A DNA stretch of 64,000 nt from Malachius bipustulatus (taxonomy: Eukaryota; Arthropoda; Insecta; Coleoptera; Melyridae): the NCBI GenBank assembly GCA_910589415.1, contig OU342638.1, positions 5,456,001-5,520,000 of the forward strand, read 5' to 3'. The first letter of the stretch is position 1. Every line of letters begins with the position of its first letter. The translations under genes were made by a program, and so were the position numbers. The notes under the pieces are model-generated. The model was not told where the DNA came from. It searched no databases and saw only the letters and a list, made by a program, of their open reading frames with translations. Positions 1 to 64,000 of the stretch are shown one piece after another.

Positions 1-835
1 TACTGTAGAATGTGAGGAAAATAATTCTATAAACTTTTTAGACTTATCTATCAAAATATTAAATAATCAGTTTGACTTTTCTGTCTATAGAAAACCAACA
101 CATACAAATATGACAATACCATATGATTCAAATCATCCAATTTCACACAAACTTTCAGCATATAATTCAATGATATACAGAGCTGTTACGATACCAAAAT
201 CAGTAAACAACTTTAACAGGAGAAATTTCTATTATCAAACAAATTGCAAAAGAGAATGGTTATCGAAAAACATTAATAGACGACTTATTACAAAAACTAG
301 CCATAAACCTCATTTATCCTCAACAAAACAATGAAATCAGAAAATATTCATCACTAACGTACTTTGGAAACATTTCAACACAAATATCAAGGATAATTTC
401 TAACACCACTACATTTTTCATTCAAATCTTTTATGAGCAATGGTTCTGTATTGCTGAATGCAAAGGAAAAGTTATCTAAATTACAGAAACCTGGAATTTA
501 TCGATTAAACTGTTCTCATTGTAATTCAGTTTATATAGGGCAGACTTGTAGAAACCTAGAAATTAGATACAACGAACACCTAAACTCTTACAGACTCAAA
601 CATCCAGAAAGATCAAATTTTGCAAAACACTTAATAGAAAACAAACACACTCTTAAACAAACAACAAAATTGAATTACTTCATCATTGTGATCATTATTT
701 TAAATTAAATTTTCTTGAATCTCTAGAGATCCACAGATATTTACATAATCAACAATACACAGTAATAAATGAACAGCTAGACACATATCGTTCTCCACTA
801 CTTGATTTTCTGCTTGATATCAATAACTAAGAAGT
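1..835 (+). pseudogene. Penelope-like element, 3' part: end of RT plus GIY-YIG endonuclease (5' part outside window)
   Basis: Read in three successive frames this is the C-terminal part of a Penelope-like (PLE) polyprotein. Frame 2 from base 2 to about 334 gives the end of the reverse transcriptase, including INFLDLSI, VYRKPTHTN, HPISHK and a later R-x(5)-P segment. Frame 1 from 433 gives a GIY-YIG nuclease: GIYRLNC, then VYIGQT, the conserved arginine in EIRYNEH, and a downstream FAKHL...H. Frame 3 continues HHCDHYFKLNFLE to a stop after FLLDINN near 828. The frame changes near 335-430 and 660-680 mean this copy is dead. RT followed by GIY-YIG is diagnostic for PLEs, which insert by target-primed reverse transcription at telomeric or internal sites. 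The following 180 bp hold a decayed hammerhead, as expected for a PLE terminal repeat. The rest of the element would lie to the left of the window. Confidence 0.88.
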
Positions 836-950
836 TTCTGAAGAAATTATATTATGATCTAGTTAGTTCTGTTAAAAATTCATTTAAATCTAGTTACTTG
901 TTTTATGATCACTTATGTTACCATACTGTTGCTATGTTACTATATCTTAC

Positions 951-999
951 ACACGTCTGAAAATGCTACTTTAAATGTAGTGAAACACGTGTAACGTTT
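951..999 (+). ncRNA. Decayed hammerhead ribozyme in the PLE 3' terminal region
   Basis: The hammerhead layout is visible: 4-bp stem I (ACGT 953-956 with ACGT 994-997), CTGA core at 957-960, stem II CTAC/GTAG (966-969 with 977-980, extended by a G-T pair) around a TTTAAAT loop, GAA at 982-984, and the minimal stem III ACAC/GTGT at 985-992. The predicted cleavage site follows A993. The core should read CTGANGA but reads CTGAAAA, so the catalytic G8 is replaced by A; this copy is predicted to be inactive. Hammerheads in PLE pseudo-LTRs are established. Assigning this one rests on the fold and on its place just after the PLE coding part. Confidence 0.62.
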
Positions 1000-1015
1000 A
1001 TATTATCCATCAGTA

Positions 1016-1466
1016 TACAGTAATTTTTTTTTAAACATTAGTGTTTTATTTATCATCAATCAATATGCAATTAGAAAATAGAACCAGGATTCCAGGATTT
1101 CAGAGCCGAATAACAGGAGGATTGATTTTTACCTTTGGATCGAATGCTTACCTTGTGCCAGTTGTGGGCCGTCACCTTCCAGAGACCTCCAACTAGTTGC
1201 CAGAGTGTGAACCACGTATCGGTTCAGTGGCATCAATAGCCTAGAAAATAGGAATGTCTCAAAACGTCTAATTGGACTCATACGTAATTAAACCCATTTG
1301 ATATCTCAAATATTTGCACTTTAACACAGAATATTTATTTTGAGGAAGAAAGAAAAACCGCAAGTAGATAATTTATTGATAATTCTACTTGTTGGTATGT
1401 TGCTATGGCATTGGCTTGATTCTTTGGCACTATTACTAAAGGAAGATAGAATTACTACTAGAAGAA
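1016..1466. other. No recognisable feature
   Basis: AT-rich sequence after the PLE tail. I see no open coding potential, terminal repeats or RNA fold that I can support. Confidence 0.4.
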
Positions 1467-1550
1467 AAAAAGGCTAATGGGCTTCTACCAGGGCTTGAAC
1501 CCGAGTTCTTTGGAACAAGCATCCAGAAGCCAAACCACTCAGCAACTCTA
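1467..1550 (-). repeat. tRNA-derived SINE-like head with pol III A and B boxes
   Basis: On the minus strand an A-box-like TTGCTGAGTGG lies about 40 nt before GGTTCAAGCCC, a perfect match to the B-box consensus. A T-run (complement of the A-run at 1467-1473) follows about 20 nt later and could stop pol III. The acceptor and T-arm halves do not pair as in a functional tRNA, so this is a tRNA-like relic or a SINE 5' head rather than a tRNA gene. No other copy was seen in the window. Confidence 0.42.
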
Positions 1551-1602
1551 ACCTGTTAATACAAAACACGGTTTGTCCATAAGAACTTGAAGAGTAAGGA
1601 CA

Positions 1603-1690
1603 AGACAGTGACAGTCATCTTTGACATTTGACAGATCAGTTTTATATCAAAAAGTAGTTTAATCCATGACATTTGATTTAGTTTTTGTTT
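1603..1690 (+). repeat. Direct repeat, copy 1 (partner at 2186-2276)
   Basis: About 85 bp sharing TCATCTTTGACATT, AAAAGTAGT and CATGACATTTGATT in the same order and spacing with 2186-2276. The copies are clearly diverged. They could be the two ends of an old LTR or duplicated element spanning 1603-2276; I cannot identify the family. Confidence 0.5.
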
Positions 1691-2185
1691 CAAAGTTCTA
1701 TCTGATTCGGATCAAAAATTAAGGTGGAGGGGCACTGTTATAAACGTTCTCACTGACATAAAGACTGTCAAAATTGACAACTGGTGACTTTATGTCTGCT
1801 GATGATTTATTATGGCTGATTGCTGCGAGGGAAGAAGCACTTGAAGGAGCTAATTGAAAATTGTGTTCGGATATTTTGTTTATATTACAATAAGGAAAAG
1901 GACCGGTGCGGTGAAGGGCTCTCCGGTTCGACCGGGATCTGAGTGTTGAATGTGTCGTCTCTCTCACCTCTTACTTGAGACTTCTTACCTACGTACCTGC
2001 TGCCAGCTCTTACATTTTCTAAACGGCTTAGGCGTTGTTGCCACGTTAGCCATGAGTCCTGGCAGCAGGATTGTCATGTAAACTTCACCAACAACTAACA
2101 TAATTTTTGTGTGGATAATTTAAATACCTTTAGAATGAGGTGTCACATGACCCCCCCCCCCATGTCATATAAAAAATTGAAGCTG
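1691..2185. other. Unassigned spacer between the two direct repeats
   Basis: Contains a weak minus-strand open frame (1967-1719) with no recognisable domain, and a C-run at 2150-2160. If the flanking 85-bp repeats are terminal repeats, this would be the element interior; nothing in it identifies a family. Confidence 0.3.
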
Positions 2186-2276
2186 ATGACAGCGACTGCA
2201 ACGTCATCTTTGACATTTTACACATCAGTATTATGTCGAAAAGTAGTAAAATTCATGACATTTGATTCATTTTTTT
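2186..2276 (+). repeat. Direct repeat, copy 2 (partner at 1603-1690)
   Basis: See copy 1. The shared blocks are in the same order, with small indels and substitutions. Confidence 0.5.
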
Positions 2277-2289
2277 GTACTTCCAAGGG

Positions 2290-2570
2290 AGGGAATAAGA
2301 GGTATAATTGGATATCATCAGCAAAAATCTGAACAGAGCAGTACTTCAGAATCTTAGGCAAGTCAGTGTAAATAGAAAAAAAAAAGGATTAGGCCCAAAT
2401 TTGAGCCCTGAGGAACACCTAAGACGACCAGTCTACAGTTTGATTGTGATATACCCTGTGGAGTGTCAAAAATTAATTGCTGAAGTCCCCTAAGGTAGCA
2501 GGTTATCAACTTATGAATATGGTCCTGGATTCCACAGAGTCGCAGCTTTTGACATGTCAAGTAGGGTCGT
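2290..2570 (-). pseudogene. LINE reverse transcriptase scrap (GVPQGS ... FADD)
   Basis: The minus strand from about 2560 reads a Jockey/CR1-like RT core: a YLRGLQQ segment, then GVPQGSNLGLILF, a frame break, and FADDIQLY at about 2326-2303, where FADD is the catalytic motif of non-LTR RTs. Only about 90 codons remain and no ends are visible. It lies downstream of the last exon seen of the TLDc-type gene. Confidence 0.75.
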
Positions 2571-4434
2571 ATAAATAACAGATTTTCCTGTTATTTAGGC
2601 AAAATATTGCTGGTTTAAGGACACAACCACTTCATATCATAATAGTTCAAGTTTTCAACAAGAACACATATTGATATGTTCTTCTTATTTTGTTAATTTG
2701 ATTGAAAAGTTTTGTGTAATTTTCAAAAGATAGATAATCTGATGCTTACAAAGATTCCAGTTCCCTGAGTGAAAACTGCAACCTGAAATGGTGTGATAAG
2801 GAGTTTTTGGAAACATTGAAGGGACACCCTGCACAAACCATGCAGCATTAGAAAGCGTATTCAAGAAGACAAGATTTTAAAAGAAAGAACGGAGACAATA
2901 ATGCTCTGTGTAATCAGTCAAGGTGTTCGGTAAAATCTCCTCATCCACAGTTGATCAAAGTGACAATCTAAAAACTCGAACGACCAATCAAATAACTCAT
3001 CGCCTTACGAGGCAAGGTAAAACAAACAGGTTGCCTATGGGCAGAATAATAATCAGTTCTTTCAAACAGGTATAGAGGGCAAACTGGGCACGGTGGGGTC
3101 GATGGCTGGTCTCGTCACAATTGTACTCCCGTAAATAAGCCGGCTCCAGTAGGTACCACATTACAAATTCCAGCATTTCAATTATTAACCAGGTAGCCAC
3201 AGGGGCAATAGGTCATCAAAAGGTCAAAACAAAATAAACAAACAAAGTATACCAAATAACAATAAAATGAGTTATCATGCAGGTCACGAGTAAAAATAAA
3301 TGGAGGTGAATTAATTCGCTCTCTATTTCAAGAATCGGAAGAAACGATTTTATAATAGATGAAACGAAAATCATATTCATAAGAGAAATGGCAACCCCGT
3401 CTTCGAAACTAGAAACTCGACAGGTAGTCCGAGGACCGGATCTGCCGCCGGTCCGTCTAGGCGAACATTCAATCAGAGCTCTATACACAGAGCGACTCCG
3501 CTAGCTATACAGGGCGATTCCGCCAGCTGTATCATAGGTACGAGATCTACATATAAATTGTAGAAGGTAAAATGAGCTTTGTAAATCAGACAAATACTCC
3601 CGAAATAATCCGGGTAATTTGTAACCAAAGTTGGTTGTTTTCTTTAATTAATTCAAGCTGATGCTTGAAATGGAATCAAAGAAATTAGGTAAATGAAATA
3701 ATAAAATAGCACAAAGGTATAAAAGGGTGGTGTTCGAGCTGGTTAACCAGTATGAAACATGAATGAAACATAACCACTCTCGCCCTTCACTTTTTTATTT
3801 TCTCTGAAAAGAAACCAGCAACTGACAACAAGTGTCAGTTATTTACTCCGCTTTTCCGTAAGAAATTCAAATCAGCTGAGATAAAAGAAAATCTAGGTTA
3901 CAATGAGACACAGCAGGTTCTTTTACACTATCCGTTTCGGTCATCCTAACCCTGGCATACCTCAATCAAAGATAGGGGTGACTACGATAAACGCAAGGAA
4001 AAAACACAACGGTCCTATTAGGGGAAACTCAGGGAGCAGACGATCACTGCTGCTTTTCGGAAGAAAGCAACAGGCCTGGGGCCAAAACGTTAAAATAATG
4101 TCATTTGCGGTTATGTATCCGTCTATTTTTTCTCCTTAATATGGCTGTTTCTATTTTGGTATTGTTGAGAAACATGTACTTAGTCTGTCGGATGGTCTTT
4201 TGTGGTTCTTGATTTTAGTATGAACTGCAGTGTTAAGTGTAATTTTTTATAATTTCGTTATTTTTTGGTTAATTGTTTATGTATATTTATAGTCTTTCTC
4301 TATGTGTTTCATCATCGATCTCCACATTGTCCACAATTATTCAATTTACCAAAAATTTGATTCACAATAATATTATTTAATTTCTTGTACCTATCCCTAA
4401 TTTTCTCTCTCTGTTTCCCACTTTCAAATCTTAC
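2571..4434. other. Unassigned, probably intron of the TLDc-type gene
   Basis: No convincing exon, RT or transposase was found. Stretches such as AGGTAAAACAAACAGGT (near 3016) resemble the tandem repeat at 21480-21715, hinting at old shared transposon sequence. Because the exon at 4727-4435 ends in a GT donor on the minus strand, this region should be intron unless the gene has a small exon here that I missed. Confidence 0.35.
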
Positions 4435-4727
4435 CTAGGACAGTTCGCCTCCAACCAGTGGGCCACATATTGTGCGCTCAGGGCTTCCTTCCCGTGAAAG
4501 CAGGCCTGCACGAGAGCCTTCAGGGTCCTGTTGACGTGTAGGCACATCTGCGGGCCGCCGGTGTAATGGTCCATGGAAACGTGGTAGCCACACATCAGCA
4601 TCGAGGTGAGCAGCTCGGGCGTCATCTCACTGGGATAGTCGTCGTCGGCGCAGTCGTCGGGCGGATCGTCAGGAGGAAGCGAGAACATGCGAGTCAGGTG
4701 GTTGAGGATTGCGGAGTCGTCCAGCAT
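4435..4727 (-). CDS. TLDc-like gene exon 4 (97 codons plus 2 nt)
   Basis: Begins after CTTTCACCAG with [15 protein letters not shown], passes an acidic linker ([13 protein letters not shown]) and ends HWLEANCP + AG before GTAAGA (donor 4434-4433). The high GC content and codon pattern differ sharply from the AT-rich surroundings, which supports real coding sequence. The short 72-bp intron to exon 3 could be read through in frame but contains consensus splice sites. Confidence 0.7.
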
Positions 4728-7700
4728 CTGGTGAAAGGACAATAATTCTTTCAGCAATGTAAAAACGGCACAAAAAAGAGGAACAAGCGAAATACTCACC
4801 CCGAGATACTTCTCGCATTGTTGTTTGAAAGCTGAGGTGTTTATGTATGAGTTCTTTGACTTGGAAAGGCGACGGAAGTATTCAAACAATTTCTCGGACA
4901 GTATCGGATACCGAGGAAACAGGTACTTCTGCAAAAAAAAAAAATTGTTTATATCAACCGGCACAGGTAAAGACATTTACTGGTAAGTCGTTTGTGCACA
5001 GTACAAACAAAAGGGGCCCAAGTATTGATCCCTGAGGCACACCAACAGTGATGGTGATACAAGCAGAAGTTTTCATCCCAACAAGGACCCTTTGTTTCCT
5101 ATTTTCTAGATATGATCTATTTTAGAGGCATTCCTCTTACACCGTAATATTCAAGTTTTCCCAAAAGGATCCTGCGTGAAATCGTGTTGAAGGCCTTGCT
5201 GAGATCACAGAACGCAATATGTGTAACGTCTTTGTCATCAACATTCTCAGACACCCCGCTCACCAGTTCAATCATCGTCATTATGGTGGACCTCCCTTCT
5301 ATATATCCATGCTGTCTTCTGTCCAGGACCGATCTCTTCGTCAAATAATCTACCAAACACCCCCCAATGAATTACTCAAACACTTTCGACAACACTAGCA
5401 GGACTGATAGGTCGATAACTCGAAGGTTCAGTCTTATTTCCACCTTTACATATCGGTTTGACAATAATTGCCAATTTTAGTTTCTCCGGAAAAAAGATTC
5501 CTGATTCAAACATTTGTTAACAACCGACACAAAAGGCACAACAACATAATATGGTATGATGGCTTCAAAACCTTCACTGTGACATAGTTGCAGTCGGTAG
5601 ACAGTATTTTTAAATGTTCGTGTTATGAGTAAGAAGTCGTCTACACTGCTGGCCTCTCTGAGGTAAAAGAAGTTCATTCTTCGGTTTTCTGAATAATTGG
5701 TGTTTCAGTTTCATTCCTTTCCTTAATCAATTTACTACATTCTCCACACATGTAGACCAAGTTTCTATCTTTTTTCAATTGAAGAATTGATCTCTGTTGC
5801 TGAAAATGTATTACTCATGCATTTTTCACATAATGGCATTCTACACCAATCACATAAAAAACACTTCTCTCCTGTTAACTTTTCTTCAACAACTTTTCTA
5901 CATTTAATGCAAACCATCGTGTCACATTTATCTGGAAGTCGCCAGAAACCAGGAAACAGAAAACCTCGTGGCAACACTGTTTGGTCATAAGCTCAATCTG
6001 CAACGTTTATGTACAATTTCCAAATAGCCGCAAGCAGCTGCATCTATCAGCTGCTATACACATACACGTTGATTAATCTCTAGATAGTCTACCAAGGTCA
6101 CATGAAAATTCAGCAGTGATGTCAGATCTCGAATTTTGTAGGTGCAATGAGGATGAAGAATCACAGAATAAATAGACATAATTTATTACATCATCAAAAA
6201 TTTTTGTTTATTTGAAAATAAAAAGAATTTAAGGTTTCTTTTTGAATATAACGATGATGTTAATTCATAAAAGGTATTTATAATGAAAAAATGACAAGCA
6301 CCTATTTGTAAAGAACATTTTATTGGAAAGTTATACACAAATTACAAATAATATAAATTAATGCAAAACTTGACAATTGATAATTTAATATTCAGAGTCA
6401 TAATATAATCAGTTTCTTAAATAATTAATACCTAATTAAAACATTCCACATTTCTGCCGTAACACCAGTATGATGTGTATTTCGCCAAAGAGAAATAACG
6501 TCGGTACTCTCATCGCTTAAAGGACGATTGAAGTTCGGCTTTGCTGTACCCCACACATGTTCGATTGGATTAAAAATGCAATGGTATAGTGGAATCGAAG
6601 AATTTTGTGTCCATACTGTTCAGCTAGCTAAGGAATCCACTAATATACTGCTTTGGTTTCTTTGTTCCTGTTGTGAAACCAATAAGCATTTTAGTCATAT
6701 AAAAATCATAAAGTCAATACAAAATATACTTATTCACAATGTCTAGGAGCTGAGCTTTCAGCGAAAAAGGCTCGAAACCAATGTTCTTCCTGCGCAGCGC
6801 ATTCGTCAATTTGTTGTTTATTTGAAGAAGAAATTGGTGGTTTATTTTCAACTGCACTGTGGTAAGGCGCATTGTCCATAATAATCACAGAATTTAACTT
6901 GGCTTTAACTGGTTTTCGAACCACTTGGTAAACTTTTCATGATTCATCTCTCCATGATAATCTGGATCTTTTGTTGATGAAGAGAAAATCAATTCTGCCC
7001 CATCAACAAAACCATTTATCTTACCTGCATGCAAAACTATGTACCTAAATAATGAAAATAAATGATATTATATTTAATGCCTAATTATACATCATTATAA
7101 CATATTATATTATAAGTATTTAAAACACCTTTTGCCTTCCGTCTTCTGTTCAGTTTCTTGACACTGCGTGGGTTTTGATCCTGCCAAGACCTTCCCATTG
7201 TGCCGTTTTGAGAGATCCATGTTTCGTCTACATACACAAATTATTGGTAAGATGCCTTCTCTTTTGTAATCTACATATGCGCGTAGGAACTTCCTCTTTT
7301 AACAATAATGTGACCTAATTCCAGGAGACCTCGACGTGGATTGTCTTTTTTCCATTTAAATCCAATTTTCTTTAAGACGCACAAAAGAGAAGATTTGCTG
7401 CACTCAAATATATACTTGTCTTTGAGGACGGTATGTAGAGTATGTAGAGACGGTACCAAAGCGACAATTTCAGAGCTTCAGCTACCCTCTAAATCATAAT
7501 ATTTATTACTTGATGTCAGTAGTATTTGAACCTATAAAATAATTTTTATACCTTGCTCACTGATGTTAAGGGTATAATGGGCCCCATTCATTGATTCGTT
7601 TCCAAAGTATTCGAATAAATTTGCCACCATCTGCTGTTGCGCTTCTTTACTTATATGTTTTGGCATTTTGCTTACTTTTAAAGATAATCTATCACTTTTT

Positions 7701-10700
7701 AGATAATTCTAATAATTTTTAATTTATTTCATAAAATTAAAAAATTAACTCTCAAAACTGACAGACGTAAACAGAACAAAATCAGTTTATTATTTTGGAT
7801 AGAAAAGTTGACAACAAAGCCAGGGCGATGTTGTGATCGATTATTAAATTTATTGTTTTTGCATCTTCCTAATGTCAAACATTTTCATTTGATCCCTTTA
7901 ATAACCTTCAAATTCTAACTGTCATTTTTAGTGTCATAATGTTCGACGTTACAACGCAGCGTAAACAAATATGACCTTGGCAGACTATCTAGAAATTAAT
8001 CAACGTGTACACCGTGTTTTAAATTAAGTCGGCACTATTGCTGACTTCGTTATTATTCTTTCATTAGACTGATGAGATTTCTGAGAATTAATAATCTTAT
8101 TCAGCATTAATACCCCCAACGTTATGTTAGGACTGGCTTTATAAAGAAGCCTTAGATGCATCCAGGACAAGTTCATTCACTCTCACATCTCTCATCTACT
8201 TTTTCCATGTATTATGTTCTCCTTGTATACTATGATACTATGTATGGGATAGAGTTAATATTTTCATTACTCAGCAGATAAGCTGTTACCACTACTCTTC
8301 TGAGAAGTTTTCTTGCCTCATTTATCACTTGTAAGACTTCCTTGTGATTTGTGAACGGCTGTTAGTGTATGTGATATTTTTAGAATTTGCTATTAAATAC
8401 AATATGTATCTGTATCTAAAAGGCTTCCAGTTTATTTCCGGGTGTGCTAGTCGAAAATTTATTTCATTTTCAGGATTTAATTACCTACTTCATGAAGCCT
8501 GACTGACTTGCCTTAACCTGCCATTTATTGCAATCAGCAGAGGCCAGACTAAGTTCTGATTATTTTGTAGAATTGTTTTTCGGTCTCCTCAGTATACAGG
8601 ATCCTTCGATATTTTTACCTGTATTGCTTTGTTGAGCCAGAACACGAATCGAGTAATACAGAGTGATCCTGAATTGGCGGACACGGTGTTGTAAAGGATG
8701 TTGTGAAAGACTTACAGCCAATATTATAAAGGCTCATTAGGATAACGGGCAGATATCTCTGCTGGTTTTTGAAGCTAATATCGACGTCAAATGACTTTTA
8801 TTAACATTTCTGTAATAACTTTCATGTCAAGAATAGATAAATTCAAAAAAAATTTCACTTTGACTTGATACCTTCTTCAGAAATGGCCACAGAAATCTGC
8901 CCGTTAACTTTATAATAATAACTTTATAATACCCGCTGTGAGAATATTAAGTAAGTCATGCAGTATGATAATAGATACACCCCCATAGATCTCAAGACGA
9001 ATTGGAACCTGGTGAAAACCACCAGACTAACGGGCAGAATTATTAAGGCATGCAAAGAAAAGGCACTACAGGGAAGATATCCTTGTGCGCTGGAAAAAAG
9101 CAACCTTGATAAACAGGTTTCCGTAGCATTCATCTCCAGAGGGGTACCTTCAACCAGAGACGGAGGGCTTCATATTTTCGATACAATGCATAGTGATTAC
9201 TGGTTTGAACACACAATAATTATGACAGGCAAATACTCAAGTATAACATCAAAGAAAAGATGTTTTCAATTTTCAATTTTCTTTTTTCTCATTTATTGTC
9301 AAGATGGAGAAAAGCTGAAACTATTATTTCATTGCAGTTATTAACAAGCTTTGTTTTTGTCATTTTTTTTATCTGACCGCCCTGGATTTTTTATTGCAAC
9401 AATTTAAAGATATTTTAATTCTGAATTCAAGGATATGCCACACATAGTGGTTCCAAAAATATTTTCTTATCTGGGAGACAATGTATTGTATAAAGTTTGG
9501 GACTGTTATTGTATTAGAATTTCTTGTATTAGAATTGAAAAAAGTAAATAAATTTTTATTTTTATGTACAAAATAGAGACATTCGTATATAGACTTGGAA
9601 ATGATAAAATTTAAAATTTTTTAATAATTTTTTACAAGATGTAATGCGATTAACATTGCCTAGTAATCTCATGCATTTTTTTTTTAATTTTGAAGATAAT
9701 CAACCAATTAGAAGAATTTCCTCAATGTATTATTCCGTATTTTAAAATAGAATAAAAATTTGAATAATACACTGTTTTTAAAATTCCTAATTTTAATCAT
9801 TTATTCTTTAAAAATCGAAGTTTGAAGCAAACTTTGCACAGTTTTTTTTTTGATATTGTATTAATACGTAATTCCAATTAAGATTTCTATCTAAATTGAA
9901 ACCTAATAATTTTAGAGATTCGACATTTTCACATTTTCAATTTTGAATTTATTATTTAATTGAATTGTATTTTTATTTCTATTCTTATTTGAAAAATTAA
10001 TACTTTTTGTCTTAAAAAAAAAAATTAATTAACTTTAATCTTATTCAACTCACACCAAGTAAATAATTTTTCCAAGATTTCATTTATTTTAAAATTAATA
10101 TCAATATTATCGTTTGATATACTTAATTGAAATTATAAGAAAAGTATCATCAGCATAAAGTAAAGTTGGAATATTTAAAAAAGCAGGTAAATCATTTATA
10201 TAATAACATAAGAATAATAATGGTCCTAAAATGGAACCTTGAGGAACACCATATGTAATTTTTTTCCAATCAGAAAATGTCTTATTGTTTTCAAAATCAT
10301 TTATTATTATTCTTTGCTCTCTGTTAATCAAATATGATTCCAACCAATTTAATGCTGCACCTCTAATACCCATAATATGTTATAGTTTTAATAAAAGAAT
10401 TTCCAAATTTACACTGTCAAAAGCTTTATGAAAGTCATAAGAGATTCCAATAATTATTACTGTATAATTATCATATAATTTTGAATATAATTCATTTGTT
10501 AAATAATTAATTGCTAGGTTCGTGTTTTTGTTTTTTAAAAAGCCAAATTGTTGTTGATAAAATAATTTTTTTATTGAAGAAATTCAATAATTTTTCAGAA
10601 ACTTTTTTTCAATCAGTTTAGATGATGATGGAATTAGGGAAATTGGTCTGTAGTTAGAAATTAATGATCTATTTCCAAATTTATAAATTGGAATTATATT

Positions 10701-13700
10701 ATACTTTTTTTAAATATTTGGAAATATTCCTTTTTTAAAAGATTCATTTATTAAATCAAAGAAAATATTTGGAAAATTATTCAAAATTTGTTTGAAATTT
10801 TTTTGTGGGATTAAATCATAACCACTAGACATTTGTGGTTTCAAATTTTCTGCAAACATTTCATTATTTGTAATTTCAAATTAATAAAAACTACTTTGAT
10901 TTGGTGATTTGAATTTCATTAAAGCTAATCTTATATTTTCTGTTTCAATATTCGTTAAACTATTATTTGAAAATAGGTTAACAAAATAATTATTAAATAA
11001 ATTTGCAATTTCGACTTTTATCAGATATTATAGAATTATTATATTTTAAAATTCCTTCAATTAAATTATTATTCTTATCTTTTTGGGTTTTAATAAAATT
11101 CCAAATAGTTCTTGATTTATTTTTTGAATTAATAGTTTTGCTTTCTATGTAATTTTAGCAGTTTTTATAAATCTGATTAAAGTTTTTGAAAATTTTCAAT
11201 TCAGATAAACCAGAATTGAAAACAGATTTCTTATTAATTTGAATATTTGTAAAAAAATATCTAAGCATGTGCTACTAGACGAAGTTACTCTTGTTGGTTC
11301 ATTAATAATTTGATTTAGATTTAAGGACTTCATTAAATTCAGGAATTTTTTCTTGTGGTTATTTTTAATTTTGGGTAAGAAATCAATATTGAAATCTCCA
11401 CATAAAATTATTTATTTTTTTTTTTGCTGTAATTATTTAATTAATGAACTTTTTACAAACATGAAACATCAAACATCAAACAATATAAATATTAAAAAAA
11501 AATTATTGTTTGAACATAAATTTGTTAAAACAGTTTCTAGATTTAAAAAAAGTCAAATTTCTATTTAGACATGAATAAATGCACAAAATGAATATTTTCT
11601 TAAATTAAAGTTTTCAAAATTAAAAAAAAAAAATTTCATTTTCAGAAAGCCATGTTCAGATAAACAAATAATATCTGCTGTTTTTATATTAAATGAATAA
11701 ATTTGTATCAAAAAGGTCAAATTTTTTTAAAAATAATCCTTGAATATTTAAATGAATAATATTTCAATTTTCAATAACATTTGAAATTTTTGTTTTTGTT
11801 TTAAAAAATTATTTGAAATTTTTGATCATTTTAAATAATTTTTATTTAATTTAGGAAAATGAAATTTATTTATTAAAGAGCCTGTTGGCCAATTTTCCGG
11901 ATCTTTATATTTATCTTCAAGATTTATTGGAATTCCTACCTTAAATGAATTTATAACTTTTGATAATATCCTTATTCTTCGGATTTATAATTTCTACTGA
12001 ATAGTTTGCTTTTATTTTGTTGTTTAAAAATTCTAGTAAGTCTTCTTTTTTTGTGGTAGGTAGTTATAAATCTTGAAGCAAAGAACCAAATTTTTCTTGG
12101 AAGAGTAATTGTGTTATGTTTGCTACCTGATCCATGAAAAGACTTATTTTTAATTATATTAGTTTTTTCTGATTTAAATTCGTAATTGAATATGATTTTG
12201 TTTGTATTTTCATTATTTTCTTCATATTCAATAATATTAGCTTTGGTGGAAGTAGAGTTTGCAATATTATTTTCTCTGTTTTTTGGATTTCTTCTAACTA
12301 ATTTATCATCATTCATTTTTCTTAATAAGTTTACCAAATCAATATTCGAGTCTTTTAGAATATCTACTTTTCTTCCTAAATTTAATATACTTACTTGCTT
12401 TTAAACTATCGTTGCCTTCTAAAATACCATCAATTTCCTTCTTTATCGTGTCTTGAATTATTTTTGAAATTATGCCAGTAAAATTTATGTCTTCTAAAAA
12501 AAATTTCACTTCCATACCTATTGTTTATTGAGTTGAGTTTGACATTTTTTAATAAACTTCAAATTTATTGTTTATAAGTTACTGGGCGGAGTGCTAGAAC
12601 GCTAATTATTGATTTTAAATTGCAAATTTTGAAATTAGGGTGAATATTTTGAATGGTCTTTAATTTTTTATCAGTAATTAACTCTTCTAAAAGGGAGTAG
12701 AGTTTATTTCCAGCAATATCAGACCAACATTTTGATAATACAGGGCATTTTAAAATCAGTAATTATCTGGCAGATCTGTAATTATTAACGTTCTAGCACT
12801 CCACCGTCTCAATATTACAATATTATATTGGCCAATTTCAGTCTATACCAGTATATTTTCGTGTAGAAGAAACTTTAATAATTGTTTAGAACAACAAAGA
12901 ATCAAATAAATTTTTTCTTTAAAATCACTATTTTTAAATATAAAAGTTCAGAATAGAAAATACCGAATAGAGCATTGATTGAACTTTTTGACAATGTTTG
13001 TTTATTAACTTTTATATCATTAATTTCCAAGATATCATGGAAAATTTAATAAAATCACTTCTTATCTGCAAAATTTATAAAACAAAAAATGCAAAAAAAA
13101 ATATTACTAGAGATATCTGACCAAAAAAACTTGAGCAATTTAATTTTTTTTTTGTAAAAGGACTGCGCAGAATCCTTTTTGGAATTGTCTCCCAGTTAAA
13201 TTTGATGTAACTTTGGGGATGACCTCTGAAGATGGATTTTTTCTTTCATAAACTCAAGCATGTATTCTTAAATATTGGCCCCCTAATTGTTTTATAAAGA
13301 AATCTTGGACGGGCATTTGTTAAGATTGAAAAGCTAATTCTGTTGATGTAATTACATTCTGAATCTGTTGAGCTATCTTCGAGAAAATCGGGAAAAAGTT
13401 TTCAGTTTGTAGTGTCATTTTTGTAATTTTTGACGTTTTTAGATAATTGTTTAGAGATAATAATTATGTTTGCTTGTGAGATCAATCAACCTTATTTATG
13501 TTAGAAAATTTAAAGTTTACAGTGTCATAACTGTTAATGTGTGTAATTACTATTTCATTATTTGTTTAAGCTATAAACTAATGTTAATTGAGTTCACTGT
13601 TTTTGTAATAAAACCAAAACTAATGTTAAAGAAGATTAGGTCTAGATTACTTTTTACTCAACTTTATATCTATGAACTTATTTTTTCTTGAACTGTCCAC

Positions 13701-16700
13701 AGTACTTCATTATTTAGGTACATATTTTCTAAGTGCCTGAACTTTACAAAACACTTTCAACTCTAGAACGCTCACATGTTGGTCATTTTGCCGCCAACCT
13801 TGTATTTTCCCCCTTCTACTATTATTCGACCTACAAATCTGACTTATGGTCATTGGTCTTCCTGAAATGCACTGATTACTCAATAATTGAAAGTGAGATT
13901 TAATAGGAGGGTGTCGTTTTTAATGGAAATATTGGCTAATTGGTCGTTTTGGCTGGTGAGCGAGATTTTAATGAAATTCTGGAATATGAGATTATTTGTC
14001 CAGATGTTCATGCTTTCAATAATGATATCGATAATGGCAGTAATGAATACTTTTTTAGGTAGGCTTGACATTTTTTATAAAGGATAGAATCTGACCAAAA
14101 CTGAAAAGCCACCATGTCGTATCACATAATATTGTCATCATTTAAAATAGTAAAACGTTATAAATTGTAGATATTTTAACTAAAATAAGTACAGCTTAAG
14201 TTAGCATTGCTTTTTGCTTTAATTATATCATTGCTGTCACTTTGTGTTATTTCCAGGACCGGGTTATATTATTATTCAATTTTTAATTTTGAAAGAAAAG
14301 TTCACTCTGCAAATTTTTGCAGACTGAATGATAAATCAAATTGCTCAATTAAATTGAACAGAAGGTTATAAAAAATTATTAGAAATGTTTTATTACATTA
14401 AAATTTCATGTCAATGAATTATTATTTCTTATTGTGATTTTTTTTTCACATTATGTATGTTTTCATTCTTACGTAATTTTAATTATCTACATGGATCATT
14501 AGAGATTTCTATTTTTTTTAAGCAACTGTACACTGTTACCTAGCATTCGATCGCCGTTCTGTAAACTTAGTAATTCCAGGACCGGCTTAAGAAAAATTCA
14601 TTTCGAAGTCTGAGGAGAGTTAGTACTTAAGTGTTCACCCTGTATGCGGTAAAAACCAAATTTAAATTAAGTACATAAGAATGAAAACATACAAAATTAA
14701 TTATCTGTATGCCAACTACGAGTTAAGTCGTATTACGCTTTTGTTGAACTCTAAGCCCTACAATTATTGTGGGAATTTTCACTATTTAGGAACGTTACCA
14801 CCAATTGAATAGAAAGAGCGACCAACTAAACCTTGCCGAGTCTGTACAAGGTTATATTGATATTGATAATGAGGGTGTCAGATGCGCTGCGACCTATTAC
14901 AGATCTATTGTGCCCCCTCTTCTCTGCTTCTTTTGAGTATATTCCCTTCATTGAAGCAGCCTCTCCAACTCCGCTTCCCTTAGGAATTTCAGGATTTGAA
15001 GGGAATCAAGGCCGGGCAGATCCCCCCCCCCCCAAATCATGGAAGAAATACGAATGAAAATTTGGTCTTCTCAAGCTACAACACCAAGTTCAGGTCATGG
15101 AATAGAGGAGGTGGCTTTAGAGGAAGATATAATTCTACTAGAAATGCATATAATGGAAATAGAGGAAAAGGAAATTTCAGTGGTAATATAAGTCATCCAG
15201 GAGGAAGTAGTAGTGAGGTGAGTCAAGGTGGAAACTATAACAGAAGTAATTCAAATCAAAGTGAAAGTTTTAAATTCAAATGTCATGGATGTGGAAAATT
15301 AGGCCATAAAAGATCTGAATGTTTCCAGAATCCATGGAATCAGCAACGTAGAAGAAGTGAATCTAACTTTACCGCAACTACTCAGCATCAAGAAGAGTCT
15401 GTTTTATTTATCTCTACGACTGAAAATGAAAACGAAATGAAGAATTTTGCAGGAATCACACTGAATAATACAATTAGTTTTATTGTAGACAGCGGTGCTA
15501 CAAATCATTTGGTTGGAACAAATTTTAGTAAATTTCTAAATAATGAAAGTAAATCAAATATGTAGGTATAGCCAATGAAGATATAAAAATGGAAGCAACA
15601 AAACAAGGAGATATTTATGCAAAAACAGACTGTGACAATTAAAAATGTATGAGCGTTTTCAGACCTAATGACACGATACCGACACGACACAGGCAACTAT
15701 ATCAGAGCATGCAAAAATGTATTATTGCAATTATTGCAATAATACATTTTTGCATGCTCCGATAGTTGCCTGTGTCGTGTCGGTATCGTGTCGTCTAGGT
15801 CTGAAAACGCTCTATGGGTGTGTGACAAGTTGTTTTATAATTTATTATCGATTAGAAGATTAGAAGCAAATGGTCTGCAAGTAAATTTTAGAGATAAGAA
15901 GGTTTTTATTATGAGAGACAATGAAGTAATATTAGAAAGAGGCATGAAAAGTGATTTATATGTTGTTAATTTGAAGATAATCTCGAAGGACAAAAAGAAA
16001 GACGATTATAATTATGTTGGTTCTGCTATAGAAAATAAAATGTTTTTACACCGAAAAATGGGACATTCATCAAGATATCCAGCTCCAGGATTGTGTGAAG
16101 TATGTATTCAATCAAAACAAAGTAAGCTGCCATTCATTGATACACCGGAAGAGAAGAAAGCAAAAAGAATTTTACAAGTAATATCAGCTGACGTTTGTGG
16201 ACCGATAACTCCAACAACATATAATGGTGAGAGATATCTTGTTATATACATTCATTGATCATTATTCTCATTTTTGTGTATGTTATTTGATAAAGAACAA
16301 AAATGAAGTCTTTGAAAATTTTTAAAATTTTAATAATATGATTGAAGCAAAATTTTGTACAAAAATTGAAAAACTTAGATGCGATAATGGAGGAGAATTT
16401 ACTGGAAATGATTTTAAACGATTTTGTGAAGAGAAAGGAATTCAGATACAATACACAGTCAGTTACACTCCACAGCAAAATGGAGTTGCAGAAAGATATA
16501 ATAGAACCGTTATGGAAATGGCGAGATGTTTGATTTTTGATTCTAACCTAGACAAAAATCTCTGGGGTGAGGCAGTTAGAACCTCGGTTTTCTTAATAAA
16601 TAGATTAGAGACAAAAACTTTACCAAAAGGAAAAACACCGGCAGAAATATGGTATAATGAAAAACCTGATCTTGATAAAATTAAATTATTTGGATGTAGT

Positions 16701-19700
16701 GCATATAATTTGATTCCAAAGGAATTTAGAGGAAAATTAGATAAACATTGTGAAAAATTGAAAATGATAGGAATGCAAATAACGGTTACAGACTGTGGAA
16801 TGAAGCTAAACAGAAAGTGGTCCATGCAAGAAATGTTATTTTTGATGAAAAGAATGAAAAGTGTCAGTTACGAATAAATAATGTTGAAAGTTTATTGGAA
16901 GAGGAAGAAGATGAAAATGTGTTACAAGAATATCAAGAGGAAGATAATGAGAAATGTAATATGAAAATGCAAGATAAGAATTTGTTTGAAGAAAATGTTC
17001 AGAACATTAAAGAAACAAAAGTCGGAGAACTAACCGAAGAAAAAAGAAATCGAAGAAAACCCAAATATCTTGAAGATTATGAGTTAGATGATGATAACGT
17101 CTTATTTGCAGCCTTATCAGTAGGAAACTTACCATCTGAATTACCAAAATCCCAATGTGAAGCCTTAAAACAAGATGAAGACTGGAAAAATGCTGTAGAA
17201 GATGAACTCAACTCGTTAAAGGAAAATGAAACATTGGAATTAGTACCTCGTCCGGAGAATGAGAGGATTATCGATTCAAAGTGGGTGTTTTCAGAAAAAT
17301 TAGTGAATGGAAAATTGATAAAAAAGGCAAGACTAGTAGCACGTGGTTTTAATCAAAGTGTTGCACCAAGAAGTGGCAAGAATGGTTGCATTGAGATTAC
17401 TGTTATCACTATACTTAGATATGGATTTGGATGGAAGTTCTCCAATTAGATGTGAAATGTGCTTTTCTCTATGGAATGAATATTAGAAGAACCTGTATTT
17501 ATGGAATTACCAGAAGGACTAGAATCGGTGAAGTCTAACTCAGGTTTAGTATGTAAACTTAAGAAGTCGTTGTATGAACTTAAAAATTCTTCAAAATGTT
17601 GGAATTCTTTGTTAAATGAAACTTTGTTGAATTTGGATTTACACAGGTCTAAAAAGGATCATTGTTTATACTTTAATAAGGACACTTATATTTTAGTCTA
17701 TGTAGATGATATAATATCATTTTCAAAATATCATGCAAACCTAAAGTTAATTAAAGAAAAATTATCTAACTTACCTATTTAAAGTGAAGGAATTTAAAAA
17801 TAAAAATATTATTTTTCTGGGATAAGAAATAGAGAAAGTAAATGATGTTCTTAATATTTCACAGAAATCATTAATTGAAAAAGTTTTACGAAAATGCAAT
17901 ATGTATGAATGTAAACCATGTGAAATTCCCATGCAACCTAAATTACAGTTAAACTTGAAAAAATTATCTGAATTTGAAAATAAAAATAATGTACCATATA
18001 GAGAGTTAGTTGGTTGTCTTATGTATATCATGTTAGGATCTCGACCAGATTTATGTTACTCGATCACATATTTTAGTCAATTCCAAAATAATTTTACCAT
18101 TGAGCATTGGAATTATTTAAAGAATATTGTACGATATTTAAAAGAGACTGAAACTTATGGTCTGAATTATGTTAAAAATGAAACTTTTGTTGTGAAACTT
18201 AATGCATATGTAGATTCTGATTTTGCAAATGATGTATTAGATAGAAAGAGTGGCAATTATGCAGGGTGTTAGTTAAGTACGGGGCCAAACTTCAAGGGGT
18301 GCTTCCTTGAGTGATTTTAAGAAGAAAAGTTCAATTCGGTCCGTTCAAGAAAAGGGTCCGAAAATGCGTATTTTTCAAGATACAGGGTGTCAAACTTAAA
18401 AAAAAAAATTCGAATGTTCGTGAATATCTCCAAACTCTTTCAATCAATTTTGTTGAAATTTGGCAGTTCTGTTTGTAATAACAAGAGGGTAATTTAGCCC
18501 CAATTAGATTAAAATTATTAATTCCAGTGGTCCCGGAAGACAGTCTAACTAATATTTTTGATTAAAAAATTGGGCGCCACTGACTTTTTTTTTAATTTTG
18601 TATTTTTTTCGAATTAAGCAACTAGAATTACAACTATTTTATCTCTTGAGTTTTTTTCATATCTTGCTTTGTTTTCGAGAAAAAAAAATAAAAGTTTGAC
18701 ACCCTGTATCTTGAAAAATATGCATTTTCGGACCCATGTTTATTTGAACTTTTCTTCTTAAAATCAATCAAGGAAGCACCCCTTGGAGTTTGACCCCGTA
18801 CTTAACTAACACCCTGTATACATCCGCAGCTCCTACAGTTTCACTATGGCACCTATATAGGTGTGGAGAACATACCTATAGTAACACCAACAAGGTATTC
18901 ATTTGCTTTGCAAATGAAAGGGAAGGCCACAAAACGGCTTTAAAAACCAATTTTGAGAGTGCAAAGAAAGTACGGTCCTGACACAAGCGCGGAGTAAATA
19001 GCACTAGTCTCGATGTAATTAAGGATCCACTTACGACACAATGCGAGCCAAACGCTTCCAAACGTATACAGTCCCGTATTCGCATCATATCCGCTTTTTC
19101 ATATCGTGAAAAGACCACAGGGATTGATGTTACGATTTTTTGAATATAAATGCAAAATAAATGCAAAATTCAAAATAAAAACCGTGCTACTGTTAATTTC
19201 GAAGATTTTCCTTGCCCTGAAAGTGAAAAAAAAATTAGAAATTCGACCGTAGTGCCAAAGAGGCCTTAGTTGTGACCTTAATATTAGTTTGAAATGGCTG
19301 TTTTTAGCGTCTTACCCACCCAGCACCCCTATTTCGCTCCTCGGTCCTCCCGAAAAAATTGATGAAACTTAGGAGCCGCGGATGTATATAATCACCGAAA
19401 GAGTATTTCCGGGTTTGTCATAAAATTTAATTTCAATGTATTATTGTGAAGAAGTAAAAAGCAAAATATTGTAGCACTGTCGAGTGCTGAAGCAGAGTAT
19501 TTAGCTTTAAGTTCTTGTATTGTTGAGGGAATGTTTTTAGGTCAGTTATTAACTGAGATTTTAAATGTACCTAATGAAAATATTTTTCCTATTTTTGTGT
19601 TAGAAGTGTTAGAAATGTAAAAGAGCGTTAGCGGTGTTTAGTAATAATTGTTAAGTTTTCTGTGTGGCGTAAATGTCATATTGTTAATCACAGAAACATG

Positions 19701-22700
19701 TTAATAAAGAATAAGAATAATCTCCTCGTGTATGGTGGATGTTAAAAATGAAAATGTAACTTGAGTTTTATAAATGTTTTGATAAATAATGAATAGAACG
19801 TTGTTGTTGTTATTATAATTGGAACAAGTGTGGTGTCATGTAAAGCAGGTACAGGTTCAAAGTAAAACTCGGGATAGGTACAGTATTCCAGTAAAAGTAA
19901 AAATCTATCAGGTTATGGGTCCAGGCACTCCAGTCGATCCAGCGTATTTTTAATCCTGTACTTGTGTAAAAACTTTAAAAACTAAAAAGTCAACTAAAAC
20001 CAGGTTCGAAGAATTAAATCAGATAACAAAATTAACAAACAAAGAAAACTACAAGTTATGGAAATTTCAAGTGAATATCACATTAAAAGCTTATGGGTTA
20101 TTCGAAATTGTAAATACGAAATGACGCAAAGGAACAAAGAATAATTACTTCAACAATATCAGCTACGTGTCTAACTCATCTTTTAGATTGCACATCAAGT
20201 AAAGAAATGTATGAAAAACTGCAGAAAATTTATGAAGGTGATTCCGAGCAACTAAAATGCAAGTTGATGCAGGAGTTTTTTAATTTTGCATACAAGAAAG
20301 ACACTAATATTTCTGAATTTATTAGTGATATACAAAATTTAGTATTTAAACTAAAAACGCTTGACAGCAATATAACTGATGACATGGTTATGTCTATGTC
20401 AAAAATTTTATCTGCTCTTCCAGAAAAATACAGATATTTTACCAGTGCATGGGAATCAACCAGTAAAGAAGACAAAACACTAATTTATTTTCGAGACTTC
20501 TTCGTGAAGAAAATTTGACCATCCATGAAGGTAATTTGTTCTTAAATGAATAAATAAAAACACTCAAATAAATAAATAATAAATCAGATAATGAAGAAAT
20601 TCAGAGAAACAGATATTATAATGGATACCACAGGGGCGAGTTTAAGAACTGGCAGCAGCGCGGTAGAAATTTAACACTTCTTAAGATTGTAAAAGCCGTA
20701 GGGGAGATAAAATTCCTTCAATACATAAAGAACCTGCTGACATGAATATTGACACCAATCCTGGTAAATTAATGAGGGCAACATTTGTTTACGATTAGTG
20801 ACTTTGTAAATAAAATATCTTTTAGGAATAGGTAGATAGGAGCTCCCAGGACTCTGACAACAGCGGTGCCACATTTAATTCAACTTAAAACAATTTCTTT
20901 CAATTTATTTATTTGGTTAATTTCTTTAAACGAATTTATTTGGTTTCTGATTTTGGTTTCTTTTAGTTTTTTTATTTTTCAGTTTGGTAAATTGCTAAAT
21001 TTAATTGATGTCATGAACTTTGCAGTTAAAATTAACTTGGTTTTTGATTTTTATGTTGCGATAAATGAGTTTCTTTCGAACCTTGGGTTGTTGAACTTAT
21101 GAACACTGAAATAAGATCTACCCATCTCCAAATCAACTTCAATTTGTTCCTCATTGGGAATATGACAACGAATACTTTACAACTGACTGACTTCTTCACA
21201 AACTGTTGCATCTACACTCTAAAAGGTTAGCTGTTAGGGGAAAATATTTCGTACGTAGAGTCGGTGGAGCACTTCTTCGAGCGGGTGACTCTGTAAACAC
21301 GCTGCATACATACGTACAAGTCTCGAATAGTAGGGAGGAGTATGGTCTGTGTAATGGTTTGGCGTTTAATGTTGTTTTTTGGAAAGCATTCACGTCCTGC
21401 AAATTTTACATTTCGAAAGCAAAACAAGGTGGATCTGTTTCAAAGAGTTGTTTTGGTTAACATAACAGAATTAAGGTAAAATGAGGTATAAACAGGTGTG
21501 ATAAACTGAAGGTATGAAACAATGATAAACAAAATAAGGTAAACAGGTATGACAAGCCTGAAGGTATAAACAATTTAAGGTAAACAGGTGTGAGAGGCCT
21601 GAAGGTAAACAAATAAAATATAAACAGGTATGACAAACCTGCACGGAGGTATAAAACGATTATAAACAATTTAGGTAAACAGGTCTCACAAACCTGAGGT
21701 CTAAATAAACGATTATAACTGTTAACCAAACTACTACTTTGAACAACCATTTCACGTGTGTATTGGTTTTGGAACGCAACTCGATCGAAACTCTGAAATC
21801 TGGCAACAAGGTAAACTTACGTTTACCTTGAAGCAAAACCAGCAAGTGAGGTCCCGTTAGTTGACCCACTCACGATAAGGGAAACACGATCAGAACTACG
21901 CAAAGGGTTAAAAACAGAGAACACTGTTGTCTGGGTGTGTGAGGTCCGCCCCCTAATTAAAACTTGGTTTTTGTAGCTACAAAACTGAATATTTAACATA
22001 AGGTAAAATGAAATATTTAAGTTAGAATAAAATAAAATATTTAAGGTAGTCTAGTTCATTGTAAGGGATGAACTGGTATTCAGTTTGAAAATGGATGAAA
22101 CGTAATACCAATTCATTCTGATGTGACTTAATAAAAAGTGCAAGTTCTGATAATACATGTATTAAACTTAGTTTGCTTTTATTTCTCGACTCCTTTCTCA
22201 TGCATACCCTATCCATCGAATTTAAGGGTTAACTACAATCATGGCACAACAACCGAAAAAGGATTCCTAGTCACGTCTTTGACGATCACAGCAAATGGGG
22301 GGAGGGGGGGGGGTTTACAGTAGGTACTTATGCACTTCCTGTTTAGTCCTGTTCCGATTCAATTTTAGTCAATTCTAAACTCTCCAACCGTGAGCATCAA
22401 ATTATTTTTAGTAGGTACATATGTACGTTTCTATTGGGCATTTTCCGTGCTAAGCAGGTTTGTTTCCGGTTTAGACAGTTGTTGTTGTTTAAGCCGGAAA
22501 CCTGTATAAGACGGAGCGTTTCCGGATTATCCAGGTTTAACTGTATATTCAAAACCAGTATTCGATTCTCTATTCAGATGATTTTTCAGATTCAAAATTG
22601 GTTGAGAAATAACCAAGAAAAGGTTCATCAAGGTGGTAATGACTTTTTATCTAAACTTTCTCTGAATGACTTTAGCTGTCAAAATTTATCAATATTTTGG

Positions 22701-25700
22701 TCATAGTTTTCAATGAGCAGGTCACAGTCATCATTAAGGTTCATGACAAAGTGCTTTGTCTCTTGTTTAATTTTTTAAAATTTCCCAATAAATCAGAATT
22801 ATTAAATAAATTGTTTGGACTTTAATTATAATAATAACTATCACCTGCCAGTTAAAAACTATGACTAAATATTGATAAATTGTGACAGCAAAAGTCATCC
22901 AGAGAAAGTTAAGATAAAAAGTCATGACCACCTGGATGAACTTTTTCTCGGTTGTTTCTCAACCAATTTTGAATCTGAAAAATCATCTGAATAGACAATC
23001 GAATACTGGTTTTTAATATACAAAAATTTATACAGGGTGCTATTCACTTTTTTAAGGGTGGGGGCTGTAACTTAGGGGATGTTGGAGTGGGGGTTGTTTT
23101 CATGCTGTCATGTTATACAGCTTGAAAAATTATAATAATATGCCTTTTATTCGGCTCGATTATCTCAACCTGTATATGAGATATGGCCTGGTCAATTAAG
23201 TCTGGGACACCCGGTATATGCTCCTGTAGCAAGGTTGACGACCATTAGAGTACTTCTTTCTTTATATTTAGACTTTGATTTACTCGTTCAGCAGTTAGAT
23301 GTAAAGTCTACTTTTCTTTATGGATCTCTTAGTGAACCTGTATACATACAGTAGAAGCTCGATTATCCGAAGTAATGTGGACCGAACCCATTTCGGATAA
23401 GTGAAAGTTCGGATAATACGGAGTTTTTTACGAATATATAAAATAATGTAGGCAGGTAAGTTACATGACTTTTTATTGTTAAAAACAACTCAACATAGTA
23501 ATAAATCTTCGTAATCAAATAAAAACATACATATTTGTGTACATATCTATATATGTACATATTACAATTTCGGATAATGCGGAGTATTTGAAGGCGCGCG
23601 TTTCGGATAACGCGGATGACTTGATTTTTCGTACAAATTTCGGATACGGACCACGATCGTTCCGGATAAAGCGGCGGTTTTAAAAATCAATTTTGTTCCG
23701 GATAAAGCGGATTCCGGATAATCGCGATCCGGATAATCGAGCTTCTACTGTATATGTATCTGCCAGAAGGTTTGGTAAGTGAAAATAAAAATTTAGTATG
23801 CAAGCCTAAAAGGGCGCTGTATGGCCTTAAAGAAGCAAGTAAATGTTGGTATGAACTTTTAAACATTATGTTAAAAGGTTTAGGTTTCGAAAGATCCAAA
23901 AAGTATTTCATGTCTATATTATAAGAATTTCATATTTTTATTAGTATATGTGGATGATCTTGTTTTATTTGCAAAACATGAGAAATATATCAATTTTTTG
24001 AAAGAAAAGTTATCAGAACGTTTTAAAATAAATAAATTTTGCAATGATAATAAAATAATTTTTTTAGGACTAGAAATTGTAAAAAGAAATGATGAACTCT
24101 TTATCAGTCAAAAGGATTTAATTAACAAAATATTGATAAAATTTGGTATGAATGATTGTAAAACAAGTAATCTGCCTATTGAACCGAAACTTTACCTAAA
24201 ATTTCATGAGAAGCAAGATGTTAATAATAAATCTGACCTAAATAATAAAATGTATCCTTACCGTGAGTTAATTGGCTCCTTAATGTATGTAATGCTAGGT
24301 TCCAGACCAGATTTAAATTTTTGTGTCACCTACTTCAGTCAATTTGAAAATTGTTACACAAAAGAACATTTTAATTTGAAAAATGTTTTACGCTATTTAA
24401 AGAAAACTGAAAATTATAGACTAAAATTTACAAAAAGAGTAAATCCTAACATTTCTTTAGTCTCTTTTGTCAACTCAGATTTCGCAAACGACAGAAATGA
24501 CAGAAAAAGCATGAGTGGATTTTTAATAAGAATGAACGTAAATGTTGTTTTCTGCAAAACTAAGAAACAAAATATTGTGGCTCTTTCTAGTACAGAGTCA
24601 GAGTTCGTTGCTCTCGCTTCATGTTATAATGGAAAGTTTGTTTTTATCTCAACTTCTTTCTGAGATTTTAAATATTAATGTAGAACCTATAACCACAGAA
24701 TAGATACAATCAGAAGCTAAACTCGCCGGCGGCGCCTTTGATCTTTTAGAGTCAAGCCACACCTCTAGCGGCCATTGCTTCAGAGTAGAAACGCAGGCCC
24801 GCCACCAGCCCGCCACAGAATAGGTACAATTCTATTCTGTGGGCCCGCATTCAAAACTAATGAAAGCTCATCTCAAATCATGGCGGATCTCTATGCGCCG
24901 AGTAGATGCGCCAACTCTGTATTTTTATTGAAGTTTATATTCTGATTGTACCTATTCTGTGCTATATTATTGCCCGTATTCACAAACGATAATTTCCTAA
25001 ATAATTACGTAATTAATTATATGAGTGAGATGGAGATATGCGGTTTTTTTTGCAACAGAATGAGATGGGGATAATTGATTACATAATTATTTAGGAAATT
25101 ATCGTTTGTGAATACGGGCATATGTATAATATATAATGAAGATAATCAATCGTGCATAAAAATATCATCAACATTAGAAACGAAAAGATCAAAGCACATT
25201 GATGTTGAATTTCATTTTGTCAAAGATTGTGTATTAAATAAAAAGGTTAAACTATTGTATTTATCAACACACGAACAAGTGGCCGATATATTTACAAAGC
25301 CTTTAGCGATTCCTAAGTTTAAATATTTTAGGGATAAGTTAAATTTATCTGAATTTTGAAGATAATATATTTTTGTAAACCTTTTGTAACAATGCAGAAT
25401 TGTGGGGGAGTATGAACATTGTTAATTATTAAGTAAATGACCACTTCTGCACTGGGTTACAAAGCGTACTTCCTGTTGTTGTTCTACAGGGTGAGTTTTT
25501 TTCAATGTTTAGTACAGGGATCTCGTAAACTACTGCAGTTAGAGGAACGGTTAAATGGGGAAAGTAGTGCAGTTTTATGAGGTTAATTCGAAACAGCTTT
25601 TGTTTTTTTGAAAATCTCCATGGCTTCCTAGATATTTAACATAAAGTAAATTCCGCGAATTTCTTTACACCGATATAGCAGTCTTATTATTGGGATTAGA

Positions 25701-28301
25701 GAAAAATTGTAAAGGAAAATATTTTAGACGATTTCATAGACAATAAAACAGCGTTACAATTTTTTTTATTTGTTGTGTCGTTTTCGAGCTATGACGTAAA
25801 CTTGTGTTTTTTTAAATGTAAGTCATAGTTGGCTATGACATCATTCGATATGTCTATCTTTTCTAAATACAACGATATTAAACTCGATATCGTTTTTTCT
25901 GGAAATAAAAAAGTTAGGACGGTTTTTAATTTTATTTCCTCAACTTAACTAGGCGGCCATGTAAGAATAACTGATAGGCCTCAGTTGAATTTGAAATTAT
26001 ACATAGATAATTTTGCAGAATAATTTGTAATCCTCTATGCAAACAATTATACTTAATTAACTACAAATTTTCTAATAGCCATCTAGTAACTCTAGAAAAT
26101 ATTATGAAACATTTGAATATAAAAGCTTTACAGTAGGTATATCACGTAACAATGGAAATGAGGGAATAAATCAACTGGAAGTTACAAATGTTCAAAATGG
26201 CCACCAATATTTTGAATGCATAGATTGCATTCTAGTAACTAATTGTCAAATTTAAAAGTTTCACTGTTTCTGTTACTGTTGCTAAGCAACTGTCACATTT
26301 TGATATGAATATTTAGTCTACAGTTCTACAGTGTAGGTAGGTATTGTTACAAAATTTTTGAAAGATTAGAATTAAAATATATATTTTTTAAAGTTCTTGA
26401 AAACTAGCTATCCCGTTGAACTATTAATTCATATAAGATTGTCAATTCAAAATTAACTATTAAATTCAGCGCCTATTATACCACGTATTTGAGGAAATAA
26501 AATTAAAAACCGTCCTAACTTTTTTATTTCCCGAAAAAACGATATCGAGTTTTATATCGTTGTATTTAGAAAAAAAAGACATATCGAATGATGTCATAGC
26601 CAACTATGACTTACATTTAAAAAAACACAAGTTTACGTCATAGCTCGAAAACGACACAACAAATAAAAAAAATTGTAACACCGTTTTATTGTCTATGAAA
26701 TCGTCTAAAAGGTTTTCCTTTACGGTTTTTCTCTAATCCAAATAATAAGACTGCTATCTCGGTGTAAAGAAATCCGCGGAATTTACTTTATGTTAAATAT
26801 CTAGGAAGCCATGGAGATTTTCAAAAAAACAAAAGCTGTTTCGAATTAAGCTCATAAAACTGCACTTCTTTCCCCATTTAACCGTTCCTCTAACTGCAGT
26901 AGTTTACGAGATCCCTGTACTAAACATTGAAAAAAACTCACCCGTATAATAATTAAGTAAGAGAATAGAAATCATTCTGTATTGTCCTTAAAGTTAATAA
27001 TAACAACTTGATTATAAAACAAACTTGTGTCGGTGTTTTAATTGCCTCCCGCTTCAGCAACTTCACAGAGTCCCCCTGTTGTCTGTACAAGGTAAAAACG
27101 ACGCTGAGAGACGAGGTATTTTTGCCCAGTGTGCGATGAAAATCCTGCCTTATGTGTGTGTAGAAGATTGTTTTAAAAAATATCATACATAATCCAAATG
27201 TATTGTGTTAGAGATATCATAATCATACATAGGACATTGAGGTGATTTAACTAGCTGTACATAGAAATTGTTGTTACTGTAAGTGTTATAAACTGAAACT
27301 AGACAATTATTTATTTTTCGAAAAAAAGCCTTTGATTTACAATTGTGTAATTTCTGATGCCAGTGAGATAATCAGTGGACTTGCCACTGACGCCAGAATG
27401 CAACTATTCACTGCTGTTAGATACGAGATAGATCAGATCGTATGTGGCTTAACAAAACTGTCTCACATTTATTTGAAAAGAACTGCACATCCATGCTAGA
27501 ATCTACCTATTGTGACCTTGAGTAGGCTTTTCAACAAAAATTGAGACTACACCAACCTACTGACTGCTTTATGATAAGTTTTTTAAAGTATCAATAATCC
27601 ATCACGATAATGTTTAGTTTAACAATAAGTAATTGATATTGAAAACAGCATAGAGTCTAGGATCAGCAAATAAATAATGAAGCAATAATTTGTTCCTTAA
27701 ACAAACTTATTGACTAAACTAATTTAGGTAGGTAAATCATATTTTTTAACATTTAGGTACTCACCGTGAAAACATTGAAAGTAATTCCATGAACACCTTC
27801 CTCCTCCTGAGATTTATCCTGCAAAATCTGCAACAAAGGCATTACAAAATAAGAATAATTATTAGTATTGCAATAATAAAGTGTTAATAAAGTTTAAAAA
27901 AACCGCCCAATTCGCATCAGCTGTTCTTGATAATTATAATTATCCTAGAACTGACTGTCACTCGGCGGGATTCAATTTCAATATAAAGCCTGCTGTGATT
28001 ATTATGAAGATTTATAATCCAGCCAGGTAATAAAGGATCCCATAATGTACAGGACAAAATATATGATACAATAATAATAATTATAAATAATCACCTTGGC
28101 TAATTTCTCAACCGCTGGTAATAAATTACTACTGGCGTTGTTTGATGTGTGGCTGTCGCCGTTTTTATTTGAGTCTTTATTACTGTTAGAGGAGCTGGAG
28201 GAGAGTCTTCTTACGATGTTGTTTTTCAGTGAGCTCTCCGTCGAATTCGGTGTAGAGTTTCCCGAACCGTTATGAGATTTATGAGAGTGATGATTACCCA
28301 T
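4435..28301 (-). CDS. TLDc/MEAK7-like gene, first four coding exons (3' end outside window)
   Basis: Four exons with clean GT..AG borders and matching phase read as one protein of about 230 residues that continues past a phase-2 donor at 4434. It starts [10 protein letters not shown], a good N-myristoylation signal, followed by a Ser/Asn-rich disordered stretch (residues 10-60), then an EF-hand-like helical region of the form FNVFTKYLF ... LFEYFRRL ... [10 protein letters not shown], then an acidic linker and a helical segment. Order, spacing and the N-terminal glycine resemble the N-terminal half of TLDc proteins of the MEAK7/TLDC1 type, lysosome-associated proteins reported in mTOR signalling. 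The TLDc domain itself would lie in exons left of the window, so the family call is inference. Introns are 267 bp, about 22.8 kb and 72 bp. The large intron is filled with transposons, none of which removes the splice signals. Confidence 0.62.
4800..4928 (-). CDS. TLDc-like gene exon 3 (43 codons)
   Basis: Minus strand: a 12-T tract then GCAG, exon [15 protein letters not shown] ... KQQCEKYLG, then GTGAGT at 4799. Phase 0 on both sides. The acceptor's polypyrimidine tract lies only about 27 bp from a LINE relic (4955-5690), so the branch point is likely within or at the edge of transposon sequence. Confidence 0.68.
4955..5690 (-). pseudogene. LINE reverse transcriptase remnant (Jockey-like)
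   Basis: The minus strand from about 5680 reads, across at least two frames, [11 protein letters not shown], ..LSKVFE, then [42 protein letters not shown], a YLENRKQ segment and [13 protein letters not shown] near 5045-5005. These are RT motifs 1 to 4 of a non-LTR element. The sequence stops before the catalytic YADD/FADD box, about 27 bp from the TLDc exon 3 acceptor. Inactive because of frame changes and the missing 3' part. Confidence 0.8.
5691..5977 (-). pseudogene. LINE ORF1 remnant with PHD/RING-like cysteine finger
   Basis: The minus strand from about 5920 reads [11 protein letters not shown]..., [16 protein letters not shown] and, after a one-base frame change, [15 protein letters not shown]. 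The C-x2-C...C-x2-C-x4-C-x2-C...C-x2-C pattern is a PHD-like zinc finger of the kind found at the start of ORF1 in some insect non-LTR elements. It lies on the same strand as and directly upstream of the RT remnant at 4955-5690, so both probably belong to one internally deleted element. A host PHD protein is less likely given the broken frame and position. Confidence 0.55.
6067..8007 (-). mobile_element. Mariner/Tc1-like DNA transposon, complete ends
   Basis: Both ends carry the terminal inverted repeat CACGTTGATTAAT followed by a TAGATAGTCT block, about 38 bp with few mismatches (6067-6104 and 7970-8007). Each end is flanked by TA (6065-6066, 8008-8009), the mariner target duplication. Length is 1941 bp. 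The transposase on the minus strand is broken (separate entry). A 5' fragment of the same family lies at 39211-39522. Confidence 0.88.
6490..7668 (-). pseudogene. Mariner/Tc1-superfamily transposase, intron-bearing and frameshifted
   Basis: Starts [14 protein letters not shown] at 7668-7666. Downstream pieces in different frames give [15 protein letters not shown] (end of the DNA-binding part), VDETW with the first catalytic Asp at 7228-7226, [10 protein letters not shown] with the second at 6876-6874, and FNPIEHVWG with the Glu at 6562-6560. All three acidic residues survive, but at least three frame changes or stops intervene. GT..AG segments that restore reading are visible near 7131-7046 and 6738-6670, so the ancestor probably had short introns. 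It cuts and pastes DNA at TA sites when intact; this copy is not expected to work. Confidence 0.8.
8010..8950. other. No recognisable feature
   Basis: Mixed AT-rich sequence without supported coding or repeat structure. A CTGATGA at about 8070 has no hammerhead partner sequence. Lies inside the large intron of the TLDc-type gene. Confidence 0.4.
8958..9240 (+). pseudogene. Possible C-terminal scrap of a LINE polyprotein
   Basis: The open frame contains [19 protein letters not shown]...[15 protein letters not shown]. The pattern K-x-K-x-L-x-G-x-YP, then a DK and a hydrophobic-RG segment, resembles the linker between RT and the C-terminal zinc knuckle in several arthropod non-LTR elements. No catalytic motif is present, so the call is tentative. 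The frame continues to 9344 but loses resemblance after about 9240. Confidence 0.33.
9640..11780 (-). pseudogene. Decayed LINE ORF2: endonuclease and reverse transcriptase
   Basis: The minus strand reads, through many stops and frameshifts, an APE-type endonuclease (ADIICLSEH near 11690-11660, CGDFNID near 11393-11373), then RT motifs: PIYKFGN ... [17 protein letters not shown] (about 10690-10600), a long intact stretch [19 protein letters not shown] ... [13 protein letters not shown] ... [10 protein letters not shown] (10373-10107), and thumb-like remains to about 9750. YADD is intact. The AT content is extreme, typical of an old neutrally decaying copy. With the ORF1 remnant it forms one element of about 2.9 kb, probably CR1/Jockey-like. 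Confidence 0.8.
11860..12510 (-). pseudogene. Decayed LINE ORF1
   Basis: The minus strand upstream of the endonuclease reads [19 protein letters not shown] near 12510, lysine/asparagine-rich sequence, then a conserved ORF1 C-terminal segment: FASRF...[14 protein letters not shown], then YKFKVGIP and a [12 protein letters not shown] end near 11865. The K(V/I)G(I/V)...WP-x-G pattern is common at the end of ORF1 proteins (RNA-binding chaperones) of insect CR1/Jockey elements. Several frameshifts are present. Confidence 0.6.
12582..12808. mobile_element. Small TIR element (MITE), about 225 bp
   Basis: Terminal inverted repeats GGCGGAGTGCTAGAACG (left) and, on the other strand at the right, GGTGGAGTGCTAGAACG, about 26 bp with three differences. 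The interior has no coding capacity. Target duplication not clear. Confidence 0.6.
12809..14985. other. No supported gene; AT-rich intron sequence
   Basis: Very AT-rich. A near-repeat of TTCCAGGACCGG occurs at 14250 and 14572, and a short inverted pair around ATGTTTTCATTCTTA occurs at 14457 and 14683; these may be remains of one small element. Nothing else identifiable. Confidence 0.35.
15002..15565 (+). pseudogene. Copia A gag C-terminus and protease
   Basis: A glycine/arginine/asparagine-rich region ([10 protein letters not shown]...) leads to the zinc knuckle [14 protein letters not shown] (15281-15322, CX2CX4HX4C), then [13 protein letters not shown] with the aspartic protease triad DSG near 15488. 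The frame stops at 15563. The palindromic element at 15651 lies in the following protease/pre-integrase part, where the frame is already lost. Confidence 0.85.
15651..15812. mobile_element. Near-perfect palindromic MITE in Copia A
   Basis: The 162-bp unit is two arms of about 80 bp with almost no loop. It starts GAGCGTTTTCAGACC and ends with its complement; the middle is ATTATTGCAAT repeated in inverse. TAT flanks both sides (15648-15650 and 15813-15815). Removing the unit with one TAT restores the Copia reading NVWVCDKL across the junction, proving it is an insertion. Confidence 0.85.
15813..16877 (+). pseudogene. Copia A integrase
   Basis: Resumes after the insertion with [20 protein letters not shown], an HH-CC-like segment (HRKMGH...CEVC, shortened between H and C), then the catalytic core: Asp in SADVCGP (16190-16192), Asp in [11 protein letters not shown] (16383-16385), Glu in [11 protein letters not shown] frame change near 16257 separates the first Asp from the rest. 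Ends with the [13 protein letters not shown] segment typical of Copia. It would join cDNA to chromosomal DNA if intact. Confidence 0.87.
16878..18251 (+). pseudogene. Copia A reverse transcriptase and start of RNase H
   Basis: An acidic linker precedes the RT start ([39 protein letters not shown]). After frameshifts come [45 protein letters not shown] and ILVYVDDII (YVDD at 17699-17710), then the connection and RNase H start ending [12 protein letters not shown] at the 18252 insertion point. At least three frame changes. Confidence 0.88.
18262..18816. mobile_element. Long-TIR element 1 (CAGGGTGTTAG ends)
   Basis: The ends CAGGGTGTTAGTTAAGTACG form inverted repeats of about 130 bp that include a second internal ACAGGGTGTCAAACTT block. 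Interior about 290 bp, non-coding. The TA context at the right end suggests the mariner superfamily. Confidence 0.72.
18821..19384. mobile_element. TIR element 2 (CATCCGCGGCTCC ends)
   Basis: Ends CATCCGC-GGCTCCTA-GTTTCA in inverse orientation, about 24 bp, flanked on both sides by TATA. The interior has no recognisable transposase. Abuts element 1. Confidence 0.62.
19598..19910 (+). repeat. Copia B 5' LTR
   Basis: Runs from TGTTAGAAGTG to ..AATCTATCA (TG..CA), 313 bp. It begins exactly where the Copia A RNase H reading breaks off and ends directly before the tRNA primer-binding site. It does not match the LTR start at 25413, so the two Copia pieces belong to different elements. Confidence 0.62.
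19911..19925 (+). other. Copia B primer-binding site
   Basis: GGTTATGGGTCCAGG follows the LTR directly. Copia elements prime from an internal part of initiator tRNA-Met with a very similar motif (TTATGGGCCCAG). Confidence 0.7.
19990..20640 (+). pseudogene. Copia B gag
   Basis: Begins near 19990 with [21 protein letters not shown] and [11 protein letters not shown]; after a frameshift it continues [57 protein letters not shown] and a basic [21 protein letters not shown] tail before the expected zinc knuckle. This is the UBN2/gag domain of Copia. A protease-like D-N-SGAT remnant lies near 20856. Integrase is absent; 20881-23218 is unrelated sequence. Confidence 0.82.
20881..22440. other. Unassigned insertion sequence within Copia B/C
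   Basis: No integrase or other domain found where Copia would need one. It holds the irregular tandem repeat at 21480-21715, listed separately, and a G-run near 22301-22312. Probably one or more unidentified transposons. Confidence 0.35.
21480..21715. repeat. Irregular tandem repeat, five units of 40-55 bp
   Basis: Units begin TAAACAGGTRTGA at about 21487, 21539, 21580, 21620 and 21675, followed by an AAACCTG inverted match and AAGGTATAAACAA. Each unit can form a small hairpin between AACAGGT and ACCTG. Units are diverged. Related wording appears near 3016. Confidence 0.6.
22442..22542. mobile_element. Pogo-like MITE end (tentative)
   Basis: CCGGATTATCCAGGTTTAACTG at the right side and internal GCCGGAAACCTG copies resemble the ends of pogo/Tigger derivatives. 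The left end is not resolved. Confidence 0.35.
22543..23021. mobile_element. Fold-back element with ~175-bp arms
   Basis: 22543-22715 and 22850-23021 are inverse copies (CCAGTATTCGATT, AAAATTGGTTGAGAAA, ATGACTTTTTATC and TATCAATATT blocks match in order) with a loop of about 135 bp. No coding capacity. Confidence 0.8.
23031..23218. mobile_element. Short element with ACAGGGTG / CACCCGGTA ends
   Basis: Starts TACAGGGTGC and ends GGGACACCCGGTA just before the Copia RT reading begins; only the outer 8 bp are inversely related. Similar ends recur in other fold-backs of this window (43466, 58093). Low-information call. Confidence 0.35.
23219..24665 (+). pseudogene. Copia C reverse transcriptase and RNase H
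   Basis: Starts [20 protein letters not shown] and [17 protein letters not shown], interrupted by the TIR element at 23349-23750, then [43 protein letters not shown] (YVDD 23947-23958), [16 protein letters not shown] and the RNase H segment [20 protein letters not shown]...[18 protein letters not shown]. It is related to but distinct from Copia A. A frameshift follows at about 24640. Confidence 0.9.
23349..23750. mobile_element. Pogo/Tigger-like non-autonomous element, 402 bp
   Basis: Ends CAGTAGAAGCTCGATTATCC in perfect inverse orientation, TA on both sides (23347-23348, 23751-23752). The interior repeats TTCGGATAA and CCGGATAA many times, the usual subterminal pattern of pogo derivatives. 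It splits the Copia C RT after EPVYI. Confidence 0.88.
24694..24961. mobile_element. CACAGAATAG-ended MITE, 268 bp
   Basis: The ends CACAGAATAG-ATACAATCAGAA and the inverse complement with one change form 22-bp TIRs. It contains a second, smaller palindrome with the same ends (24814-24841). Flanking 8-mers CCTATAAC and CTATATTA are only loosely similar. Interrupts Copia C RNase H. Confidence 0.72.
24814..24841. repeat. 28-bp palindrome with CACAGAATAG ends, nested in the MITE
   Basis: Arms CACAGAATAG / CTATTCTGTG around an 8-nt centre, flanked by AGCCCGC and GGCCCGC (6 of 7 identical), which looks like a short target duplication. Same family as 36169-36199. Confidence 0.6.
24971..25120. mobile_element. 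PIF/Harbinger-like MITE, copy 1
   Basis: Perfect terminal repeats beginning TGCCCGTATTCACAAACG, about 38 bp, with a TAT duplication on both sides (24968-24970, 25121-25123). The 3-bp duplication and the end sequence fit Tourist-type PIF/Harbinger MITEs. A second copy is at 29094-29241. Confidence 0.85.
25121..25359 (+). pseudogene. Copia C RNase H C-terminus
   Basis: After two MITE insertions the Copia reading resumes: [29 protein letters not shown] and [18 protein letters not shown], ending LNLSEF-stop. This is the usual end of a Copia polyprotein and is followed 44 bp later by the polypurine tract. Confidence 0.9.
25404..25486 (+). repeat. Copia C polypurine tract and start of 3' LTR
   Basis: GGGGGAG at 25404-25410 followed by TA and TGAACATTGTTAATTA at 25413, the expected tract-LTR junction. 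The LTR is interrupted at 25487 by a long fold-back and seems to resume at 26945; its end is not resolved (a TTCACA near 27066 is possible). Confidence 0.6.
25487..26944. mobile_element. Fold-back element with ~460-bp arms in Copia C LTR
   Basis: 25487-25945 and 26490-26944 are inverse copies with few differences, starting CAGGGTGAGTTTTTTTCAA. The loop of about 540 bp is non-coding. TA lies at both flanks; the right tip has lost a T (CCCG instead of CCCTG). Arms contain CGATATCG-type palindromes. Confidence 0.88.
26945..27764. other. Possible remainder of Copia C LTR, then intron
   Basis: Nothing coding is supported. The first 120 bp may be the rest of the interrupted LTR. Confidence 0.35.
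27765..27827 (-). CDS. TLDc-like gene exon 2 (21 codons)
   Basis: Flanked on the minus strand by TTTGTTGCAG and GTGAGT. It reads [20 protein letters not shown] plus T in phase 0 with both neighbours. A second AG nine bases downstream (exon start 27818) would drop ILQ and keep the frame, so NAGNAG-like acceptor choice is possible. The segment [11 protein letters not shown] starts the EF-hand-like region completed in exon 3. Confidence 0.6.
28095..28301 (-). CDS. TLDc-like gene exon 1 (MGN start, 69 codons)
   Basis: ATG at 28301-28299 begins [14 protein letters not shown] and the exon ends ...VEKLAK before GTGATT (donor 28094-28093), phase 0. An in-frame ATG eight codons upstream (28325) is possible, but the MGN start is preferred because glycine 2 fits N-myristoylation and the composition changes there. 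The serine/asparagine-rich body has no fold of its own. The promoter should lie to the right, toward 28400-28900; no core motif stands out. Confidence 0.66.
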
Positions 28302-28325
28302 TTTCTCGGTAACAACAACTAACAC

Positions 28326-29090
28326 TAACTGAACTGACCTCCTGCAGGCACGAACACCCTCGTCTCGTCGTCACTAAAACCAAAACCGACTAATTTTCAA
28401 TTTCAATCAACTAGCTTTATTAGCTTTTTGATTTGTCTGGTATGGATGGTGTTTGGTGTTAATTTAAATTGTGACGATGTTGTCGGGTATGTCAAGTTTT
28501 ACAATTTCCAACGACTATTGAAAACAAATATGTAGGTACCTACGTGGTTTATTAATGTGACAAATTGTGTTGATAAATAATAATAATGATCAATAATTAT
28601 TTAACAATTATTATTATTTATTTACATTAACATTATTATTTATTATCAACGCCCAACGGCGCTTTTGCGCTTGTAAGTTTGTTGTAAACGAGAAACTAGT
28701 ATTAAACGTCAACCGTCAACCAACAAAACAACAAACAACCATCAACCATGCCATGCCAGTCATGCCACACTGCCAGGGACACAGACAGAAGATTAACAAA
28801 AAATAACGAAACAATCAGAAGGCAATTTGGCAAACTTCAATTAAAAAAACCGAGTTCGCGCATATAGAGATCCGCGTATTACAAATAAGCAAGGGATGTC
28901 GAGTCTGCGCGTAGCCTGTGCCGCAGTGACGTGCGTGCTGTATTGTTTACCTCTATTCTTTACGCGATTGTTTACGGGTAAACAATTCATTCTTTACATG
29001 GACTTTTTTGAAGATAGAGAATGTACACAATGTAAACAACGTAAAAAATGCAAACAATGCAAATTTATGCTTATTATTGCTTATGCAGTT
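28326..29090. other. 5' flank of the TLDc-like gene
   Basis: Should hold the promoter and 5' UTR for the minus-strand gene; no TATA box or initiator is convincing. A 20-bp inverted pair (GTTGATAA-AATAATAATG at 28569-28588 and 28631-28650) forms an 82-bp AT-rich palindromic unit, perhaps a tiny MITE. The region 28870-29060 shares wording with 34760-34860 (TTCTTTAC / TTGTTTACG). Confidence 0.35.
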
Positions 29091-29093
29091 ATA

Positions 29094-29241
29094 TGCCCGT
29101 ATTCACAAACGATAATTTCCTAAATAATTACGTAATTATTTAAATGAGTGAGATGGAGATATGCAGTTTTTTTGCAATAGAATGAGATGGGGATAATTGA
29201 TTACGTAATTATTTAGGAAATTATCGTTTGTGAATACGGGC
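29094..29241. mobile_element. PIF/Harbinger-like MITE, copy 2
   Basis: Same ends and interior as 24971-25120 (GCCCGTATTCACAAACG, GAGATGGAGATATGC). Flanked by ATA on both sides (29091-29093 and 29243-29245). The tips differ at the outermost base. Confidence 0.85.
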
Positions 29242-29245
29242 GATA

Positions 29246-29899
29246 GTATATTATTCAACAAGCGCATAATGATAACTATTATCCACGAAGATGAAAATTG
29301 CAGCACGAGCCTCTGGCGAGAGTGCTGTAACATCTAAGTGTATAATAGCCATTATGCGCGAGTGGAATACTATACTTTATCTACGAGTATACTTGAATAA
29401 AAATAATTTTACTTACGCTAGAATAAAATTTTTATGTAAAAAAGTTGTATGGATTGCAGTTTTATTTATTATAAAATATGGTTCTCTTTAAGTAAATAAT
29501 TTGGTTATTGAAATATTGCAAAAGTACAGAAAATATTAAATACTTCACTGTCGACTGAAAATTTGTAAAATAACTATAAAAGGAGAAAAATTACAAAATC
29601 AGGGTGAAAGATTTCGTCGCGCATCGTATTTCACTTTTGATTTTCCAGGCAGTAAACCAATAATTGATGCATTTGTTGCTTTTCCCTATATTTATATCAG
29701 GTGGCGTATTATTCAAGATGTGATTTTCTTCCTATATTATTCTGTTTATAATAATTTTAAATTTAATTTTTATAATACAATAATTTGTATTGTAAAATTA
29801 AAACTAAACATAAACAAATGTGAATGCTAGGTTATCGTGATTAGCTGTCACTACTGTCAGTCGACTAAACCTATTGGCAGCGTTCCAAAGGCATCAGCT
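29246..29899. other. No recognisable feature
   Basis: AT-rich intergenic sequence between the MITE and the first 3-kb repeat; no supported coding or RNA structure. Confidence 0.4.
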
Positions 29900-31473
29900 T
29901 GAAAGGACCCAAACCATATAACAACTGCGCATGGTTCAAATTGTAAACTTTAGAGCCGAGAAACGCACCCAATTTTTATTTTTTATTTGTCAAGCTTTCA
30001 AAGCTAGAAACGTCAGTTCTGTCAATGTCATTAAACCACATGTTAGCGAGAATTGAAGTCACACTCAGTAGTCAGAGTCACTAGTCATGTTCACTTATAT
30101 TCGAGCAGTCAGAGAGTGAAGTTCAGAGGGTACGATCAGCTGTGTGTTCCTCATTACATTATTTATTTTTAAACAATGAAACCCACACACCATCATGTGA
30201 GTAATAACTGATTATTCTAATTTATTAATATCGGTTAGGCATTATTATATCTCAAGAGATCAGTTCATATCGTTTAATTAGTTTATTCATTTGTATTATT
30301 CAATTTTGTTTCAATTTGTTCATTTAGGAAAACACTCATGTAAAACACGTGTTTGATGGTCAAGTTAATTAATTATTTCAAGTAGGGCCTAATTAAGTTT
30401 TAATTAATTGTTTTGTATTCAAACAGGAGGTTACAAGTACTGATATTTTATTCCAACCAGCATGTATAATTTGAAACTGCACGTTTTGTAAATTGAAAGG
30501 ATTTTAAGGATAGGGCCCCATGTAGGTACTCATACGCACGTGCACTAACAAAGTTTATTTCAATCCTTTTGGAGACACGCTAGTTTCAATATTTATTTTC
30601 TTGTCTAATTTCAAATTGTTTAAACATGTGACTGCCATATACCACCAGGAGACATGCTTGATTTAGTTTCCATTGTCATTTTGCATTATTCAAATTAACC
30701 TAGCATCAGTTTGTTACTTTTGAGAAACTTATACTTGAATTTTAGCTAATTATTATTTATTTATTGTAATCTTGAAATTGCACATGCCTTTTGACTAATA
30801 TTTATTATTGTGGTTATTATTATTTTATCGAAGCACATTCTACTTTAACGATACTCACACTGCTCATTTATTTAACCTTTCTTTTTACTCGTTACCATTT
30901 CTTTTCTCATTCTTTTATTCATGAAATTATTTAAACAATTTATTTATTTTGATTGAACTAATTTGTACATAAAACCTCATGTGACTTTATTTCATTTGTG
31001 AGAATGCTTGCTTCGATTATTTATTATTATTATTTCCGATCTGTATTTATTTCTAAATTATTATAGTCAAAAGGGTTGAACATGTGTTTTTCATGATTTA
31101 CATTTGTTTGTGCTAAATTAATTCCATTTGTGACTTGTTTGATCATTAATCATTATTAATATTTCATTTCATTTGCAATGCGACTGACACACACTGATAT
31201 TTATTTCGAATGCTTCGTCGAACTGCATAATGTGCTTTATTTGATTTCATTCACGAACAAGTCCAGGAGAGTAACCTGCGATAAACGACTTATAATCATG
31301 AGGTAGCGATGGTGGTATTTTTGGTTTTAAACTGTAACGAAGGAACTTTAATTCGAGTTCGCCTATCGGTGACAGTTCAATTGATTTCATTAATAGTGCC
31401 TGTAGCCCATTTTACCCTTCCCACTTAAGATCTGTCGGTGTGCCAGAATGCACTGGGCATTCGATTGGATATA

Positions 31474-32346
31474 CAGTGCATTTCTTTTTCAATGCACCAT
31501 AGGGATTTACATGTAAAAAATGGACCTCGTGTTAATGGTTTTCCTGGGGTAAATTTCTGAATTTTTTTTTTTTTTGTGGAATCTTAAAACACAGTATTCT
31601 ACACCTTATTTTGAAGATCTGCTACCACTGGGAGCAATACTTATTTAGATAAAAATTAAAAAGTGGAACCATTTCTACTGATTTTTTAAAATAGGTTGCC
31701 ATGCTCGTTCACTGACATCTATCACTCCTGTGACATTTTAATCATTACATAATTATTATTTAAATCAATTTAAACAACAAAATCAAACAAAGTAGCTACT
31801 AGCTACCTAAGAATACCTAACTTATGCTTAGCAAAAGACAGAAGGGAACACAGCGTGTATTAAACAATTTATTTGTAAAACAATAAATTAAAAATCTAAA
31901 TCAAATATTCAAACTGTCGTCCAGAAGCTGCTAAACAATGTCCTAATCTTTCCCGAAAATGCCGCTTTACATTTTGTAATTGTCTAACAACTATTATTGT
32001 ATTAGAAGCTTCATTAATTCTTTGCTTTAGTTCTTCCAAATTGTTTGGTCTTTCTCTTATGTCGTCAAAAACTTGAAAATTAATTAAAATGTCATAGGCT
32101 TGATAGATGTCAGTGAACGAGCATGGCAACCTATTTTAAAAAATCAGTAGAAATGGTTCCACTTTTTAATTTTTATCTAAATAAGTATTGCTCCCAGTGG
32201 TAGCAGATCTTCAAAATAAGGTGTAGAATACTGTGTTTTAAGATTCCACAAAAAAAAATTCAGAAATTTACCCCAGGAAAACCATTAACACGAGGTCAAT
32301 TTTTTACATGTAAATCCCTATGGTGCATTGAAAAAGAAATGCACTG
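31474..32346. mobile_element. Mariner-superfamily derivative with ~250-bp TIRs inside repeat copy 1
   Basis: CAGTGCATTTCTTTTTCAAT ends in inverse orientation, arms 31474-31728 and 32093-32346, TA on both sides (31472-31473, 32347-32348). Repeat copy 3 lacks it at 62238 and shows the empty site. Carries a transposase C-terminal relic on the minus strand. Confidence 0.88.
31896..32129 (-). pseudogene. C-terminal relic of a mariner/Tc1-like transposase
   Basis: Open frame of 77 codons. FDDIRERPNNLEELKQRINEA, then VKRHFRERLGHCLAASGRQFEYL-stop, matches the usual end of mariner-superfamily transposases (RPxxxEELKxRI...FxxRLxxCxxxxGxxFExL). No catalytic residue is left. The start overlaps the right-hand inverted repeat, so the element is an internal-deletion derivative that duplicated part of its end. 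Confidence 0.66.
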
Positions 32347-33762
32347 TATTATTTCCCCACTGTTTATTTTATTTATATGTGTTTGGGGTACGGAGACTAA
32401 TGATAAGTTTATCTGAGCTGTAAACGATATTTTGTTTTCATGTCATGTCATAATTTTGAACAATGCATTACCCTAACGTTATTTCAAACTTATAACCGTA
32501 TTTGTTTCTTTAAATTTCATTATTGATTTGTTTTATTTATTTATGCACTGTGGTCTTGATGAATTTTATTTTATTTCCAATTTGTTATCGTTGACCGTCC
32601 TTTTACGGCTCGATAATGCCTCTGTTATATAATATGTTTGGTTTCATTTTGTATTTCCTATTTTCTGAACTCTAAACTATTTATTTACTTGCCAACAATC
32701 TATTTTACTCTACATTTTAACCTCGCTGGTGCTAACAAGCATTAGACCGGCAACAAGGGGTGCATTTACTTAACCAACGTCGTTGGCACATAGCAAGCAC
32801 TATGTGTTGACTCAAGGCGTGATTTATATTTATGTGTTTTGTGTTTTTATTTGCATTTTTATGTGTTTTGTGTTTCTATTTGCATTTTTGTGTGTTTTGT
32901 TTTCTTTTCAGGAGGTATGAGTTCTTGAAATAGAAAGATAAAATGGGGTCTTCCTGAATATAACAGATTTGTTATCAATGTCAATTTTACACCAAAACGG
33001 TGACGATTTTATATGTGTTGTGTCGTTTGCATTGTATGTTTTTCATTGTATGTTTTTGTATTTTATTTTTGGGCACTTTGCAAGTCCGAGGTGGTTGTTT
33101 TTACTGGGTTTTCTTTTTTCCTCGTGACTATAAACTTTCTTAGGAGGAAAACCTTTTGGGGATCTCACTGGGTAAACAGACTAAACATTCAAATCAATTC
33201 AAAAATCAATTCATTTCAAAGGGGAAACTCTGTCTTTTAAATTAAATCTCCTATCTCTCAACAAAAGACTCTCTCAAAGTATTTTCGTAGCGTTTGCTAC
33301 GAACGAACCAAAATAAGGTTACTACACACACAACAACAAGGTCCAAACAAAGTGAAAACTAGACAGATCACGAGCCAAAACTACAAACACAGGTAAATCA
33401 CGAGCCAGGTAAAAATAATAATTACAAACGGTAAGTAAGTGATGTGGTCATTTATTTGAAATCAGGGAGGGAGAACTTTAAATTCAAATCAAATATTCAG
33501 GGCGGGAAATCCAAACAGTCATTCATGATAGACAAGTTCACATTTCAAACGTCAAAAGGGGTTCTTCTTTTTCAAAACCATTCAGTCTGGGGGCCACATT
33601 ACTGAATCAACTGCGCATGACGCAGAACCTCCATTTTGAGAGGTTAGGTAGTTTACATCACCATTCTTTACCGTCAACCAGGATGCAGGATCGTACCCAT
33701 GTTACATTACAGATTTGTTACCGTGACGCAGGATTTATTTTAGGGTGTTTACACTACAAGCT

Positions 33763-34957
33763 TTCACAGCGGTTGACTAGGGCTTTATGACTACGCACGG
33801 ATACTAAAACATGTTCATTTTATGATAAGTAGCTTCGTATGCTACAGTAGTTGAAAGATCAAAATCATCCTAATATTCTGCGACTTCCATATTTTAAAAA
33901 CATTTTATTAAACGTAAAATAAACGTTTAGGGACTCTACTTTCACGTCAGTGGACCATTGACAGTAGTCAGTAGTTTGAATCTGCCAAACGTATGACAGA
34001 ATAGGACGGTAAAGTTAAACAATTGACATTAACGATTGAATAATGAGCTCATTGTTCAATCGATCTGACACTATTATTCGATAGGGCAATTAATAGTAAT
34101 GCATGTCATTACTTCGTTAAAATTAGACTAATAATTGATTTGTTATCTAATAGGAGTAGATAAAATATTTTATGAATCTTTTTCAGATCCGTTAAAGGTT
34201 AATCGATTTATGTGTGAGAATTGTAATTACCTACTGTGACAAATTTCAACAGTACGTCTCATTGTAAGCATAGCTGACGCTGACGGCATAAACTGTGGTA
34301 ATATAAAGTTTCTTGGCTAACTGAATCGATTCATTCACGATTCCAGTTAGTTTGTCTCATAGTTCAGCTTCCCCCATTAGATCCGAATGATCCGATGCAT
34401 TTAGGAAATAACACTTTTTTTTTAATTATAGTTTTTAAAAATATTTTTAAGTTTTTTTTATTTTAAATATATTATAATTATTTATAAAATATATTTTAAG
34501 TTTTTACATTTTACGAGTGAACAAAGGACCGATCGGCCCCGTAACGTTTAATTTTTTTATAAAAATTTAAAAAAATAATACTTTTATCAAAGAAACCTAA
34601 ATCCCTAATGTTAAGACAGAAATTCAACAATTAAGAAGGTTCAAGAAAAATTATCAAATCTATTGTGTGTGGTAGTGGGTTTCCATGAACATTAATAATA
34701 ATAAACAATAATAATTATTACCAAAACAAACATAAATAAACATAACCTTAATTGCTTTTCAATTGTTTTCGTTCTTTACCTATTCTTTACATTATTATTT
34801 TCTTTACGTATTGTTTACGTCAAACGTAGAGAATGAATTGTTTACGCGTAAGGGCACATCACTGATGGTGATTATAGTGTGTAACAACCGTACGTTAAAG
34901 TACCGACAGACGGCTCATCGAGCTCGACGGAAACCTAAAATATGATTTAGTTCAATA
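33763..34957. other. No recognisable feature
   Basis: Intergenic AT-rich sequence. No coding or repeat structure supported, apart from the TTTAC-rich stretch near 34770-34850 noted with 28920. Confidence 0.4.
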
Positions 34958-35790
34958 GACGCCGTCAGTGTGACGTCACAGGGCGGGGCGAAGTGGTTCT
35001 GGTTCCATACAAACAAACCCTTCACGTGGTCATTGTTGTCAGTTGTCGTGTTTTTTCCTGAAGTTTGACGTGATGTTTTCACCCCGCCTCCGCCAGTCGC
35101 TAATCGCCATTGACATCGAAGTGATTAGTGAAGCCATTACTGAAGTCATTAGTGATGCCCATGATGCCATTAGTGAATGAATACTGAATATTATAGTTTA
35201 GTTAAAATTAGGCAATTCAGTTCAGTTACTTATTTAGTTATTTTAGTTATAGTTTTATAGTACGTCTGTCGGTATTTATTTATTGATAGGGTGGTTTGAT
35301 TTGGATGTTCCCGTAAAATTCCAAGTTTATCCTCAGTTTGTTTTACGAAGAAACCAAAGCATTTTCCAAAGATGAAAATGCTGTGGAATCTGGCCATGTT
35401 GAGAGAATGGAGTTCGAGGCGGAACTTAAAATAATTCGTGGAACAGTACCCGCCAGCATGAAAAACAAAACGTAATAGCGTTGAGGTAAGAAAATCCTGC
35501 TAGCAAATTCAGCAGGTAGTGGAAATGGGTTAATTGTTTTTTAAATTTACGGATTGAATTGAAGGATGATTATCTCATTGGGAAGGGAAAAGTATAGTTG
35601 TACGTTGTCCTAAGGGTATAAAATGCCATCATATTTGCAGCACTTTTGAAATTCAACTAATGAGAGACCTCATTAGAGCTTTGATGTTTGATGAGGTAAC
35701 TTCCATCAGAACTGGCAAACCTGTAAACAACTTTTGTTTGTTTGTGAACCCTGGCCGTTGGCCCCGCCCTCTGACGTCATCACTATACAC
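34958..35790 (+). mobile_element. GACGCCG-ended TIR element (family X), copy 1
   Basis: Left end GACGCCGTCAGTG followed by TGACGTCA (34971-34978) and GGGCGGGGC; right end has the inverse GGCCCCGCCC, TGACGTCA (35772-35779) and a decayed tip. The interior matches 57769-59783 in reverse (for example GAGTTCGAGGCGGAAC at 35409 against 59357). Non-coding; TA at the left flank. Confidence 0.78.
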
Positions 35791-35904
35791 GGTATGTTAA
35801 TAATAGACTTTAGGACCGCCATATTGGTTTTTTAGTTCAATTCAATTGATGACGATCGCAGGTCAATGCCTGAAAACAACCTCAATACAATAACAATAAG
35901 TCAA

Positions 35905-36008
35905 ACTTCAGGTCCACTGAACTTAAAACTTCAACTAAATCACGACAACTGACAACAATGGCCACGTGTACGGTTTGTTTATTTGGAACCGTTGACATTG
36001 ACGGCGTC
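35905..36008 (-). mobile_element. Family X end fragment
   Basis: About 100 bp matching the right-hand end of family X: GTCAAACTTCAGG, CACGACAACTGACAACAATG and GACGGCGTC before TA at 36009. The rest of this copy is missing. Confidence 0.68.
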
Positions 36009-36168
36009 TATTATAAATGACGTTCAGAATATTTTTCGCACATGACAGCTGTATTTCATATGTCATTGTCAATAATTGGGGAAGTGTTTTTTTTTTAAGA
36101 AAATTGAAATTATTGTATTATTTGTATTTCTATTTTTCTTTCCTTGCATCCTTGCTCCTTGCTGCTAG

Positions 36169-36199
36169 CACAGAATAGACTTAATGAGTCTATTCTGTG
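36169..36199. repeat. 31-bp perfect palindromic insertion with 7-8-bp target duplication
   Basis: Two exact 13-bp arms (CACAGAATAGACT and its complement) around TAATG. CTGCTAG lies on both sides (36162-36168, 36200-36206), eight bases if the terminal G is counted as duplicated. It shares its ends with the MITE at 24694 and the palindrome at 24814. Confidence 0.72.
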
Positions 36200-36206
36200 C
36201 TGCTAG

Positions 36207-36483
36207 TTTAGTTTTGCTTTTGAAAGAGAAAATTATGGCTCATTAACCTACCTATCGTTCGTACGCGTACCTATCTATATTCATATCTATTGCTATTCTC
36301 TCATACGTCTGTCTAGTCCAATGATTTACTAACCTCCTAGTCAGTAGTAGGACTAAACTAAAATTAACAGTTTATCCTACAGCAGTCCTACCTCCAATAA
36401 GTACATAATATTAATAATAAAATAACTGGGAACTGCACTAGGCAATAGGTAGTAAGTTATAGTTCAAAGAAAAGCTGAAGGTC
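36207..36483. other. Upstream flank of the zinc-finger gene
   Basis: AT-rich, no clear core promoter. Upstream non-coding exons are possible. Confidence 0.35.
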
Positions 36484-38094
36484 ATGATGAGTTTAAATGA
36501 GGGCAGTTATTACTATCCTTCGCTTCAACATCAGCAGGTGGAGAAAATGATCATCAAAACAGAGGCCTCAGATGATGATCAGTTTATTGAGTGCAAGCAG
36601 GAGGACTCCTTGCTACTCAACTCGGCGAAGTTGAAGTGTGAAGATGAACAAAATATTGATGCTGGCTGCGGGCCCTCTTCAAAATTAAATTATTTCGAGA
36701 ACACTTTTGAGGCACCTTTTCCAATAAAACAAGAACCCGAAGGCTCATCATTCTCATCAACCACGGCCTTGAAAGAAGATATTGACATTGAGGACCATAA
36801 ACTGGTATGGGAGCTGCTGACCAGGCGTCGTGGTAGTGTTGGAATTGTTAAGGGTGGATCCGATCGGTGTGACTCTGTTCAAGAAAGCGGGACAAAACAG
36901 GCACGATCTTCTGAAAGTAAGAGCGGAGGAGGAGCGAAGCTTAACTGTGCACATTGTCTTTATAAAACAAATCATAGATCTAATTTTATCAAACATCATA
37001 AGCGCATACATTCCAAAGATCCAGAAATGTACAAATGTCAGGAATGTTCCTATGAGACCAGAATTAAAAGTGTTTTGACCCAACACTGTAAATTTAACCA
37101 TTCAAAAGGCCCAGCAGAAATATACAAATGCGAGCAATGTTCATTTGAAACAGCAAGAAAAGATTATTTGATCAGGCATTATAAATGTAAACATTCAGAA
37201 GATGATGAATTGTACAAATGTGAGGAATGTTCATATGAAACCAGAATGAAAAGGTATTTGATCAAACATTATAAACATAAACATTCAAAAGACGTTGAAG
37301 TGTATAAATGTCAGGAATGTTCTTATGAGACGACATATAAAAGTGGTTTGACTGTACATCATGAACGTAAACATTCCAAGGATCCAGAGATGTACAACTG
37401 TCAGGAATGCTCTTACAAAACAAGAATTAAATGTAATTTGTTTCAACATCATAAATTTAAACATTCCACAGATGCAAAAGTTTACAAATGTGAGGAATGT
37501 TCTTACAAAACAAAAATTAAAAGTCATTTGACTACACATCGTATACGAAAACATTCAAAAGACGCTGAAGTGTACAGTTGTCAGGAATGTTCTTTTGAAA
37601 CAAGAAATAAACATTATTTGAGCCAACATTATAAATACAAACATTCAAAAGATCCTGAAATGTACAAATGTCGGGAATGTACTTATGAAACAAAATATAA
37701 AAGTGAATTGACCAAACATCATAAATGTAAACATTCCAAAGATGCTGAAATGTACAACTGTCAAGAATGCTCGTATGAAACAAGATATAAAAATAATTTG
37801 ACCAAACATCATAAATGGAAACATTCCAGAGATGGTGAAATGTGCAACTTGGAATGCTCCTATGAAACAAGGAAGAAAGATTTTCTGATCAAACATGAAT
37901 GTAAATATTCCAAAGAAGTAAAATTGTACAAATGTGAGCAGTGTCCTTTTGAAACAAAATATAAAGGTTTTTTGACCAAACATTGTAAATATAGACATTC
38001 AAAAGAAGTTAAAGTGTACAAATGTCAGGAATGTTCTTACAAAACAAAATATAAAAGTGTTTTGACCAAACATCATAAACATAAACATTCATAA
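36484..38094 (+). CDS. C2H2 zinc-finger protein, 13 fingers
   Basis: A 536-residue single-exon reading frame. Residues 1-150 are an acidic, disordered N-terminus with several SUMO-type motifs (IKTE, LKCE, IKQEPE). From about residue 153 there are 13 tandem fingers of form YKCxECSYETxxKxxLxxHxxxKHSKD, spacing CX2CX12HX4H, with the linker HSKDxExYKC in place of the classic TGEKP. Finger 11 is damaged (CNLEC and a missing second histidine). This finger type is common in large lineage-specific insect families of putative DNA-binding regulators; the target is unknown. The start is the first of two adjacent Met codons; a spliced upstream exon cannot be excluded. In-frame finger remains follow the stop (next entry). 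Confidence 0.88.
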   Translation: MMSLNEGSYYYPSLQHQQVEKMIIKTEASDDDQFIECKQEDSLLLNSAKLKCEDEQNIDAGCGPSSKLNYFENTFEAPFPIKQEPEGSSFSSTTALKEDIDIEDHKLVWELLTRRRGSVGIVKGGSDRCDSVQESGTKQARSSESKSGGGAKLNCAHCLYKTNHRSNFIKHHKRIHSKDPEMYKCQECSYETRIKSVLTQHCKFNHSKGPAEIYKCEQCSFETARKDYLIRHYKCKHSEDDELYKCEECSYETRMKRYLIKHYKHKHSKDVEVYKCQECSYETTYKSGLTVHHERKHSKDPEMYNCQECSYKTRIKCNLFQHHKFKHSTDAKVYKCEECSYKTKIKSHLTTHRIRKHSKDAEVYSCQECSFETRNKHYLSQHYKYKHSKDPEMYKCRECTYETKYKSELTKHHKCKHSKDAEMYNCQECSYETRYKNNLTKHHKWKHSRDGEMCNLECSYETRKKDFLIKHECKYSKEVKLYKCEQCPFETKYKGFLTKHCKYRHSKEVKVYKCQECSYKTKYKSVLTKHHKHKHS

Positions 38095-38196
38095 GATGTA
38101 GATGTGTACAATTGTGCTGAATGTTAGTATGAAACGATCAATAAAATGAACCTCGTCCAACATTTGAAGTTCATTCATTCAATTAGAAGAAGCTAA
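38095..38196 (+). pseudogene. In-frame relic of a fourteenth zinc finger
   Basis: Directly after the TAA the same frame reads DVDVYNCAEC-stop-YETINKMNLVQHLKFIHSIRRS-stop. Cysteines and histidines keep exact CX2CX12HX4H spacing (38113, 38122, 38161, 38176). The stop replaces the lysine of the HSKD linker (AAA to TAA) and a second stop lies after the second cysteine, so the protein once ended about 34 residues later. Confidence 0.85.
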
Positions 38197-38520
38197 CGAG
38201 TACCAAGATTCAACATGCAACTGAAATTAATGAACAGTAATAAGAAAGAAGATAAACCGAAGTGCTTCAAATGTTTGGGAGTGTCCTTTTTTTGTATCAA
38301 TTGAGAATAGTTTAACATAAATGTTGTACCTACACCGAACCTCGTGTCTTTGTTTTGTATGGTTATCACCTTTATTAACTTCTGAAAGCTGACAAGAAAA
38401 ACTAATTCTAATTTAAATTTGATTATTCAGTTTACGTTACTGTTATAGACTAATGCCATTTATAAAATTTGGGACATTTTATAGGGAAGTTCATCTCTTC
38501 TCTTCATTATCAAGTTGCAA
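38197..38520. other. 3' flank of the zinc-finger gene
   Basis: Likely 3' UTR and intergenic sequence; no canonical AATAAA is obvious near the stop. Confidence 0.35.
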
Positions 38521-38956
38521 AGAAATGAATGCAGGTCGTATGAGCACACAAAGTGCCATTACTAGCCTGTTTAATGGGGTCGGAGTATTCCTCCATCGCC
38601 CTAATATTTGTCAAACTGGCAGTGCCTGAAACTCAATCAAAAGAGCTTCCATCCAAACAACAACAGAGCCACCAGAGTACCTGACCTGACCCCGGGGGTT
38701 TTCAGACATTAGACAACATCTTCTAGATAGTCCAGATGCAGCACACTGATGAGCCCCAATAGGGCGAAACACATGTCTGTGCTTGTTCTGTTACTTTGGT
38801 GGCTTTGTTGTTGTTTGGATGGAAGCTCTCTCGATTGAGTTTCGGGCACTGCCAGTATGACAAATGTTAGGGCGATGGAGGAATACTCCGACCCCACATA
38901 ACAGGCTAGTAATTGCACTTTATGTGATTTATACTCATACGACCTGCATTCATTGC
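38521..38956 (+). mobile_element. Fold-back element carrying a hammerhead ribozyme
   Basis: 38525-38690 and 38789-38956 are inverse copies (GAATGCAGGTCGTATGAG outer ends, CAAACAACAACA inner), separated by about 100 bp that hold a complete hammerhead motif. PLEs are known to carry hammerheads and can have inverted terminal copies, so this may be a PLE terminal fragment or a retrozyme dimer in inverse orientation. No protein domain seen. Confidence 0.72.
38733..38790 (+). ncRNA. Type-I hammerhead ribozyme motif, apparently intact
   Basis: Stem I is GCACA/TGTGC (38741-38745 with 38778-38782), extended across an internal loop by CAGA/TCTG (38733-38736, 38787-38790). Core CTGATGA at 38746-38752; stem II GCCC/GGGC (38753-38756, 38762-38765) with loop CAATA; GAA at 38766-38768; minimal stem III from A38769 to T38776; cleavage predicted after C38777. 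Every invariant core position is present. The internal loop in stem I opposite loop II is where natural hammerheads make their tertiary contact. Confidence 0.85.
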
Positions 38957-38962
38957 TTTATT

Positions 38963-39085
38963 TAATTTAAAAATGCAATAACGTAGGAGCATTCACTGTC
39001 ATGTTAGGGATATCATTCTGTATACTCCAAAATAATTTTTAACTATGGCCATTGTGATTCTGTTCTTGAATTTAACTTTTTTTAA
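38963..39085. mobile_element. Fragment of fold-back family F
   Basis: Shares AAAATGCAATAAC-TAGGAGCATTC, ACTCCAAAATAATTTT and GGCCATTGTGATTCTG in order with 50150-50970 and 52372-53249. Only one arm end is present. Confidence 0.66.
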
Positions 39086-39210
39086 TTGGTTAGACAGCGG
39101 CGTGTATAGGAAAAGGATCAAATTTGCTAAATTTCAATATCCATCATTGTAGGGCATAGTGCATGTTTTCAAAGGGATTGGACCTTGGCCCTTGGCCCAA
39201 AGTCACATAT

Positions 39211-39522
39211 TAGCTTATTACGCTGCGTTGTAACATCGAACATTATGACACTAAAAATGACAAATAGAACTTTAAGGTTATTAAAAAGACCGATGGAACA
39301 TTTTTTTTACATTAGCAGCATTCAGAAACAATAAATTTAATACCTACAACATCAAGGCTTTGTTGTCAACTTTTTTTATCCAAAATGACTTTTTGTATTT
39401 TTTTCTGTTTAGATCTGTCAGTTTTGAGATTTAATTAATTTAATTTGTAATTTTATAAAATGAATATTCAAACCTACCTAATGGAGATTTTATTTTATAA
39501 GAGTAAGCAAAATGCCAAAGTA
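39211..39522 (+). mobile_element. 5' fragment of the mariner-like family of 6067-8007
   Basis: Inverse match to 7665-7960: ACGCTGCGTTGTAAC, GAACATTATGACACTAAAAATG, GGCTTTGTTGTCAACTTTT, CTGTCAGTTTTGAGA and the transposase start AGCAAAATGCCAAA. Interrupted after the first codons. The terminal inverted repeat itself is missing. Confidence 0.78.
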
Positions 39523-39563
39523 TTTTTTTTTATTGAAAATGCACATGCACTGCATTGAAATCC

Positions 39564-40589
39564 CTATGACGCTCTGGGAGCGGTGCATGAGCGGAGATGT
39601 CGATTCACGCTGATCTTGAATCGCTGTAGGTTGTATACTTCGGGAAACACGCCCTTTGGAATGCTATTCCAAAGTGATGCGGTTCTATACATAAAAGAAG
39701 TCTGAAATAGGGTGGTACGAGGTGTAACGAGCTGAACCTGATACGGATGAGCGTCTGCGGCTTGACGTGTATTTCTGCCCCGTCTTGTTCTTGGTGGGAT
39801 CAAGCGGGCCACGTCTTTTGAACACTTTCCATTAAAATATCTGTAAAACAGACTCAGGTCAGCTACTCTTCTTCGATGTTCGAGAGTGTCTAAATTCTTT
39901 GTCAAATCTGGGTCCTCAATCAAGTGGATGCCTCTTTTCTGGATAGAGTCGAGTAATCTCAGCGTATGTTTAGGAGCTGAGCTCCAAACGTGTGAGTAGT
40001 ACTCCAAGGATGGTCGGATTGGAGCCTTGTATAGGAGGAGAAGCTGTTGTGGTGTATAAAATTTCTTCGTGCGGAAGAGTGTTCCAAGTTTTTGAGAAGC
40101 ACTCTTCGCCAGACCTGCAATATGATCATGCCAAGACATGTTCGCTCCGAGGCTCACTCCAAGTAAACGAAGAGATGATGCTGGAGTAAGAGAGTGTCCC
40201 GCCATCACCATATCTGGCTCCAAAACGTTGGGCTTTTTGGAGAAGATGACTGCTTGGGTTTTTCCAGCATTAAATTGACCTTGATTTCTATCGCCCCAAG
40301 CTAAAATGTTATGTAAGTCATTGTTAAGTATGGCAACTTCCTGCTCCCTACGAGTCTGTGCGTCGATGGCAGATGTTCGCGCATCTAAGGTATAAGAAGA
40401 TATGAGTGTACTGTCATCGGCAAAACTGCATATTGGATTTTTTGTTGTTTCAAGCAAGTCGTTGATAAATATTAGAAAGAGAGTCGGAGATAAAATAGAT
40501 CCCTGAGGCACACCGGCATTGATGGAAAAGGTCTCAGAAAGAACTCCATCGACTGCCACCTGTAATAAACGATCTCCGAGATAACTCAT
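39564..40589 (-). pseudogene. LINE reverse transcriptase, C-terminal two thirds (open frame)
   Basis: A 341-codon open frame reads [49 protein letters not shown] (catalytic FADD), LGVSLGANMSWHDHI and a long C-terminal region with RTKKFYTPQQLLLLYKA, SIQKRGIHLI, HRRRVADLSLFYRYF and RTASLWNSIPKGVFP. This is the thumb and tail of a Jockey-superfamily element without RNase H. The missing front lies in the next entry, one frame away, so the copy is broken but young. Confidence 0.85.
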
Positions 40590-40890
40590 AAGCAGAATTT
40601 CTCAGGCATGCCATAAGCCTGCAGTTTTGCCAACAGTCCATCATGCCAGACAGGGTCGAAAGCTCTAGAAATATCAAGCGCAACCCCTCGAGACTCCCCA
40701 TGGTGCTCGATTGCGCCGTTCCACAGCTCAGTGACGTAGGTGAGAAGGTCACCAGTTGACCTCTGTTTGCGGAATCCGTATTGGCGGTCGCTGATTATAT
40801 TAGCTCCTTCCAAAGTACTTTAAAAGATGTTGGTTAATAGCTTTCTCCATAATCTTGGATATTACTGAAAGCATAATAATTGAACCCGCA
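40587..40890 (-). pseudogene. LINE reverse transcriptase, N-terminal piece
   Basis: Frame-shifted continuation upstream of 40589: ISDRQYGFRKQRSTGDLLTYVTELW, then ALDISRAFDPVWHDGLLAKLQAYG (RT motifs 2 and 3). The element is 5'-truncated near 40890. Confidence 0.84.
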
Positions 40891-41245
40891 TGTCTTTGAG
40901 ATAAAATTTTCATCCTGACAACAATACACCCAGCTCTCGGAAATCGCGATATCGTTTTTATTTTTAGTTTATAAAATAGTTTATAAGTTTTTAAAAGTTT
41001 AGTTTACAAGTTTATTAAATACTCCAACAAAAAGGTGTAAAGTTACATCATACACAAGAAGGCTAATGTATCCTTTTATATTGGTAGGAATCTATAAATT
41101 TTGTTTTCCTTATTAAATTCCTTATCTTTGATTTTGCTTCAGTGACGTTCATACTATTTATTCCATCGGGTAGGTTTTCATTGGGTAGGTTATTACCCAC
41201 TGTGCACGGAACCTAAATGAGACGTTGCAATTGTCACGGTTTTTG
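40891..41245. other. No recognisable feature
   Basis: AT-rich sequence ahead of a hAT-like insertion. Nothing supported. Confidence 0.4.
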
Positions 41246-41811
41246 CACGATACACATATACAAGGTATGCCGAATTGCCGATAGCGTTTTCTATTTTGGT
41301 CAACTACTGCGCAATGACGTCATGTGGTTTTATTTTGACTTGAAGTATTAATCGCGGCGAGGTTGCTTATAAAATAAATGTCAAATTATATTGCTTCGAT
41401 CCTTTTTGCTTGTGTTTTTCTTTGTGCTAGATCTATTATAGAAAAATCTTTAATTTTTTTTCGAAAAAAATAAAATTAAATTTATACAAATTATTTTAAT
41501 GTTATTAAATTTTGATTTTCATGATTTTTTTTGTACCAAACGACATAAAAACAATATGGCGGCTATAAGAAAAACAAAAGTTGACTATGAAAGCTCTGGG
41601 ATTTAGTTTGCTTTGAAAATTTTTGAAACGTCAGATGAGTAGTTCTTGCCGACTTATGCAAGCCTACAAAGAATTATTTATTTATTCCTGACAATAAAAA
41701 AGATATGGGGAATCTCATGGTGTAGTCTTTGAACCACGTGACGTCACAAGACCGGAACGCAGCGTGCGCGTCATCGTCTATCGGCATACCGTGTATATAT
41801 TGTGTATCGTG
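41246..41811. mobile_element. hAT-like non-autonomous element (family Z), copy 1
   Basis: Ends CACGATACACATATAC / GTATCGTG in inverse orientation, with GGTATGCCGATAG following inside. An exact 8-bp target duplication GGTTTTTG lies at 41238-41245 and 41812-41819, the hAT hallmark. TGACGTCA occurs near each end (41315-41322, 41739-41746). Non-coding. Further copies at 52101-53521 and from 63640. Confidence 0.88.
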
Positions 41812-41827
41812 GGTTTTTGTTTCATCC

Positions 41828-42556
41828 GTAACGCCGCGTCCTAGCTGCATCCGGAGACTGCGTTGCGTGCGTGCGTTGCGGGGAACGATTAAAATAAAAC
41901 ACATGCAAAGAAATGGGAGTGTCCTCAGTAGACGCGTTGCGGCAAAAGTCGTACGATAAAACGACACCGCAACGCACGCATTGTTTTAAATTAAAATATT
42001 TAGTTTTTTCATCTGTCAAAATCTTGCGATTTTTACGGCGGGCAGGAACTTTTTTGAATTTCGATTGCCTTCGTGCCAAAGCGAAACATTTTGTGCAATA
42101 AGAGAAATCTATTTTACAAGAACAATAGTCAAAGGTACACTGGGAATGTGAAAATGTATCGAATTTAGGTTTTTAAAGTAAATATATGAGGTCTATTAAC
42201 TTCTATTCTAGCCCTATTTTTATTTAGCCTACCTTCTATTTATCTATCTATCAAATCTATACCTATTTCTATAGATTACTTGCGTCTTATTGTTTCTTTC
42301 TCTTAAGTAACATGTTTCTTTCTGTGATTTTTAAGTCTTTCAAGTTCCAACAACCTACTGGTTTCCAAATTGAAACGTATTTCATCTGAATTAAGCTGCA
42401 CCAGAAATAGTTGGATTGGAAACCATTTTCTCGTACGAACCGCACGCATTCAGTTAGGACACGCTCAAAATTTCCCGTGCGATTTTGCGTTGCGTGCGTT
42501 CCTCGCATCGCACGCAACGCAGTCCCCGGATGCAGCTAGGACACAGCGTAACATCC
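41828..42556. mobile_element. CpG-rich TIR element, about 730 bp
   Basis: Inverse ends CGTAACGC-GCGTCCTAG with CTGCATCCGG and GACTGCGTTGCGTGCG following inside, about 60 bp. CATCC flanks both sides (41826-41830 region and 42553-42557), a probable short target duplication. Subterminal GCGTTGCGTGCG motifs repeat several times. No transposase found. Confidence 0.68.
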
Positions 42557-42557
42557 C

Positions 42558-43465
42558 AAAAGATATAATTGGGTGACCAATTATAGTGGTAAATAAAAAA
42601 GTTCCGTGACCGATCGTGCTCCGGGAGGTACGTTAAAAAGGGGATCCCGGCTGCTATACAGCAGTCGTTAAGTTACGTCAGAGGCCCTTGAGGCTACTTG
42701 AAAACTTCTGACACTTGGGCTTTACCACAGCCATAAGATATTTTTTTTTAATCCCAAAAGAGAATAGTCTCGGAATGGATAATGTATCGTTTCATTTGCA
42801 ACCCACCTGCCAGAGAGTCCTAACTAAATAGTAGGATTAACTTAAAAAAGTCAGATGTGACGTCACACTAACCGTCCGAATTAATATTTTTAATTTCACC
42901 AGAAAATGTCAAACAGTTAATTGTCAAGTTGTGAACGAGGGTAAATTATTGAAGAAATCATTCAAACAATGAATTGAAGCGCTTACGTCAGTTTGAGAGC
43001 CACTGACAACTACATAAAATTTATTCACGTAATGACATTCTATCCTCTGTGTTGTGCATTTAATTCTCATTCAAAACCAATGTTGACGTATACTTATTTA
43101 TGCGGGATGGAGTGTTTAGACAAACTGGACGGTTACTATAAAAACCACGTATATGAAACAAAATAAATCGAACTATCAAAAGGATGTGTATTCTTAATCG
43201 ATACGTATGACTTTTTAGACTTTATTGGACTACATAGAAGTTTACTTTTGAAATAAAAATGAAACCTTTCTTTTTAAACGTTTATGAATAATATCTGAAA
43301 CATTTCATGAGGGCTGGTTCAAATGAAGCCAAATAGAGAAGTTACTTTTGAAACAACAATTTAACGTTGTTGTGAAATGTTTTTATGAATATAACTGAAG
43401 CATTTTATTAGAAGTCACTACATATTTAAAAACAATGAATAATTATTGTTCTATAAATTATTATA
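42558..43465. other. No recognisable feature
   Basis: Intergenic; contains one TGACGTCA (42858-42865). No supported gene. Confidence 0.4.
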
Positions 43466-44014
43466 CAGGGTGTCCAGGTATGAGTGTAAGAGCTACACGT
43501 GGCGACCTTCCTTGGACTATTTTGAGTAAAAAATCTTAATACAATAATGCTCTAAACCTCTTCACGGTGCCGCACGAGGTCATCAAAGTTAGAAATTCTG
43601 GGTCACCAATATGCATATTATTGAACTTCTATTTCCTTTTGCAGTTACGGTTAACATTTTCAAAGACTTTTGCAAAGTCTTATTTCATTTAATTTTCGTA
43701 ACAGTGCAATTATTAACTTTTTTAACATTTCTAAAAAAAAAAATTTAGGAAATGTTAAAAAAGTTAATAATTGCACTGTTACGAAAATTAAATGAAATAA
43801 GACTTTGCAAAAGTCTTTGAAAATGTTAACCGTAACTGCAAAAGGAAATAGAAGTTCAATAATATGCATATTTGTGACTCAGAATTTCTAACTTTGATGA
43901 CCTCCTGTGGCACCGTGAAGACGTTTAGAGTTTTTTTGTATTAAGATTTTTTACTCAAAATAGTCCAAGGAAGGTCGCCACGTGTAGCTCTTACACTCAT
44001 ACCTGGACACCTTG
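43466..44014. mobile_element. Near-perfect fold-back with ~270-bp arms
   Basis: CAGGGTGTCCAGGTATGAG at the left and its complement at the right, TA on both sides (43464-43465, 44015-44016). The two halves pair over almost their whole length with a loop of about 10 A/T bases near 43740. Non-coding, mariner-type MITE by its TA duplication. Confidence 0.9.
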
Positions 44015-45806
44015 TATAGTTTACATTAGCAATACATATCTGATTTTATTGTTATTGTCATTAAATTTGTCGTTGCTGAAAATATTTTTTATGGCACTAC
44101 AAAAGTTGGCAACCATATGCAGTCACTGACATGTAGTGTTGCCAACTTGGTAGATTTTCTACTAGATCTAGTAGAATTCTTATCAGTCCTAGTAGACAAA
44201 ATTTATATTGAAAGGACCCAAACCATATAACAACTGCGCATGTTAAAAATTGTAAATTTTAGAGTCAAGAAACGCACCCGATTTTTATTTGTCAAGCTTT
44301 CGAAGCTAGAAGCGTCAGTTCTGTCAATGTCATAAAACCACATGTAGCCGGTAGCGAGAAATTCAAGTCAGTCAAGTCAAGTCATTTTTACTTTTCAAGC
44401 TGCAGTGTTTCAAGTTTGTTTATAATTTAATATCTGTTAGGTATTATGATATCGCTAGAGATCAGATCATATTGTTTTAACTACCTATTTGTTGTATTTT
44501 ACTTTGTTTAAATTTGTTTATTTAGAAAAAGACTCATGTAAAACACGTGTTTGGTCAAGTTAATTAATTATTCAAGTAGAGCCACATTAAGTTTTAAATA
44601 ATTGTTTTGTATTCAAACGAAAGGAGATAGCAATTACTTATATTTTATTCCAACCAGCATGTATATAATTTGAAGCTTCACGTTTTGTAATTGAAAGGGT
44701 TTCAAGAACAGGGCCCCCATGTAGGTACTCAAACGCACGTGCAGTAACAGCTTAATAAGTTTATTTCAATGCTTTCGGAGACACGCTAGTTTCAATATTT
44801 TATTTTATTGTCTAATTTCAAATTGTTTAAACATGTGACTGCCATACCACCATTTTATAAATTGGATATTTTCAGTGAATTAATTCAAGCCTTATAGAGA
44901 CATGCTCGATTATATTTCCATTGTCATTTGCATTATTCAAATAACCTAACAGCTCTCTGCAACCTTTTGAGAAACTTATACTTGAATTTTAGGTAATTAT
45001 TATTTATTTATTGTAATAATGAACCACCACATGCCCTTTTGATTATTTATTATTTATTATTATTATTATTATGATCAAAGCACATTTCTCTACAAACAAA
45101 TAAATACATAAATTTATGTTACGATGGTCACATTTTCTTTGTATTTTAAACTATTTTCTGCTCTCAGCAATTTTATTTACATTTTATTCATGAAACTATT
45201 TAAACGATCACACTGTGTAATTTCATTATATGTCTTTGATTGCATTTTATTGGCGAATTTTAACTTTCTTTGTCATTTTCGTCAAACTTAATGAACATGT
45301 GTTTTTTTTTATTTTAATTTGTTTTGTGCTAAATTAATTGCCATTGTGAGTTTTTGATCATTAATCATTTTATTTAAATTGAAATTTTATTGTTTTGGAA
45401 TACGAGCGACACATGCATTGATGAATTTGATTTCGTTTCTAAATTATTGTTATCGAGGACTGTCATTTTATGGTTCGATAACGCCGCTGCTATATAATAT
45501 GTTTGTCCTCATTTTGTATTTCATATTTCCTGGACTCTAAACTATTTATTTATTTGTTGCTACTGATTTACTTGCCCGATTTATTTATTTATTTGCTGCC
45601 ATTGATTTACTCGCCTGATATATTTAATGGTTTTTGTGTTGTACATGCCTTAATTTTTATGTGTCTTGTTTCCTTTCCAGTAGGTATGAAGTATGAGTCC
45701 TTGAAATAGAAAGATAAAATGTGGTCTTCCTGAATATAACAGATTTGCTTATCAATGTCAATTTTACACCAAAACGGTGACGATTTATGTATTGTGTCAT
45801 TTGTAT

Positions 45807-47851
45807 ATATATATTTATTTATTTAGGTGTCTCAACATCAAGGTCATTGACACCGGAACATATAGGTAATTGACAATATTATATTTTTACAGAAGGTGAT
45901 AGATCTCTATTTTCTTGAGGAATTCTATTAGGTTGTATACTTTTGCGTCTTTCAGTTGGAGTATTTCGGCCAGTGTGCCATCTAGCTTGAAGTGGTTTCT
46001 ATGGATGTTGTACTTAGGGCATTGTAGTAGGATGTGCTTCACAGTGAGTTGGGTATTGCATGTTTGGCATACTGGGGGATTCTCGCCAGCCATAAGATAT
46101 TTGTGAGTTAGTAGTGAATGTCCTAGTCTCAGCCGTCGAATGATGGTTTCTGATCTTCTGTGTAACTGGGGTAATCTGGTATACTTTACTGTGGATTCTA
46201 CTTCGTGAGTTTTAGTGTTGATATTCTCCCAGTGTCGTTGCCATTCTTCATGTACCTTATTTTTGAAGTACAAAGTTAAGTCGTAATGAAGTTGGACTGT
46301 GGTTTCTTCTGGTAAGTATGCTGCATCTTTAGCCTCTTCGTCTGCTCTCTCATTTCCTGTGATACCTATATGAGATGGTATCCAGAGTATGGATATTGTT
46401 TTAAGGTGCATCTCGTGGAATCGGGTGCTTATATCCTGGATTTTGTTGACTAGTGGGTTGTTGCTGTATAACACTTCTATTGCATTTATGGCGGCTAGGG
46501 AGTCGGAGCAAATGACGGTATTATTGAGGTTGTTGTCTGTAGTATATTGGCAGGCCTGGAGGATTGCATACAGTTCTGCGGTGAAGACGGAGCTTTTGCT
46601 TGACAGTCGGAATTTTTGGACATGATCGTTGTGCACTATAGCGCAGCCTACACCATTCATATTTTTTGATGCGTCCGTGAATATTATATTATCATGTGTA
46701 TGTCCTTGAAGTGTTTGGTTATATTTGGATCTTATTAATTCTTTCGGGTATGCTTCTTTATTGTAGATTTTGAGTGAGGTATCAAGCGGCGGTATATTTT
46801 TGGTCCAAGGAGGTAGTGTTCCTGGTTCTATGGATGCTGTGGACATTAGGTTTATTTCGGATAACTCTGGTCTCATTAGTTCAGGTAGGGGTTGTGGAAG
46901 GTTGGGTTTATTCCAATATAGAGACTCATACGTTTTTCGGGTTGTGATTGTAAAAACGGGGTTTTTGGGGCAGGCTGATGTCCTAGAGATGTATGAGAGT
47001 GCCTGTGCTTTTCTTCTTAATCGTAGTGGTGGTTCACCTGCTTCTCTATTCATGCATTCCACTTGGCTTGATCTAAAGGCTCCAAGGGCTATTCTTATCG
47101 CTGTATTTTGAATCACATTAAGTGATCTGAGGGTGCGTGTACTTGCTGATGAATATACTACACATCCGTAGTCTAATTTGGACCTTATGAGGGCTCGATA
47201 TACCTTAAGCAAGACGGTTTCTTGTGCACCCCATTGTTGACTGGAGAGTGATTTCAATAGATTTATTTTTTCGACGCACTCTGTCTTCAGTTTTTCAATA
47301 TGTGGGCGCCATGTTAGTTTTTCATCAAATGTCAGTCCGAGGTATTTATACTGGGTAACAACTTCCAGAGTCTTTCCGTACATTTTTAGATTTTTAGGCC
47401 GTGGTGAGTTGGTCTTTCTAGTGAATCGTATTACTTTTGTTTTTTCGGGAGAGAAGGAGAAACCAGCGACGTTTGCCCACTCTTGGAGATCGTCGATGAC
47501 ACTCTGCAGGACCGCGCAGATAGTTTTCTGATTTCTGCCGCGAGAGTAAACAACTACATCATCTGCATATAGGGTGCCGACGGCGGGAGTTGATAGTTTG
47601 GAGAATATATCATTTATTGCGACAAGTGTGCTGCTTAAGACAGACCCTTGAGGTACACCACTTTCTAGTGTGTGTGATGTAGATAGTGTTCCATTTGCTC
47701 TGACTTTGAAGGATCTTTTCGATAAAAAGTTCGATACGAAGGCCAGGAAATTGCCTTTCAAATTTAGCAGTTTTAATTTTTCTATAATTCCATGTCTCCA
47801 GGCAGTATCAAAAGCGCTTTTTATATCCAGAAATATGGCAGTCAGTTCTTC
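45807..47851 (-). mobile_element. 5'-truncated LINE with RNase H, flanked by a 41-bp target duplication
   Basis: The host repeat segment from ACACCAAAACGGTGACG to ..GTCATTTGTAT appears both at 45766-45806 and 47853-47893, identical over 41 bp. The 3' end (left) finishes in a (TAAA)n/(TA)n tail. The 5' end is truncated inside RT. Intact empty sites exist in the other two repeat copies. Confidence 0.9.
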
Positions 47852-47887
47852 TACACCAAAACGGTGACGATTTATGTATTGTGTCAT
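45887..47887 (-). CDS. LINE RT-RNase H open frame, 666 codons, start codon from target site
   Basis: The open frame begins MTQYINRHRFG, encoded by the duplicated target site, and enters LINE sequence at VEELTAIFLDIKSAFDTAW. It has GVPQGSVLS, LYADDVVVYSRG (catalytic YADD), a thumb with YKYLGLTFDEKLTW, a RNase H domain (IFTDASKNMNG, FTAELYAILQA, ICSDSLAAINAI, WIPSHIGITGNERADEEAK) and a C-terminal CX2C-H-C zinc motif (CQTCNTQLTVKHILLQC). Order and RNase H place it in the I/R1-like group. The N-terminal third of RT, endonuclease and ORF1 are absent, and a short deletion lies in TLVAINDI, so it is unlikely to be functional despite the long frame. Confidence 0.87.
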   Translation of the reverse strand: MTQYINRHRFGVEELTAIFLDIKSAFDTAWRHGIIEKLKLLNLKGNFLAFVSNFLSKRSFKVRANGTLSTSHTLESGVPQGSVLSSTLVAINDIFSKLSTPAVGTLYADDVVVYSRGRNQKTICAVLQSVIDDLQEWANVAGFSFSPEKTKVIRFTRKTNSPRPKNLKMYGKTLEVVTQYKYLGLTFDEKLTWRPHIEKLKTECVEKINLLKSLSSQQWGAQETVLLKVYRALIRSKLDYGCVVYSSASTRTLRSLNVIQNTAIRIALGAFRSSQVECMNREAGEPPLRLRRKAQALSYISRTSACPKNPVFTITTRKTYESLYWNKPNLPQPLPELMRPELSEINLMSTASIEPGTLPPWTKNIPPLDTSLKIYNKEAYPKELIRSKYNQTLQGHTHDNIIFTDASKNMNGVGCAIVHNDHVQKFRLSSKSSVFTAELYAILQACQYTTDNNLNNTVICSDSLAAINAIEVLYSNNPLVNKIQDISTRFHEMHLKTISILWIPSHIGITGNERADEEAKDAAYLPEETTVQLHYDLTLYFKNKVHEEWQRHWENINTKTHEVESTVKYTRLPQLHRRSETIIRRLRLGHSLLTHKYLMAGENPPVCQTCNTQLTVKHILLQCPKYNIHRNHFKLDGTLAEILQLKDAKVYNLIEFLKKIEIYHLL

Positions 47888-48935
47888 TTGTATTTTATGT
47901 TTTTGTCAGGGTGTATTTTTATCTAAAATCCTAAATGAAACGACGATATGATTTTGTATGTTTGACTCACGAATCGCAGCGTTAGACAACGACGCTTCAA
48001 TCTGTTGTATAGGTGATGTCTCCTTTTGGAATCGATTTTATTTATTTTGTATTAGTCTGGCTGGGGTGTGGAGTATTAACCGATTAGGTTTCTCCCATAA
48101 AAAAGGTCTAATTTATGTGTGTTTTGTTATGTCTTTTCTTTACAGGTACTAAACGGTTCGCAAAGACTAACGTTAAAATGACAGGTTACCATAATACAAG
48201 AGATTTAGTTCTCACCCCTCAAAGCTCAAGCAAATGCTTGATTCTAACATGTCGTCGCTTCATTGTATGTTTTTCATTGTAGGTTTTGCGCTTTACAGAG
48301 TCAGAGGTTGGTTATTTCAAGAGGTTTCTTTTTTTACTCTGACTATAAACTTGCGTAGGCGGAAACCCCTTTTGCAGGGTCATTCGTGTGAGTGTAGAGA
48401 TTCAATAACATTCAAATCAATTCGAAAGTCAATAAATCAATTCATTTTCAAAAGGGAAACTCTGTCTTTTAAATTAAATCTCCTATCTCTCAACAAAAGA
48501 CTGGCTCAAAGTATTTTCGTAGCGCTTTGCTATGAACGAACCAAAATAAGGTTACTACACACAACAACGTAAGGACCACCACCAGACAAAAAACTAGACA
48601 GATCACGAGCCAAGGTAAAACCACAAACACAGGTAAAAACCACGACCACAAACAGTTAGTAAGTAATGTTGGCCATTTTATTTGAAATCAGGGAGGGAGA
48701 ACTTTAAATTCAAACCAAACATTCAGGGCGGGAATTCAAACAGTCATTCATGACAGACAAGTTGACATTTCAAACGTCAAAGAGGTTCTTCTTTTTCAAA
48801 TCATTCAGTCTGGGGGCCACATTACTGAATTTGATGCGCATGACGCAGGACATCCATTTTAAGAGGTTAGGTAGGTTACATCACAGATTCTTTACCGTCG
48901 ACCAGGATGCAGGTTTTTAGGTAGGTTACACTACA

Positions 48936-49214
48936 CCTATAATAATAGTTTTTATTAGTCTGCAGTTTGCCCTTTGTAAAATGGTAGGTATTTATTCAAG
49001 GCCCTTACTTATCTAATTATCTATCTGCTTATTAAATAGTTTAACATAAACACAGACCAGAAAGAATCCACCACAAGATATAAAAATAAAATCAAACAAT
49101 AATGATAAGTAACATAACCAAATATAAATGGGAATAAATCCGAGATGTTTACACCATAAGGAACTTTTTATTCCTAGGATGCACTCATGCTCATGATAAA
49201 AGTGAGGTCTGTGA
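48936..49214. other. No recognisable feature
   Basis: Short spacer between the giant repeat and the hAT element. Confidence 0.4.
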
Positions 49215-49967
49215 CAGAGCTGGGCACGAGTACTGAAAAGAGTACTCGTAAATAATTCGAGTACGAGTACTTGGAAAATGTACTCGTAAGTATTTACTCG
49301 TAAGTAATTTGGCACAAATAGGTGGACGAGTACGAGTAATACTCGTGAAAACACGAGTAACAAGTACGAGTAGTTTTATTCGTGTCCTGCGCATGATCGA
49401 TCATGATACCAATAAACAAGGCATGTCACTCATGTCATGTCAGTGGTCAAGGCGCAACCAGCCTATGACGTCAGGCTTGCTAACCTGCCTGAAACAATAA
49501 TTACGTTACTTTGACTCGACTACTACTTTAACTTTATTCAAATTCTAAGACGTAAAAGAGTCGTCTTAATTAGTTTTATTTTTTATCAATAATGAATAAA
49601 TTTGTTTTTGATACTTTTGAATTGAAGTTAGTAGTAGTAGCGAATAGCGATTGATTGAGATTGAGAGAGATGACTAACTGAAATGAATTTGAATAGTGAC
49701 ACTGGCATTACTATAGTGACAGCAGTGCTATTGCGCAGGACTGTAACTCGTTTTCAGATCGGTTCCCTGCTGACGGCATGACGTCATTTCTATCCGTAAA
49801 AATATCCGTATTTCACGAGTCAAATTTCTCGAGTAGTTGTAATTGTACTTATCCGTACGAGTAGTAAGTATTTTGGATGGAAAGTACTTGTGAGTAAAAA
49901 ATTACGAGTAGTTTTTTTACTCGTAACAAAAATACCAGTAAAGTACTCGAGTACATGGCCAGCTCTG
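49215..49967. mobile_element. hAT non-autonomous element with dense subterminal motifs, 753 bp
   Basis: Ends CAGAGCTGG / CCAGCTCTG, exact 8-bp duplication GTCTGTGA at 49207-49214 and 49968-49975. ACGAGTA and TACTCGT occur many times within about 180 bp of each end, the expected arrangement of hAT transposase binding sites. TGACGTCA occurs twice in the interior (49466-49473, 49779-49786). No transposase. Confidence 0.92.
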
Positions 49968-50153
49968 GTCTGTGACTCTAGTGGTGGCCATTTTTTAAGA
50001 GGGCAAACTCTTCTGGAAATAATGTTTATAAATTTTTGACGGATAGTCGCTCGCCCAATTTTTTTTCTAAAAACTATTAATATAAAGTTGGTATGTCTGT
50101 GTTTCTCCTACATAACTGTGCCAACGGAATCTTGCCTCGTCACACCATTACCT

Positions 50154-50970
50154 AAAAAAAATTCAAGTACAGGATCACAATGGCCATAATTTAAAATTAT
50201 TTTGGAGTATACAGAGTGTCCCATATGACAGTGGCATATCAAAGTTATGTTTTTTTAAATGGAATGCTCCTATGTTATTGCATTTTTAGATTGTCTGAGA
50301 AGAGAAAATAAGATTGACTTTTACAGTTGGTGTTTAAATTCAGAAGTTTTTGAGTTATAAACAAGTGAAAATCGTCATTTTTCAAGTTCAAGGCCCTGTA
50401 CAATGAAAACGGTTCAAGATAGAGAAAAACGGCTTACATGTCCCTATTTTACTTTTTCATGTACTATCCTACCATATGTAGATAAAATGTTTATACAAGG
50501 GTGATAAAAAATTTGAAAAATTCTGAGATTTCTCCACGCGTCGCCAAATAAAAAAATCAAAGAAAGTAAAAATTTTTCTATACCATAGGATAGTACATAA
50601 AAAGTTAAAATAGGGACATGTAAGCCGTTTTTCTCTATCTTGAACCGTTTTCATTGCACAGGGTCTTGAACTTGAAAAATGACGATTTTCACTTGTTTAT
50701 AACTCAAAAACTTCTGAATTTAAACACCAACTGTAAAAGCCAATCCTATTTTCTCTTCTCAGACAATCTAAAAATGCAATAACATAGGAGCATTCCATTT
50801 AAAGAAAACATAACTTTGATATGCCACTGTCATATGGGACACTCTGTATACTCCAAAATAATTTTAAATTATGGCCATTGTGATCCTGTACTTGAATTTG
50901 CAAAAAATTTTTGGAAAAAATCAATCGTTTGGCCTACAGAGACCGCTTCGAATAAGCTGGGACATCCTGT
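50154..50970. mobile_element. Fold-back family F, copy 1
   Basis: Two arms of about 370 bp, inverse to each other (GGATCACAATGGCCATAAT, TGTCCCATATGACAGTGG, AACGGTTCAAGATAGAG), around a centre near 50540. The right end is complete (AAGCTGGGACATCCTGTA), the left end lacks its tip. Non-coding. Confidence 0.85.
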
Positions 50971-51210
50971 ATAACAACCAGAGTGATGCCTTACATTTGC
51001 CGGAATATCGTCAGATTGTTCCATTTAATGAATGCAATTCGAACGAGAAAAAAAAAGGAAATAATAGGTAATTAAAAAGTATCAGAACTGTCGGATTCAT
51101 ACTTTTTTTTAAATTTAATACTAATTTTTGTAATTTACTAATATTATGCACAGAATTGATTCACACATAATTATGTGTTTCTTCAACACTCCGAGTGCAC
51201 TTCAAGAGTA

Positions 51211-51340
51211 TGTTCATAATAAACGCCGTGTGAATGATAAACAACCTACCGGGCGAATTACCGAGCGCTCCTGCAGGAGTGCGTTCATAATAAACGCCGT
51301 GTGAATGATAAACAACCTACCGGGCGAATTACCGAGCGTT
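51211..51340 (+). repeat. Two direct copies of a 56-bp unit, 74 bp apart
   Basis: GTTCATAATAAACGCCGTGTG through ATTACCGAGCG occurs at 51211-51266 and identically at 51285-51340. The first half is also the inverse of the end of the tandem units at 52020 and 59960, so it is a terminal repeat of that family. Confidence 0.78.
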
Positions 51341-52038
51341 TCTGGTGTGTTGTTTTAAAGTGAACGCTCTCAGAGAAGTTTTCGACAGTAGTTGTACATA
51401 ACCTAATTTTTTTTCAGTATTAAATACTTTTTCAATCACGCGAGTCGTGTAATTTCCCGTTCGTCCTTGAATGTTGATGTTATAATTTATTTTAATTCAT
51501 ATATAACAGCTTTCGGTCAGGAAATTAAAATTGATCTGAATATTAAACAAGTAGCAATTGTAGCTTCGTTTATAATAATTATAATATATCAGATTTTTAT
51601 GATGACTTCGAAGATAATGATGATGAATGTGACTCTGTACTTATTAGAGGCTTATATTTTATGTTTTCCATTTTAGGTTTTATAGGTATTTTAACAAAAC
51701 TATCCACATAACAAATATACCTAATTAAAACCAAAAACGGACGGTGGAACAAACAATAATTATTAAATCGAACTTGAATCAGATTCTATTTCTACATCTC
51801 CATTCTCCAATAATTTCTAACCTAATAATATTTCATAATTTCATATTTAATAAATCACGAACCACTCGTTTTTGCTACTGCGCATGACGGGCGTTTTTCA
51901 TCTATATAATTTCTTGGGATGAAAAGTTGTCTACCGTGCGATCACATGGCGTTCATTCTGGACGATGTAACTCTTTACCCAATGTTATTATGAACGGGTT
52001 AGGACGTCGCCGTGTGCACACGGCGTTTATTATGAACG
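51341..52038 (+). repeat. Tandem unit A (uninserted, ~700 bp)
   Basis: Runs from TTCTGGTGTGTTG to the GTTTATTATGAACGTACCCC end. The following unit B starts with the same CTGGTGTGTTGTTTTAAAG and ends the same way at 59989. Unit A therefore shows empty sites for four insertions in unit B. The inverse relation of its end to 51285 suggests it is itself a TIR element that was tandemly duplicated. No gene. Confidence 0.82.
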
Positions 52039-52100
52039 TACCCCTGGTGTGTTGTTTTAAAGTGAACGCTCTCAGAGAAGTTTTCGATAGTAGTTGTACA

Positions 52101-53521
52101 CACGATACACATATACACGGTATGCCGATAGCGTTTTCTATTTTGGTCAACTACTGCGCAATGACGTCACGTGGATCAGATATTACACATGAGATTGCTC
52201 ATATCTATTTTATTGTTAGAAATAAGTAAATAATTTTTTGTACACATTGCTTTTATGGCTATTTCTGATATTCGGGTAAAGGTGGAGGTGGAGATTTATG
52301 CTATATTTAATCATAATCATAGGTTAATTATTTAAAAGGGAATATTTTAAAGAAATATAGGATATAAATATGGTGTCCCAGCTTATTCGAAGCGGTCTTA
52401 GTAGGCGAAACGATAAATTTTTTCCCAAAAAATTTTGCAAATTCAAGCACAGAATCACAATGGCCATAATTTAAAATTATTTTGGTGCATACAGACTACA
52501 GAGTGTCCCATATGACAGTGGCATATCAAAGTTATGTTTTTTTTTTAATGGAATGCTCCTATGCTTATTGCATTTTTAGATTGTCTGAGAAGAGAAAATA
52601 AGATTGGCTTTTACAGTTGGTGTTTAAATTCAGAAGTTTTTGAATTATAAACAAGTGAAAATCGTCATTTTTAAAGTTCAAGACCCTGTACGACGAAAAC
52701 GGTTCAAGATAGAGAAAAACGGTTTACATGTCCTTATTTTAACTTTTTATGTACTATCCTATGGTATAGAAACATTTGTACTTCCTTTAATTTTTTTATT
52801 TGGTGACACGTGAAGAAATCTCAGAATTTTTCAAATTTTTTATCACCCTGTAGAAACATTTCATCTACATCATAGGATAGTTCATGAAAAGTTAAAATAG
52901 GGACATATAAGCCGTTTTTCTCTATCTTCAGCCGTTTTCTTTGTATAGGGTCTTGAACTTGAAAATGACGATTTTCACTTGTTTATAATTCAAAAACTTT
53001 TAAATTTAAACACCAACTGTAAAAGCCAATCTTATTTTCTTTTCTCAGACAATCTAAAAATGCAATAACCTATAGGAGCATTCCATTAAAAAAAAAACAT
53101 AACTTTGATATGCCACTGTCATATGGGACACTCTGTATGCTCCAAAATAATTTTAAATTATGGCCATTGTGATTCTGTGCTTGAATTTGCAAAATTCAAA
53201 ATTTATCGTTTCGCCTACAGAGAGACCGCTTTGAATAAGCTGGGACACCATATTTATATCCTATATTTCTTTAAAATATTCCCTTTTAAATAATTAACCT
53301 AGTATTATGATTAAATATAGCATAAATCTCCACCTTCACCTTTAACCGAATATCAGAAATAGCCATAAAAGCAATGTGTACAAAAAATTATTTACTTATT
53401 TCCAACAATAAAATAGATATGAGCAATCTCATGTGTAATATCTGATCCACGTGACGTCACAAGACCGGAACGCAGCCTGCGCGTCATCGTCTATCGGCAT
53501 ACCGTGTATATGTGTATCGTG
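52101..53521. mobile_element. hAT-like family Z, copy 2, palindromic
   Basis: Ends CACGATACACATATAC and complement; 8-bp duplication GTTGTACA (52093-52100) and GTTGCACA (53522-53529), one mismatch; unit A shows the empty site. The two halves are inverse over about 270 bp each, with fold-back F2 at the exact centre. TGACGTCA at 52162-52169 and 53452-53459. Confidence 0.87.
52372..53249. mobile_element. Fold-back family F, copy 2, nested in Z copy 2
   Basis: Both tips are present: GGTGTCCCAGCTTATTCGAA and its complement GAATAAGCTGGGACACC. Arms as in copy 1. Flanked by AAATAT and ATATTT, which themselves continue the palindrome of Z. Confidence 0.86.
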
Positions 53522-53679
53522 GTTGCACATAACCTATTTTTTTTCAGTAATAAATACTTTTCAATCACGTGAGTCGTGTAATTTCCCGTTCGTCCTTGAA
53601 TGTTGATGTTATAATTTATTTTAATTCATATATAACAGCTTTCGGTCAGGAAATTAAAATTAATCTGAATATTAAACAA

Positions 53680-54744
53680 CCCAGGCAGCAAGGAATGTTC
53701 ACTGAATGTTCCCTAAATGTTCACCGAACATTAAACATTGCTCTAATGTTAAACAGACTTTCCGAATATTCAGGCAACGTTCAGATTCTAATGTTCGTTT
53801 TCAGACCTTCAATAAACATTCATTGAACATTAGATACTGAACATTCAAAATGCAATGTTTAGTTAACATTCATACAATGTTTAAGATGAAATGTTTATTG
53901 CACGCAATTACATACAGGTACACTGACATCAGGTAAATAACATATACCAAAAAAAAATTGGAAAATTACATGCTGAAACGAAAATATTTGGCTTAAAAAT
54001 TGATAAAAACCAGAATTATACTTATTATAATTATGTATTACAACGAGGTGTTGCGCGCGCAGCTCTCTTGTCTATTGCATTCCCAGTATTCTCTTATTGT
54101 CTTGTGTCCAAGTCCGCTATTCTGGCTCTGGCATTTCATCTTGTTTTTCTAAACTATGAATATACCTATGTATAGGTATAAAAGTCACAATAAATTATCA
54201 GCAAGCTAAGTATTTTATGCTTGTCTGGTCGGAGAGAGAAGGTGCAGAGAGTGCAAACTAATCTAATTCTTCATCCCAGGTATTATAGGTAGGTAGGTAT
54301 TATGATGTAGACAGGAAGAAGAAAAACAACACGGAAGAGCAAATGTGACCTTATAATAATAATAATAATTTATATTGTTCACTGATGGATTGATAAATGG
54401 AATACACCTACATAGTAAGTATTATTTTTTTCAGCTTTTCAGCTCCATATAGGTAATACAATTCTTAGTGATGATCAGTTTGATAAAAAAAAAACAAACA
54501 TTCACTCAACATTTAAAACTAATATTCATTGAATGTTTACGAATCTGTCGTTTTTCACATTGGCTGAATGTTCATTTTTGAATGTTCAGTAAACATTCAT
54601 TTATAAATGTTCACTAAAGCTTAAATCTGAACATTCACTGAACATTTAAAACTAACCTTCATTGAATGTTCACGAATCTGTCGTTTCTAACATTGGCTGA
54701 ATGTTCATTTTTAACATTCAGTGAATGTTCGATTGCTGCCTGGG
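53680..54744. mobile_element. CCCAGGCAGC-ended element rich in AATGTTCA motifs
   Basis: Ends CCCAGGCAGCAA / TTGCTGCCTGGG. The outer 200-250 bp at both sides consist largely of AATGTTCA, TGAACATT and ATTCACTGAACATT variants, many of them palindromic. Unit A shows the site without it (AAACAAGTAGCAATTG). Target duplication at most a few bases. The interior is non-coding; superfamily not assigned. Confidence 0.78.
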
Positions 54745-55181
54745 AAGGTAGCAATAATTGTAGCTTCGTTTATAATAATTATAATATAATGATGACTTCG
54801 AAGATAATGATGATGAATGTGACTCTGTACTTATTAGAGGCTTATATTTTATGTTTTCCATTTTAGGTTTTATAGGTATTTTAACAAAACTATCCACATA
54901 ACAAATATACCTAATTAAAACCAAAAACGAACGGTGGAACAAACAATAATTATTAAAAATAAATAAAAATAAATAAAAATAAAATAGCACGGTGGGTTCG
55001 GCTTTCGCCATAGGATGCAACCCCAGGCAGCTAAAACGCATGCCAACAACTGAGTGCAGTGCCTCCCGATGTGCGTATAAAGGTAGGATAGGCCTACTTC
55101 CAAAGTTTAACAAAAAGATGAACGACATATCGTAAAACGATACGTCATTCATTGATTTCATGCTGTGAGTCAGGGGTGGAA

Positions 55182-55226
55182 ATTGTAGACACGTGTTTCG
55201 TCCTAATTGGGACTCTTCAGTACAAT
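55182..55226 (-). ncRNA. Hammerhead ribozyme, array copy 1
   Basis: Minus strand: stem I ATTGTA/TACAAT (55226-55221 with 55187-55182), core CTGAAGA, stem II GTCC/GGAC with loop CAATTA, GAA, then stem III from ACAC/GTGT with virtually no loop, and cleavage predicted after C (55188), giving a 5' end UACAAU. All invariant core residues are present. The self-complementary ACACGTGT of stem III is like that of short-stem-III hammerheads that work best as dimers, which tandem copies would favour. Confidence 0.9.
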
Positions 55227-55497
55227 GTATCTTGCTAACACACAGCACAATCTTAGTCACTTAATAGTGAGCAAAATGATAAAAATAAATAAAAATAAAA
55301 TAGCACGGTGGGTTCGGCTTTCGCCATAGGATGCAACCCCAGGCAGCTAAAACGCATGCCAACAACTGAGTGCAGTGCCTCCCGATGTGCGTATAAAGGT
55401 AGGATAGGCCTACTTCCAAAGTTTAACAAAAAGATGAACGACATATCGTAAAACGATACGTCATTCATTGATTTCATGCTGTGAGTCAGGGGTGGAA

Positions 55498-55542
55498 ATT
55501 GTAGACACGTGTTTCGTCCTAATTGGGACTCTTCAGTACAAT
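55498..55542 (-). ncRNA. Hammerhead ribozyme, array copy 2
   Basis: Identical to copy 1, 316 bp further right. Confidence 0.9.
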
Positions 55543-55813
55543 GTATCTTGCTAACACACAGCACAATCTTAGTCACTTAATAGTGAGCAAAATGATAAAA
55601 ATAAATAAAAATAAAATAGCACGGTGGGTTCGGCTTTCGCCATAGGATGCAACCCCAGGCAGCTAAAACGCATGCCAACAACTGAGTGCAGTGCCTCCCG
55701 ATGTGCGTATAAAGGTAGGATAGGCCTACTTCCAAAGTTTAACAAAAAGATGAACGACATATCGTAAAACGATACGTCATTCATTGATTTCATGCTGTGA
55801 GTCAGGGGTGGAA

Positions 55814-55858
55814 ATTGTAGACACGTGTTTCGTCCTAATTGGGACTCTTCAGTACAAT
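55814..55858 (-). ncRNA. Hammerhead ribozyme, array copy 3
   Basis: Identical motif, 316-bp spacing. Confidence 0.9.
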
Positions 55859-56129
55859 GTATCTTGCTAACACACAGCACAATCTTAGTCACTTAATAGT
55901 GAGCAAAATGATAAAAATAAATAAAAATAAAATAGCACGGTGGGTTCGGCTTTCGCCATAGGATGCAACCCCAGGCAGCTAAAACGCATGCCAACAACTG
56001 AGTGCAGTGCCTCCCGATGTGCGTATAAAGGTAGGATAGGCCTACTTCCAAAGTTTAACAAAAAGATGAACGACATATCGTAAAACGATACGTCATTCAT
56101 TGATTTCATGCTGTGAGTCAGGGGTGGAA

Positions 56130-56174
56130 ATTGTAGACACGTGTTTCGTCCTAATTGGGACTCTTCAGTACAAT
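56130..56174 (-). ncRNA. Hammerhead ribozyme, array copy 4
   Basis: Identical motif, 316-bp spacing. Confidence 0.9.
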
Positions 56175-56451
56175 GTATCTTGCTAACACACAGCACAATC
56201 TTAGTCACTTAATAGTGAGCAAAATGATAAAAATAAATAAAAATAAAAATAAAATAGCACGGTGGGTTCGGCTTTCGCCATAGGATGCAACCCCAGGCAG
56301 CTAAAACGCATGCCAACAACTGAGTGCAGTGCCTCCCGATGTGCGTATAAAGGTAGGATAGGCCTACTTCCAAAGTTTAACAAAAAGATGAACGACATAT
56401 CGTAAAACGATACGTCATTCATTGATTTCATGCTGTGAGTCAGGGGTGGAA

Positions 56452-56496
56452 ATTGTAGACACGTGTTTCGTCCTAATTGGGACTCTTCAGTACAAT
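56452..56496 (-). ncRNA. Hammerhead ribozyme, array copy 5
   Basis: Identical motif; 322-bp spacing because the AAAT-rich tract is 6 bp longer. Confidence 0.9.
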
Positions 56497-56767
56497 GTAT
56501 CTTGCTAACACACAGCACAATCTTAGTCACTTAATAGTGAGCAAAATGATAAAAATAAATAAAAATAAAATAGCACGGTGGGTTCGGCTTTCGCCATAGG
56601 ATGCAACCCCAGGCAGCTAAAACGCATGCCAACAACTGAGTGCAGTGCCTCCCGATGTGCGTATAAAGGTAGGATAGGCCTACTTCCAAAGTTTAACAAA
56701 AAGATGAACGACATATCGTAAAACGATACGTCATTCATTGATTTCATGCTGTGAGTCAGGGGTGGAA

Positions 56768-56812
56768 ATTGTAGACACGTGTTTCGTCCTAATTGGGACT
56801 CTTCAGTACAAT
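56768..56812 (-). ncRNA. Hammerhead ribozyme, array copy 6
   Basis: Identical motif, 316-bp spacing. Confidence 0.9.
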
Positions 56813-57089
56813 GTATCTTGCTAACACACAGCACAATCTTAGTCACTTAATAGTGAGCAAAATGATAAAAATAAATAAAAATAAAAATAAAATAGCACGG
56901 TGGGTTCGGCTTTCGCCATAGGATGCAACCCCAGGCAGCTAAAACGCATGCCAACAACTGAGTGCAGTGCCTCCCGATGTGCGTATAAAGGTAGGATAGG
57001 CCTACTTCCAAAGTTTAACAAAAAGATGAACGACATATCGTAAAACGATACGTCATTCATTGATTTCATGCTGTGAGTCAGGGGTGGAA

Positions 57090-57134
57090 ATTGTAGACAC
57101 GTGTTTCGTCCTAATTGGGACTCTTCAGTACAAT
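57090..57134 (-). ncRNA. Hammerhead ribozyme, array copy 7
   Basis: Identical motif; 322-bp spacing. Confidence 0.9.
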
Positions 57135-57405
57135 GTATCTTGCTAACACACAGCACAATCTTAGTCACTTAATAGTGAGCAAAATGATAAAAATAAATAA
57201 AAATAAAATAGCACGGTGGGTTCGGCTTTCGCCATAGGATGCAACCCCAGGCAGCTAAAACGCATGCCAACAACTGAGTGCAGTGCCTCCCGATGTGCGT
57301 ATAAAGGTAGGATAGGCCTACTTCCAAAGTTTAACAAAAAGATGAACGACATATCGTAAAACGATACGTCATTCATTGATTTCATGCTGTGAGTCAGGGG
57401 TGGAA

Positions 57406-57450
57406 ATTGTAGACACGTGTTTCGTCCTAATTGGGACTCTTCAGTACAAT
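57406..57450 (-). ncRNA. Hammerhead ribozyme, array copy 8 (5'-most on the transcript)
   Basis: Identical motif, 316-bp spacing. The monomer upstream on the minus strand is truncated at 57665, so this is the first ribozyme a minus-strand transcript would meet. Confidence 0.9.
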
Positions 57451-57768
57451 GTATCTTGCTAACACACAGCACAATCTTAGTCACTTAATAGTGAGCAAAA
57501 TGATAAAAATAAATAAAAATAAAATAGCACGGTGGGTTCGGCTTTCGCCATAGGATGCAACCCCAGGCAGCTAAAACGCATGCCAACAACTGAGTGCAGT
57601 GCCTCCCGATGTGCGTATAAAGGTAGGATAGGCCTACTTCCAAAGTTTAACAAAAATTTTTTGTTAATAATTATTAAATCGAACTTGAATCAGATTCTAT
57701 TTATTTTCTACATCTCCATTCTCCAATAATTTCTAACCTAATAATATTTCATAATTTCATATTTAATA

Positions 57769-59783
57769 GACGCCGACAGTGATGACGTCAGTGGGCGGGG
57801 CCAACGGCCAAGGTTACATACAAACAAACGTTGTTTACAGGTTTGACGTTTACATGTTTGCCAGTTCTGATGGAAGTTGTCTCGTCAAACATCAAAAGCT
57901 CTAATGAGGTCTCTCATTAGTATGAATTCAAAAGTGTTGCAAATGTGACGGCATTTTAATCATTTTATATTTATACCCTTAGGATAACAACTATACTTTT
58001 CCCAATGAGATAATCATCCTTCAAATCAATCTGTAAATTAATAAAAAACAATTAACCCATAGCAGGATATTCTTCCCTCAACGCTAGGTATACAGGGTGT
58101 CCCATAATATGTGGGCAATCTCCCGGATTTGGGTAAATTTCATAAAAATAAATAAAAAAATAGCTATAAAATTAATTCCTCAGAGACACCCCTACAAAGA
58201 TATTAACTGATGAAGTTGAGGGTTGAAAATCAATTTATTGCAATAACTTTTTTATTTCTTGACCGATTTTGATAATTTTTGGTTTTATTTTGTATTATTT
58301 GGGACTGTTTAGAATAGTGTTTCATAATCTTTGGTAGCACATACATAGACCTCGGGATGGCATAACCCCCTCATTCACTTGAAAGAAAACAATAAAAATA
58401 ATAATTTTACAGTTCTTTAAGGTTAATTTTCTTTTTATTTGACATTTTTTACATGAAAAATGTATCTTTATTTATTTCGATAGAGCGAACCGTTATCGAG
58501 ATAAACGTCCTTCTAATAGGTGATGCGTCGCAGGAACTTTCTAAATTTCAAGTAAATTTTAACAAGATGGCTGATCTTTGACAGTAAATTGAGCAGGAAA
58601 CAAAACAATAACTTAATTAAATACACGTCAAATAGTGTCAAAGATTTCATTTCATGCAGAATTTCATGCAATTCTAACTGATTTTAAAATGAGTTACACA
58701 AACGCTGAATACGCAGAAAATCAGTTAGAATTGAATCTGCATGAAATGAAATCTTTTGACACTGACGTCTATTTAATTAAGTTATTGTTTTGTTTCCTGC
58801 TCAATTTACTGTCATAGGTCAGCCATCTTGTTAAAATTTACTTGAAATTTAGAAAGTTCCTGCGGCGCATCACCTATTAGAAGGACGTTTATCTCGATAA
58901 CGGTTCGCTCTATCGAAATAAATAAAGACACATTTTTTATTGTAAAAAATGTCAAATAAAAAGAAAATTAACCTTAAAAAACTGTAAAATTATTATTTTT
59001 ATTGTTTTCTTTCAAGTGAATGAGGGGGTTATGCCATACCGAGGTCTATGTATGTGCTATCAAAGATTAAGAAACACTATTCTAAACAGTTCAAAATAAT
59101 ACAAAACAAAACCAAAAATTATCAAAATCGGTCAAGAAATAAAAAAGTTATTGCGATAAATTGATTTTCAACCCTCAACTTCAACAGCTAATATCTTTGT
59201 AGGGGTGTCTCTGAGGAATTAATTTTATAGCTATTTTTTCATTTATTTTTACGATATTTACCCAAATCCGGGAGATTGCCCACATATTATGGGACACCCT
59301 GTATATTACGTTTTGTTTTTCATGCTGGCGGGTACCTACTGTTCCACGAATTATTTTAAGTTCCGCCTCGAACTCCATTGTTTCAACATGGCCAGATTCT
59401 ACAGCATTTTCACCTTTGGAAAATTCTTTGATTTCTTCGTAAAACAAACTGAGGATAAACTTGAAATTTTACGGGAACACCCAAATCAAACCACCCAATC
59501 AATAAATAAATACCGACAGACGTACTATAAACTATAACTAAATAAGTACCTAACTGAACTGCCTAATTTTAACGAAACTAAAATATTCAGTATTCATTCA
59601 CTAATGGCATCATTGGCATCACTATAATGACTTCAGTAATGGCTTCACTAATCACTTCGATGTCAATGGCCGTCAAACTTCAGGAAAACACACGACAACT
59701 GACAACAATGACCACGCAAAGGGTTTGTTTGTATGGAACCAGAACCGCTTAGCCCCGCCCTGTGACGTCACACTGACGGCGTC
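57769..59783 (-). mobile_element. Family X element, copy 2, with nested fold-back
   Basis: Ends GACGCCGACAGTG and complement GACGGCGTC, TA on both sides; unit A shows the empty TTTAATAAATC site near 51850. TGACGTCA lies at 57783-57790 and 59763-59770. Reverse-oriented relative to copy 1 at 34958. Interrupted by the fold-back at 58093-59301; without it about 800 bp. Non-coding. Confidence 0.87.
58093..59301. mobile_element. Fold-back with ~590-bp near-perfect arms
   Basis: CAGGGTGTCCCATAATATG at the left and its complement at the right, TA on both sides (58091-58092, 59302-59303). The halves are inverse almost to the centre near 58700, including CGATAGAGCGAACCGTTATC and CCGAGGTCTATGTATGTGCT-type blocks. 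No coding capacity. Family X copy 1 shows the empty site near 35473. Confidence 0.9.
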
Positions 59784-59989
59784 TATAAATCACGAATAAC
59801 CGCTCGTTTTTGCTACTGCGCATGACGGGCGTTTTCATCCATATAATTTCTTGGGATAAAAAGTTGTCTACCGTGCGATCACACGGCGTTCATTCTGAAC
59901 GATGTAACTCTTTACCCAATGTTATTATATGAACGGGTTAGGACGTCGCCGTGTGCACACGGCGTTTATTATGAACGTACCCCAAGCGT

Positions 59990-60615
59990 CGTCATCGGCA
60001 ATTTATGAACGATGCTACATTTTTATCCATCAAGCGAACTGGCTATTTATATGACCGTATCCAGAATTTTTCATGCAAAGTGAAATTCATGAACGCACCC
60101 CAGACCACTCAAAATCACAAAATAAGAAAAATAAGACATTTAAAGTAGATGACAGTGATTTTATCGTAGGATTCAATCTAAGACATGAAATTTTTTCCAG
60201 GGTCTAGCTAACTTACGTTTTCATTTGCTCATACGATATTATATGTTACGTGGTAGATTGTTATAAATATTATTGTGTTTAAACTTTTAAAGTTTAAAGT
60301 GTTATAACGCATAGGTGTCCTATTAAAAAAGAACTAGGTATATGGGGGGTATACATATAATGGGGATCTCGGAAACGATAAGAAATGCAGAGTCAGATTA
60401 GAGAAAAGCTGCACAATTTCATGCTTATTAGGAATTTGAAACGAAATTTATAAACACTTCAGCACGCTGCTGAAATGTCCTGAAAAAAATGGAAAATCGA
60501 GATTTCTTATTTTATGAAAGAAATTATATTATGATTTTTCATGTCATTCGATATTTAAACAATCAAGGAAGCAAAAAATTTATTACATTCAAAAAACTTT
60601 TTATTAAATTAAATT
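59990..60615. other. No recognisable feature
   Basis: The first 130 bp contain further TTCATAATA/ATGAACG fragments related to the ends of the tandem units; the rest shows nothing supported. Confidence 0.4.
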
Positions 60616-63613
60616 TGAAAGGACCCAAACCATATAACAACTGCGCATGGTTCAAATTGTAAACTTTAGAGCCGAGAAACGCACCCAATTTTTATTTTTT
60701 ATTTGTCAAGCTTTCAAAGCTAGAAACGTCAGTTCTGTCAATGTCATTAAACCACATGTTAGCGAGAATTGAAGTCACACTCAGTAGTCACTAGTCATGT
60801 TCACTTATATTCGAGCAGTCTGTGAGTGAAGTTCAGGGTCAGCTCAGCTTCAGCTGTTCTTTATTTATTACTTTTAAACAATTGAATTCAACATCAACAT
60901 GTAAGTAACTGTTCGTTTGTTCTAATTTGTTAATATCTGTTAGGCATTTTGATATCCCAAGAGATCCGATCATACCGTTTAGTTTATTTGGTTGTATTAT
61001 TCAATTTTGTTTCAATTTGTTCATTCAGGAAAACACTCGTGTAAAACACGTGTTGTTCAAGTTAATTAACTATTCAAGTAGGACCACGTTAGGTTTTAAC
61101 TAATTGTTTTGTATTCAAACAGGAGATTACAAGTACTGATATTTTATTCCAACCAGCATGTATAATTTGAAACTGCATGTTTTGTAAATTGAAAGGATTT
61201 TAAAACAGGGCCCCATATAGGTACTTAAACATGTGCTCGAACCGTTAATTATATTTCAATGCTTTTGGGGACACGCTAGTTGCAATATTTCATTTTATTG
61301 TTAAATTTCAAATCGTTTAAAACCATGTGACTGCAATAGGTACCACCATTTTATGAATCAGATATTTTCAGCGAATCAATTAATTTCTAACCGTAGAGAC
61401 ATGTTCGATCTCATTTCCATTGTCATTTTGCATAATTCGAATTGACCTAACCGCTTATTACTTTTTGAGAAACTTATACTTGAATTTTAGGTAATTATTA
61501 TTTATTTATTGTAATCTTGAAATTGTACATGCCTTTTGACTAATATTATTGTGGTTATTATTATTTTATCGAAGCACATTCCTTTATACAAGCAATCTAT
61601 TTTAACGCTACTCACACTGCTCATTTATTTAACCTTTCTTTTTACTCGCTACCATCTCTTTTATCATTTCTTTTATTCATGGAATTATTTAAACAATTTA
61701 TTTATTTTGATTGAACTAATTTGGTACATAAAACCTCATGTGACTTTATTTCAATTGTGAGAATGCTTGCTTCGATTATTTATTATTATTATTTCCGATC
61801 TGTATTTATTTCTAAATTATTGTAGTCAAAAGGGTTGAACATGTGTTTTTCATGGTTTACATTTGTTTGTGCTAAATTAATTTCACTTGTGACTTGTTTG
61901 ATCATTAATCATTATTTATATTTCTATTTCATTTCATTTGCAATGCGACTGACACACACTGATATTTATTTCGAATGCTTCGTCGAACTGCCTAATGTGC
62001 TTTATTTGATTTCATTCACGAACAAGTCCAGGAGAGTAACCTGCGGTAAACGACTTATAATCATGAGGTAGCGATGGTGGTATTTTGATTTTAAACGGTA
62101 ACAAAGGAACTTTAATTCGAGTTCGCCTATCGGTGACAGTTCAATTGATTTCATTAATAGTGCCTGTAGCCCATTTTACCCTTCCCACATAAGATCTGTC
62201 GGTGTGCCAGCAATCACTGGGCATTCGATTAGATATATTTTTCCCCACTGTTTATTTTATTTATATGTGTTTGGGGTACGGAGACTAATGATAAGTTTAT
62301 CTGAGCTGTAAACGATATTTTGTTTTCATGTCATGTCATAATTTTGAACGATGCATTACCCTAACGTTATTTCAAACTTATAACCGTATTTGTTTCTTTA
62401 AATTTCATACTTGATTTGATTTATTTATTTATGCACTGTGGTCTTGATGAATTTTATTTTATTTCCAATTTGTTATCGTTGACCGTCTTTTTACGGCTCG
62501 ATAATGCCTCTGTTATATAATATGTTTGGTTTCATTTTGTATTTCCTATTTTCTGAACTCTAAACTATTTATTTACTTGCCAACAATCTATTTTACTCTA
62601 CATTTTAACCTCGCTGGTGCTAACAAGCATTAGACCGGCAACAAGGGGTGCATTTACTTAACCTACGTCGTTGGCACATAGCAAGCACTATGTGTTGACT
62701 CAAGGCGTGATTTATATTTATGTGTCTTGTGTTTTTATTTGCATTTTTATGTGTTTTGTGTTTTTATTTGCATTTTTGTGTGTTTTGTTTTCTTTTCAGG
62801 AGGTATGAGTTCTTGAAATAGAAAGATAAAATGGGGTCTTCCTGAATATAACAGATTTGTTTATCAATGTCAATTTTACACCAAAACGGTGACGATTTTA
62901 TATGTGTTGTGTCGTTTGTATTGTATGTTTTTCATTGTATGTTTTTGTTTTTCTTTTATTTTTTGGCACTTCGCAAGTCAGAGGTTTTTTATTTTCACGG
63001 GGTTCTTTTTTTACTCTGACTATAAACTTTGTGTAGGCGGAACTCTTTGCGGGTGGGGTCAGTCGAGTGGGTTGGCGGGGAGAGATTCAAATCAATTCAA
63101 ATCAATTCAAACATTCAAATCAATTCAAAAATCAATAAATCAATTCATTTCAAAGGGGAAACTCTGTCTTTTAAATTAAATCTCCTATCTCTCAACAAAA
63201 GACTCTCTCAAAGTATTTTCGTAGCGTTTGCTACGAACGAACCAAAATAAGGTTACTACGAACACAACGGATGGTCCAAACAAGGTAAAAACTAGACGAA
63301 CACGAGCCCAGGTAATAGACACGAGCCAAGGTAAAAGACGACCACAAACGTAAGTTAGTAACGTCGGCCATTTATTTGAAATCGGGGCGGGTTAATCTTT
63401 AAATTCCAACATTCAAGAATTCAGGGCGGGAAAACTTCAAATTCAAATCAAACATTAGAGCGGGGATCCAAACAGTCATTCATGACAGACAAGTTCACCT
63501 TTCAAACGTCAAAGAGGTTCTTCTTTTTCAAAACCATTCAGTCTGGGGGCCACATTACTGAAATTAATGCGCATGACGCAGGATCTCAATTTTTAAAGGG
63601 TGTTTACACTACA
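60616..63613 (+). repeat. Giant TG..CA repeat, copy 3 (candidate solo LTR, complete)
   Basis: TGAAAGGACCCAAACC to TTTACACTACA, 2998 bp, flanked by AATT on both sides (60612-60615, 63614-63617). Uninterrupted, so the best reference copy. Very close to copy 1 over long blocks, for example 62226-62900 against 32350-33010. No long ORF or known protein domain. Confidence 0.7.
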
Positions 63614-63639
63614 AATTCTTATCTTTCCAAAAAAAACTT

Positions 63640-64000
63640 TCTTTAACCGAAAATCATAAATAGCCACAAGGCAAGCAATGTAACGTCATATCGGTGATGA
63701 AAATGAGATTTTTTGTTTCCTTGATTCTTTTTTATACCAAACGACATAAAAAACCAATATGGCGGTCCTAAGAAAAACGAAAGTTGACTATGAAAATTCT
63801 GAGATCTAGTTATGGTTTTGAAAATTTTTAAAACATCAAAAATGGACAGCTGTTGACGACTTATCCAAAGCCCACAAAAAAATATTTATTTATTTCTGAC
63901 AATAAAAAAGATAATGAACAATCTCATGTGTGGTCTTTCAACCGTGTGACGTCATAAGAACGGAACGCAGCCTGCGCGGTCACAGTCTATTAACATACCG
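63640..64000. mobile_element. Family Z, copy 3, cut by the window end
   Basis: Matches the right half of copy 1 in order: ACCAAACGACATAAAAA, CAATATGGCGG, AGTTGACTATGAAA, ATTTATTTATT-CTGACAATAAAAAAGAT, TGACGTCA (63957-63964) and GGAACGCAGC. Its left end is indistinct. Confidence 0.75.

Follow-up and report, generated by a model that had tools for sequence, protein, structure and literature searches.

Architecture of the array

The window, that is, the whole stretch of 64,000 nucleotides analysed here, contains eight near-identical 316/322-bp units arranged head to tail and a partial ninth at 54958-57665. In the following list, u numbers give nucleotides past the predicted ribozyme cut, and sites 1 (about u79) and 2 (about u226) are those at which other insertions end.

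487-708, plus strand: broken Penelope-like element, GIY-YIG endonuclease part (PF01541, E 4.9e-6)
51553-51856, no strand: paralogous empty site, with a single target copy at 51755-51767
54945-54957, no strand: left target-site duplication AATAATTATTAAA, an exact match to 57666-57678
54958-57656, minus strand: long arm of eight full retrozyme units and a partial ninth, by unit spacing and identity; its sense 3' end lies at the left in a T-rich tract, at a position matching site 2 of other insertions
54958-54984, minus strand: putative region in which reverse transcription of the long arm began, within the site 2 tract (A-rich when read on the plus strand)
55182-55226, minus strand: type-I hammerhead 1 (RF00163, 53.5 bits)
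55498-55542, minus strand: type-I hammerhead 2 (RF00163, 53.5 bits)
55814-55858, minus strand: type-I hammerhead 3 (RF00163, 53.5 bits)
56130-56174, minus strand: type-I hammerhead 4 (RF00163, 53.5 bits)
56452-56496, minus strand: type-I hammerhead 5 (RF00163, 53.5 bits)
56768-56812, minus strand: type-I hammerhead 6 (RF00163, 53.5 bits)
57090-57134, minus strand: type-I hammerhead 7 (RF00163, 53.5 bits)
57406-57450, minus strand: type-I hammerhead 8 (RF00163, 53.5 bits)
57521-57656, minus strand: partial ninth unit, with the arm 5' end at u72
57657-57665, plus strand: putative short second arm TTTTTTGTT, opposite in orientation to the long arm and ending at site 1
57666-57678, no strand: right target-site duplication AATAATTATTAAA, an exact match to 54945-54957

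The initial annotation had described a retrozyme-like array with one complete minus-strand type-I hammerhead per monomer, and had suggested a covariance-model search. This search (cmscan, RF00163) indeed recovered the ribozyme in 8/8 full units, all above the cut-off of 34 bits with an E-value of 4e-11 each, and chance hammerheads were rejected at these values. The array accounts for eight of the nine Hammerhead_1 matches that reached the gathering score within the window; the ninth, a weaker candidate absent from the initial annotation, lies outside the array at 38740-38783 on the plus strand. For hammerhead 1, the alignment predicts a cut between 55188 and 55187. Thermodynamic folding of the hammerhead by itself gave no useful signal (z -0.15).

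The unit starts are spaced by 316, 316, 316, 322, 316, 322, 316 and 316 bp. All eight full units are identical over their first 290 bases, and a 6-bp step in an A-rich tract accounts for the two unit sizes. The site 2 tract starts at u201, and the arm 5' end at u72 adjoins the 3' side of a long predicted hairpin (about u36-70). The only reading frame of at least 150 amino acids that enters the array (54718-55260, minus strand) extends beyond it into the left flank. With units inside the range of about 150-450 bp and a low GC content (36-40% in the 2-kb bins spanning the array), the array fits the animal non-LTR retrozymes, a known kind of element, and is a young copy.

The insertion proper comprises 2,708 bp (54958-57665), and the 13-bp target duplication claimed for it was confirmed as exact direct repeats immediately outside these coordinates. 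The same 13-mer occurs four times in the window, namely in both duplications, in the empty site (51755) and at 10985. The uninserted paralog 3 kb away likewise held up, since the joined flanks with one copy of the repeat matched 51553-51856 at 288/292 aligned bases; the alignment has indels of 10 and 5 bp in its interior, both away from the junction, which shows no gap. Assembly collapse or artefact was set aside on the basis of the chromosome-scale contigs, the matching empty site and sister arrays that follow the same rules.

Nine nucleotides, TTTTTTGTT, separate the last unit from the right duplication. They are absent from the initial annotation, which missed the two-ended structure and thus left this end unexplained. 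The nonamer contains TTTTTGTT, the 8-mer of site 1 (u72-79 of the unit), which is expected at about 7e-5 per place by composition and occurs 26 times in 128,000 window positions. The right end may accordingly be read as a second arm from site 1, with the sites taken from other insertions, and the array then fits a two-site layout as an extreme case with a 2.7-kb site-2 arm and an 8-9-nt site-1 arm.

Sister insertions end at two fixed, paired sites

At least 398 matches to the array unit were found in the genome (544 Mb searched). Scores were obtained for 74 of 73,468 candidates, with 57 of the 74 rows on contig C1. The loci around 56 of these rows are L009-L048 and the last row (34809076) is L054, while five of the 17 rows on other contigs were fetched (L049-L053). 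Family A shares about 78% identity with the unit of the window and comprises 40 loci with 56 arms on contig C1 (BLAST). The window's own family comprises 19 loci among the matches listed, and the ends were fetched for the 18 besides the window.

The sense 3' ends of the 56 family-A arms fell at u76-84 in 29, at u222-237 in 21 and elsewhere in only six, whereas 5' ends lay in these two intervals in 2/56 and 1/56, respectively. All 16 two-armed family-A loci were head-to-head, and they combined site 1 with site 2 in 12 cases, site 1 with site 1 in none and site 2 with site 2 in one; three had one odd end. Among the matches listed, the window's family contained eight two-armed arrays, again all head-to-head, whose arms held as many as 13 listed full units. 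Site 1 was joined to site 2 in seven of them and to an odd end in one, while all eight resolved single-arm 3' ends lay at site 1 or 2.

In total, all 24 two-armed retrozyme loci were head-to-head (16 of family A and eight listed of the window's family), and 19 of the 20 with both ends at a site paired site 1 with site 2 (p 1.3e-5 against independent choice). A stricter count, using raw BLAST ends inside the family-A intervals, gave 17/18 (p 4.8e-5), and family A alone gave 12/13 (p 0.0013). Two raw site-1 ends in the window's family (u85 and u87) lie just outside the family-A interval, but near u78-81 after subtraction of the duplication. Two-ended entry is not universal, since 24 of the 40 family-A loci showed a single arm by BLAST. 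Short second arms were read by eye in some loci (L015, L030, L031, L039, L043, L049 and L054) and excluded from the pairing count; several 5' ends of one-armed family-A loci are plain. Single-arm loci are also common among the retrozymes examined, and many arm junctions carry a few bases of microhomology or filler.

The initial annotation had left two routes to the array, integration of a multimer at once or of a monomer that expanded later within its duplication, and the sister arrays largely settle the choice in favour of the multimer. Later growth by unequal exchange or replication slippage would also give identical units after a recent expansion, and the 316/322 variants do reveal slippage in the A-rich tract. 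However, seven head-to-head sister arrays of the window's family (7/8) carry both fixed ends together with a 12-13-bp duplication, which tandem growth of a monomer does not yield, so that this route is largely excluded. The core of the flanks also differs from the empty paralog by only about one substitution, although this divergence dates the duplication of the site and not the insertion. We therefore regard later growth as very unlikely. Unit mismatch was 1.1% within one insertion against 2.8% between insertions. The units of L009, and those of the two arms of L025 taken together, showed no mismatch, while some insertions hold unlike units (7.5% in L015 and 6.0% in L024).

Hairpin self-priming of the first cDNA could in principle generate head-to-head arms and the palindromic right end of the window, where both arms end at u72. 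In PMC3846280, self-priming was proposed for Penelope elements on the strength of palindromic junctions. However, the 5' coordinates of the arms coincide in just 2/16 two-armed family-A loci and at 1/8 junctions in the window's family, and a self-primed arm would not finish at a second fixed site. Self-priming is thus a most improbable origin of the layout as a whole, but a possible one for the right end of the window alone.

Duplication length and target motif

The initial annotation had called a resolved insertion unusual, which does not apply to this genome, where 30 of the 43 loci examined have an exact duplication. Of these 30, 27 belong to the 40 loci of family A and the other three are L049, L054 and the window; the 13 loci dropped for want of a clean exact duplication are L009, L012, L015, L018, L019, L026, L034, L035, L040, L041, L044, L046 and L047. 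The duplications measure 12 or 13 bp in 23 of the 30 insertions. With L038 excluded from the oriented motif, the first base outside the duplication was G on 31/58 sides (p 4.5e-7, corrected for the bias that maximal matching introduces). Of the 18 loci fetched in the window's family, 12 gave a duplication, the other six having none or being cut by the fetched stretch, and G came first outside on 18/24 sides (p 7e-7), or on 14/18 when three doubtful duplications (two of low complexity and one of 9 bp) were left out. The nick motif, a G followed by two pyrimidines, is common to both strands, that is, the target is symmetric.

This symmetry bears on a possible LINE origin, in which an element with an AP-type endonuclease would have placed the arrays by ordinary target-primed reverse transcription and twin priming would have produced the inverted arms. 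Two LINE-type reverse transcriptase frames lie within the window, LINEs also make duplications of 12-14 bp, and LINE twin priming produces 5' inversions. However, the second start is fixed rather than scattered, the ends are paired as described above, and LINE first-strand nicks are asymmetric whereas the motif here is the same on both strands. We thus consider a LINE origin unlikely. Tandem identical units would also be expected if the source were a rolling-circle DNA transposon or DNA circles outside the chromosomes. However, Helitron-type insertion is not known to make a target duplication, and it fits neither the 12-13-bp duplications nor the two fixed ends and the head-to-head polarity, so that this origin seems extremely improbable.

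Penelope-like elements in the same genome

Besides the endonuclease piece at 487-708, the start of the window holds at 2-331 what we take to be the C-terminal reverse transcriptase piece of the same broken Penelope-like element, which the initial annotation did not include. This piece has 150 scored relatives in the genome, many of them in long open frames, and reading of their table revealed 12 neighbouring opposite-strand pairs within 4 kb, all minus-left/plus-right. The ends of ten such insertions were fetched and both ends were recognised in seven, all of which (7/7) have one end with a tail of about 41 nt and one without. These insertions are head-to-head with duplications of 12-15 bp. 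Given the head-to-head layout, the one-ended tail and the duplications of these elements, Penelope-type machinery is the most likely means by which the retrozyme RNA, circular or multimeric, was copied in.

As for the individual Penelope families, G came first outside on 3/4 sides in P2 (two insertions only) and on 1/10 in P1 (Fisher p 0.04), so that the target motif would fit P2 and not P1. Any link between the retrozyme and P2 is weak, and four further single ends did not strengthen it. Start-site sequences were compared in the 3' regions of P1 and P2, where P2 shared none of 10 nt or more with the retrozyme, and P1 had only the hammerhead 12-mer CGAAACACGTGT in common and no start-site sequence. 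The two sites are about 147 nt apart in the retrozyme against about 41 in these elements. Hammerheads read by eye in the Penelope pseudo-LTRs carry no Rfam score.

Proposed mode of entry

The new part of these results is the mode of entry, which is two-ended at fixed paired sites. We propose that a Penelope-type reverse transcriptase/endonuclease nicks the target and copies the retrozyme directly into it, with two starts and joined arms. The template would be the retrozyme RNA, small, non-autonomous and equipped with a type-I hammerhead, in a circular or multimeric form, and we consider this explanation as a whole to be probably correct. The nicks would lie 12-13 bp apart, one on each strand of an AT-rich target, and the two 3' ends they leave would become the target duplication. 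On one strand cDNA would start at site 2, in a U-rich tract about 226 nt after the cut, and on the opposite strand at site 1, which follows the long hairpin at about 79 nt; the two cDNAs would then be joined end to end. A long run round the template would produce identical head-to-tail units, and in the window the site-2 arm would have run 8.4 units and the site-1 arm 8-9 nt.

In this proposal, a Penelope protein is the presumed agent, and both starts may lie on one RNA. The template may be circular, although a multimeric linear RNA accounts for the arrays as well as a circle does. In a more specific form, to which we give an even chance, an enzyme dimer would hold one ribozyme-made RNA circle at two unequal sites and nick both strands of a palindromic AT-rich target, and two cDNAs would be extended round the same circle by double rolling-circle target-primed reverse transcription before being joined.

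Relation to known elements and significance

The array resembles the animal non-LTR retrozymes of Cervera and de la Pena (2020, PMC7229834) in its short tandem units, canonical type-I hammerheads, many copies and duplication longer than 4 bp (13 bp here). The fixed ends found here are not described in the available text of that paper, whose main text does not contain "inverted", "orientation" or "head-to", and in which Penelope elements figure as no more than a strong candidate for retrozyme mobilisation. Plant LTR retrozymes (PMC4918200) are likewise hammerhead-bearing and non-autonomous, and form RNA circles, but differ in their type-III hammerheads, LTR/PBS/PPT and 4-bp duplication (PMC7229834 and PMC7761336).

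Penelope-like elements with pseudo-LTRs, as far as the available parts of PMC3846280 and PMC11167929 describe them, share the head-to-head inverted arm, partial tandems, an optional tail at one outer end and AT-rich targets, whereas their sites are 30-40 nt apart instead of about 147. Unlike them, retrozymes encode no known protein. According to PMC11167929, the Penelope protein of a lizard can cut both strands in vitro and extend them, with internal starts at two adjacent sites.

The paired fixed ends, the common stagger and the Penelope-like head-to-head layout thus provide structural evidence on the mover of animal retrozymes. The proposed mode of entry makes exact predictions of where cDNA starts, open to testing with purified enzyme, and would account for satellite-like arrays that appear in one step. 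If the double rolling-circle form is true, a single event would create head-to-head arrays of dozens of identical units, and the pairing of the two sites would be for retrozymes what the tail is for Penelope elements. The genome of M. bipustulatus supplies many natural products of this poorly understood retrotransposition pathway.

Structure and insertion of the window array

The window array (54958–57665) is made up of eight full units, each 316 or 322 bp long, and a partial ninth, and bases 1–290 are identical across all eight full units. The initial annotation had proposed type-I hammerheads on the minus strand, and the covariance-model scan it suggested was positive, with a hammerhead of 53.5 bits in each of the eight full units. 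These have the conserved core and, as read by eye, a stem III of two base pairs capped by a tetraloop. The 13-bp target duplication and the paralogous uninserted site claimed there were also confirmed. The duplication is as follows:

54945–54957 and 57666–57678, flanking direct repeat AATAATTATTAAA, exact 13-mer copies

When joined with one copy of the 13-mer, the array flanks matched 51553–51856 at 288 of 292 aligned bases, the two indels being internal and distant from the junction. Since the 13-mer is single in this near-identical empty copy, the array is an insertion, and since the filled and empty copies are almost identical, the sequence marks it as a young one. Sporadic 6-bp steps were seen in the A/T-rich tract of the window-array units (316/322) and of the units at C3:43036252–43043781, and unit sizes elsewhere are apparently 313/319, likewise 6 bp apart, as if the polymerase slips in this tract.

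According to PMC7229834, animal non-LTR retrozymes are characterized by short tandem units with type-I hammerheads, by low GC and by a target duplication of more than 4 bp, and the window array shares all these features. On all the features that sequence can test, the element is a retrozyme. The window lies at C16:5456001–5520000 of a genome of 544 Mb in 52 contigs, whose zinc-finger and transposon content suggests an animal, perhaps an insect. This genome contains at least 398 matches to the window unit; a second family, family A, about 78% identical to this unit, accounts for the hammerhead matches on contig C1 (57 of the 74 scored).

Two fixed positions of the sense 3' ends

We numbered units from the base directly after the ribozyme cut (u1) and compared 40 family-A loci on C1 by BLAST against one real unit, which gave 56 arms, or same-strand runs of units. 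The sense 3' ends fell at u76–84 in 29 arms, at u222–237 in 21 and elsewhere in 6; 5' ends lay within these intervals in just 2 and 1 of the 56 arms, respectively. The two putative reverse-transcription starts, site 1 (u76–84) and site 2 (u222–237), lie directly past a long predicted hairpin and inside the T-rich tract, respectively. Sixteen loci were two-armed, with the 5' ends meeting centrally in all 16, and single-arm loci were common, numbering 24. The outer ends combined site 1 with site 2 in 12 of the 16; L038 alone had site 2 at both ends, and L019, L029 and L031 each had one odd end.

The window's own family was sampled at 19 loci among the matches listed, window included, and the ends of the other 18 were fetched. 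Eight of these 18 carried units on both strands, always minus-left/plus-right, with up to 13 full units per arm among the matches listed; this maximum comes from a near-symmetric head-to-head array (C16:25788931–25797369), where both directions have 13 and almost every unit matches that of the window at 100%. Seven of the eight combined site 1 with site 2, and the same seven had a 12–13-bp duplication; the locus at C7:31.59 Mb had site 1 and an odd end at u125, and a search for a duplication there found none. In the single-arm loci, the 3' end lay within the fetched stretch in 8 of 10, each time at a site. With both families pooled, 20 two-armed loci had each outer end at a site, and 19 of these showed the 1+2 pairing, against 48.7% expected under independent choice (p 1.3e-5). 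This scores as site 1 the raw BLAST ends u85 and u87 of the window family; their match extends into the duplication, which places them just beyond the family-A interval. Leaving them out gives 17 of 18 (p 4.8e-5), and family A alone gives 12 of 13 (p 0.0013).

The window array itself ends at site 2 on the left, and its right end has nine additional bases, TTTTTTGTT, the last eight of which are exactly those preceding site 1 in the window family (u72–79). Composition predicts this 8-mer with a probability of about 7e-5 per position, and 128,000 window positions contain it 26 times. We interpret the nine bases as a second, very short arm that starts from site 1; comparable short arms were seen by eye at L030, L031, L039 and L049. 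Because both arms stop at u72, adjoining the hairpin, this one end may possibly have been made by hairpin self-priming. As a rule, self-priming is disfavoured by the 5' coordinates of the arms, which coincide in only 2 of 16 two-armed loci in family A and 1 of 8 in the window family.

Template of the arrays

Since the arrays read through the ribozyme cut site, their template was a circle or an uncut multimer. In 20 insertions, with the T-rich tract excluded, units diverged by 1.1% inside one insertion versus 2.8% between insertions. Units showed no differences in L009 or, across both arms, in L025, and those of L015 and L024 differed by 6–7%. These identities fit one template per young insertion, short of proof for a circle. 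One arm of L033 starts exactly at the ribozyme cut (u1, ~2211), and a short arm of L031 jumps to about u320 (~2455), hints of ribozyme-cut linear RNA as some of the templates.

Target sites

Thirty exact duplications (27 of the 40 family-A loci on C1, L049, L054 and the window) measured 12 bp (11), 13 bp (12), 14 bp (3), and 9, 10, 11 and 17 bp (one each), with an A+T content of 81% versus 61% in the adjoining 12 bases. The first outside base was G, with pyrimidines next, at 16 of 29 site-2-priming and 15 of 29 site-1-priming nicks. The enrichment was retested among non-A bases only, because maximal matching strips some A's at that position, and it held (p 4.5e-7). The 12 window-family loci scored had G at 18 of their 24 sides (p 7e-7), and leaving out three doubtful duplications gives 14 of 18; the window array's own nicks read G-T-T on one and T-C-G on the other. 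The shared motif points to a single endonuclease cutting both strands, which fits a dimer. The AP-type LINE nick does not match an identical motif on both strands.

Other features of the window

An inverted repeat at 38519–38959 (arms of 140 and 26 nt, 90–96% complementary) has a weak type-I hammerhead near its centre (38740–38783, plus strand, 35.3 bits) and is perhaps another foldback retrozyme family. A large near-palindrome spans 58089–59305 (58089–59165 matches 59305–58229 inverted, ~93%), and 36463–38094 is an open frame of 543 aa that encodes numerous C2H2 zinc fingers. Reverse transcriptase (RT) sequences, typed by our own reading, are as follows:

39564–40601 and 45887–47905, RVT_1 frames (Pfam), read as LINE-type RT, RNase H present in one
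23884–24663, RT piece, RVT_2 (Pfam), read as copia-type

Resident Penelope-like elements

The window also opens with a Penelope-like element (PLE):

1–830, broken PLE, its RT C-terminal part in another frame than its GIY-YIG part
487–708, GIY-YIG piece of the PLE (PF01541, E 4.9e-6)

We take 2–331 to be the RT C-terminal piece, where a Pfam search gave no RT match. A hammerhead-like stretch was noted by eye only beside this PLE (~955–995). The RT piece gave 150 scored matches of 911 candidates in the genome, many within long open frames, with tandem copies spaced 2,698 bp. Among the scored matches, neighbours on opposite strands and no more than 4 kb apart formed 12 pairs, all of them minus-left/plus-right. 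Ends were fetched for 10 pairs, with both recognised in 7 and one only in 3; all seven of the former had a tail of about 41 nt on one end, absent from the other. Duplications were 12, 12, 13, 13 and 15 bp in one PLE family, P1, and 12 and 12 bp in another, P2. Both have GIY-YIG frames, the P2 match being below Pfam's own cut-off. These pairs share the layout described for Penelope elements of a rotifer (PMC3846280). In vitro, the Penelope protein of a lizard both cuts and extends the two strands, with internal starts at two sites (PMC11167929).

Neither P1 nor P2 shares a start-site sequence with the retrozymes in its 3' region. The retrozyme target motif was found at 3 of 4 sides in P2 versus 1 of 10 in P1 (Fisher p 0.04), only a hint of a better fit to P2. 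Minimal hammerheads were seen by eye in the pseudo-LTRs of both PLE families (3' regions of loci L095 and L111), where Rfam gave no hammerhead match, and the P1 3' region and the retrozyme ribozyme have CGAAACACGTGT in common.

Searches of an open-access library listed no account of retrozyme insertions that are head-to-head or use two sites. The entry rule for arrays is common to both families sampled, and it ties retrozymes to Penelope-type machinery.
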